Source of the DNA: an uncultured Robiginitomaculum sp.
GTDB lineage: Bacteria > Pseudomonadota > Alphaproteobacteria > Caulobacterales > Maricaulaceae
Reading direction: 5' to 3'
DNA: 35,970 nucleotides
Assembly: GCA_938001945.1 (NCBI GenBank)
Contig: CALLBH010000051.1
Coordinates: forward strand, 1-35,970
The notes below the pieces were generated by a model. That model had not been told where the DNA came from and ran no database searches. It was given only the letters and a program-made list of their open reading frames with translations. Below, one piece after another: positions 1-35,970 of this stretch (positions are counted from its first letter, which is position 1; each line of letters begins with the position of its first letter). The translations under genes and the position numbers were made by a program.

Positions 1-1514
1 AGCGCGTTTAGGCGTGAGACGGCTTGCTCGGGATACCATCCTTCACCGGAGAACCCGCTTTGGTCTTTGCGCGCGACGGCGGCGTAGAATTCAATACGCG
101 GGTCGCCGCGCTCTACAGGGGCGTCAGAGCCGCCCACTATAATCACGCCGCTATCCAGCAGGCTTTGCCATGCATAGCCGCCCTTGAGGCGCTCTACGCC
201 AATACGTGACGGCGCAAAATGAAGGTCACCAATCGCGTGGCTGGGCTGCATGGAGGGAATAACGTCGAGTGCTTTAAAACGCTCTAGGTCGTCCAGATTT
301 AAAATTTGAGCATGCTCGACGCGCCAGCGCGGCTGTTTTACAGCGCGTTTGGACACTGGCACTGCGGCAAAGGCCTTTTCATACCAATCTAAAACCATGC
401 GATTTCCGCGATCCCCAATGGCGTGGGTGTTAATCTGTACGCCTTCGCGTAGAGATGTTTTAAATATCTCCATCGCCTCATCTTTATTGAGCATGATGAG
501 TCCGCGATTGTCAGGGTCATCGTCATAGGGCTCGAGCAGTGCGGCACCGCGAGACCCAAGCGCGCCGTCAATATAGAGCTTAATGGAGCGGGTGGTGACC
601 ATTTGGTTGTCAGCGCGATCATCCGCAGAGAGCACATCAGCTGTAGCCGATGTGTAATCTAGGGAATTAAAGACGCGTAGCGGAATTTCTCCGCTGTCTG
701 ATAAGCTTTGCATGACGGCGACATCACTTGGCGCGACGCTCATGTTATGAAGGCCTGTCCAGCCCGAGGCGCTGTAAACCTCCCCGGCCTTGATATAGGC
801 GGCGCTGCGGCGATCTGCTGTCTCAGCTGGAATGAGGGCCGCGATGAGGTCTTGGGCCGTATCGATAAGCATGCCTGTAGGCTGTTCATTGCGACTGCGC
901 AAAATATCGCCGCCAAATGGAATTTCAGTCTGCGCCGTAATTGCCGCCATCTCCAAGGCTTTGGAATTGACTACACTGGCATGTCCATCAGAGCGTTGCA
1001 GGATAATCACGCGGTCTGTGCTGATCTCGTCCAAATCTTCACGTGTCGGGAAACGGTTTTCAGGCCAATGGGTTTCTATCCAGCCGCGGCCGATCACGGG
1101 TTCACCCATAGGTAATTCATCCATGTAAGTTTGGACGCGGCCTTTAAGGTCTGTCACTGAGGATGTGCCCTCAAGATTAAGCGTCATTTCGCGCTGACCA
1201 ATGCCAAGTAAGTGAGCATGAGAGTCCGTAAAGCCAGGATAAACATAGCCGTCAAAGTCAATTGTTTTCGCGGTGTCGCGCGTGTGCCCTAAGCAGGATA
1301 GCGTGTTACTCACGCAGATAATTTTGCCATCGGCAACAGCAATATCCTTTAGATCAGCGCTAGAATTATTACCCGAATAAATACCATCTGCCGTAATGTA
1401 TAAATCGGCGATAGGTGACTTCTCTAAGGTGTCAGGGGCCGAAGAGGAACATGCTGTTATGGTGAGCGTCAGTAAGGCGAGGGCGGGGCAATAGAGCAGA
1501 TGAGATAATTTCAT
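1..1514 (-). CDS. Amidohydrolase family 3 (YtcJ-like) lipoprotein, partial (C-terminus beyond left edge)
   Basis: Not in ORF track because it has no stop inside the window. Minus-strand reading from ATG at 1514 gives MKLSHLLYCPALALLTLTITACSSS (lipobox), ...DFDGYVYPGFTDSHAHLLGIG... (HxH metal motif) and ...INTHAIGDRGN... Confidence 0.85.
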   Translation of the reverse strand, partial: MKLSHLLYCPALALLTLTITACSSSAPDTLEKSPIADLYITADGIYSGNNSSADLKDIAVADGKIICVSNTLSCLGHTRDTAKTIDFDGYVYPGFTDSHAHLLGIGQREMTLNLEGTSSVTDLKGRVQTYMDELPMGEPVIGRGWIETHWPENRFPTREDLDEISTDRVIILQRSDGHASVVNSKALEMAAITAQTEIPFGGDILRSRNEQPTGMLIDTAQDLIAALIPAETADRRSAAYIKAGEVYSASGWTGLHNMSVAPSDVAVMQSLSDSGEIPLRVFNSLDYTSATADVLSADDRADNQMVTTRSIKLYIDGALGSRGAALLEPYDDDPDNRGLIMLNKDEAMEIFKTSLREGVQINTHAIGDRGNRMVLDWYEKAFAAVPVSKRAVKQPRWRVEHAQILNLDDLERFKALDVIPSMQPSHAIGDLHFAPSRIGVERLKGGYAWQSLLDSGVIIVGGSDAPVERGDPRIEFYAAVARKDQSGFSGEGWYPEQAVSRLNA

Positions 1515-1559
1515 CCCTTCTATTAGGCCGTGATAGGGATAGGTGAAAGCCCTAATTGA

Positions 1560-3623
1560 TTAAGCGATTTGCAAAGCCGTTTGCGCATCATCTTCGAAAA
1601 CGGTCTCAAGGGCCGTTATTAAATCTGAAAAATTGAGCGGCTTGGGTATTGCGTAATTCATACCGATATTTCTACAAATTCTAACCTGTTGATATTCAGG
1701 GTCAGCCGTAAGGGCGATGATTTTAGTATTGGCCCAACTTGTTTGGCTGTTTCGGATAGCGATTGTTGCCTCGATGCCATCCATGATGGGCATATGAATA
1801 TCCATGAGAATTACGTCAATATGGCGGTTTCTAAGAACCTCAATCGCCTCTTGTCCGTTATCTACAATCACAATTTCAGCAATTCTTGGTTCAAGCAGAG
1901 AGCGCACGACAAGCTGATTAATCTGATTGTCTTCCGCCACAAGCACCGTCAAACGGCTAAGGTCTACTGGAGCGCGCTCTTCGGCAAATACGTTCGTTCT
2001 TGGCTGTGATGAGCGCGGTGCTGGCGGCTGTATTGCGTCGCTCATGCTCTCGCGGCGCACCGTGGTGGCCCTTGGCAGCGCGCGCCGTTCTCCTTCACGC
2101 CGTTTAAGCGGAAAAGACAGTGCAAATGTTGTGCCTTGGCCGAGCTCACTTTTGGCCGTGACTTTGCCTCCCATCAGTTCTGCCAATTGTTTTACAATGG
2201 ACATCCCGAGGCCCGTTCCGCCGTAATTTGCCGAAGTGCTGTCTGTGGCTTGTTGGTAGGGCGTGAAAACGTCTGCAAGCTGCTCCTGCGTCATTCCTAT
2301 GCCTGTGTCACGAATAGCCGTAACGAAGAATGGCTTGTCGCCGCGTTCAACGATCGTTGAAATAATGTCAACTTGACCATTTTCAGTAAATTTAATCGCG
2401 TTGGATAAAAGATTGTTGAGGCACTGATGGTACCGTAGAGGGTCGATGATGAGCGTGTCAGGAACACTCTCCAGGACATTTAAATTCAACTGTGTATTGT
2501 TGCTTTTTGCGCGTTCAACCCAGAGTCTTTTTATGTCTTTTAGCATCTTACGCGGAGCGGATAATTCAGGCAATAATTTTAACTTATCAGCTGAAATTTT
2601 AGCGTGATCCAGCGTCTCATCCATAAGCTTAAGAAGCATGTTGGCACTGTCACGAATAATTCCAAGTTCTTGCGTAATATGACTGGCGCTTTGGTTTTGC
2701 AAAAGCGCTTCCGTCATACCTAAAACACCATTCATTGGCGTTCTGATCTCATGGCTCATATTTGCGAGGTAAGCGTTTTGGGCTTTCACCATGCGCTCAG
2801 CTTCTGATGCACGGCGTTTCAACGCGCGGATTGAACCGCGATCTTCAGTTTGATCCAGAACGAGGCAGTTCACACCGATGGCTTTTCCATTTTCCGCAAA
2901 AATCGGAACGCCAATATTACGTTTATATGTCGTGCCGCTTTGCTCGAGCACCAAGCGGTAAGAGAAATCCATGATTGTTTTTGATTTAAAGGCCTTGTCC
3001 CAATTTGCTTTTACTTTGGGGAGATCGTTGGGGTGTATAAGTGGCCAGAATCCATCTTTATGGACGCGGTCCAGTTCAGCTTTAGATAAATGCTCACGAA
3101 TAGAATCGCTAAATGTGAATTTACCGGTGCGTAGTGAAAATTGCCAATATCCCGCGCCCGCTGAATTGATAGCCAGGTCCATTAATTGCTCGCGGCGTTT
3201 GCGATCTGTAATATCCTCTGAGAGCACAATTGCGCTGCCATCTTCGGCGTAGGTTCTCTGCGCATGTATAACGCGCCCATTTGAGGATGTGCGTATGACA
3301 TCCTCCGTAGAGACTTTGCGTGCGGCGGACCTCTTCAAAATATTGTTCCACAGCGCATCTATATCTGCATCGGGGCCATAGTCGCCGCGTTTTATTGCAA
3401 ATTCGAGAATGTTTTTAGATGAACGACCCGATTTATATAGATCGGTCGGAACATTTGAGTGAATCAAGGCTGCAGCGTTATGGGTGACTACATTCAGATC
3501 TGTGTCGAGTATCAATACGCCTTTGCCGAGACTCTGGCCTAAAGGTTCTAAAAAGGCCAATATTTGACTCTCTACGACGTTAGATTCAAGCGTTGAAGCT
3601 TGTAATGTTTTATCATGTGCCAT
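1560..3623 (-). CDS. PAS-domain hybrid sensor histidine kinase with C-terminal receiver
   Basis: H-box MSHEIRTPMNG, N-box NLLSNAIKF, G-boxes DTGIGM and GGTGLGMSIVKQ, REC VILMDIHMPIMDG. Confidence 0.93.
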   Translation of the reverse strand: MAHDKTLQASTLESNVVESQILAFLEPLGQSLGKGVLILDTDLNVVTHNAAALIHSNVPTDLYKSGRSSKNILEFAIKRGDYGPDADIDALWNNILKRSAARKVSTEDVIRTSSNGRVIHAQRTYAEDGSAIVLSEDITDRKRREQLMDLAINSAGAGYWQFSLRTGKFTFSDSIREHLSKAELDRVHKDGFWPLIHPNDLPKVKANWDKAFKSKTIMDFSYRLVLEQSGTTYKRNIGVPIFAENGKAIGVNCLVLDQTEDRGSIRALKRRASEAERMVKAQNAYLANMSHEIRTPMNGVLGMTEALLQNQSASHITQELGIIRDSANMLLKLMDETLDHAKISADKLKLLPELSAPRKMLKDIKRLWVERAKSNNTQLNLNVLESVPDTLIIDPLRYHQCLNNLLSNAIKFTENGQVDIISTIVERGDKPFFVTAIRDTGIGMTQEQLADVFTPYQQATDSTSANYGGTGLGMSIVKQLAELMGGKVTAKSELGQGTTFALSFPLKRREGERRALPRATTVRRESMSDAIQPPAPRSSQPRTNVFAEERAPVDLSRLTVLVAEDNQINQLVVRSLLEPRIAEIVIVDNGQEAIEVLRNRHIDVILMDIHMPIMDGIEATIAIRNSQTSWANTKIIALTADPEYQQVRICRNIGMNYAIPKPLNFSDLITALETVFEDDAQTALQIA

Positions 3624-3820
3624 TTATAAATACGACGCTTCATCGCCGTTTCCCCCAGGCCTTCCCTAGCCTTTCCGTTTCATGACAAAAAAAGAAGAAT
3701 ATTTTACTAACCTTGACACAATTTCGGGTTTTAATTCGTCTGCATGGGGTCAAACCTTTTGCCTTGCTCCCCTAATCCGACTCTCGGTAGGGATTAAGTC
3801 TATCTTCAATGCGGCGGATC

Positions 3821-4420
3821 ATGGCTAAGCTCTATTTCAATTTTTCAGCGATGAACGCCGGTAAGTCGACGATTTTACTCCAATCGTCCTATAATTATAA
3901 CGAGCGGGGCATGAATACGCTGCTGCTTAAGCCCGCTATTGATAATCGGGATGAAAAGGCTGAGCTGATTACGTCTCGGATTGGACTGGACGCTCGAGCT
4001 GATGTTTTTACGGACACGCTTGACTTAGAGTCCCACATTTTAGCCGCTCATGCGGTTAAGCCGATTGATTGCGTATTGCTTGATGAAGCGCAATTTCTAA
4101 CGCACGATCAAGTTTGGCAGCTCTCAAGGGTGAGCGATGATCACCGTATTCCAATTATGTGTTACGGTCTTCGTACGGATTTTTTGGGTAATTTATTCCC
4201 GGGCAGCGCTGCATTGCTCGCCATCGCAGATGATATTCGCGAGATTAGAACGCTATGTTGGTGCGGTAAGAAAGCGACCATGAATATGCGTGTAGATGGA
4301 AGCGGCGAAGCGGTTCTAAAGGGCAAGCAAATAGAAGTCGGCGGAAATGATCGCTATATAACGCTGTGTCGCAAACATTGGCGAGACAAACATATTAACG
4401 CTTCTGCCGCAGCCAAATAA
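3821..4420 (+). CDS. tdk: Thymidine kinase
   Basis: P-loop MNAGKSTILLQ, LLDEAQFL, lasso-like CYGLRTDF, Zn-binding CWCG...CRKHW; the ATG at 3821 (MAKLYF) looks more likely than the track start 3809. Confidence 0.92.
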   Translation: MAKLYFNFSAMNAGKSTILLQSSYNYNERGMNTLLLKPAIDNRDEKAELITSRIGLDARADVFTDTLDLESHILAAHAVKPIDCVLLDEAQFLTHDQVWQLSRVSDDHRIPIMCYGLRTDFLGNLFPGSAALLAIADDIREIRTLCWCGKKATMNMRVDGSGEAVLKGKQIEVGGNDRYITLCRKHWRDKHINASAAAK

Positions 4421-4426
4421 GCACTG

Positions 4427-5032
4427 GTGTCAACGAGAGGAACTGTCGTGGAAAAACAATTTGTTAGCGCGGAGCAACTTCTTTCAGACTCATTTGAACT
4501 TGCGCTAAGGATATTCGAAAGCGGGTTTCGACCGACCTATGTTATTGGAATTTGGCGCGGAGGGGCGCCGATAGGCATTGCCGTTCAGGAAGTTTTAGAG
4601 ACGCTGAAATGCCCTACGGATCATTTTGCAATTCGCGCATCATCATATGGCGGAGCTAAAGTTCAGGCCGATCAGATTGAGGTGAGGGGGCTTGAGTGTG
4701 TGATTAAATCTGTCGGTACGGAGGATAAAATACTCATTGTAGATGATATTTTTGACAGTGGCCGCACGATTGATACCATTATTGAAAGGGTTGAAGCGAG
4801 CTGCGGTTCGGCCATTCCGCAGGATATTCGAATAGCGACAGTGTATTTTAAACCAAACCGCAATTTGTCACTCCGCACGCCCGATTATTTCATACACAAG
4901 ACAGACGCTTGGACAGTGTTTCCGCACGAATTACGAGGCTGCAGTGAGAGCGAGCTTAGGGCGAACAAAAGTCTACCGGACCGGTTTTACACTCTCTTGA
5001 AAGCTACAAATATTGAACAATTCGAAGACTAA
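4427..5032 (+). CDS. Phosphoribosyltransferase (hypoxanthine/xanthine PRTase-like)
   Basis: PRPP-binding motif ILIVDDIFDSGRTIDTII; IGIWRGGAPIG; GTG start 6 bp after tdk. Confidence 0.82.
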   Translation: MSTRGTVVEKQFVSAEQLLSDSFELALRIFESGFRPTYVIGIWRGGAPIGIAVQEVLETLKCPTDHFAIRASSYGGAKVQADQIEVRGLECVIKSVGTEDKILIVDDIFDSGRTIDTIIERVEASCGSAIPQDIRIATVYFKPNRNLSLRTPDYFIHKTDAWTVFPHELRGCSESELRANKSLPDRFYTLLKATNIEQFED

Positions 5033-7065
5033 GCGGCGACCTCATTTTGAAGCTTATCATCGGAGCTAAGCAGGACATCTTCGATAACTTTCATGATCTC
5101 GCGGCGCTTTACGGGCTTACCTAAAGTGCCGTCCATACCAATGTTTCGACAAATTCTAAGCTGTTGATAATCAGGATCAGCCGTTAGTGCGATAATGATG
5201 ACATCAGCCCAATCTCTATCACTGTTACGGATCGCAATCGTAGTTTCTATGCCGTCTTTGATTGGCATATGAATATCCATCAAAATTACATCAAAGGCTT
5301 GGGTATGAAGGATATCTAATGCTTCTTGCCCATTATTGGCAAATGTGAGGGAACCAATGCTCTTTTCAAGAAGCTTTTTGACGAGGACCTGATTGATATC
5401 ATTATCTTCAACGCAGAGCACGCGAAGGCCACTAAATAAGTTCTCCGCATCAAAAGGGAGTTTACCTGCGGTGACGGTAACTTGTTGAACAGGAGGTACA
5501 AAGGCTTCTACGCTTTGCGCCAAAGGTTCTGCTTCTATTTCCGTGCTAGCAACAGGCGGTTCTACTTCGGTAACCTTGAGCCCTGCTGCATGTCCATCTA
5601 CTGGCAAACTCACCACAAAGGCGGTGCCTTTACCTGCAACGCTTTGAACTTTGATTTCTCCGTCCATGACTTCAACGAGCTGCTTCACAATGGACATGCC
5701 TAGCCCTGTGCCGCCAAACCGTCGTTTAATTGTATTGTCGCCTTGAACAAAGGGGGCAAATAGCGTGGACAAAGAGGCTTCATCCATTCCGATGCCATTG
5801 TCTTTGACGATTAGGCACACGGAGTTGTCTTTGAGTGTTGCGCCAATAATGACTTCACCGCCGGCCGTAAATTTAATCGCATTTGAAATCAGGTTATGCA
5901 GCGTTTGCTTTGTGCGATTTAGATCGAGGCTAACAACTTCCGGGAGACTCTTCGAGAGCTTTAGCGTCAGTTTTACATTGTTTTCTTTGGCTTTCGCATC
6001 CCAACTTCGTGTCATATTGCGCAGGATTTCAGCAATATTCACGTCTTCTCTGTCAACTTGATCCTTCTGGGAGCTCATGCGGGCGTGATCTAACGTATTG
6101 GTCAGCAGGCTGTCTAAACCCTCGGCAGAATTCAGAATATATTTTAGCGACTCTTTGGCGTCAGCGGGCAAAACGTCATCAAGCATTGCGTCGCTCATGC
6201 CAATAATGGCGTTAAGCGGCGTTTTAATTTCATGAGACATTTGCGCAAGGAAACGGCTTTTGGCTTCCGAGGCTTCCGTGGCTGCCTCGAGTTCGCGTTG
6301 TGTTTTTATGTCGTCTGTTATGTCTGTAACAAATGCCGTGAATCCAACCTTCTTACCATTTTGGTCAATTTGTGTCGCGCCAACATTGCGCAGATATAGT
6401 TCGCCGTGCTTTTCGAGAACAACCCGGAACGTAAACTCAATCTTATCACCTGTGGCTAGGCTTTTGCCCCAAATGTCCATAATGCCGGGAAGGTCGTCGG
6501 GATGTATGATTGCAAAAAGACCTTTACGGTGAATACGTTCAATTTCTTTTTCGGTTAGCCGCTCTGAGATATATTCAGAAAATTGATATTTTCCGGTTTC
6601 AAAATTTAAAGACCAGAACCCTGAAGAGCCAAGTTCGAGACCCATCTTAAACAAAAGCCGGCTTTTTTCTTGTTCAGTAACATCTTCGGTCGCAATCAAC
6701 AGGCCGCCATTTTCAAGGTAGTGGTGAATAGTGCGAACATAACGTCCGCCCCCAAGAAGGAATATCTCTTCTTCTTTGTGGTCAATTCCTTTTGGGGAAT
6801 AAGTATCATATTTTTCTTTGCGCTCGGCACCGATCTTCGCAGTGACAGTCTCCGGTAGCTTTGACATTTTCAAAGATAATTCGGTGAGTTCGGAGAGCGT
6901 CATACCGGGTTTTAGGATGTCACCATGAAACCCACCAATTGTCTTAAAGGTTTCGGACACGCGGCTCATCACGCCTCTGGAGTCAAAATAAACGTAACCC
7001 ACGCCGACATCATTGGATAAAATATCAGCGATTAGCGTCTTCTTGTTATGTCTCATTATGTTCAT
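5029..7065 (-). CDS. PAS-domain hybrid sensor histidine kinase with C-terminal receiver (paralog of 1560..3623)
   Basis: MSHEIKTPLNAIIGMSD, NLISNAIKF, FGGTGLGMSIVKQ, REC VILMDIHMPIKDGIETTIAIRNS; stop codon overlaps that of the convergent PRTase gene. Confidence 0.93.
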   Translation of the reverse strand: MNIMRHNKKTLIADILSNDVGVGYVYFDSRGVMSRVSETFKTIGGFHGDILKPGMTLSELTELSLKMSKLPETVTAKIGAERKEKYDTYSPKGIDHKEEEIFLLGGGRYVRTIHHYLENGGLLIATEDVTEQEKSRLLFKMGLELGSSGFWSLNFETGKYQFSEYISERLTEKEIERIHRKGLFAIIHPDDLPGIMDIWGKSLATGDKIEFTFRVVLEKHGELYLRNVGATQIDQNGKKVGFTAFVTDITDDIKTQRELEAATEASEAKSRFLAQMSHEIKTPLNAIIGMSDAMLDDVLPADAKESLKYILNSAEGLDSLLTNTLDHARMSSQKDQVDREDVNIAEILRNMTRSWDAKAKENNVKLTLKLSKSLPEVVSLDLNRTKQTLHNLISNAIKFTAGGEVIIGATLKDNSVCLIVKDNGIGMDEASLSTLFAPFVQGDNTIKRRFGGTGLGMSIVKQLVEVMDGEIKVQSVAGKGTAFVVSLPVDGHAAGLKVTEVEPPVASTEIEAEPLAQSVEAFVPPVQQVTVTAGKLPFDAENLFSGLRVLCVEDNDINQVLVKKLLEKSIGSLTFANNGQEALDILHTQAFDVILMDIHMPIKDGIETTIAIRNSDRDWADVIIIALTADPDYQQLRICRNIGMDGTLGKPVKRREIMKVIEDVLLSSDDKLQNEVAA

Positions 7066-7225
7066 TTCCCGTGATCCTCCCCAGTATCACGGTCAAAATG
7101 CGTTAAAATAAAAAATACAGAGTTAACGCGGCGTGCCGACTACAGTCGAAGCCAAGCCTAATTTCATCGACTTAGCCCCAAGGCCTAATTGGATAGGAGC
7201 TGCGCCATAAAGTCGTTGACGTTGA

Positions 7226-8371
7226 TTATTGCCCTTTAGACTTTTTGAGAAAGTCCGACGCACTTGTTCGACTGCCTGATGTGTCGCTTTCGCGCTCACG
7301 TTTAATGCGGTCTAGCGGACTAATGGCTTCTGGCTTCGCTGCGGCATTCTGAGCTGCCATTTCAGCCTTTGCTTCTGCGAGAGCTTTCGCTTTTGCCTCT
7401 TCAGCTTTCTCCGCAGCAGCCTCAGCTTTGTTTTGGGCCTGCGTTGCAGCTTTGGCTGCGGCTTCCGCATCGGCTTTTGCTTGTGCAGCGGCTTGCTCAG
7501 CGGCATCGGCCTGACCCTTAGCTTGAGTAGTTGAATCTGCATTGCGCTTCGCTTTGGCGTCAGCCGCTGCTTGCGCGGCCTCTTGAGCTTTGGCTTGAGC
7601 TTGCGCAGCAGCGTTTGCTTTTGCCTGAGCATCCGCCGCCGCAGCTTGAGCTTCCGCATTTGCTTGCGAAGCTCCCTGTTGAGCCTGCCCCTGCGGAGCT
7701 TGTCCGGGTTGCGTTGAGTTTCCTGAAGGCGAGCGGCCTGAGCCTTGCGGCCCTGCGGGCTGCGTGCCTTTAATTTGCGCTAGAATATCAGATACGCTGG
7801 CCGAAGAACCGCCGCGCATGACAGATGTCCCGCGCGAAGAGGAAGAGCCGGATTTACCGGCTTGCCCTTGTGAGCCGCCGCTTGACCCTTGTCCTTGAGA
7901 CGCAGGTCCTTGGCCTGGTTGACCATTGCCTTGACCGGTTTGCTGCGTGTTAGATGAACCGCCGCCCGTCCCATTTATTTCGCCAAGCATCTCTGTCCAA
8001 GCCAGCTTTTCTTGCTCTGCCAAATCGGGGTCAGACTGAGCTTCAGGGCTCGGCTCATAGGCTGCGTCAACAGGTTGGCCAGGTTCAGTTTTGGCAAGCG
8101 CCTTGGCGCGTTCCTTAGACAGATGACGCTTAGAGTCTTCGGGCAGACCATCATAAGGCGTAAAAGGACCTGTCTGAAGACCACTGCTACCGATACCGAG
8201 AATGTTCTTTAAATCTTCGCTGATCTCGTCGCTTCCAACCTTCTTTTTTGACTTACGCCAGTCCTCTTCGGACTTATCTGTCTCTGTTGTGGTTTGGGCA
8301 TAAGCTGGCGCGGCCAGCACAGCCGTGGCTGCAGTAGAGAGGCAAAGCGCGATCATAAATGACTTTATCAT
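7226..8371 (-). CDS. Secreted low-complexity protein, Gly/Ser/Gln-rich then Ala/Lys/Gln-rich (TolA-like helical region)
   Basis: Signal peptide MIKSFMIALCLSTAATAVLAAPAYA; long AAQAQAKAQEAAQAAADAKAK-type tract. Confidence 0.75.
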   Translation of the reverse strand: MIKSFMIALCLSTAATAVLAAPAYAQTTTETDKSEEDWRKSKKKVGSDEISEDLKNILGIGSSGLQTGPFTPYDGLPEDSKRHLSKERAKALAKTEPGQPVDAAYEPSPEAQSDPDLAEQEKLAWTEMLGEINGTGGGSSNTQQTGQGNGQPGQGPASQGQGSSGGSQGQAGKSGSSSSRGTSVMRGGSSASVSDILAQIKGTQPAGPQGSGRSPSGNSTQPGQAPQGQAQQGASQANAEAQAAAADAQAKANAAAQAQAKAQEAAQAAADAKAKRNADSTTQAKGQADAAEQAAAQAKADAEAAAKAATQAQNKAEAAAEKAEEAKAKALAEAKAEMAAQNAAAKPEAISPLDRIKRERESDTSGSRTSASDFLKKSKGQ

Positions 8372-8417
8372 GGTTCATCCGTAGCCGATTCCACCTGACC
8401 ACCGCATGAATGAGGCT

Positions 8418-9983
8418 TTAACCTCCGATTTTGCGAACGACGCGGAAGCCTGTGAAATCATTGCTATCGCCGCGGCGTTGCATCAAGCGCGAGGCATAAC
8501 GCATGTCCGCAGGGCCAGAAAACCACGATCCACCGCGCACGACGCGCTGATTACAGCTCCCGCGTTGATCCGCTTTGCCGTCCGTCGGCGCGTCGCGTAA
8601 GTTCAGCGTGTTACAATCCAGCGTCCATTCGCCAACATTGCCGATCATATCGCGTAGGCCAAATTTGTTCTGACTAAGATTACCCGCAGGAAGCGTTCTA
8701 TCGCTTGATAGATCAGTGCATTGGTCGTTGGCCCAGCGCAGACCGCTTTCTTGCGCTGCGCCATTGGCAAAGGCGCATATCGCGGCCAGAGAGCCGCCTG
8801 CGTAAGCGCCGCTGTCGCCGGCCCGCGCGGCATATTCCCATTGCGCCTCAGAGGGCAGGGCATATGAAAACCCAGTTGTCGATGACAGCCACGCCGCATA
8901 TTTTTGCGCGTCATCCCAGCTTACATTAATCACAGGACGAGATCCGCGTCCCCATCCATTATCGGACGGGCGACCTGAACATCCGCCAGCAGCAACGCAG
9001 GCGTCATATTGCGCAAAGGTCACTTCGGTGACGCCAATCGCGAACATATCGCTAAAAGTAACGGGTCGTTTGGGTTTCTCATTAGGTTTGGCATCGGTTT
9101 CATTATCGCCCGCGCCAAGCTGCGCATTGCCGCTGGCGAGTGTTACCATGGTCGGGCACGCCGCACAGTCTTGGAACTCGCGGCCCGCCGCGGGGCGAAG
9201 TTTCTCCAAGGCTGCAATGGCTTTGGGAACGTGCACACCTCGCGGAAAACTCGTTAGATATTGTTGATAGCTATCCGCGCGGTTTGCTGTTTTGGCAGCT
9301 TCCCATGCCGCATCATCGGCAGCGCTGGCTTTAAGCGTCTCAATTCGCGTGCGCGCTTCAGTTTCGTATTTTCCAGTTGGATGTTTGGAGAGATAGCCCT
9401 CATAAGCTGGAACTGTATTCGTCCCCGCAGCCGTTTCCCAATCGGCTTGATCTTGGCGTGCGCGCTCTGCCGCGTCCTTGCGGCGGGCTTCTGCGGCAGC
9501 TTTCATTTGCGCAATACGCTCGCGGGCTTTGCTCTCGTGCAAGCCTTCGGGCCAGCTCTCAAGATAGTCCTCATATCCTGCAATGGTGTCACGCTGCTCC
9601 GCAGTGGCCCAGTCGCCTTTATCATAAGCATCAATACGGGCTTGGGCATCGTCTTTGTGTTTACCTTCTGGGAAAGCGTCTAAATATTCGCGATATCCTT
9701 CAAGGGTGTCTTTTTCTAAAGCCCTAACCCAAGCTTCGTCATCTGTTGTCTTCTTTTCTTCTTTGACAGTTTCAGGTTCAGGCGTCGTCAAGTTTTCTTC
9801 GGCGACGATATCGACGGGAACGTCTTTGGGAACGATAACTTTCGACGCAAGCCAAACCGCGCCAATGATGATTGCGCCAATAAAAATTGCGCTAACAAGC
9901 CATCGACCCCAAGGGGCGCGTTCATCACGCACATCATATTCAGGCTTGGGTGGTTGCCAGTCCGGCTGCTGCTGCTCACTCAC
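8418..9983 (-). CDS. Membrane-anchored SUMF1/FGE-sulfatase domain protein with N-terminal ~45-aa repeats
   Basis: TM WLVSAIFIGAIIIGAVWLASKVIV; four repeats of type W..A...T...Y..YL..FP.G.H...A...I; FGE-type motifs MVTLASGNAQLG, VTEVTFAQYDACVAAGGC, NVSWDDAQKYAAWLS, LPSEAQWEYAARAG, NVGEWTLD, VVRGGSW, TGFRVVR. Confidence 0.88.
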   Translation of the reverse strand: MSEQQQPDWQPPKPEYDVRDERAPWGRWLVSAIFIGAIIIGAVWLASKVIVPKDVPVDIVAEENLTTPEPETVKEEKKTTDDEAWVRALEKDTLEGYREYLDAFPEGKHKDDAQARIDAYDKGDWATAEQRDTIAGYEDYLESWPEGLHESKARERIAQMKAAAEARRKDAAERARQDQADWETAAGTNTVPAYEGYLSKHPTGKYETEARTRIETLKASAADDAAWEAAKTANRADSYQQYLTSFPRGVHVPKAIAALEKLRPAAGREFQDCAACPTMVTLASGNAQLGAGDNETDAKPNEKPKRPVTFSDMFAIGVTEVTFAQYDACVAAGGCSGRPSDNGWGRGSRPVINVSWDDAQKYAAWLSSTTGFSYALPSEAQWEYAARAGDSGAYAGGSLAAICAFANGAAQESGLRWANDQCTDLSSDRTLPAGNLSQNKFGLRDMIGNVGEWTLDCNTLNLRDAPTDGKADQRGSCNQRVVRGGSWFSGPADMRYASRLMQRRGDSNDFTGFRVVRKIGG

Positions 9984-10756
9984 GATGATGATCCTTCAGA
10001 TTTACCGAGGCGCAAGATAAGATTGTCGAGACAATATTGTCCGGCCTCATTTAGCGCGCGCTCTTCTTTGGATTGAACAATTGACTGTATTAGAACGAGC
10101 ACCGCTGACATGACAAGCGCGACAAGCGTTGTGGTGAACGCTACGCCAAGGCGCTGCGTCACCTGATAGAGAAAATCTTCGGCTTCTGCGTTGGCTGGCA
10201 CTCCAGCATATTGAAGCGCAAACATAATCCCCATCACTGTTCCGATAAAACCGAGGGAGGGGATAAGCCATGTGAGATAACGCAATATGGAATAGCGTAA
10301 ATCGATTTCATGCATGTAGAGCTCAAGTGAAGAATTTAGGACAGATATGGCCTGATCTTCTTTGCGAGATACGCGATATTGGTCGATTGTACGCGTAATC
10401 ATACGCGGCAAAAATGCGCTTTTGGCAAAACGCCGTGAGCTAATACTCTCTTTGATTTGCACTAATGTCGCGACATCTAACTGCCGATCATCTGTAGGCA
10501 AATATCCACGTTTCAGCTGGCTTTGTTCATCGCTGGCGGCGCTCCAACGCAGAAACAACTCGCCAAAGCCAATAAAGAGCGCGACCCACATCACGTTTTG
10601 CACGGTGAAGGGCCAAAATGTAGCGTCGGCATCAAGTAGAATCTCTTGCAGCATCGGGCTCATGGTGAACCGCAAAATACCAATAAATACGATGGCCGCG
10701 AGCACGGACAATAGAAAAACAACCAACCGTCGGATTGTGCTGACTTTAGTAGACAT
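9980..10756 (-). CDS. MotA/TolQ/ExbB proton channel family protein
   Basis: About 4 TM segments; WLIPSLGFIGTVMGIMFAL and LGVAFTTTLVALVMSAVLVLIQ are typical of the family; 4-bp overlap with downstream FGE gene. Confidence 0.85.
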   Translation of the reverse strand: MSTKVSTIRRLVVFLLSVLAAIVFIGILRFTMSPMLQEILLDADATFWPFTVQNVMWVALFIGFGELFLRWSAASDEQSQLKRGYLPTDDRQLDVATLVQIKESISSRRFAKSAFLPRMITRTIDQYRVSRKEDQAISVLNSSLELYMHEIDLRYSILRYLTWLIPSLGFIGTVMGIMFALQYAGVPANAEAEDFLYQVTQRLGVAFTTTLVALVMSAVLVLIQSIVQSKEERALNEAGQYCLDNLILRLGKSEGSSS

Positions 10757-10786
10757 GGCCGCAGCCCCTTTTCGTGAAATATGACA

Positions 10787-11770
10787 TTAATCGCAGACGC
10801 CTTTTTCAGTAGAGGCGAGCGCCATAAATTGTCCGTTATTGTTAATCGACAGATTTTCCATGAAGGCCACGGTGCCGTTATAATCAAAGTAATTTCCCAC
10901 AACAACCGTGTGGATTTCTTTGCGCCCGCCATTCATTTGGGTGATGCGGCGAACAAGTGCATTTGGAGATAATCCATTATTGGCGCGCGGATTAGGTAGG
11001 CCGTCACTGACAAGAAAAATAGCTTCACCCGGACCAGCGAGGAGTTTTTCAAAAGCATCCAACATAGACGCTGAACCGCCAAAACTTCTGGAGATTTGAT
11101 CGGAGAAAGAGATCGCGCCCTCTCGCGCGCCTGCATTGATATTGGAAAGTCCGCCAGTGCTAGGCCAGCTCCTCAGGCGAGGGCCAGTATCAGTTTGCTG
11201 AAATCCGACAACTTTGACGGCGTGATTGTCCTGCAAAGAATTAACAATACGGGTGACAGATTTGGTGACGGAGTCTTCGTGGCCCTGCATGCACTTATTC
11301 ATATCAACGGCGATGACAATGTCGTCCTTTGTCGTTTTCATACCCAAAAAGCGAAAGGACTGAACTACAGGTTTGGGCGCGTCCGTAGGGGCTGGTTTTT
11401 CTTCGACGGGCTCGGGCACAACGATTGCCGGCGCCGCAGCCGCGCGCTTCTCAAGCAGCGCCGCTTCAGCGGCTTTTAATTTGGCCAGAAGTTTTGTTTC
11501 TTCCGACTTTATATCTGATAAATTCGCGCTTGATGCCGATCGTTTTTCCTCAAGCGCTTTTTTCTTGATGACTGTCTCCTCGGCGCTGGTTTCGGCAGCG
11601 CGAAGGAGATCCGCGATGGCGTTATCGATCGGAATGCGCTCGCGTATTTCGTTTTGATAATAAGGAAGCAAGACAATTGCGAGCAGGGCAAAGGCTCCCA
11701 TGGCTGCCGCAAAGAGGTCAATGGCAGAGAGGCTGAAAATCTCAATTGATCGGTCCGGCCGCCGTTTCAT
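10787..11770 (-). CDS. TM-anchored von Willebrand factor A domain protein, degenerate MIDAS
   Basis: N-terminal helix AIDLFAAAMGAFALLAIVLLPYY, coiled coil, Pro-rich linker, vWA core DIVIAVDMNKCMQGH...IFLVSDGLPNP. Confidence 0.82.
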   Translation of the reverse strand: MKRRPDRSIEIFSLSAIDLFAAAMGAFALLAIVLLPYYQNEIRERIPIDNAIADLLRAAETSAEETVIKKKALEEKRSASSANLSDIKSEETKLLAKLKAAEAALLEKRAAAAPAIVVPEPVEEKPAPTDAPKPVVQSFRFLGMKTTKDDIVIAVDMNKCMQGHEDSVTKSVTRIVNSLQDNHAVKVVGFQQTDTGPRLRSWPSTGGLSNINAGAREGAISFSDQISRSFGGSASMLDAFEKLLAGPGEAIFLVSDGLPNPRANNGLSPNALVRRITQMNGGRKEIHTVVVGNYFDYNGTVAFMENLSINNNGQFMALASTEKGVCD

Positions 11771-12711
11771 CGCGCGCGCCCCACGAAATCCCCGCGATTA
11801 TTATTGGCTAAGGCCTGCAAAAATAAGGTCAATCTTTTGTCAGAGGTGTAATCCCCAATCGCAACTGTGTGGATCTCCGCGCGTCCGCGGTTGCGCCTTG
11901 TAATATTGGTTACAATGCTCTCGGGGCTTCCATCATCCGGAGAGCCATCACTGATCAAAATAATGGCTTGGGGTTTTAAATTAAGGGCCCGCACCATGGC
12001 GCTTTGTGTTGGCGTGCCCCCGCCAAAATTATCCGACATACCGCGCACAAATGTGCGGGCTTGAGCCAGAGTTGACGCGCTGGCTTGTTGCATCTGTCCG
12101 GAGCGCGGGAAACTATCATATGTTGGGCCGCCACGATAACCTAATATGACAAAGCGATTATCAGGCTGCATTTGAGACAGAATTTCCTCGAGGGCTTGTT
12201 CGACTTTGGAGGTATGGTCTTCCATTGAACCTGACATATCGACGACGATGACGATGTTCTTTTTGTTGGTTGCAATCCCCAGAATAGAGAACTCGACGCC
12301 TTTACCCGTACTGCGCGGAGGTTGCACTGTGGGTTCAGGAACGGGCGTAGGGCTTGCATCGGGAATGGGAGGCGGCTTAGGAATTTCAACTTCAGAGGTC
12401 TTCTTTAGCACCTCCTGAAGCTTGTCCTCGATGACCGACATATTCTCTTCGGTCGACATATATTGCTTATCAAGAAACCGAATTTCAGCACGCAGCGCTC
12501 TGATTTGTGACATTTCTGTTTGGGTGCTTGAGGCAACAAGGCGGCGTTTTTCCACCATGTCTTCGAGTTCCTCGAAAGAAACATCCGTGCCGCCCAAACG
12601 GTAATAGGGGAACAGTACCAATACGATTAAGATGAATGCGCCCAAGGCTGCCGCAAACAGGTCCAAAGCTGAGATGGAAAAAACCGATATATTGCGCCGC
12701 CGTGACTTCAT
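11767..12711 (-). CDS. TM-anchored von Willebrand factor A domain protein, intact MIDAS
   Basis: N-terminal helix ALDLFAAALGAFILIVLVLFPYY; vWA IVIVVDMSGSMEDH (DxSxS), GGGTPTQSAM, IILISDGSPDD; 4-bp overlap with the next gene. Confidence 0.88.
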   Translation of the reverse strand: MKSRRRNISVFSISALDLFAAALGAFILIVLVLFPYYRLGGTDVSFEELEDMVEKRRLVASSTQTEMSQIRALRAEIRFLDKQYMSTEENMSVIEDKLQEVLKKTSEVEIPKPPPIPDASPTPVPEPTVQPPRSTGKGVEFSILGIATNKKNIVIVVDMSGSMEDHTSKVEQALEEILSQMQPDNRFVILGYRGGPTYDSFPRSGQMQQASASTLAQARTFVRGMSDNFGGGTPTQSAMVRALNLKPQAIILISDGSPDDGSPESIVTNITRRNRGRAEIHTVAIGDYTSDKRLTLFLQALANNNRGDFVGRAR

Positions 12712-12720
12712 GATCAGATA

Positions 12721-13518
12721 TTAACGGCCCAATATACGCCATAACGTGTAAAGCCGTCTTTGGTCTTCTTTTTCTTTGAAATCTTTATCCATATCATTGG
12801 CCAAAGTAATAGCGTCATCCAAGCTTTCACGGTCCATTTCTTTGTTGATAATGTCATTAGAACGCGCCAACCGGCCATCTAAATCTGTCATGTATAACGC
12901 TTCGAGATCATCGATTTCCGTCGTGAAAACCTGAAATTCCATATTGTCGCGCGTTGAGATTAAATTGGCCGCATAATCTTGGCTAGCAAAGGCGTGCGAA
13001 GGGTCATTAGACGCTCCGGCGCGTTCAAGAGACTCGGATAGAATTTGACGAAGAAAAAGGGCGTCTTCAGCAATGAGCGGATCCTCCCAAATAAGGTCAC
13101 CGTCATAGGCTTTTAGGCTACTGATTTGACCGTCTAGATATACGCCGCAGCGATCTTCAAAATCAATCAAATGCTCCATAAACCCGATCACCATTTCAGG
13201 CGCAGCTTGGCGCAGAACCGGATTAGCGATGGCTTCAATAACATCCAATATCGGAGTTTGCGCGTTCACATCAGCGTCGCCATATTGCGAAAGGGCCGCG
13301 CGAAATTGCGGCGTAGCGCCTTCGGCAATATCCTGCGTAAGGCGAAAAAACTGATAGCGCGCAACGTGGTCGTCATTTGGAAAGCCGGACATGACCGTCA
13401 CGCAATATTGCTGGGACGGGGCCACAATAGCGACGTCACCTGAAGGCGCAGCTGTCTGGGCCATAGCTGGTGCGCTGAGCACCGCTAGTCCAGTAATAAT
13501 TGAAAGAAGATGTTTCAT
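12721..13518 (-). CDS. Secreted protein of unknown function
   Basis: Signal peptide MKHLLSIITGLAVLSAPAMAQ; directly abuts the upstream lipoprotein gene. Confidence 0.6.
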   Translation of the reverse strand: MKHLLSIITGLAVLSAPAMAQTAAPSGDVAIVAPSQQYCVTVMSGFPNDDHVARYQFFRLTQDIAEGATPQFRAALSQYGDADVNAQTPILDVIEAIANPVLRQAAPEMVIGFMEHLIDFEDRCGVYLDGQISSLKAYDGDLIWEDPLIAEDALFLRQILSESLERAGASNDPSHAFASQDYAANLISTRDNMEFQVFTTEIDDLEALYMTDLDGRLARSNDIINKEMDRESLDDAITLANDMDKDFKEKEDQRRLYTLWRILGR

Positions 13519-15504
13519 TTAATTCCCTGCGCCCGAAAGACTCATTGGCATTTTGTCAAATGGCGTTGCGACAGGGGAGCCCACAGGCGCCTGCCCGGTT
13601 GGAGTGCCTGCGCTATACGACATGACCTGCGCATTTTTGCCGGCTTTGGTTTCGCGCATTGTTCCGTCTGCGCGTCCTGCGATGAAATTACCCTCCAGCG
13701 CGGTGCTTCCTGCTGCCGTATGGGTTATCATGTAGCCTGCACCTTGCGGTTGCCCGTTAACCGCATATCCGTAATATTCAATCGAGCGACCATCATCAGC
13801 CCGTAGCACGCCAACGCCTGCACCATTCGCTAAACCGTTTTCACATACGCCAAGCCATGTTCCTGACTTTACAGCGCCGTCATGGGTATAGCCGCAACGC
13901 GTCGCGACAGTATCCAGTGAGCGCTGTTTTTGGCTATATAGCGTTTGGAGTTTGCTACGAAGATCTTCAAAGCGGATGGCCGTAATCGTTTCATTTGAGT
14001 CGATTAGATTGACCTGAACTGTTTGCTGCTGCTCCAAAACAGGCGCAACGGAAGAGAGATAATTACTTCCCATCATTTTGGATTGTTTATTCAACGAATA
14101 TGCTTTTGATCCCGTATAGGCGATACCCGCGATGGCGACATCTGTAATGACCTTATTGGCCGCTTGATTACGGCGTTGGCACTCATAATATTCGCGCTGT
14201 GTGCGTGAGCGGCTGCAATCCTGACCAACACCACCATTGGCGATCATCGCGCCAGTCGCGAGCACACCTAAAACTGCCATCGTTGTATTTACATTTTGCT
14301 GACGGGCGAGCTCACGGCGCTCTTCGAGGTGATCATGTTCGGCCTTGAGCATATCGCGGGTCTGCACGCCGATTTCACCATTATAAACACCATCAAACAA
14401 ACGTAAGGATTGCACAGAGAGATATTTTTGCTCGGCTTCCAGCAAACGCTCAGCATAGCGATAGCGCGCGAGATAGTCTGCATCTTGTGATCCGACAATA
14501 GTTAAGGCGGCAAGGCTCGGATCATATTGAGCAATTGCAGCGGCGCGGCTAACCATGGTCGCCTTGTTCACATCCGTGCGGTTAATGATGCCGATGACTT
14601 GATTGGCGAAACCGGAGGAAAATGATGCTTTAAGCGGGTCTTGAACTGACGCGCCTTTAGAATTTATCTTTGCGAGCACTTTTTTATCGAGTTGAATTTT
14701 CTCCAGCGGATATGACGTCACAGTATTTGGCGACATTGAGCCGAATGACTGTGATGGAACGCGCGCAGCGCTATCAGCATTCAAATAAGAAATAAAATCA
14801 AGCGGGGGAACTGATGTTTCAAAGGTTCCATTTTGCAGCGCCGCAAGCGATTGACCAACGCCGCGCCTGCCACTTCCGGCTGAGGTGTTGAGAATCGGAG
14901 CACTCGCTAATTTTAGACCCTGAGTTGGAGCTGCTGCTCTGTGATCACTGTGCACTGTGACGAGCGGAGTCACTAAATCGCCAAATGTCAGGGGCGCTTT
15001 ACCCATCATCTTTTTGGCATCTGGGAAAGAGTAGCTGGTAAAATCGACGGTGACGACGCTGGGCAGGCTTTCTGCTTGTGTCATTGGCTCGGATGTAAGT
15101 TTGCCATTCGCACCAAGTTTAACCGTATGAGGGGAGAGCAAGACGCTGTGCTCTGGCATCTTCGCGGCCATTTCTTTGTAAACAGATAGTGCGTAGTAAT
15201 TAGACTTGATAATCATGCCATCGGCGAGCGCCTGGATCTCTGCGGCATCGCGTTTGTCTTTGGACCATTTGCCGCCAATTCCGCGCTTCGCATAGGCGTC
15301 ATAATAAGCCTGCTTGGCGTCATCTTCAACATGAGCCGGGTAACGCAATACAGCCATGACTGTGCCCGGCGGCGTTTCTTGGCGAAGCGGCTCGGCCATC
15401 GTCGATTTCATTACTGCGGAAGTGCTGATCCCTTTAGCGCTTGTCGCGCAGCCCGTAACCAACACTGCAGTGCTTATTAGAAATGCTGTTTTGACGCGTC
15501 CCAT
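13519..15504 (-). CDS. Large lipoprotein of unknown function, possible MORN-like C-terminal repeats
   Basis: Lipobox FLISTAVLVTGCATS; C-terminal GAGVGVLRADDGRSIEYYGYAVNGQPQGAGYMI...LEGNFIAGRADG. Confidence 0.65.
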   Translation of the reverse strand: MGRVKTAFLISTAVLVTGCATSAKGISTSAVMKSTMAEPLRQETPPGTVMAVLRYPAHVEDDAKQAYYDAYAKRGIGGKWSKDKRDAAEIQALADGMIIKSNYYALSVYKEMAAKMPEHSVLLSPHTVKLGANGKLTSEPMTQAESLPSVVTVDFTSYSFPDAKKMMGKAPLTFGDLVTPLVTVHSDHRAAAPTQGLKLASAPILNTSAGSGRRGVGQSLAALQNGTFETSVPPLDFISYLNADSAARVPSQSFGSMSPNTVTSYPLEKIQLDKKVLAKINSKGASVQDPLKASFSSGFANQVIGIINRTDVNKATMVSRAAAIAQYDPSLAALTIVGSQDADYLARYRYAERLLEAEQKYLSVQSLRLFDGVYNGEIGVQTRDMLKAEHDHLEERRELARQQNVNTTMAVLGVLATGAMIANGGVGQDCSRSRTQREYYECQRRNQAANKVITDVAIAGIAYTGSKAYSLNKQSKMMGSNYLSSVAPVLEQQQTVQVNLIDSNETITAIRFEDLRSKLQTLYSQKQRSLDTVATRCGYTHDGAVKSGTWLGVCENGLANGAGVGVLRADDGRSIEYYGYAVNGQPQGAGYMITHTAAGSTALEGNFIAGRADGTMRETKAGKNAQVMSYSAGTPTGQAPVGSPVATPFDKMPMSLSGAGN

Positions 15505-15664
15505 GCCAAACCCCTTAATCTTTTGGTAACCATAGTCTAACCGTTAGGGAATCCAAGATTAACTTAGTCTGAAGGCAAAAGTCGTCAGTTGAAACGCCTA
15601 GCCGAGGTTTGGGGATTGAATGATAGCTAAATGTCGTGAAACGCCTGCTCTGCGAAACCCCATT

Positions 15665-16906
15665 CTAAGCCATTTTGTTCATCAAAAGAACTGCCTTTTT
15701 ATCAGAGGCGCGCATTTTGAGGAACCGCCCTTGGCTAACGCGGCGCATTAGGCGTAATTGAGCCGCGGAGACGGTGTCCATTGTGACGCCTTTTGAGACA
15801 TCGAGATTGTTATCGGCCATGGATTGAGCCGTTTTCGCTTTGGACAGTCCTTGTTCGATTGATTGCTCAAGACTATCTTGATCCAGAGGGGTGTAGTGAA
15901 ATCCTGAGAGACCTTCGCGTTCGGTAACATCAATAAAATCGCCCATCATTGGATAAACAGGCGGCGTTCCATAGATTGCAGCTTGATGCAAAACACCAGA
16001 GCTCCCTGTTGTGCTGTCATAATCGAACACGGCAAGGCGGGCTTGTTTAAAGAAGCCTTCAACGTCCTCTTCGGCGACATAACCGTGGAATTTGATGGCG
16101 TCATCAGATTTGAACATTTTCGCCAAACCCTCCAAATAACCCGGTGTTGCAGGATGATCGCTTCCGCCAATAATGAGGGAAATTTTGTCTTCTTCTGAGC
16201 GGGTTTTATTGATGTTTTGAATGGCAAAAATGAGGCGTTCGAGTTTTTTGTAGGTTCCAAATTTTCCCATCGTCACGATCCTATTGCTGCGCTCAGACAG
16301 GCGATAAGTCTGTAAGGTTGATGCTATTGGAAATGAGCCATGTGGCACCATAAATGCATTTTTTGCGTTGTATTTTGATGTCAAAATTTCGTGGAAACTG
16401 TCCAAGGTCACACTCATATAGCCTGCTTTAAGCATAAGCTTCGTGATTAAGGTTCCAGCCAGTTCAACGATCTTTTGACGAAGCTTTTGGTTCGCTAAAT
16501 TTGTTTGAGCCAAATCGACGGCGTCGATCAGGTTATGCATCAAGACGCCGGTGCCATGGCCTTTAAGCTGGGTTAGCGCGGGGGCAAGAAGTCCAAGGGC
16601 TGCTGGGATTTCTTTGTCCCCAAAGCTAGCCGTTTGCAGGTTAAAGAGCACATTGTCCGGCTTGCATATATCAATCGCTTTGGTGATTTTGTGAACAGAC
16701 AACATGTCGTTAAATGTCCATACGCGGCGCACTTCAATTTTTGGATTAAGATCGAGCTCGGGTAGGGGCTCGTCCATTTTATCGGCAAGGATGATAATAC
16801 GGTCCAGATCAGATCTACGCGCGAATGCATTCGCAAGGTGAAGGGCATATTCATTCAAAGATCCACTACCGGGAGGGAACGCTGTGACGAGGGCTAAAGT
16901 TTTCAT
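15665..16906 (-). CDS. Glycosyltransferase, GT4-like
   Basis: ALVTAFPPGSGSLNEYALHLANAF; NRIVTMGKFGTYKKLERLIFAI; SGVLHQAAIYGTPPVYP. Confidence 0.78.
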   Translation of the reverse strand: MKTLALVTAFPPGSGSLNEYALHLANAFARRSDLDRIIILADKMDEPLPELDLNPKIEVRRVWTFNDMLSVHKITKAIDICKPDNVLFNLQTASFGDKEIPAALGLLAPALTQLKGHGTGVLMHNLIDAVDLAQTNLANQKLRQKIVELAGTLITKLMLKAGYMSVTLDSFHEILTSKYNAKNAFMVPHGSFPIASTLQTYRLSERSNRIVTMGKFGTYKKLERLIFAIQNINKTRSEEDKISLIIGGSDHPATPGYLEGLAKMFKSDDAIKFHGYVAEEDVEGFFKQARLAVFDYDSTTGSSGVLHQAAIYGTPPVYPMMGDFIDVTEREGLSGFHYTPLDQDSLEQSIEQGLSKAKTAQSMADNNLDVSKGVTMDTVSAAQLRLMRRVSQGRFLKMRASDKKAVLLMNKMA

Positions 16907-16946
16907 TGTGATATCTCCTGAGATACATTTTTAATTTGAGTTTGAA

Positions 16947-18443
16947 TTAAAGGTTCGAATTGTGGTTTTTGAAGATTTGAGCGGCTGGAAGAGGCGCGCC
17001 GTGGATATTATAAAGGCCGAAATGTTGTTGCTGTTTTCGCCGCCAAGGTCTGCGGCCAACTACGTCCGTGCTGACATGATCAAAGTCATTTAGCGTCCAG
17101 ACAAAAATACCATCAGCGCTGTCCAAACCGCTCAATTGCGTTTGCAGTCGCTGAGCTTGTTTTTTGGCGCTTTTGCCTTGGGTTGAAAATGGCGACCAGC
17201 GCGTCGTTCCAATTTCGGTAATCATCACGGGCTTTCCATTTGCTTTGGCTTTAACGTAGCTTAAGCGAGACGAAAGACCGTCAAGATCGCGGTAGTCGTG
17301 ATAACTGATGAAATCGATATTGGTCGTCATGGCGTCAACGGCGAGATAATCAGACCACCCTATAGTCAATTTGATATCCGGGTTTGCAGCGCGCGCGGAA
17401 TGGGCCATGACGCCAAGCCACGCCGTAACACTGTCCTGGCCCCAGTTCTCAAAATCTAAATCCGCTTGGTTCTTTAAATCAATTGCAAATAGAGCAGGGT
17501 GATCTCCAATTTGGCCGACGATGTCGTCAACATATTTTGCATCTTTGGCCCAATTGGACATCTGATATTGAGGACGTAAGTCAAACAACGTCACAACAAC
17601 CTTGATGTCATAATCTTCGCAGAAATTTAAAAATCTCATCAATCGTTCTTTAGATAAATCTTTGCTCTCTGCTGCTGTAAAGTCTGCATGATTGAGAAAT
17701 ATACGAACAGAATTTCCTCCAAGGTTCTTGATGAGAAGCAAATCTTTGAGAATTTCGTCCTCGGGGAATTCCGTCCAAAACTCATTCCACGGCGCGCTTG
17801 AGGGGTAGTAATTAATGCCGGATAATTTCCCGCTCAGTTCCAACGTCTCATCGTGATTTCGAATAGGAGTATTTGATGTTACTTCGGATGTTTTTTGCAC
17901 CCAGCCGCCCAGCGTAAACATAAAGCGGATGTTACGCGTTTGATGATCCGTGCTGAGTATGGAAATTGTTTCTGCGCTATTGTCGCGGCGTAACGTAATG
18001 CGCAGCGCCTCTTCGGTAAGGCTGATAATACGCATATCCCCATGCACAAAATTGGGAGTAACTTCCCGCGCAATTAGGATTGAATAATCGCAAAACTTGA
18101 ACTTTACAGTGCAAGATGATCCTGAAACGGCGTCGCCAGCTTGGTCAATATAAACAGGACGATCAAATGTAGTGTGCTGCTTTCTGTCGGAAGCTTCAAT
18201 GATGCGAATAAATGCAGCTTTGTCTTTGGCCGATAATTTTTTTTCATGAGCAATGTTGCCATCAATCCATGTTGTAATGTTGTCTTGTTTAGTTTTCGGA
18301 AGCGCATCAGTGAAATAGTCATAGGAAACCGCAGGGGTGCGAAGGTGTAGCGTAATGGCGGCTCCGCCAATCACTGCTACGCTAAGGATTCCTGCAAATA
18401 AGAGGCGCGGATCCACTAGGTTGGAATATCTTGATAGGTTCAT
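16947..18443 (-). CDS. Membrane-anchored TIM-barrel glycoside hydrolase-like protein (GH5-like)
   Basis: N-terminal TM; LLLIKNLGGNSVRIFL, DIKVVVTLFDLRPQY, HPALFAIDLKNQAD, DFISYHDYRDL, KPVMITEIGTTRWS. Confidence 0.75.
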   Translation of the reverse strand: MNLSRYSNLVDPRLLFAGILSVAVIGGAAITLHLRTPAVSYDYFTDALPKTKQDNITTWIDGNIAHEKKLSAKDKAAFIRIIEASDRKQHTTFDRPVYIDQAGDAVSGSSCTVKFKFCDYSILIAREVTPNFVHGDMRIISLTEEALRITLRRDNSAETISILSTDHQTRNIRFMFTLGGWVQKTSEVTSNTPIRNHDETLELSGKLSGINYYPSSAPWNEFWTEFPEDEILKDLLLIKNLGGNSVRIFLNHADFTAAESKDLSKERLMRFLNFCEDYDIKVVVTLFDLRPQYQMSNWAKDAKYVDDIVGQIGDHPALFAIDLKNQADLDFENWGQDSVTAWLGVMAHSARAANPDIKLTIGWSDYLAVDAMTTNIDFISYHDYRDLDGLSSRLSYVKAKANGKPVMITEIGTTRWSPFSTQGKSAKKQAQRLQTQLSGLDSADGIFVWTLNDFDHVSTDVVGRRPWRRKQQQHFGLYNIHGAPLPAAQIFKNHNSNL

Positions 18444-19138
18444 GACAAAAACCTTTTCGGACAGGTGCTGCTGTAGAGCGGTATTGATTGAGACTGCGTA
18501 GCTGCCGAAACGACGAGGCGAACATCATTAGGGCCAAGCTCTGCGCATTTTACATGCGTGAAAATTTGACCGGATACAATTTTCAGTTGGCGGCTCTTGC
18601 GAATGCCTTGATCTGTCTCGATAGTAAGTGTTGCGATATGCCCGCCCTCAATCAAATTTCCAAAACTATCTGTGAGCTCATTTGTCCGCAGCGTCATGCC
18701 ATCACCGGTCATGCGTCTGCGAAGTGTAAAGGGGGTAAGGTCCCCGCTTCCGATCAAAATTTCAACGGGCGCGGAGGCGATGTCGCCAAGATAAGCCGTA
18801 TAGGTCATGCGCCCGCGCCGCACAGGAGCCGAAAGGTCCATAACGGCTAGTCCATGAATTACGTCGAGTGTATATTGCTCTCCGTTTTGCTCGTTTTTGA
18901 CAGTTACAAATTTTGCATTTGAACTTGCGCCGTTTGCCGTCAATGTTTCAACGGCAATATATAGTGGCTTGCCGGGAAGAACCGATTGAGGGCCAATATA
19001 GAGATCGACGTTAGATGTCGCGCATTCCATTTTCAAAGCATCAGTATCATTTAAACAGGCACTACTTAATGTCTCCCCCAAGGCCGGGGCGGATAGGGTG
19101 AGGCATGTAAGGCCCGTAAATATGTATGTCTTTACCAC
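18440..19138 (-). CDS. Secreted protein, possible Ig-like fold; ATGA-coupled to the GH5-like gene
   Basis: Track start 19174 is a TTG inside a sigma54 -12 element; GTG at 19138 gives a signal peptide VVKTYIFTGLTCLTLSAPALG with GGAG upstream. Confidence 0.6.
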   Translation of the reverse strand: MVKTYIFTGLTCLTLSAPALGETLSSACLNDTDALKMECATSNVDLYIGPQSVLPGKPLYIAVETLTANGASSNAKFVTVKNEQNGEQYTLDVIHGLAVMDLSAPVRRGRMTYTAYLGDIASAPVEILIGSGDLTPFTLRRRMTGDGMTLRTNELTDSFGNLIEGGHIATLTIETDQGIRKSRQLKIVSGQIFTHVKCAELGPNDVRLVVSAATQSQSIPLYSSTCPKRFLS

Positions 19139-19170
19139 CGTGGCGTTCTCCAATTGCTGCTCAATAGGTT

Positions 19171-19185
19171 GCAATGGATGTGCCT
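19171..19185 (-). promoter_or_regulatory. Candidate sigma54 -24/-12 promoter for the 19138→15665 operon
   Basis: Minus strand AGGCACATCCATTGC(A): GGCAC / TTGCA with canonical GG-to-GC spacing; deviates only at the first base of TGGCAC. Confidence 0.72.
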
Positions 19186-19236
19186 GAAATTTCAGGGGAA
19201 AATTGGGGGGTATTTCTCAATATCGAAATATTTTCT

Positions 19237-19269
19237 TTGCAAATCGCAAATCAGTTTCGCGCTTTGCGA
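19237..19269. promoter_or_regulatory. Paired inverted repeats (candidate activator-binding sites) between the divergent sigma54 promoters
   Basis: TTGC-aaatc-GCAA (19237-19249) and TCGC-gcttt-GCGA (19257-19269), centres 20 bp apart. Confidence 0.62.
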
Positions 19270-19299
19270 CGAAAAACGGTAAAAATGATGCCAATTCAC

Positions 19300-19314
19300 T
19301 GGCCTATATTTTGC
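19300..19314 (+). promoter_or_regulatory. Candidate sigma54 -24/-12 promoter for the GT2-STAS/flippase/GT-C operon
   Basis: TGGCCTATATTTTGC, canonical spacing; predicted TSS about 19326, 15 nt before ATG 19341. Confidence 0.68.
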
Positions 19315-19340
19315 GAGGTATGAGCAAAATGGAGGACCAC

Positions 19341-20489
19341 ATGTTGGCACAACAAAACGAAATTAATACAGCCCTCAAATCTTGGGAGCTCGAAAAAACA
19401 GCAATCGTAATTCCGTGTTATAACGAAGCCAGACGGTTGCCGTTAGACGCATTTCTAAATCTAACCCGAGAGCGAGATGATATACGCCTCGTTTTTGTTG
19501 ATGACGGGTCTAAGGACGAAACCATCAGTTTATTGTGCGGCGCCATGGCCGCTTTGCCTGATAAAGTTGACGTCCTGCTCATGAAACAAAATGGTGGAAA
19601 AGCGGAAGCTGTACGCCAAGGCCTTAAATACGCTTCTGGACGCGGGCATAAATATGTCGCCTTTTTAGATGCTGATTTAGCAACCCCAATGGATGCCGTT
19701 CTGGACTTTGCCTCAGTGGCGGATCGCATGGATGAAATTGATGTTGTTTTTGGCTCTCGCAAGGGTGGTTTGGGGCATAAGGTTCACCGAGACTTTAGCC
19801 GCAAAATCATTTCTCTTGTTTGTGCGACGATGGGACGTTTGGCGACGGGTTTGCCAATCCAAGATACGCAATGCGGTGCTAAATTATTCAGAAACACGCC
19901 GCAATTTCGGCGAAGCCTGACACGTGCCTTTTCTGCGGGTTGGCTCTTTGATGTAGAGCTATTCTTACGTGTTTCTCATCCTGACCGTAAAAGGCGCGAT
20001 AATTTCTTTGAGTTTCCAGTAATTGAATGGACAGAAATTCCAGGTTCAAAAATAAAATCTTCTGATGTTCTTAAAAGCGGCTTTAAAATGCTTGCCCTGA
20101 TTTTCAATCAATGGCGAATTCGCGATCGATATTTCAAGAAATCCAGTCAAGACGAAATCGAGGGCTTTCAAACGCTGCGTTGTGGTGAAAACTTAACCAA
20201 GCAAATCTTAGATGAACTTTCAGATCATATTGATCACCAAGTAGATGGGCTAATTTTGGACCTTTCAAAGGTAAAAGTCCTTGCGCCTTCAATATTTACC
20301 ACATTAATCAAAACATGCGATGATATTGAACGCAGCGGTTTGAAGCTCAAAGTATGGCTGCCCCACGATGATCATATTGCGCAAACAGCGCTTCAGACAG
20401 GATTTGCGTCGTTATTTGAGTGCGTTAGAGTATCTGCGCGCCCCGAAATAATGCCAAATCACGACCGCTTTGATATGGTCGAGGTATAA
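19341..20489 (+). CDS. Family 2 glycosyltransferase (dolichyl-phosphate glucosyltransferase-like) fused to C-terminal STAS-like domain
   Basis: TAIVIPCYNEARRLP, LVFVDDGSKDET, VAFLDADLATP, QDTQCGAKLF; C-terminus VDGLILDLSKVKVLAPSIFTTLIKTCDDIERSGLKLKVWLP; start revised to ATG 19341 with GGAGG at 19331-19335. Confidence 0.83.
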   Translation: MLAQQNEINTALKSWELEKTAIVIPCYNEARRLPLDAFLNLTRERDDIRLVFVDDGSKDETISLLCGAMAALPDKVDVLLMKQNGGKAEAVRQGLKYASGRGHKYVAFLDADLATPMDAVLDFASVADRMDEIDVVFGSRKGGLGHKVHRDFSRKIISLVCATMGRLATGLPIQDTQCGAKLFRNTPQFRRSLTRAFSAGWLFDVELFLRVSHPDRKRRDNFFEFPVIEWTEIPGSKIKSSDVLKSGFKMLALIFNQWRIRDRYFKKSSQDEIEGFQTLRCGENLTKQILDELSDHIDHQVDGLILDLSKVKVLAPSIFTTLIKTCDDIERSGLKLKVWLPHDDHIAQTALQTGFASLFECVRVSARPEIMPNHDRFDMVEV

Positions 20490-20492
20490 GTC

Positions 20493-21773
20493 ATGATTGC
20501 TTCAACCCTCAAATCCAAATGGGCAAGTTTTGATTTTTTAGGCCCTGCGGCAATACTGTTCCTCTCGGTCAATATTGCCAATGTTGCAAATCTATTATTC
20601 AATATGTTGTTTGCGCGGCTTATGACGCCAGCCCAATTTGCCGATTTAACGCTATTGTTGACGATTAAACTCGGTATTCTGTCACTCTTTACAGCAATTC
20701 AATTTGCCGTTTCGGAAATTGCCGCGTCGCAACCTAATGAAACGGCGGCAAAGACATTTGCAGCGCGTCTATCTCGCGCAAGTTTTAAATATTCTCTGCC
20801 ACTCTGTTTTCTAATGCTGGTCTGCGTCGAAAGTCTCTGCCAGACCTTTAATCTTGCAGACTGGAAAGCCGTTGCAATTTTATGCGCGGCGATCCCTTTA
20901 TTTCTTCCTATGGTAATTTATCGGGGTCTTGCGCAAGGCCGCATTGATGTAAAGAAAATGGTCGGCTCTGTTCAGAGTGAGTGGATTATTCGTCTTGCAG
21001 GCTGCTGGATTCTTTACCAAGCGGGTTTTGGACTGCTGGGTATCGCAGTCGCTTTGGTTTTATCCATCATCGCTGCATTTGTGTTTGCATTAGACAAAGA
21101 TGATATGGCCTGCCTTGTAGCCTCAAAGCCAGTAATGGGTGCTAAGCATCGTTCGTTATTGCTTACGAGCCTTCCTTATGGCGTTCTGTGTTTCGCCCAA
21201 ATTATCGCGTTGGACAGCGATATCCTCATTGCAAAAGCGATGTTTGATAACGATTCAGCGGGCATTGCCGCGGGTATTATGTTGATCCAGCGTATCTTCT
21301 TTTTCGCATTTTTATCATTTGCGATGATTTTACAACCGATTGTTAGCGCAAAAACGGATGCGGCCCATCAATTTAAGAGTCTTTGGGTTCTTCTCAGTTG
21401 CGTCGCATTTATATCTGTCTGCGGTATCGGCGTTATGGCCCTCATGCCGGATTTGTTTGTCATGATCTTTTTGGGCGAACAATATGCAGCGGCGGGGACA
21501 TATGTCGTTTTAGCCGGATGTATCGGCGCAAGCTTTACGATCGCGCATTTATGTACGGTGTTTTTGATCGCAAAAGGCCGGTCCTACGCTCCTCTTTTAC
21601 TGCTGATCTTTGTAACCCTACATATTTGCTCAAATTTAACCGCGTTTAATACAATGTTGGATTATAATCTGGGCGAGTACCTGTCCATAAAGGCTGTAAT
21701 TGTCGGTTTTGGGGCGCTGAGTGTTGCGTCCTACACATTTTGGGATGCGCTAAGGATGAAACGGACTGCATGA
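20493..21773 (+). CDS. Polysaccharide biosynthesis/flippase-like membrane protein
   Basis: Multi-TM; NIANVANLLFNMLFARLMTPAQFADLTLLLTIKLGILSL typical of Wzx/PST-type N-terminus. Confidence 0.75.
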   Translation: MIASTLKSKWASFDFLGPAAILFLSVNIANVANLLFNMLFARLMTPAQFADLTLLLTIKLGILSLFTAIQFAVSEIAASQPNETAAKTFAARLSRASFKYSLPLCFLMLVCVESLCQTFNLADWKAVAILCAAIPLFLPMVIYRGLAQGRIDVKKMVGSVQSEWIIRLAGCWILYQAGFGLLGIAVALVLSIIAAFVFALDKDDMACLVASKPVMGAKHRSLLLTSLPYGVLCFAQIIALDSDILIAKAMFDNDSAGIAAGIMLIQRIFFFAFLSFAMILQPIVSAKTDAAHQFKSLWVLLSCVAFISVCGIGVMALMPDLFVMIFLGEQYAAAGTYVVLAGCIGASFTIAHLCTVFLIAKGRSYAPLLLLIFVTLHICSNLTAFNTMLDYNLGEYLSIKAVIVGFGALSVASYTFWDALRMKRTA

Positions 21774-24700
21774 TCGTTAAGCCTAAAAATTGGGTGTATC
21801 TCTCAATCCTCCTTGCAATTGTTTTGCACGGAGCTTTGCTGCCGTTCACTTATGGGCAAACTTATGACGCTTATATCCACATGTTCTTTGGCAACCACTA
21901 TTTTGAAAGTTGGTTCGACCCATGGGAAACAAAATGGTATACGGGATTTACTGTCACGGCATACCCGCCCGGCAGTCATCAACTCATCGGGCTTCTTCTA
22001 AATTTCGTAGATATGCAGACGGCTTTCATACTTGTGATGGTCTTGGCCGTGACGTTGTTGGTGATTGGCGTTTACAGATTTAGTCGGATTTGGGTGAGCG
22101 ACAAAGCGGCGGCTTTTGCGACAATCTTAGCGGCTTTTGCATCGGGTATATCTGAAACAATACATGTGTTCGGGCAATTGCCGACGATTTTATCAATCGG
22201 TCTGTTTTTAAATGCCTTACCGCATATGGCCGGGTGGATAGAGCGTGGTAAGAAAACCGATCTGGCTCTTGCTCTGATTTTTACAGCCGGAGCGACGTCG
22301 GTTCACCATGTCACGCCATTATTTGGCACTGTGTTCTTTGTTGCGCCCATTGGAGTTGCTGCATGGGTATCGAATTTAAAACGTAACCCACTCCAAACGG
22401 ATGTCCATACGACGCTTCTAAAAAAGGGCCTGCGCCTCAGCATCGCGCCGGCGAGAGGCGTTGTGCTTGGCCTGATGATGCTTGGTTTACTCGTATCGAT
22501 TGTTTTTCCTTATTGGCACTGGTCAATCACAGATCCGATCACACAGGTAAATATCGGTCATGGTAGCCGCGAGAGCTTTATTGAAAAACCTAATCTTGGG
22601 CTGATGTTTTTTGTTATTCCCTGGGGCTTACTCATTGGAGTTTTGCCTTATGTTATTTTGAAATTGAAAAGTCCGTTATGGCCCCTATGTGTGTCCGTCA
22701 TTGTCGCATTTATTTTAGGAACTGGCGGCACAACGCCCATACCCAAAATGGTTCTCGGGCCTGCCTTTGGAATTTTGACGCTCGACCGTTTCACATTTTG
22801 GGGAACCTTGCTAATCCTTCCATTCGCTGGACTGCTTATACACAGTATGGTCTCGGGCCGGTTCCGAATTTATATTGATGCCGCCTTTGGGAAGGTCATT
22901 GGCCGAGTTGGGCTTGTATCACTGATGGTCTGCTATGGCGTTCTGCCTTTGCTGATTGCGGCAATGCCAACAGTAAGGCCAATGCAACCGGACTTCGTTG
23001 AACCCGCACCAATGGTCAAATTTATGGAGGAGGATAACCATTCCAGATGGCGTTATCTTACATTAGGGTTTGGGGATCAATTCGCCTATCACAGCGCCCT
23101 AATCAATGCGGAGTCCGTAGACGGAAATTATCATTCTGCCCGTCGTCTTCCAGCCCTAACAAATTATAATGTAGAGCGGCTTGAGAATTCAAAATTTGCT
23201 GGCGTGCCGGGTTTGGCTTCACTCAATCAATTTTTGACTAACGCTGATAAGTTCCATCTGAAATTCATCTTCTCCAATGATGAATATTATGATCCGCTTT
23301 TGCATTATACAGGATGGAATAAAGTGACCCGTCTTGGAAATGGTATCATGGTGTGGGAGAAGCAAAATATCTCGCCTCTGCCGGATATCCGTGCGCGCAG
23401 AACCATGCCGCGTTATCAGGTATTAATGTGGGGCATAATTCCAATTAGCGCGCTTGCTCTGGTCGGAATCACACTCATTATTCTAACGACCACAGGCCAG
23501 CTCATTTCGGCTAAACGACAGGGCTTTGTGAGCGACGCGATAAAGTCACCAGATGTACCCCTAAAAAGTCTCGCTCTTTTGTGGGTAAGAATCGTTCCGC
23601 TTATTTTAGGCAGCTTAATTCTATTTTTTAGCAGTCGGGCCTTGGTTAGTCACGCTGCGCCTGAGCCACCGGAGCAGGTAATACGAGATTACTATTTACA
23701 TCTTTCATTTCGTGAAATGAGCGCAGCGTATGACTTACTAATTCCCAAAGAGAATTTCACCTATGATAATTTCCTTCGCGAGCAGCGCCTAACGGGTGGT
23801 TTAGTGCCGTCCTATGGCAGCCTAAAATCTGCTGAGACGGTTACTTCAAAATTGGATGAGAACACGTTGTCTACGCAAACGGCTTTGACCTATTTGACAT
23901 CTATCGGTTTGAAACAGGTTGATGTTGAGCATCGACTTGTTAGAGACGCTTCCGGTCAATGGAAGATGAACCATATCCCCAAAGTCAGCCAGTTTTCCAA
24001 AGACATGGTTATGCGAGTGACGAATGTTCAAACCAGCGACCTTACCGGACGGAACATCATTGAGCCGAATAGGGAGGCTGCGGCGATGCTTCAAAGGCCT
24101 GACGTGAATGTGTCGGAAAGCTACCTCATTCAAAAGAATGGACGTCTCTATGTGACGGGCCGCTTACTGAACAGGTCGAATTTTCCTGCTTGTGTTAAAG
24201 TTAGTGCCGATGCGATTGGAGAAGACGGAGATGTTTTAATGACGCAAAGCTCTGGCGTGTTAGGGGCGCATAGACTTCTTCCCGGCGAAAGCTCTCCATT
24301 TGTTATTCGGTTTGAAGGTTTTATGAAAATCGGAGATGCGTCATTTGATACCGCGCATGATCCGACATTATTCAGTTTGCCTGAATTTACCGAGAAGCCT
24401 AAGCGTGCTAATCTCAACGTAGAAACGACGGTATGTTCAGCGGATATATATAAGAACATTGAGGTGTCTGATCCGAGCGTTACGGATGGCATTATAAGTC
24501 TAACAGTGACGAATAACGGGCACCTTCCTGTCAGCACATTGCAGCTAAAACTATCTATGCGCCAAGTCGAAAAGGCGGGTTTGTGGATTGAGCCCTCATA
24601 TTTGCAATTCAATCTTAGGCCGGGTGAAACGCGTAAGGTCAACTTTGCAGCGCCCGTCTCTGATTTTGATATTCACGGCACAATTACTGAAGCACGGATC

Positions 24701-24814
24701 AATGGCCAAATGCGTGGCGTCTCTGGTATTCAGAGCCAGGGCTTACCGGTGATAGGGCCTGATTACGTTGTGAATGTCGACTATGATGCTATGGTTTATC
24801 AACAAAAAGAATAA
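21770..24814 (+). CDS. Large membrane protein, GT-C / PTPS-related-like N-terminal region with long periplasmic C-terminus
   Basis: TYDAYIHMFFGNHYFESWFDPWETKWYTGFTVTAYPPGSHQLIGLL followed by many TM segments; ATG at 21770 overlaps flippase stop (ATGA). Confidence 0.65.
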   Translation: MIVKPKNWVYLSILLAIVLHGALLPFTYGQTYDAYIHMFFGNHYFESWFDPWETKWYTGFTVTAYPPGSHQLIGLLLNFVDMQTAFILVMVLAVTLLVIGVYRFSRIWVSDKAAAFATILAAFASGISETIHVFGQLPTILSIGLFLNALPHMAGWIERGKKTDLALALIFTAGATSVHHVTPLFGTVFFVAPIGVAAWVSNLKRNPLQTDVHTTLLKKGLRLSIAPARGVVLGLMMLGLLVSIVFPYWHWSITDPITQVNIGHGSRESFIEKPNLGLMFFVIPWGLLIGVLPYVILKLKSPLWPLCVSVIVAFILGTGGTTPIPKMVLGPAFGILTLDRFTFWGTLLILPFAGLLIHSMVSGRFRIYIDAAFGKVIGRVGLVSLMVCYGVLPLLIAAMPTVRPMQPDFVEPAPMVKFMEEDNHSRWRYLTLGFGDQFAYHSALINAESVDGNYHSARRLPALTNYNVERLENSKFAGVPGLASLNQFLTNADKFHLKFIFSNDEYYDPLLHYTGWNKVTRLGNGIMVWEKQNISPLPDIRARRTMPRYQVLMWGIIPISALALVGITLIILTTTGQLISAKRQGFVSDAIKSPDVPLKSLALLWVRIVPLILGSLILFFSSRALVSHAAPEPPEQVIRDYYLHLSFREMSAAYDLLIPKENFTYDNFLREQRLTGGLVPSYGSLKSAETVTSKLDENTLSTQTALTYLTSIGLKQVDVEHRLVRDASGQWKMNHIPKVSQFSKDMVMRVTNVQTSDLTGRNIIEPNREAAAMLQRPDVNVSESYLIQKNGRLYVTGRLLNRSNFPACVKVSADAIGEDGDVLMTQSSGVLGAHRLLPGESSPFVIRFEGFMKIGDASFDTAHDPTLFSLPEFTEKPKRANLNVETTVCSADIYKNIEVSDPSVTDGIISLTVTNNGHLPVSTLQLKLSMRQVEKAGLWIEPSYLQFNLRPGETRKVNFAAPVSDFDIHGTITEARINGQMRGVSGIQSQGLPVIGPDYVVNVDYDAMVYQQKE

Positions 24815-24815
24815 A

Positions 24816-24853
24816 CGAATTGCGTTATGCAATTCGACATTCGCATTTTGCAA
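24816..24853. promoter_or_regulatory. Paired inverted repeats (candidate activator-binding sites) upstream of TolC-like gene
   Basis: CGAATTGC-gttat-GCAATTCG (24816-24836) and TCGC-atttt-GCAA (24841-24853), centres 21 bp apart. Confidence 0.62.
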
Positions 24854-24915
24854 ATATTAGTCTGAATTAGTGATCAATTAACCATCTAAGCCATTGTTTT
24901 TATTGAAGGGCTGAC

Positions 24916-24930
24916 TGGTCTTTACCTTGC
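24916..24930 (+). promoter_or_regulatory. Candidate sigma54 -24/-12 promoter for the TolC-like gene
   Basis: TGGTCTTTACCTTGC(A), canonical spacing; predicted TSS about 24942, upstream of ATG 24960. Confidence 0.68.
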
Positions 24931-24959
24931 ATTGTTTAAGGCAAATGAAAGGTGACATT

Positions 24960-26402
24960 ATGCACACAACACAAAATTATGGTCGGAAATCCCTGAAGGT
25001 TTTATTGCTCGGAAGCATCTTCTTTTTGGGAGCCTGCGCCACTACAACTACGCAGTATAATAGCGACAACATCGAATTGCGTATGTCGGAGCTTCCTCAA
25101 ACGCCGCCACTACCAGCGGGCTTTGAAGAAGCGCCTTTATCACTTGAGGACGTTAGAGCTATGGCGGTTAGCCGTAATGCAGAGTACCGTCAGAAATCGG
25201 CCCGCATTCTGCAAAGCGTAAGTCAAAGAGGCGGAAACAAAGATCTTATGCCGCGCCTTTACGCGCAATCATTTGGTCGGTGGCGGAGCAATACGGATGC
25301 GTCTGTTGGCGTTAGAGTCGATGACCCTAATAGCAATATGCCTGTTGATTTTTTCACGGCGCAAGACCGGACATTTGCCAATTCAAATATCTCTCTCAAT
25401 TGGAATCTGCTTGATTTAGGTCTGACCGGTTACATGAAAGGCGTCTCGAATATCGAAGATTATGACGCGCAAGAACAGATGCGTCTTGGATGTCATCAAA
25501 TGACGGTTGATGTTGAACGCGCATATTGGCGCTATGTTGCTTACAAGCGAGCTGTAGATAAATCTGCGTGGCTAAATGATCGCATTGAATATGGCATGCA
25601 ATTGTCAGAAACGCATATGGAAGAAAACCCTGAGAGTCGTCTTGAAGAGCTTATGTATCAACGTGAACTCATTGATATTAAGCGCTGGTACGAGTCCTTG
25701 TTTCGCGGATTAGTCTCCGCAGAGGCAGATATGGCAAAATTGTTGAATGTTCCTGTGGGTACTAAGATTTCTCTCGACCCTGATCCAAATTACAATGAGA
25801 CCCTAGGGCAAGTTGAAGAGTTTGATATTAGTTCACTCGCAATGGAAGCCTATCAGAACAGACCTGAAATTCGGAGGGCCCTATATAATGTCGATAAGAA
25901 AGAGCTAAATAACAAACAAGAAATTCTGCGTCACTTACCGGGGATTAATATGTTTGTTTCTGGCAATAATGACACGAATAGTTTCAAGCTTAATCAGGAT
26001 TTCTTTTCGGCCGGCGTTGACTTGTCCTGGAATGTTTTAGGTCTCTTAGACCTCGATCGGAAAAACAAACTCGGTAAGTCTGAGCTCGCATTGATGGAGC
26101 AAGATGTGCAGGTCGTCGCCACAGCAATTTTTGCGCAAATCGTACTGGCTTATCAGGACGTGAAAAATATGGAGCATGAGGTTGATTTAGCCTGGAGAGC
26201 GAAAAGCATTCAAGGTGAGATCACACAGCGTCTCTCCAGCGATTTTGAAAAAGGTGACGCCCGAGAGATATATGTTGTTAAAGAGGAGCTTCTAAGAGAG
26301 ATGAGCGTGATCAGAGAAGATCTATCGCGCGCCGATCTCTTTGCTGCACGTGCGCGCTACGATCTAAGCCTTGGCGTCGTTAAAGCCTGCGAAGCCGGAT
26401 AA
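24960..26402 (+). CDS. TolC-like outer-membrane factor lipoprotein
   Basis: Signal/lipobox LLLGSIFFLGACATT; paired helical OMF-type regions (NISLNWNLLDLGL, VDLSWNVLGL); start revised to ATG 24960 with AAAGGTGA upstream. Confidence 0.75.
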   Translation: MHTTQNYGRKSLKVLLLGSIFFLGACATTTTQYNSDNIELRMSELPQTPPLPAGFEEAPLSLEDVRAMAVSRNAEYRQKSARILQSVSQRGGNKDLMPRLYAQSFGRWRSNTDASVGVRVDDPNSNMPVDFFTAQDRTFANSNISLNWNLLDLGLTGYMKGVSNIEDYDAQEQMRLGCHQMTVDVERAYWRYVAYKRAVDKSAWLNDRIEYGMQLSETHMEENPESRLEELMYQRELIDIKRWYESLFRGLVSAEADMAKLLNVPVGTKISLDPDPNYNETLGQVEEFDISSLAMEAYQNRPEIRRALYNVDKKELNNKQEILRHLPGINMFVSGNNDTNSFKLNQDFFSAGVDLSWNVLGLLDLDRKNKLGKSELALMEQDVQVVATAIFAQIVLAYQDVKNMEHEVDLAWRAKSIQGEITQRLSSDFEKGDAREIYVVKEELLREMSVIREDLSRADLFAARARYDLSLGVVKACEAG

Positions 26403-26435
26403 AATATTTAGAGCAAAATAAATGTCCTGACCGAA

Positions 26436-27872
26436 TTAACCGGTCAGTTCAATTTTTTCTGAAGGCTGGGCAATGTCCCAGCCTTCTTTTTTACGGTAAA
26501 CGGTTGAAGGACTGATGCTTAGCATATCAGAGGCCTTTGGAATGCTTCCGCCGCGCAGCTCAATTGCCGCTTCAATAATAATCCGCTCAATATCTGCTAG
26601 GGGTTGATCCAGATTTATTGTCAATTCATTGGGGTCCTTCGGCGCAAGGGTAACTTCTTCGATGAGACTATATGCGTCCGAGGATACCGCTTTTTGAGGG
26701 GATGTTAGTGACAACATATCCGGCTCTAGAGTGTCCGCATTAAACATCACAACAGCTTTGCGTATGGTGTTTTGCAGCTCCCGGATGTTGCCAGGCCAAC
26801 GATGAGCGAGGACTAGAGACTTGGTCTCTTCGGAGAGGCCTCTAAATGACTTACCCTCTTCCTCGGAAAAGCTTTTTAGAAAGCTGCGTGCAAGTTCGAG
26901 AACATCTTGATCGCGATCGCGCAGGGGAGGCAGGTCAACGGTTAGAACATTTAGACGGTAATAAAGGTCTTCGCGAAATCGCTTTTCTGTGACTTCCTCA
27001 AATGGATTTCTATTTGTCGCACAGACAATGCGCACATCAACTTCTTCGGTCCAATCACTGCCCACGCGTTTGATCTGACTGGTCTGAAGGAATCGCAAAA
27101 GCTTAGCTTGCAAGCCAATATCCATTTCGCAAATTTCATCTAAAAATAATGTTCCGCCATTCGCCTGACTTGCAGCGCCTTTTCGCGCGGCGTCTGCGCC
27201 AGTGAAAGCTCCTTTGACGTGACCGAAAATTTCAGACTCCATCAGGTTTTCTGGTATTGCCGCGCAGTTGATTGCAACGAAAGGTTTCTTCTTGCGATCA
27301 CTGACATCGTGAATGGCACGCGCCGTGACTTCCTTACCGGTCCCAGATTCTCCGGTTACAAAGACCGGCGCTTTTGAGTTGGCGATACTTTCGATTGTTT
27401 TGTAAACAGCGAGCATAGATGAGGAGCTGCCAATGAATCCTGGCAATGTCATTGTGCCTACAGCCTTAGATAGACTACTGACTTTAGTTTTAAGCGAAGC
27501 GCGTTCAATCGCATTTTTGATGGATGTAACAAGACGCTCTTCCGGGAACGGCTTTATCAGAAAGTCATAAGCGCCCAGACGCATGGCATCCACAGCGGAG
27601 TTCACCGACCCATTGGCCGTAATGACGATAAATGTCGTTTCGCTCTGCGCCGCGTCAATGTCAGCCAGAATTTCCAGTCCGCTTACTTCAGGTAATTGCA
27701 AATCAAGGACGACTGTCTTGTACGCGCCTGTCTTTAAAATATTTAAAGCGGTCGCGCCATTTTGGCAAATCTCCGACGAAATGCCCGCATTTTTCAAAAG
27801 CTTCTCATACATGAGCGCCATGGATAAAGTGTCTTCAATAATTAGTACATCAGCTGTGTTTTGGGGGCTCAT
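26436..27872 (-). CDS. NtrC-family sigma54-dependent response regulator
   Basis: REC TVVLDLQLPEVSG; AAA+ TGESGTGKEVTARAIH; GAFTGA loop (VKGAFTGADAA); Fis-type HTH AAIELRGGSIPKASDMLSISPSTVYRK. Confidence 0.95.
   Translation of the reverse strand: MSPQNTADVLIIEDTLSMALMYEKLLKNAGISSEICQNGATALNILKTGAYKTVVLDLQLPEVSGLEILADIDAAQSETTFIVITANGSVNSAVDAMRLGAYDFLIKPFPEERLVTSIKNAIERASLKTKVSSLSKAVGTMTLPGFIGSSSSMLAVYKTIESIANSKAPVFVTGESGTGKEVTARAIHDVSDRKKKPFVAINCAAIPENLMESEIFGHVKGAFTGADAARKGAASQANGGTLFLDEICEMDIGLQAKLLRFLQTSQIKRVGSDWTEEVDVRIVCATNRNPFEEVTEKRFREDLYYRLNVLTVDLPPLRDRDQDVLELARSFLKSFSEEEGKSFRGLSEETKSLVLAHRWPGNIRELQNTIRKAVVMFNADTLEPDMLSLTSPQKAVSSDAYSLIEEVTLAPKDPNELTINLDQPLADIERIIIEAAIELRGGSIPKASDMLSISPSTVYRKKEGWDIAQPSEKIELTG
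26461..26492 (+). terminator. Intrinsic terminator for TolC-like gene, inside the 3' coding end of the convergent response regulator
   Basis: GAAGGCTGGG-CAATGT-CCCAGCCTTC then TTTTTT. Confidence 0.85.
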
Positions 27873-27881
27873 TGTAATCTC

Positions 27882-29909
27882 CTAGGCTGCGTGTTTTGCA
27901 GTCCCAAATAACGTGTCCAAATTTGATAAAGTTTCACGGGCAGCCATGATCGTCTTTTTCGTGGCTCTATGGCATTGTGCGGTCTCGCCAGCTTCGGCCA
28001 GTACATTAGCATTGTCGGCAAGCGAGCTTAGATCGGATAGACCATATGTCCCGGCGAGCCCTTTTAGCGTGTGACTAGGGTGAATGATTTTGCTGATGTC
28101 TTTAGCGATAAGAGCTTTATCCATGGCATCTGCGGCGGCCCTTAAATCAAGCTCAAATTGCGTTTGGAACGCACAGAGCTCATCGGGCGTCAATTCACCT
28201 AGTAATTCAATTAGCGCTAATTTGACGCCCTGCGATGCGTTGTCCATATTATATTCCCTGTCGAATAAATTCGAGGCAATGGCGGCGATCAAATCCGTGC
28301 GTTTAAACGGTTTTGTCACAACGTCATTCATTCCAATCGTCTTCAAGTTTTGAATTTCGTGGAAATTTCCCATGGCTGTGAGCGCAATAATTGGAATGTT
28401 CCGATAAGACTTTTGAGACTCCCGAATATGGCGGCATGCTTCTTTGCCGCTCATTTCCGGCATGAAAATATCCATCAAAATGATGTCAAATTGGGCGTTT
28501 TCTAAGGCCTTTAAGGCCTCACGGCCATTGTCCACAATAGTGATGCTTTTGCAGTGGTTTGATAAAATTCGTGAGACGACCATTTGGTTTGTTTTGTTGT
28601 CTTCTGCAATCAAGACGCGGCATTCAGAAATGTCTTCATTTGTGCTCGGATATCGGGGTTGGACTTCCTCAGTCTTCGCGCTGGGTATGGGAAGCGTAAC
28701 CCAAAATTCTGACCCTTTGCCAAGCTCACTATCCACGCCAATGCGCCCGCCCATCATTTCCGCAATGATTTTTGAAATCGTTAGTCCGAGGCCTGTTCCG
28801 TCATGGTTTCTCGAATCCGAGTCATCCACCATAAAAAATTCGTCAAATAATCTTGCGGCAGCGTCTTCTGAAATGCCAATACCCGAATCTTTGACACTAC
28901 ATTTTAAACTCCACATTTCATCGGATGTTTGATGGGTCATAATCTTGAGAGAAATGCTTCCGGACTTGGTGAACTTCAGAGCGTTGCTGACATAGTTCAT
29001 TAAAATCTGCCTGATACGGCCTAAGTCGCCCTTCAAGAACACATTGTCGGCTTGTGATGCATCGATTGTAAAATCGACGCCGATATCTTTGGCTTTGACT
29101 TTGAAGAGTTGGAATACATCGTCAAAAACGTCTCGCGCCGAAAAAATCTCATCTATATAGGTTATATTTCCTGAAGAAATTCGCGCGTAATCAAGAACAT
29201 CATTGATGACTCTTAGAAGCGCGAGTGAGGATTTTTCCGCCGTTTTAACGAGGTCTCTCTGATCTTTGTTAAGCGGCGTTTCACCTAAAATGTCTAAAAT
29301 TCCTAAAACTGCATTGAAGGGTGTGCGAATTTCATGGCTCATCGCAGCCAAGAACTTTGATTTTACTTTACTGGCTTTCTCTGCGGCATCTTTGGCTTCG
29401 ATAAGGGCGGTTTGTGCGGCTTTAGCTTCTGAGATGTCCCGGATGTAAGCGATGAAAATATCGCCGCTCTCGCGCTGACTTCTGGAAATTGCGAGCTCGG
29501 ACATGAACTCAGTTCCGTCGGCGCGCAGGGCCTCGATTTCAATTCTTTGACCCAATATTTTTTCTTGCCCGGTATTTTTCATTCGAGCCATGCCGGCATT
29601 ATGAGCATCTCTGTAACGCTGAGGAACAATTAGTTCTGCCATGCTTTGGCCGATGACTTCATCGCGCTTATAATCGAATATTTTCTCGGCAGACGCGCTA
29701 AACTCAATAATGTTTCCGTCCAAATCAATTACAATTATTCCATCTAGTGATGCCGCTACAGTTGCTTGGAGTTGATCGGCGTTTATCTCAGCCTTTCGTT
29801 CAGCGACTCTGGCTTGATCCTGCCATTTCAGGTTCGTTCGCCGAAAGCCATAGCCAAGACAAAACGAAACCGCTGCCGCTCCAATTGTAATGTACAACGC
29901 GTCCACCAT
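27882..29909 (-). CDS. PAS hybrid sensor histidine kinase with REC and C-terminal HPt-like domain
   Basis: MSHEIRTPFNAVLGILD, GTGLGLTISK, REC IILMDIFMPEMSG, HPt-like HPSHTLKGLAGTYGL; start revised to ATG 29909 (AGGAG-TATT-ATG). Confidence 0.92.
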   Translation of the reverse strand: MVDALYITIGAAAVSFCLGYGFRRTNLKWQDQARVAERKAEINADQLQATVAASLDGIIVIDLDGNIIEFSASAEKIFDYKRDEVIGQSMAELIVPQRYRDAHNAGMARMKNTGQEKILGQRIEIEALRADGTEFMSELAISRSQRESGDIFIAYIRDISEAKAAQTALIEAKDAAEKASKVKSKFLAAMSHEIRTPFNAVLGILDILGETPLNKDQRDLVKTAEKSSLALLRVINDVLDYARISSGNITYIDEIFSARDVFDDVFQLFKVKAKDIGVDFTIDASQADNVFLKGDLGRIRQILMNYVSNALKFTKSGSISLKIMTHQTSDEMWSLKCSVKDSGIGISEDAAARLFDEFFMVDDSDSRNHDGTGLGLTISKIIAEMMGGRIGVDSELGKGSEFWVTLPIPSAKTEEVQPRYPSTNEDISECRVLIAEDNKTNQMVVSRILSNHCKSITIVDNGREALKALENAQFDIILMDIFMPEMSGKEACRHIRESQKSYRNIPIIALTAMGNFHEIQNLKTIGMNDVVTKPFKRTDLIAAIASNLFDREYNMDNASQGVKLALIELLGELTPDELCAFQTQFELDLRAAADAMDKALIAKDISKIIHPSHTLKGLAGTYGLSDLSSLADNANVLAEAGETAQCHRATKKTIMAARETLSNLDTLFGTAKHAA

Positions 29910-30110
29910 AATACTCCTATGGGTGGCATTATGAATCAAAGCGCTTAACAAACGTTCAGGTTGTGTGGTTAGGAAGGCCTTAACATTTGCGGCGTGAGTT
30001 AAGCGGATGCCAACAATTATTATAGAACAAAGAGACGTATAATTTTACGTCTTTATTCTTTGGAGGAGGCAAGTTTATAATTGATACTCATGTATCAGCA
30101 GCTCAAAAAA

Positions 30111-30185
30111 TGGTGCCGCGAGGGAGAATTGAACTCCCGACCTCATCATTACCAATGATGCGCTCTACCCCTGAGCTACCGCGGC
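30111..30185 (-). tRNA. tRNA-Thr (anticodon GGT), encoded CCA
   Basis: Minus strand GCCGCGGTAGCTCAGGGGTAGAGCGCATCATTGGTAATGATGAGGTCGGGAGTTCAATTCTCCCTCGCGGCACCA folds to a cloverleaf; anticodon loop TTGGTAA. Confidence 0.96.
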
Positions 30186-30380
30186 GAATTTGGACTGTTA
30201 GGTCAAATTTCCTACGCCCATATATGAGATTTTGAAACTATGCAAAGTCACAAACATCATTATTCAGGCCGCTCCCTACAAGTATTTGACATGGGGGTGC
30301 AAGTCAAAACTAGGTTCCCGTGCTGCTCGGGTAACGCCTCGCTATTGACGACTATACCTGCTGGCCGCTAGGCAATGCTC

Positions 30381-30494
30381 ATGTCTAAAAGCGAAACGCA
30401 GAAAACAGAAAAGCAACGCGCGCAAGAACGCAAAGCTAAAGCCTTGCGTGATAATCTTCGCCGCCGAAAACAGGCTGGCCGAAAGGCGGATTAA
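30381..30494 (+). CDS. Small basic protein, 37 aa (MSKSETQKTEKQRAQERKAKALRDNLRRRKQAGRKAD)
   Basis: Below track length cutoff; followed by a terminator hairpin; resembles short basic RRRK proteins I recall near murA in alphaproteobacteria (recollection, unverified). Confidence 0.65.
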   Translation: MSKSETQKTEKQRAQERKAKALRDNLRRRKQAGRKAD

Positions 30495-30502
30495 ATACTG
30501 TT

Positions 30503-30530
30503 ATGAGGCCCAAAATAGGGCCTCATTATT
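30503..30530 (+). terminator. Hairpin terminator after the 37-aa ORF
   Basis: ATGAGGCCC-AAAATA-GGGCCTCAT then TATT; perfect 9-bp stem, modest T-tract. Confidence 0.65.
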
Positions 30531-30548
30531 GTTGGGGAAAGGCGCGTC

Positions 30549-31084
30549 TTAATTTCCTGTCCCTGATGAACTTTCAGGGTCAAAGAAATAGAGCTGCGGG
30601 AAGCTCTTCCCGTCGGCGGTCGTCAAAACAATTGATAAATATCCTGAGACTTTCCATTGCCCTTCTTTTGAGACAACGTTGAGTGTCTTTTTAGACTCGC
30701 ATTGCAGATATTTCGTATCTTTGGCCGGAGGCGTTGGAGGGGCAATCTCATGAGAGTCGGACCATTTCGCTAGATAAGACGTTGAGTCTTCAGGATCAAA
30801 CAATGAAAGTGGCTCACGCATATTGGCGGGAATTGAAATGAGCGTGCAATCCGTAACGCTCATACTTTCTAAAATCATGTCACTTTGCGCGTCACAATTT
30901 TCATTTGGAGATGCGCCGATGACTTCTATTGCAAGCTCATCGCCGGCTTGGAAATTAAATGTTCCGGCAAGCGGCCCTGTATCAAGTTTTTCGCATTTTT
31001 GATCATTTGGCCCAAGGATTTAATAGTTCAAAGCCTCGTAACTTGCCGAATGTCAAAGTTGAGTTGTAAAGTGTATGTTGTCAT
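30549..31084 (-). pseudogene. Possible disrupted small protein gene; open 3' part is 30549..30878
   Basis: ATG 31084 with GGAAAG SD stops after 18 codons; protein-like reading resumes in another frame (ILGPNDQKCEKLDTGPLAGTFNFQAGDELAIEVIGASPNENCDAQSDMILES...) with no ATG/GTG/TTG before 30878. Confidence 0.4.
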
Positions 31085-31095
31085 AGTTTCTTTCC

Positions 31096-32784
31096 TTATC
31101 GTGCGAGCAGCTTGTGGTATCCGGGGTCTTGGCGCAGGCGCGCGAGTTCCGGGTCATTCTTTATTTCGGTGAGGGGGTACCCTGCATCAATCGTGCGCCC
31201 CAATAATATTAGCGCGCGGTCGCGCTCCGACATGATTTCATAGATTACAACTGTGCGGTAGAGTTGCGACGATGTCATATTTGCATTGAAATCAACTTGC
31301 ATCAAAATCGTTCTTGAAGCGTCCAAGTTGCCGAGCTTCGCAAAGTATAGAGCCTCGCGTGTATCTAAATTGCGATTGTTCGGGTTCCTGCCTCGGCTCT
31401 CTTGCAAGAGCTGAATGGCGCGGCGATAGGCCGTTTCTGCGTCTTTTTTTCGGCCCGCCGTCCAGCGATATGAATCGGCAAGGTTCGCCCAATATAAATA
31501 GTTATGGGAGTCTCCTTCGAGCTTAAGTGTTTTTTCAAATGCTGACGCGGCGGTCTCATATTGCCCTTGAAAGAATAAGTAGGCCCCTAGGTTGCTATAG
31601 AGGAGTGAGCTCTCATTTACTGCTAATCCCTTTTGAATGACTTTAATGGCTGCGCTCGTTTTGTCTTGCATGTGCAGGGCGTGAGCGAGCTGCGCATATG
31701 CCCGAGGATTGTCCGTCGCTAAATCTATACCGCGTTTAAATGTATGTTCAGCGTCTTCAAACCGATCTTGAGAAACATAATTCTCAGCTAAGTCCAAATG
31801 GAATATGGCGTAGTCCGGATGAATAGAAATGCCTGAATTAAGCGTTTGATTGGAGTCCTCTATGCGGTTTGATTTTCTGTAAATTCTAGCCCGCGACTCA
31901 ATGCTCAATTTGTTATCCGGATCCAGTATGTCAGCGCGATCAAGAAATTCCAAAGCCCGTTCATATTGGCCCTCATATTCAATGGCCCAGCCTACGGCGA
32001 TGTTAGCAATGGCTAAATGCTCGTCGGAGCGTAAAGCCGCTTCTGCGTGAGATTTTGCTCGCTGAAGCGTTGCAGGATCACGTTCAAGGTGCGTATACTC
32101 CCGCATGAGCGACAGCGCCAGGCCCGCGCGCGCAGCGCTGTGGTCTGGATCATTCGCGAGCACGTTTTTGAAGATATCTTGCGCGTCTTGGATTGCGCCA
32201 TCTTTGGTGAATTTTTCAATATTTACATAGCCTGCATCTAAACGGGTATTGACCGGAGATAGATTGCCAATATCGGGCGAAACAGTCCAAACCGCAGCGA
32301 TGGCAATCGCGAATATGGATAAGGCCAGAAGCCATATTTTCTTGCGCGGTTTAAACTGAGGTAAATTTTCTGACACGTTTTTTGGAAGCGCAGGCTTCGG
32401 AGTTGTTGTTTCCACGGGAGTTTCAGGTGCGATAGATTTAGCTGTTTCAATAGCGTCGATTTTCTGTGCGATCTGCTGTGTGGCTGTTGATAATTCTGCG
32501 ACGAGCCGATATCCCTTGCGCGGTATCGTTTTTATATATGTATGAGGCTTTTTATTGTCGCCTAGCGCTTTTCGTAAAATTGAAATCGCGCGAGAGAGAC
32601 GCTCATCGCCTCCAAATTCAACGCCCCAAACAGCAGAGATTAAATCGTCTCGCGACATGACTTGGCCAGGATTGTCCGCAAGGACGCGCAAAAGATCCAT
32701 GATCTTCGGCTCTACGCGGGATAGTCCATTCGGGGACTCAATTAGGCTTCCGTCGAAGTCAATATTGGATTTACCAATTTTCAT
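31096..32784 (-). CDS. CadC/ToxR-like transcriptional regulator: OmpR/PhoB-type winged helix, TM, TPR repeats
   Basis: LSRVEPKIMDLLRVLADNPGQVMSRDDLISAVWG...RLSRAISILRKALGD...TYIKTIPRKGYRLVAEL; TM IWLLALSIFAIAIAAVWTV; repeated TPR-like helices. Confidence 0.88.
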   Translation of the reverse strand: MKIGKSNIDFDGSLIESPNGLSRVEPKIMDLLRVLADNPGQVMSRDDLISAVWGVEFGGDERLSRAISILRKALGDNKKPHTYIKTIPRKGYRLVAELSTATQQIAQKIDAIETAKSIAPETPVETTTPKPALPKNVSENLPQFKPRKKIWLLALSIFAIAIAAVWTVSPDIGNLSPVNTRLDAGYVNIEKFTKDGAIQDAQDIFKNVLANDPDHSAARAGLALSLMREYTHLERDPATLQRAKSHAEAALRSDEHLAIANIAVGWAIEYEGQYERALEFLDRADILDPDNKLSIESRARIYRKSNRIEDSNQTLNSGISIHPDYAIFHLDLAENYVSQDRFEDAEHTFKRGIDLATDNPRAYAQLAHALHMQDKTSAAIKVIQKGLAVNESSLLYSNLGAYLFFQGQYETAASAFEKTLKLEGDSHNYLYWANLADSYRWTAGRKKDAETAYRRAIQLLQESRGRNPNNRNLDTREALYFAKLGNLDASRTILMQVDFNANMTSSQLYRTVVIYEIMSERDRALILLGRTIDAGYPLTEIKNDPELARLRQDPGYHKLLAR

Positions 32785-32893
32785 TTTCCCCCACTATTAT
32801 GGCCCAACATGTTCTTTATATTCAACATTTTGAATGTGATTACAATTAAACTTCTTCAAAGTTCAATTTTCAAGTTTTGCCATGTTTTTCACG

Positions 32894-32915
32894 ACCTAAG
32901 AAAAACCTAAGAAAA
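32894..32915 (+). repeat. Perfect 11-bp tandem direct repeat (ACCTAAGAAAA)x2
   Basis: Read directly: ACCTAAGAAAA ACCTAAGAAAA in the regulator/murA intergenic region. Confidence 0.85.
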
Positions 32916-32956
32916 CTCTCATTAAACCAACAGGACTTTGAAGGAGGTGTTTGGCA

Positions 32957-33088
32957 TTGAGTAAGGGCATCAAACATAGGCGTGGGGCGATATGTTTGAG
33001 GGGGATAAGTGGAACTGTGGTGGTTTGCGAGCAGACGCAAACACTTTCATTTATCCCCGCCTTTTGGGTCCGATATGTGGGGCTATAA
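32957..33088 (+). CDS. Candidate small protein, 43 aa, TTG start (alternatively a structured ncRNA)
   Basis: SD AAGGAGGTG at 32941-32949; (M)SKGIKHRRGAICLRGISGTVVVCEQTQTLSFIPAFWVRYVGL*; stop immediately before a terminator. Confidence 0.4.
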   Translation: MSKGIKHRRGAICLRGISGTVVVCEQTQTLSFIPAFWVRYVGL

Positions 33089-33122
33089 ACAAGTGCGGTA
33101 TTCAATACCGTGCTTGTTTTTT
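33089..33122 (+). terminator. Strong intrinsic terminator upstream of murA
   Basis: ACAAGTGCGGTAT-TCA-ATACCGTGCTTGT (two wobble pairs) followed by TTTTT. Confidence 0.85.
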
Positions 33123-33238
33123 ATTGTGCGCGCGTAAAAATCACGTTCGTCACAATTTAGCGGCAATTTCTCCTTCTTTTCACCGATAACATTCTCCATC
33201 ATGGCATTTGATTCTCACAAGGCCAAAGGCGCAGCATT

Positions 33239-34504
33239 ATGGATAAAATTGTCATAGAGGGCGGAACGCCGCTTAATGGTGACATCACGATTAGCGGGGC
33301 AAAGAACTCTGCGATCAAATTGATGGCCGTTTGCCTGCTGACCGACGAGCCGCTGGAACTCACGAACATGCCGCATTTGCGTGATACGCGCTCTATGGGC
33401 GGGCTACTCGAGCATTTAGGTGTAAAGGTTGAGACGGGGCCGGGTTCGCGAATGTTTCTTCACGCGGCGACATTATCCTCAACCGAAGCCCCTTATGATC
33501 TTGTACGTAAAATGCGCGCGAGCTTTAATGTGCTTGGCCCGTTACTGGCGCGCGAGCACAAAGCGCGCGTATCGCTTCCCGGCGGCTGCGCGATTGGCGC
33601 GCGGCCCGTGGACCTTCATTTGAAAGCGATGGAAAGCCTTGGTGCAACGATTGAACTTGAAGATGGCTATGTTGTCGCGTCAGCAAAAGGCGGGCTTAAG
33701 GGCGCAGAGATCACATTCCCCTTTGTCTCAGTTGGCGCGACAGAGCATGCGATGATGGCGGCCTCACTCGCGCAGGGCGAAACGGTTTTATATAATGCCG
33801 CGCGCGAGCCGGAAATTATTGATCTCGCCAATTGCTTGAACGCGATGGGCGCGCAGATTGTTGGGGCAGGGCGCTCAGAAGTGCGTATCAATGGCGTCAA
33901 AAAACTGTCCGGCACAAGTTACGCTGTTGTCCCTGATCGTATCGAGGCGGGAACATACGCGCTCGCGGCGGCGACGGTTGGCGGCAAAGTGCGCCTCGTT
34001 AATGTGCGCTCTGATCATCTGGGCTCGCTCTGGCCGCTAATTGCCCAAGCGGGCGCGAAAGTGACAATGGATGAGGCTAGCGTTTTGATTGAGCGTAATC
34101 CCAAAACGCGTCTACGTCCCGTGGATGTTGAGACGCAGGCCTATCCCGGCTTCCCAACAGATTTGCAGGCGCAATTTATGGCGATGTGCTGTCTGGCTGA
34201 TGGCGTGTCCGTCATTCGCGAGAATATTTTTGAAAATCGCTTCATGCATTGCCCCGAGCTTATTCGTCTTGGCGCGAATATTAAAGTGACGGGCCGAGAA
34301 GCCATTGTGCGCGGCGTCAAAGAATTTCACGGCGCGCCGGTCATGGCGACCGATTTGCGGGCCTCGGCGTCACTCATCGCGGCGGGCCTTGCCGCGCATG
34401 GCGAAACCTCAATTGGCCGTGTCTATCATTTAGACAGAGGTTTTGAACATATAGAGGTGAAACTTGGAAATTGTGGTGCTAACATCCGCCGAGAACGCGA
34501 ATAG
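33239..34504 (+). CDS. murA: UDP-N-acetylglucosamine 1-carboxyvinyltransferase
   Basis: [30 protein letters not shown]; active-site loop [27 protein letters not shown]. Confidence 0.98.
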
Positions 34505-34512
34505 GTATTTCA

Positions 34513-34959
34513 ATGAGTAACACGAACCGTCTGCGCTTGCAGGCTATGGACCAGACTGACCTGACCGTATTGTCAGCGGCGCTGCAAGACGGCATCGCGC
34601 AGGTTGGCGATATTAAATTGGACCGTAATGCGCGCAGTATGTCGCTTATACTGGCTCGCTTTCGCTGGGAACTTCCGGACTATGGCAAAGGCGAGCGCGT
34701 CGGCGCAGCCCTGCGTATTGACGGCGTTATGAACGTTCGCTCGCGCGGAATTAATCGCAGCGAGCCCGAAGCGCGCTTGGTTCTGCTCTCTATGGAATTT
34801 GTTGCCGGACTGACTGCGCCCGAAGGGATGCTGACGCTTAATTTTGCGGGCGGCGGTGAACTCGCGCTGGAAGTTGAGGCCATTGACGTCATGCTAATGG
34901 ACGTCACGCCATCGCGCGCTGCAAGTTCGCGTCCCAGCCACGATATTTCCGACACATAA
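34513..34959 (+). CDS. DUF2948 family protein
   Basis: Sequence style and position directly after murA. Confidence 0.8.
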   Translation: MSNTNRLRLQAMDQTDLTVLSAALQDGIAQVGDIKLDRNARSMSLILARFRWELPDYGKGERVGAALRIDGVMNVRSRGINRSEPEARLVLLSMEFVAGLTAPEGMLTLNFAGGGELALEVEAIDVMLMDVTPSRAASSRPSHDISDT

Positions 34960-34960
34960 T

Positions 34961-35452
34961 ATGAGCGACGCGCGCACCATTGCCGAATTGGTTATTGATG
35001 CGGACAGCTTGCCGCCGGGCAGCCCCGAAATGGTGCATGAACGCCGCGTCGCGATTTTTGATATTCTCGAGGAGAATGATTTCGCGCTCGTGGATGGCCC
35101 CGAAGGGCCTTATCGCATTGATCTGGCGATGGTCGAAGGTCGATTGCAAATGTCCATTGCTTATATTGATGGCGCGCCGATCAAAGACATTATGGTCTCT
35201 ATGGCCTCCTTTCGCCGCGTCATTCGCGATTATTTCATGATTTGTGAAAGTTACCACAACGCCATTCGCACGGCCATGCCGGCTCAAATTGAGGCGATAG
35301 ATATGGGACGCCGCGGTCTCCATAATGAAGGCTCGCGCATGCTCACCGACGCACTTCGCCAAACCGCTGAGATTGATTTTCAAACTTCGCGCCGCATGTT
35401 CACGCTGATCTGCGCGCTCCACAGACGGCCAAAGCGGGATGTTGTGACATGA
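34961..35452 (+). CDS. UPF0262 family protein
   Basis: HERRVAIFDILEENDF...GPYRIDLAMVEGRL...IRDYFMICESYHNAIRTA; adjacent LMW phosphatase gene. Confidence 0.85.
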   Translation: MSDARTIAELVIDADSLPPGSPEMVHERRVAIFDILEENDFALVDGPEGPYRIDLAMVEGRLQMSIAYIDGAPIKDIMVSMASFRRVIRDYFMICESYHNAIRTAMPAQIEAIDMGRRGLHNEGSRMLTDALRQTAEIDFQTSRRMFTLICALHRRPKRDVVT

Positions 35453-35886
35453 TAAAACCGCCAAGCTCCGTGCTTTTTGTCTGTCAGCTGAATTCCATCC
35501 GCTCGCCCATGGCCGAAGCTTTGGCGCGAAAGCTTTATGGCGGCAAAACCTATTCTGATAGCTGCGGGGTCTATGCCGGAGATCTGGATGATTTCATGGT
35601 CACGGTCCTCTCTGAGCAGGGCATGGATATGTCAGGCCATGAAGCCCAGAGCATGGCGCAGCTCCAAGACGCCAATTTTGACCATGTTGTCGCTTTTACC
35701 GATTCAGCGTTTAAAGCGGTCAGCGCGGTGTTCGAAGATAGTGACGCGCAGCTCTCGCTTTGGCCTATGCCTGACCCCACGCAAGGCTCACTGGACGTTC
35801 GCGCTATGCTGGATAATTACCGCAGCGTACGCGACATGATAAAAGCGCGAATGATCCGAGAGTTCGGGCCGCCCGTATCAACCTAG
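35449..35886 (+). CDS. Low molecular weight protein-tyrosine phosphatase family protein
   Basis: CX5R loop FVCQLNSIRSPMAEALA and DP motif MPDPTQGS; 4-bp overlap with UPF0262 gene. Confidence 0.88.
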   Translation: MIKPPSSVLFVCQLNSIRSPMAEALARKLYGGKTYSDSCGVYAGDLDDFMVTVLSEQGMDMSGHEAQSMAQLQDANFDHVVAFTDSAFKAVSAVFEDSDAQLSLWPMPDPTQGSLDVRAMLDNYRSVRDMIKARMIREFGPPVST

Positions 35887-35970
35887 AAAACTGGGATTAT
35901 GCCTAGTATTTGGCGAAAACTTGCCTATATCACCCATTGAAACGGCCAATTGTGGTCACGCTATACAAGG

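Follow-up and report, generated by a model that had tools for sequence, protein, structure and literature searches.

The window, by which we mean the whole 35,970-nucleotide stretch analysed here (positions 1 to 35,970, forward strand, of contig CALLBH010000051.1, assembly GCA_938001945.1, from an uncultured Robiginitomaculum sp.), encodes two vWA proteins that probably form the central pair of axle subunits in an ion-driven motor of the TolQ/MotA type. Reading this pair as the ion-binding axle of a 5:2 motor has good support but falls short of proof. Both vWA genes lie on the minus strand, and the coordinates and frames given for them in a previous sequence-only reading of this DNA proved exact. 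The genes lie in the following run, listed from upstream to downstream:

13519-15504, minus strand: lipoprotein, 661 aa, lipobox VTGC-A
12721-13518, minus strand: periplasmic protein, 265 aa, with a signal peptide
11767-12711, minus strand: vWA1, 314 aa, Pfam vWA domain
10787-11770, minus strand: vWA2, 327 aa, paralog of vWA1 with a degenerate MIDAS
9980-10756, minus strand: MotA/TolQ/ExbB-family channel subunit, 258 aa, PF01618
8418-9983, minus strand: FGE-fold protein, inner-membrane-anchored, PF03781
7226-8371, minus strand: secreted or periplasmic protein, 381 aa

The vWA2 start overlaps the vWA1 stop by 4 bases, a gap of 30 bases separates vWA2 from the channel gene, the channel and FGE-fold genes overlap by 4 bases, and the two genes upstream of vWA1 abut each other. 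Given this spacing, the seven-gene run from 15504 to 7226 looks like a single minus-strand transcription unit. A promoter and terminator scan returned promoter-like sites in a number not above expectation. By eye, the adjoining region at 15665-26402 has the look of a polysaccharide cluster, with glycosyltransferases, flippase-like and large membrane proteins, and a TolC-like outer-membrane protein. At 1560-3623 and 5029-7065 lie two hybrid histidine kinases that resemble each other, with thymidine kinase-like and phosphoribosyltransferase-like genes between them (also by eye).

The genes for vWA1, vWA2, the channel, the FGE-fold protein and the 381-aa protein are syntenic in 8 of 8 relatives from within the family; all seven relatives whose contig reaches that far also have the two upstream genes. 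This putative seven-gene operon, with its synteny across relatives, is one of the things that our analysis adds. Within the family the system is patchy, occurring in 9 of 25 genomes (the window's own included), some incomplete. A wider scan of one genome per prokaryote species gave 39 alphaproteobacterial loci (Hellea, Robiginitomaculum, Algimonas, Litorimonas and uncultured relatives) and about 19 loci of a second type, mostly from Gammaproteobacteria (Lysobacterales, Chromatiales and Oceanospirillales-like) with one labelled Alphaproteobacteria; distant relatives also turned up in Bacteroidota and Planctomycetota. Searching 399 genomes of the phylum concerned with a profile yielded a third clade, with the helix F-[ST]-[LI]-S-F-L-D-I. 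Two Planctomycetota vWA proteins (L103, 7200-8606; L104, 8001-9425) each have a variant helix around MLDVFCCALGC and a MotA-family gene within a few kilobases upstream, and it is possible that they form a further clade of the same motor type. A Bacteroidota vWA protein (L100, 4125-5369) has the same Asp helix and, by eye, a PP2C-like gene near it; no motor gene was detected within the stretch fetched for that locus.

The membrane helix, its aspartate and the channel

vWA1 is predicted to be a single-pass protein with its N-terminus inside, made up of a transmembrane axle helix, a coiled coil, a Pro-rich linker and the vWA domain. In both vWA1 and vWA2, a basic N-terminus precedes one N-terminal transmembrane helix of the form F-S-x-S-A-[LI]-D-L-F-A-A-A-x-G-A-F:

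12601-12681, minus strand: putative axle helix of vWA1, residues 11-37, FSISALDLFAAALGAFILIVLVLFPYY; codon of D17 at 12661-12663
11657-11737, minus strand: putative axle helix of vWA2, residues 12-38, FSLSAIDLFAAAMGAFALLAIVLLPYY; codon of D18 at 11717-11719

The AlphaFold2 model of vWA2 sets its helix at residues 15-44. The N-termini quoted in the sequence-only reading are correct, and the segment D-L-F-A-A-A-x-G-A-F that it saw in both paralogs is indeed there. It had proposed the Asp as an ion-binding residue, and in orthologs this Asp is kept in every distinct homologous helix that could be read (131/131, paralogs included), from Alpha- and Gammaproteobacteria as well as more distant relatives. 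For this count, frames were read back to the previous stop and the helices were located by flanking residues without use of the Asp. Five exceptions to the helix reading trace to a truncated gene, to starts extended in error, or to a diverged Planctomycetota helix in which the Asp is still present. In an alignment of 35 sequences from several phyla, just six positions are invariant: M1, S14, D17, G145, D158 (the first MIDAS Asp) and G307.

The gene that follows vWA2 had been called a MotA/ExbB-family channel, and it does match PF01618 above the curated cut-off (E=4.7e-12). Its residues T173 (codon 10238-10240) and T210 (codon 10127-10129) align with the invariant threonines of the genome's own TolQ. 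In a set of 27 channel proteins (all clades and the genome's TolQ), the residues L86, P166, G169, G172, T173, V174, G176, A206, T210, L214 and Y241 are invariant. The channel profile had zero matches among solved structures, so the mapping of these residues rests on the TolQ alignment. In MotAB and ZorAB, a Ser/Thr ring around the axle Asp is described as the ion site (PMC11890865; see also PMC9389320). The threonines kept by the window's channel correspond to those around this Asp in MotAB, ExbBD, TolQR and ZorAB.

Neither a Pfam scan nor a genome search found a MotB, ExbD or TolR gene in the cluster. Elsewhere in the genome, the PF01618 genes are tolQ in the tol cluster, two exbB genes each followed by exbD, and one sub-threshold match, while the three ExbD-family genes occur only on two other contigs, in tol and exb loci. 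MotB was not found in this genome, which is 77% complete. Because the ExbD genes sit with their own tolQ or exbB and MotB was not found, the vWA pair would occupy the axle position by exclusion. D17 and D18 very probably lie inside the adjacent TolQ-like channel, at what would be the pore position.

The sequence-only reading had aligned the two helices by eye to a MotB helix, and the MotB sequence that it used is right (alphaproteobacterial MotB, AYADFVTAMMAFFLLLWL). We compared profiles of the vWA helix with MotB and ExbD/TolR reference helices drawn from the same class as the window using HHalign. The proposed relation to MotB stood up, weakly, and that to ExbD did not. Against MotB, the vWA helix scores 19.6 over 22 columns without gaps, the two Asp residues being aligned (E=4.4e-4 for this comparison taken alone), and the HHalign probability of 34% is below significance at database scale. 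Only 1 of 300 column-shuffled profiles did as well, or 2 of 300 with the Asp held fixed, and control membrane segments from the same operon score 6-14 (up to 15.3 against an alpha-only profile). Against ExbD, the score of 11.8 is at chance level and was matched by 83 of 300 shuffles. The accepted homologs MotB and ExbD score 12.0 in the same test, so it has little power for such short helices. Furthermore, the MotB reference set was chosen by an Asp-containing pattern; therefore, the test adds the register, not the Asp. The resemblance of the vWA helix to that of MotB is modest, and the invariance of the Asp and the gene company are the stronger evidence.

The vWA proteins match neither the Pfam MotB nor the ExbD models (including the ExbD/TolR domain PF02472), MotB_plug (PF13677) was found neither in them by the Pfam scan nor in the genome search, and in place of the OmpA-like peptidoglycan-binding C-terminus of MotB they end in a vWA domain. 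The vWA helix profile had zero matches among solved structures. The channel has a weak match to the ZorA profile (E=1e-4), and no other Zorya model matched any of the seven operon proteins scanned. Membership in the MotB, ExbD/TolR or Zorya families was ruled out, as the defining domains are missing. Two further regions contributed nothing: L202 is a weak helix match with no vWA or motor cluster seen, and L203 is a region of 100 bases.

The vWA heads and the envelope partners

Pfam recognises a vWA domain in vWA1 (E=2.7e-14). For vWA2 the Pfam match stays under the cut-off (E=0.0018), but solved vWA domains match its AlphaFold2 model. The orthologs of the two proteins share about 31% identity with BLAST E values of 1e-33 to 1e-51, which marks them as paralogs. 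Their metal sites differ:

12226-12240, minus strand: MIDAS of vWA1, DMSGS, residues 158-162; full motif DMSGS...T...D
11291-11305, minus strand: degenerate MIDAS of vWA2, DMNKC, residues 156-160

The MIDAS is intact in all 58 readable homologs of vWA1 from the alpha and second (Lysobacterales-type) clades, whereas it is lost in all 54 vWA2 proteins, where the variants are DxNxC, DxSxC, DxNxY, DxNxF and one DxSxR. Both vWA members show DxSxS in those proteins of the third clade that were read. A midpoint-rooted tree, with some long branches, groups vWA2 as one clade of alpha and gamma members (support 99/96). The MIDAS asymmetry would therefore either predate the alpha/gamma split or have been transferred as a unit. 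Judged from these alignments and the tree, the vWA pair is ancient and asymmetric, and the split between an intact MIDAS in vWA1 and a degenerate one in vWA2 is a further addition of this analysis.

The inner-membrane-anchored FGE-fold protein (PF03781, 6e-49) combines helical repeats with an FGE-fold domain in the periplasm. Among solved structures, PvdO and PorK/GldK come closest to it. We looked for the active-site Cys pair after GGS[WY], at positions that we take from human FGE, and found that Cys is missing from both positions in all 45 of the motif matches read. A role as a formylglycine-generating enzyme was ruled out on the absence of this pair; the protein may have a PvdO-like enzyme activity. 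Motor and FGE-fold genes occur together at 37 of the 39 alpha loci, both exceptions being on short contigs, and the FGE-fold gene is also present in most second-clade motor loci long enough to show one, as well as in the third clade. An FGE-fold protein lacking the Cys pair is, by gene company, a standing partner of the motor in three clades with differing gene orders.

In the second clade, this protein bears a cytoplasmic Ser/Thr kinase domain and FHA genes are nearby; the kinase fusion suggests that phosphorylation regulates the output in those relatives. The third-clade protein bears PEGA domains. The kinase-FGE fusions with adjoining FHA genes were seen in gamma motor clusters at L079 (12934-15363), L085 (12614-15028) and L078 (10372-12822). 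At L089 (5873-7972, second clade, with an alphaproteobacterial label), a Ser/Thr kinase is fused to a right-handed beta-helix beside the motor genes; FHA and PP2C genes are present, and no FGE domain was detected at this locus. In the T9SS ring, PorK serves as a docking hub without enzymatic activity, and the PorLM motor presumably supplies this ring with energy (PMC12421860). The FGE-fold partner, fused to a Ser/Thr kinase in Gammaproteobacteria, is likewise added by this analysis and recalls PorLM and its PorK ring by analogy.

The lipoprotein encoded by the first gene has an alpha/beta domain, a long helical stalk and C-terminal MORN-like repeats. Its AlphaFold2 model has a mean pLDDT of 79.9, and the best PDB matches are MORN proteins (E=2e-3). 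The 265-aa protein is conserved in the operon and near some gamma (second-clade) clusters. The 381-aa protein has a low-complexity tail rich in Ala, Gln and Lys, and its N-terminal part is kept beside the FGE gene in alpha and gamma clusters.

Known systems and rival explanations

The link between vWA domains and an ion-driven stator, as drawn by the sequence-only reading, is supported by the invariant Asp and the weak MotB match, with motor function as a prediction. It is not new, as such systems were already proposed in June 2025 (PMC12204202, Mol Biol Evol, msaf138). The available part of that paper describes a TPH-vWA class of heterologous vWA gene pairs beside tolQ homologs without tolR/exbD, found throughout Proteobacteria and Verrucomicrobia. 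The transpore helix of the class bears the MotB/ExbD/TolR aspartate, which AlphaFold3 models place inside a threonine ring. As far as that text defines the class, the window resembles it in having a heterologous vWA pair, a putatively pore-entering helix with the Asp, and a neighbouring TolQ-like gene with the Thr residues, and in having no tolR, exbD or motB and no SHLS motif. This likeness was drawn by features; the paper's own query proteins come from Idiomarina loihiensis. The FGE-fold partner, the kinase fusion, the MIDAS split and the seven-gene operon are not discussed in the available part. The novelty of a vWA axle is low because the class has already been published as a prediction; full-text literature searches returned no experimental study and no phenotype for any member.

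Among characterized motors, MotA/MotB shares with the window a MotA-family channel and a helix whose Asp aligns in register with the ion-binding Asp of the MotB axle, but the periplasmic part in the window is vWA, with no OmpA-like domain or MotB_plug match. TolQ/TolR and ExbB/ExbD share the PF01618 channel with both invariant threonines; unlike TolR and ExbD, the vWA proteins lack an ExbD/TolR domain, and their helix profile does not match that of ExbD significantly. The PorL/PorM (GldL/GldM) motor of T9SS and gliding is, like the window's putative one, encoded with a non-catalytic FGE-fold protein. However, PorK is a lipoprotein of the outer membrane that forms a ring together with PorN, whereas the window's FGE protein is anchored in the inner membrane, PorN and Sov were not seen, and the axle proteins are unrelated. 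The defence motor ZorA/ZorB is MotAB-like with a conserved Asp and a Ser/Thr ring (PMC11890865), but the seven operon proteins scanned include no ZorB, ZorC, ZorD or ZorE match, the channel has no long ZorA cytoplasmic tail, and the operon is kept with envelope proteins. In the AglRQS gliding motor of Myxococcus, too, a single channel is paired with two distinct axle proteins (PMC9389320); AglQ/S are reported to be single-helix homologs of MotB, in contrast to the vWA proteins here.

We propose that five channel subunits surround one vWA1 and one vWA2 helix (5:1:1) and that ions, either protons or sodium, bind D17/D18 and thereby power a relative rotation in steps. Motion or force would then travel through the periplasmic coiled coils and vWA heads to envelope partners. 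Gene context and the likeness to PorK would make the non-catalytic FGE-fold protein the most likely dock, linking the motor onward to the MORN-repeat lipoprotein. Metal-dependent ligand binding at the MIDAS would be confined to vWA1, with vWA2 as a structural partner. Candidate end uses are adhesion, envelope maintenance, secretion and movement of surface material.

The same parts could instead form a regulated ion channel or signalling device in which the FGE-fold and vWA domains sense the envelope state and gate ions or a kinase pathway. The type VI secretion threonine-phosphorylation pathway (PpkA/TagR) is a model for such sensing and gating, and the kinase fused to the gamma FGE-fold protein, with FHA and (at L089) PP2C genes in the cluster, fits it. 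We regard this reading as unlikely, though worth keeping in view: the window's own FGE protein has no kinase domain, a Pfam scan found no FHA gene among the operon proteins, and a kinase could regulate a motor as well as replace one. Alternatively, the vWA helices could sit outside the channel as passive force transducers like TolA or TonB, with another protein as the axle. Such binding is predicted, in the available part of PMC12204202, for another vWA family with a TonB-like SHLS/His helix. For the window it seems quite improbable, as the SHLS motif and its His are absent from the vWA1 and vWA2 helices, which carry the invariant Asp instead, and the operon offers no TolR, ExbD or MotB, the genome's ExbD-family genes being placed in the tol and exb loci. 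Finally, the modest MotB similarity and absent ExbD similarity could mean that the Asp only helps an ordinary membrane anchor to pack or dimerise and that the channel pairs with another subunit of its own. This we find scarcely credible: a membrane-helix Asp among six residues invariant across several phyla is hard to explain so, and a channel with an intact Thr ring always adjoins where the neighbourhood is known.

Going beyond the axle reading, we tentatively picture an envelope motor of Proteobacteria that a kinase can tune and whose axle is obligately asymmetric: one vWA head could bind a ligand by way of a metal, the other could not, and the motor would push or rotate against an FGE-fold docking hub. 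Such a machine could be a convergent counterpart of the type IX secretion/gliding motor and its PorK ring, a possibility that we rate as rather doubtful. Named, culturable genera (Litorimonas, Algimonas) carry the operon, which makes knock-outs conceivable; the FGE-fold partner and the MIDAS split would be testable handles on what the motor pulls and how. If the axle reading is true, bacteria would possess a widespread motor, driven by ions, in which the moving parts terminate in vWA domains, a fold known chiefly from adhesion and protein binding.

Follow-up and report, generated by a model that had tools for sequence, protein, structure and literature searches.

How is the presumed extracellular polysaccharide locus of this Caulobacterales genome switched on, and which regulator acts on it? 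The window, i.e. the whole stretch of 35,970 nucleotides that was analysed, is contig C51 of a 2.1-Mb draft genome that is 77% complete. Based on comparison of sequences, we suggest that the locus is very probably controlled by a phosphorelay-driven, RpoN-dependent switch with a linked LuxO-like activator. The genes concerned are the following:

15665-16906, minus strand: glycosyltransferase (Glycos_transf_1), end of the minus-strand operon
16947-18443, minus strand: glycoside hydrolase-like protein (Glyco_hydro_cc / Cellulase family 5), 4-bp overlap with the gene at 18440-19138
18440-19138, minus strand: secreted protein, predicted to contain Ig-like beta domains, starting at GTG 19138 instead of TTG 19174
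19341-20489, plus strand: family 2 glycosyltransferase with C-terminal extension, starting at ATG 19341 instead of TTG 19203
20493-21773, plus strand: flippase-like membrane protein, without Pfam hit, putative role taken from position and membrane character
21770-24814, plus strand: large PTPS_related membrane protein (PF10131); ATG 21770, which overlaps the stop of the gene before it, is the likely start
24960-26402, plus strand: TolC-like outer membrane protein (OEP, PF02321), start ATG 24960, not TTG 24927
26436-27872, minus strand: LuxO-like NtrC-type response regulator (receiver, sigma54 AAA+ domain with GAFTGA, Fis-type HTH), proposed activator
27882-29951, minus strand: hybrid histidine kinase (PAS, HisKA, HATPase, receiver, HPt), proposed phosphorelay input

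We presume that the locus makes an extracellular polysaccharide, judging by its gene content: two glycosyltransferases together with flippase-like, PTPS-related, glycoside hydrolase-like and TolC-like proteins. A fold search with the secreted protein yielded generic Ig-like matches only, and no exosortase or PEP-CTERM family was reported among the locus proteins scanned. The C-terminal part of the family 2 glycosyltransferase (20200-20489) looks STAS-like by eye, with no Pfam report of such a domain. Past the minus-strand operon, at 1560-15504, there are two hybrid kinases, von Willebrand-type proteins, a MotA-like protein and a MORN-like lipoprotein (as judged by eye); these genes are outside the conserved locus. 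In several relatives an MBOAT O-acyltransferase and a second large protein are inserted between the TolC-like gene and the activator (L040:12831-16426, G032 and equivalents). The insertion, absent from the window, suggests that acylation of the polymer is variable.

The first-pass annotation had proposed divergent sigma54 promoters with exact -24/-12 spacing in front of the two operons, and both are located where it placed them:

19170-19185, minus strand: sigma54 -24/-12 promoter AGGCACATCCATTGCA (complement of these positions), GG-N10-GC, predicted +1 at 19159, in 16/16 aligned loci
19300-19315, plus strand: sigma54 -24/-12 promoter TGGCCTATATTTTGCG (core TGGCCTATATTTTGC at 19300-19314), GG-N10-GC, predicted +1 at 19326, in 16/16 aligned loci

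The transcription starts it expected, about 19159 and 19326, follow equally from the placement of GG-N10-GC. Within the family, 16 of 137 genomes, belonging to 5 genera, have an orthologue of the glycosyltransferase at 19341-20489, and so does one genome from a different family of the same order. Our alignment comprises 16 loci from 15 genomes, one of which (G084) has two. The genome G066, left out by the motif filter, has the same two sites at the same distance, and sites and distance match as well in the locus from the other family (G327). In all 16 aligned loci both divergent sites have GG and GC 10 nt apart, as in the consensus TGGCACG-N4-TTGC, and the distance from the minus to the plus site is 130 bp in 14 loci and 131 bp in two, across 5 genera. 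Mean pairwise identity reaches 0.81 at the minus site, 0.75 at the plus site and 0.83 at a central dyad described below, compared with 0.48 in the remaining intergenic DNA; the invariant intergenic columns belong mostly to the promoter pair, the dyad and the Shine-Dalgarno GA. Agreement of the plus site with the -24 consensus is limited to TGGC, and G is present at -11.

A match to the core sequence by itself is weak evidence for sigma54 sites, since such matches are common in the window: 59 one-mismatch occurrences of TGGC-N7-TTGC were found against 49 expected, which is no enrichment. This frequency would be expected to please anyone who regards the -24/-12 matches as products of chance and assumes that another sigma factor is used. 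We consider that explanation extremely improbable, as both sites and their spacing are kept in 16 loci against a diverged background. Further, in 3000 shuffles of the 202-bp intergenic region a plus score of at least 24.75 and a minus score of at least 26.75 never occurred together (singly, they were reached in 5.3% and 0.4% of the shuffles, respectively); the scoring weights follow the sigma54 consensus and are not a fitted matrix. Sigma70-like sites are rarer than in shuffles, and between enhancer and promoters the IHF consensus is matched with two mismatches at best. The draft genome contains one rpoN match (PF04552, 220 bits) with the RpoN box ARRTIAKYRE. Conservation across the 16 loci is the decisive evidence for the predicted promoter pair, and this comparative evidence strongly supports divergent sigma54 promoters at the polysaccharide locus, together with revised gene starts.

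As regards these starts, TTG 19174 indeed lies inside the -12 element of the minus promoter and TTG 19203 upstream of the plus promoter, as the first-pass annotation had pointed out; both are mechanical longest-ORF starts. Its replacements hold as well. GTG 19138 is supported by GGAG upstream, by a plausible signal peptide and by its position next to the start of relatives, being the codon that adjoins an ACG aligned with the ATG of several of them. ATG 19341 follows GGAGG at a distance of 5 nt, and relatives start with an aligned ATG. This gives predicted 5' leaders of 21 and 15 nt. A third correction concerns the TolC-like gene, where TTG 24927 falls within a sigma54 site; the predicted start must move to ATG 24960, in agreement with the relatives.

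Midway between the divergent promoters there is an element that the first-pass annotation had not noticed, a central dyad shared by the two of them:

19236-19250, no strand: central enhancer-like dyad TTTGCAAATCGCAAA of the form TTTGC-N5-GCAAA, centre 19243, in 16/16 loci
19256-19270, no strand: weaker second dyad TTCGCGCTTTGCGAC at 20 bp from the central one, identity 0.67 across the 16 loci

The central dyad is offset by +66/67 from the minus site in 16/16 loci, and its distances to the two predicted transcription starts are 84 and 83 bp in all of them. The published LuxO enhancer is TTGCAWWWTGCAA (PMC10162802), and a dyad of this type, TTGC-RAAWY-GCRAW, is present in 16/16 loci; the strict LuxO 13-mer is exact in some loci only, the version in the window, TTGCAAATCGCAA, being one base off. 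A pattern scan of the genome itself gives only five exact matches to TTGCRAAWYGCRAW. Two of these, including the central dyad, belong to this locus; the other three (C89, C215, C220) have no convincing sigma54 partner.

The same arrangement of dyads and promoter, likewise missed before, is found upstream of the TolC-like gene:

24819-24832 and 24840-24853, no strand: two enhancer-like dyads, 21 bp apart
24916-24931, plus strand: third sigma54 promoter TGGTCTTTACCTTGCA, predicted +1 at 24942, TGGYC-N6-TTGCA aligned in 11 loci

Centres of these dyads are 116.5 and 95.5 bp upstream of the predicted transcription start; the copy at 24840 is an exact TTGCRAAWYGCRAW and the other has one mismatch. 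GG-N10-GC is present in the promoter, which departs from TGGC (TGGT), and most relatives have the same T. Paired dyads and promoter line up in the 11 aligned loci.

A dyad by itself is no proof of an activator, and it might instead bind a different factor, such as a repressor or a nucleoid protein, without being an enhancer at all. Conservation at the TolC-like promoter extends to a TTAACCAT-like site, and other factors therefore probably act in the locus. We nevertheless find it very improbable that the dyads serve such a factor: the fixed 84/83 bp to two promoters and the two copies 21 bp apart at the third fit sigma54 enhancers, and the dyad follows the enhancer of LuxO. At 24878-24889 the window contains TTAACCATCTAA, which is kept as TTAACYAYCTAA between the TolC-like enhancers and promoter in 11 loci and which resembles a CtrA half-site. 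Another sigma54-like site (30430, minus strand), in front of the hybrid kinase, has no dyad nearby and was set aside.

If the dyads are enhancers, which protein would bind them? The likely activator and the hybrid kinase are encoded in the same locus, a fact that had escaped the first reading of the sequence. The best NCBIfam model for the regulator at 26436-27872 is LuxO (NF041946, equivalog), matched over the full length with 543 bits, below the curated cut-off of 800 bits; next comes PrsR (TIGR02915) with 406.7 bits, again below its cut-off of 502.6 bits. LuxO is also its best solved relative. In a tree of 20 sequences, which includes one LuxO (Aeromonas), leaves out SypG and has several long branches, the regulator groups with Aeromonas LuxO and homologues from Azospirillum, Paroceanicella and Pseudorhodobacter with support of 100/99, apart from the other activators of its genome. 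Its recognition-helix motif SPST-YRK matches that of Aeromonas LuxO. A conserved upstream dyad and an AAA+ activator with GAFTGA are both present, and we infer that they belong together.

The genome itself has several other sigma54 activator-domain genes, and some further activator could be missing from the assembly because the draft is 77% complete. It is conceivable that the sigma54 promoters are real and respond to one of these (FlbD, NtrC, an NtrX-like or an unsequenced protein), the linked LuxO-like regulator controlling something else. We regard this as improbable, given that the dyad agrees with the enhancer of LuxO and is found again close to other LuxO-like activators, and that the linked activator is kept together with the locus. 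Among the 16 family genomes with the locus, the activator was recovered in 15, and activator and kinase genes are conserved together with the polysaccharide genes.

Recurrence of the dyad elsewhere needs to be read with care. All 16 family genomes with the locus contain the composite pattern of dyad and sigma54 site, and so do 3 of the 121 that lack the locus (a reversed-pattern control gave one match in 137 genomes), an association that largely reflects orthology of the same intergenic DNA and not independent events. The combination also occurs at non-homologous promoters, namely those of the TolC-like gene, of H-NOX and of a 118-aa protein, and near a LuxO-like activator on a Paroceanicella plasmid. 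Similar clusters of dyads and sigma54 sites are located near LuxO-like activators in G130, G026, G112 and G079. The Paroceanicella case and these four provide independent support for the proposed pairing of LuxO-like activators with the dyad.

Proteins of the family of roughly 118 aa have the dyad and a sigma54 site upstream (G032:C74:6547-6903, G101:C187:473-820, G088:C1:1612612-1612953); they lack a significant Pfam match, and none was found in the draft genome of the window. We think they are probable distant targets of the regulator. In two relatives, G081 (L203:4717-7732) and G085 (L246:4055-7073), genes for H-NOX (PF07700), a PAS histidine kinase and a receiver-kinase adjoin the LuxO-like activator and the hybrid kinase, and the H-NOX gene is preceded by the dyad and a sigma54 site. 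Our own draft genome, at its 77% completeness, yielded no H-NOX.

A possible course of activation by the linked LuxO-like regulator is as follows. The hybrid kinase (27882-29951; PAS, HisKA, receiver, HPt) would pass phosphate to the regulator (26436-27872), which would then bind the TTGC-N5-GCAA dyads, i.e. the one at 19236-19250 with its weaker neighbour and the pair at 24819-24853. Bound regulator would loop to RNA polymerase-sigma54 and thereby open three promoters. The minus promoter at 19170-19185 would drive the secreted protein, the glycoside hydrolase and a glycosyltransferase; the plus promoter at 19300-19315 would drive a glycosyltransferase, the flippase-like protein and the PTPS-related membrane protein; the promoter at 24916-24931 would serve the TolC-like gene, presumably for export of the sugar product. 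Because the central enhancer is placed at the exact midpoint, one bound oligomer might serve both divergent operons at equal distance.

Control of exopolysaccharides by sigma54 is a known theme (PMC3162934). The syp locus of Vibrio fischeri with SypF/SypG (PMC10162802, PMC12369376) is likewise a polysaccharide locus under a sigma54-dependent response regulator, with an HPt-containing kinase as input and enhancer sites upstream, and in some members an H-NOX/kinase input is shared (hnoX-hahK there, the H-NOX-kinase of G081 and G085 here). In V. fischeri the hnoX-hahK operon feeds SypG (PMC12369376), and in V. parahaemolyticus H-NOX acts on LuxU via a kinase (PMC6759604). In contrast to syp, the present locus belongs to Alphaproteobacteria, has other glycosyltransferases and a TolC-like exporter, contains a LuxO-like TTGC-N5-GCAA dyad where the motif reported for SypG is TTCTCANNNTGMDWN (PMC10162802), and places one enhancer midway between two divergent promoters. 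With the LuxO/qrr promoters of Vibrionaceae it shares the best-scoring family of the activator, the dyad TTGCAWWWTGCAA and sigma54 promoters, but the activator scores below the LuxO equivalog cut-off and the targets here are polysaccharide genes. The PrsK/PrsR systems of PEP-CTERM exopolysaccharides (PMC1569441, PMC9850573) also link a sigma54-type response regulator to exopolysaccharide genes; however, the PrsR model scores lower (407, cut-off 503), and no exosortase/PEP-CTERM family was reported here. A sigma54-controlled polysaccharide is of a known kind; what one would not have expected is that its wiring in Alphaproteobacteria is LuxO-like. A literature search found no paper on this locus, most subscription journals being outside its coverage.

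With more doubt than confidence, we put forward a wider conjecture. Throughout Caulobacterales, surface polysaccharides might be controlled by LuxO-like activators with TTGCA-type enhancers, and in some lineages H-NOX might add a nitric oxide input; the LuxO/SypG/H-NOX wiring might then be an old module of polysaccharide control, and the quorum-sensing LuxO of Vibrio one specialised descendant of it. If the H-NOX link in the two relatives is functional, one can test in Alphaproteobacteria how nitric oxide came to control biofilm polysaccharides. The proposed switch would offer a testable unit of regulation, complete from kinase and activator through enhancers and three promoters to targets, for an uncharacterised Caulobacterales polysaccharide. 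It also gives a LuxO-like regulator from outside the Vibrio group a likely binding site.

Finally, in G026 (L271:5519-6796) and G130 (L270:12477-13754) the gene for a 425-aa RpoN-like protein with sigma54 core- and DNA-binding domains has glycosyltransferase and flippase genes as neighbours and a LuxO-like activator in the vicinity, and is itself preceded by a sigma54-like site and dyads.

Follow-up and report, generated by a model that had tools for sequence, protein, structure and literature searches.

Gene content and control regions

The window, by which we mean the whole 35,970-nucleotide stretch of DNA analysed here, is one contig of a 2.13-Mb draft genome, 77% complete, of a marine Caulobacterales-type bacterium. 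It carries a rightward operon on the + strand which begins with a GT2 glycosyltransferase gene (19341-20489, Pfam Glycos_transf_2), continues with a membrane protein (20493-21773) and ends with a large membrane protein of the PTPS_related family (21770-24814, PF10131). The second of these is conserved in orthologous loci, yielded no family match in NCBIfam or Pfam and is flippase-like by position and size only. On the same strand follows a gene for an OEP/TolC-like outer-membrane protein (24960-26402, Pfam OEP) with its own promoter. The leftward operon, on the - strand, starts with a protein predicted from its sequence to be secreted (18440-19138, GTG start, weakly conserved orthologs), followed by a glycoside-hydrolase-like protein (16947-18443, Pfam Glyco_hydro_cc/Cellulase) and a GT1 glycosyltransferase (15665-16906, Pfam Glycos_transf_1, 60-63% identity in orthologous loci). 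Convergent to the OEP/TolC-like gene, also on the - strand, lie a sigma-54 response regulator (26436-27872) and a hybrid sensor kinase with the Pfam architecture PAS-HisKA-HATPase-REC-Hpt (27882-29951). The kinase adjoins the regulator in orthologous loci and is its proposed partner. From this gene content we infer that the product of the cluster is a cell-surface polysaccharide; no exosortase family match was found among the proteins tested.

The control region between the divergent operons contains two 13-bp boxes, not assigned to a strand, at 19237-19249 (TTGCAAATCGCAA) and 19257-19269 (TCGCGCTTTGCGA), with centres 20 bp apart. Two further boxes, likewise unstranded, are located upstream of the OEP/TolC-like gene at 24820-24832 (TTGCGTTATGCAA) and 24841-24853 (TCGCATTTTGCAA), with centres 21 bp apart, and the larger inverted repeat CGAATTGC-N5-GCAATTCG is present in this region as well. 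The two box pairs serve three -24/-12 sigma-54 promoters, the divergent pair being common to two of them: one for the GT2 operon (19300-19315, + strand, TGGCCTATATTTTGCG, column-conserved in the ortholog alignment as GGcC...TTTGCG), one for the leftward operon (19170-19185, - strand, AGGCACATCCATTGCA, also column-conserved) and one for the OEP/TolC-like gene (24916-24931, + strand, TGGTCTTTACCTTGCA, conserved in the alignment). All three have the -24 GG and the -12 GC at the correct spacing, and sigma-54 is encoded in the same genome. Relative to the -12 position, the box centres are at about -83/-63 for the GT2 operon, -84/-104 for the leftward operon and -116/-95 for the OEP gene. An earlier note, made from the sequence alone, had described these four boxes, their spacings and the three promoter elements, all of which are found where it had placed them. 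Its estimate that the boxes lie 50-100 bp upstream of the promoters holds as the distance between box and promoter element, whereas it is slightly low with respect to the predicted start site.

Box pairs in the genome and in random sequence

The pattern TYGC-N5-GCRA, taken singly, is not enriched in the window: nine matches were found compared with 6.5 ± 2.2 in shuffled windows, and at least nine were reached by 19 of 100 shuffles. The five matches beyond the four boxes look like chance occurrences. Because the single-motif count is not significant, it was left out of the evidence. The pairs behave differently. In the 2.13-Mb draft assembly, the exact pair with an N7 gap and the exact pair with an N8 gap occur once each, both at the loci described above. 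Markov simulation of the window (300 simulated windows, 10.8 Mb in total) did not produce a single pair with 20- or 21-bp spacing. In ten genomes, pairs with gaps of 0-30 bp were found at 22 places, as against six for a reversed control, and 12 of these 22 places display the 20/21-bp spacing. Taking all loci together, the two control regions contain 45 motif matches, while about 1.2 would be expected.

Conservation across related genomes

Within the family, 15 further genomes have GT2 orthologs, with 54-74% identity. Regulator orthologs with at least 55% identity were likewise found in 15 genomes (136 genomes searched), 14 of which also have the GT2 locus. Caulobacterales MAGs, Hellea among them, are the named relatives. 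In the divergent region, a box is positioned 50 bp from the GT2-side promoter in all 17 loci (window included, 16 genomes). Its distance to the leftward promoter is 51 bp wherever it was measured directly, and 51-52 bp as calculated from coordinates. The second box is intact 20 bp further on in the window and in loci L070-L073 and L084 (19 bp in L084), while in the other loci one of its half-sites is degenerate. In the OEP region, 14 of 15 loci have the first box 83 bp from the promoter (82 bp in L073), together with a second box, or a near match to one, at 62 bp. The sole exception is L086, where both boxes are displaced by 10-11 bp, that is, by one helical turn. Orthologous operons are thus preceded by boxes in 17 divergent and 15 OEP regions at nearly fixed distances.

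These observations bear on the alternative that the boxes have no function and are palindromes arisen by chance, since intergenic DNA is AT-rich and the boxes are short inverted repeats containing GC. A single motif no commoner in the window than in shuffles is what this explanation would predict; however, its probability appears negligible, since the 20/21-bp pairs are confined to two places in the genome and absent from the simulation, and base distances have stayed fixed in about 16 genomes despite GT2 proteins that are just 53-75% identical. The alignments effectively refute it. The boxes are real by virtue of their pairing, placement and conservation, not of the single-motif count.

Apart from the boxes and the -24/-12 elements, the alignments reveal one further conserved block, located between the boxes and the promoter of the OEP/TolC-like gene (24878-24902, + strand, TTAACCATCTAAGCCATTGTTTTTA), which reads TTAACyAtCTAAgycatTGttTTTa in the ortholog alignment. 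Its core, TAAGCCATTGTTT at 24887-24899, resembles a binding site for IHF, the general consensus of which is YAANNNNTTGATW. The pattern YAANNNNYTGW occurs at the corresponding position in 15 of 15 loci. Going by the general consensus only, we take the block to be a putative IHF site. In genome G001 the OEP gene and the GT2 locus are on different contigs, and the OEP gene keeps its box, the IHF-like block and the -24/-12 promoter. Box, promoter and gene thus remain linked even on a separate contig, so the code should be usable for regulon prediction in draft genomes.

The boxes correspond to the LuxO operator

The five spacer positions were left free in the search, yet they settle on purine-WWW-pyrimidine (purine in 46/47, W in 43/47, 40/47 and 40/47, and pyrimidine in 47/47), giving the box consensus TYGCRWWWYGCRA. 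As judged by its letters, this consensus is, almost letter for letter, the published operator of the Vibrio regulator LuxO, TTGCAWWWTGCAA (PMC10162802), from which it differs in tolerating C at position 2 and G at position 12. Sites recovered by ChIP-seq for V. cholerae LuxO include ttgcaaatcgcga (PMC10328515), and the box at 19237 is one base off that site. As a positive control, we considered a sample of 398 genomes, in which all eight loci above the LuxO cut-off have such a box ahead of luxO, at a distance of about 50 bp. The literature searched, whose coverage takes in few subscription papers, yielded no alphaproteobacterial example of a LuxO-type box. The site reported for the LuxO paralog SypG at syp promoters is TTCTCANNNTGMDWN; compared by eye with this pattern, the conserved sites of the present loci are of the LuxO type instead.

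The adjacent regulator belongs to the LuxO superfamily

The protein encoded at 26436-27872 comprises REC, AAA+ and Fis-type HTH domains (Pfam Response_reg, Sigma54_activat, AAA_lid_14 and HTH_8), with GAFTGA in its sequence. Its top NCBIfam model, the best of 111 families, is LuxO, with 543 bits, and its best sequence match in PDB is LuxO as well (5ep0). The score is below the curated cut-off of 800 bits for this equivalog model (NF041946), on which true LuxO controls reach 848-867 bits. The second-best NCBIfam match, PrsR of the PEP-CTERM systems, was rejected because 406.7 bits on TIGR02915 (PEP_resp_reg) is lower than both the cut-off of 502.6 and the LuxO score. The HTH of the regulator (GSIPKASDMLSISPSTVYRKKEGW) contains the intact LuxO recognition helix SPSTxYRK (SPST[IV]YRK). 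Alanine scanning of V. cholerae LuxO addressed the HTH residues and revealed eleven that are essential for DNA binding (PMC11407668). Of the 22 HTH residues, 12 are identical between the two proteins, as are seven of the eleven essential ones. In a quick tree, which like the HTH comparison took in plasmid loci from Azospirillum and others, the regulators of the family form a clade of their own (13 rows, support 99). Vibrio LuxO and the SypG-like proteins fall into a set that excludes this clade, and neither is sister to it. Several branches are long; the separateness of the clade is therefore reliable, its exact position is not. Taken together, domain composition, recognition helix and LuxO-type operators upstream of the target sigma-54 promoters place the protein in the LuxO superfamily. 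Most likely, it works like LuxO or SypG, although neither score nor tree makes it a member of LuxO itself.

The earlier note had regarded the four boxes as candidate upstream activating sequences of this regulator. The proposal gains support from the operator match, the recognition helix and the family-wide co-occurrence with base-precise geometry, and the boxes are most likely the activating sequences of the adjacent regulator. The same note had called the protein just NtrC-type. It had recognised neither the relation to LuxO nor the IHF-like block ahead of the OEP gene, and it had overlooked the lack of enrichment of the single motif. Might the boxes be genuine enhancers, but serve a different activator of this genome with the same specificity? 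Further NtrC-type activators are indeed encoded there, and the assembly is incomplete. We nevertheless consider this quite unlikely, given that the other full-length NtrC-type matches of the genome score at most 369 bits on the LuxO model, that the box matches the LuxO operator and the adjacent regulator has the LuxO recognition helix, and that orthologs of this regulator accompany the GT2 locus in 14 of the 15 other genomes.

Proposed mechanism

The boxes, promoters, geometry, conservation, co-occurrence and protein family were all computed, and on these grounds the boxes very probably serve a LuxO/SypG-type activator as upstream activating sequences; this activator, together with a kinase phosphorelay, would turn on the genes for making and exporting a polysaccharide. 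Phosphate would travel from the hybrid kinase to the regulator by way of the REC and Hpt domains of the kinase. In its active form, the latter is predicted to occupy the paired 13-bp boxes as neighbouring dimers, their centres two helical turns apart, to assemble an AAA+ ring and to remodel sigma-54 RNA polymerase at the -24/-12 elements. From the divergent pair, whose first box is midway between the promoters, it would activate the GT2 operon on one side and the hydrolase/GT1 operon on the other. The OEP-side pair, with the IHF-like bend site between pair and promoter, would fire the OEP/TolC-like exporter gene, perhaps through IHF-assisted looping. The production of a single surface polysaccharide and its export would thus be activated together.

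The sign of regulation is not readable from sequence alone, and the boxes might accordingly be repression sites, through which transcription is blocked by the regulator or by a repressor. Such a role is very unlikely: the boxes are well upstream of the -24/-12 elements, with gaps of 30-83 bp from edge to edge and no overlap, and sigma-54 promoters require an AAA+ activator with GAFTGA, a domain that the regulator possesses. The other alternative is suggested by V. cholerae, where LuxO works mainly via Qrr RNAs (PMC10328515), and holds that the boxes chiefly drive a Qrr-like small RNA. We regard it as extremely improbable. An Rfam search of the window retrieved one tRNA and no other RNA family, and the leaders from the predicted starts to the start codons are about 15-21 bases long and include Shine-Dalgarno-like sequences, which leaves no space for an sRNA gene ahead of the ORF. 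Qrr-like targets were accordingly discarded, the leaders being too short and the window having no Rfam Qrr match. Direct activation of protein-coding genes by the adjacent regulator remains the preferred explanation.

Comparison with known systems

A close parallel is provided by the LuxO-dependent qrr promoters of Vibrionaceae, which share with the present locus a LuxO-superfamily regulator, a 13-bp operator and sigma-54 promoters preceded by box pairs (PMC10162802, PMC10328515, PMC11407668), in addition to the SPSTxYRK recognition helix. The two systems differ in their targets, which are Qrr RNAs for LuxO but predicted protein-coding polysaccharide genes here, in the regulator, which falls short of the LuxO cut-off and forms a clade apart, and in the kinase, which in the present case has its own Hpt domain and adjoins the regulator. 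The proposal also recalls SypG of Vibrio fischeri, a LuxO-paralogous activator of several sigma-54 promoters in the syp symbiosis-polysaccharide locus. SypG also acts on LuxO-type boxes at qrr1 (PMC10162802), and it is reported to be under the control of the kinase SypF (PMC12369376). In contrast to the syp locus, the present one has a different set of polysaccharide genes, and its regulator is not sister to the Vibrio SypG-like rows of the tree, whose identity as SypG is presumed. Two-component sigma-54 control of exopolysaccharide-associated genes is also known for PrsK/PrsR of PEP-CTERM/exosortase loci (PMC1569441, PMC9850573); however, the regulator of the window fits LuxO better than PEP_resp_reg, and exosortase matches are absent from the proteins tested.

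Further candidate targets and evolutionary implications

For an uncharacterised regulator-kinase pair of Hellea-type bacteria, these results provide a testable DNA code and a target set, and they widen the range of the LuxO box from Vibrionaceae, in which it has been studied, to Alphaproteobacteria. They also bear on the order of events, namely whether LuxO-type control of polysaccharides, as exerted by SypG, preceded the quorum-sensing use. Tentatively, as a possibility rather than as our expectation, the LuxO operator code may predate Vibrio quorum sensing. An alphaproteobacterial LuxO-superfamily clade would then control polysaccharide operons directly through the same word, to which relatives would add an H-NOX-kinase operon, a GlcNAc-epimerase operon and a small protein. 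Vibrio LuxO/Qrr would in that case derive from an ancestral switch for life on surfaces.

The additional genes come from scans for a box plus a promoter, which gave 64 matches in 17 genomes with the locus or the regulator and 20 matches in 16 genomes without the regulator. In view of the scattered matches in the latter, isolated matches were not counted as targets, and the genes listed below are candidates for control by the same code. Besides the OEP gene of G001 described above, the scan points to a candidate OEP promoter in G101, of the same genus. The candidate target in G036 is an H-NOX gene with two kinase-type genes downstream, matched by similar downstream ORFs in G040, and in G016 it is a small protein together with a GlcNAc 2-epimerase (by family match), a similar pair being present in G017. 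Candidates in G033 are a porin, an HlyD-like protein and a GT2 synthase, whereas G018, G045 and G057 have a small protein of no known family. The small candidate-target protein occurs in six genomes, five of which have the regulator. Finally, no autoregulatory box was seen upstream of the kinase gene of the window (29951-31096). Kinase-upstream boxes are present in the relatives L072, L075, L087 and L098, and in a distant regulator clade (45-49% identity) boxes are found near its kinase genes.

A conserved block at the OEP promoter

Between the LuxO-type boxes and the -24/-12 promoter of the OEP/TolC-like gene lies a block, TTAACCATCTAAGCCATTGTTTTTA (window 24878-24902), which is kept in 15/15 loci. 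Judged by its sequence, this block resembles an IHF site and is a candidate for one. The region C-terminal to the glycosyltransferase domain of the GT2 protein (19341-20489) appears STAS-like by eye; Pfam gave no match for this part.

Regulator, boxes and associated genes in related genomes

In genome G033 (locus L088, 2400-6442; coordinates of L loci are counted within each locus), the LuxO-superfamily regulator adjoins a box and promoter predicted to drive genes for a porin, an HlyD-like protein and a GT2 synthase, which constitute another polysaccharide-type operon; an ortholog of the window's GT2 gene was not found in this genome. G057 carries two regulator copies side by side (L076, 15178-18410), with 63% and 59% identity to that of the window, and in G039 the whole locus is present twice, on separate contigs (L071 and L072).

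LuxO-type boxes with -24/-12 promoters also precede H-NOX (HNOB) genes followed by kinase-type genes, in G036 (L188, 4723-7729) and G040 (L189, from about 4040). In V. fischeri, an HnoX-controlled kinase is reported to act on SypG as well (PMC12369376). In three genomes, at a distance from the polysaccharide locus, a -24/-12 promoter and LuxO-type boxes stand upstream of a gene for a protein of 118-119 aa (L184, 6547-6903; L185, 4711-5064; L187, 3612-3968); Pfam matches were absent in both copies scanned (2 of 3).

Other genes in the window

Two further hybrid sensor kinases (1560-3623 and 5029-7065) flank a gene pair for thymidine kinase and a phosphoribosyltransferase. The leftward gene run at 7226-15504 includes one FGE-sulfatase-type, one MotA/ExbB-type and one VWA-domain protein, along with several further proteins without a family match. 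A tRNA gene was identified with Rfam at 30114-30185 on the minus strand.
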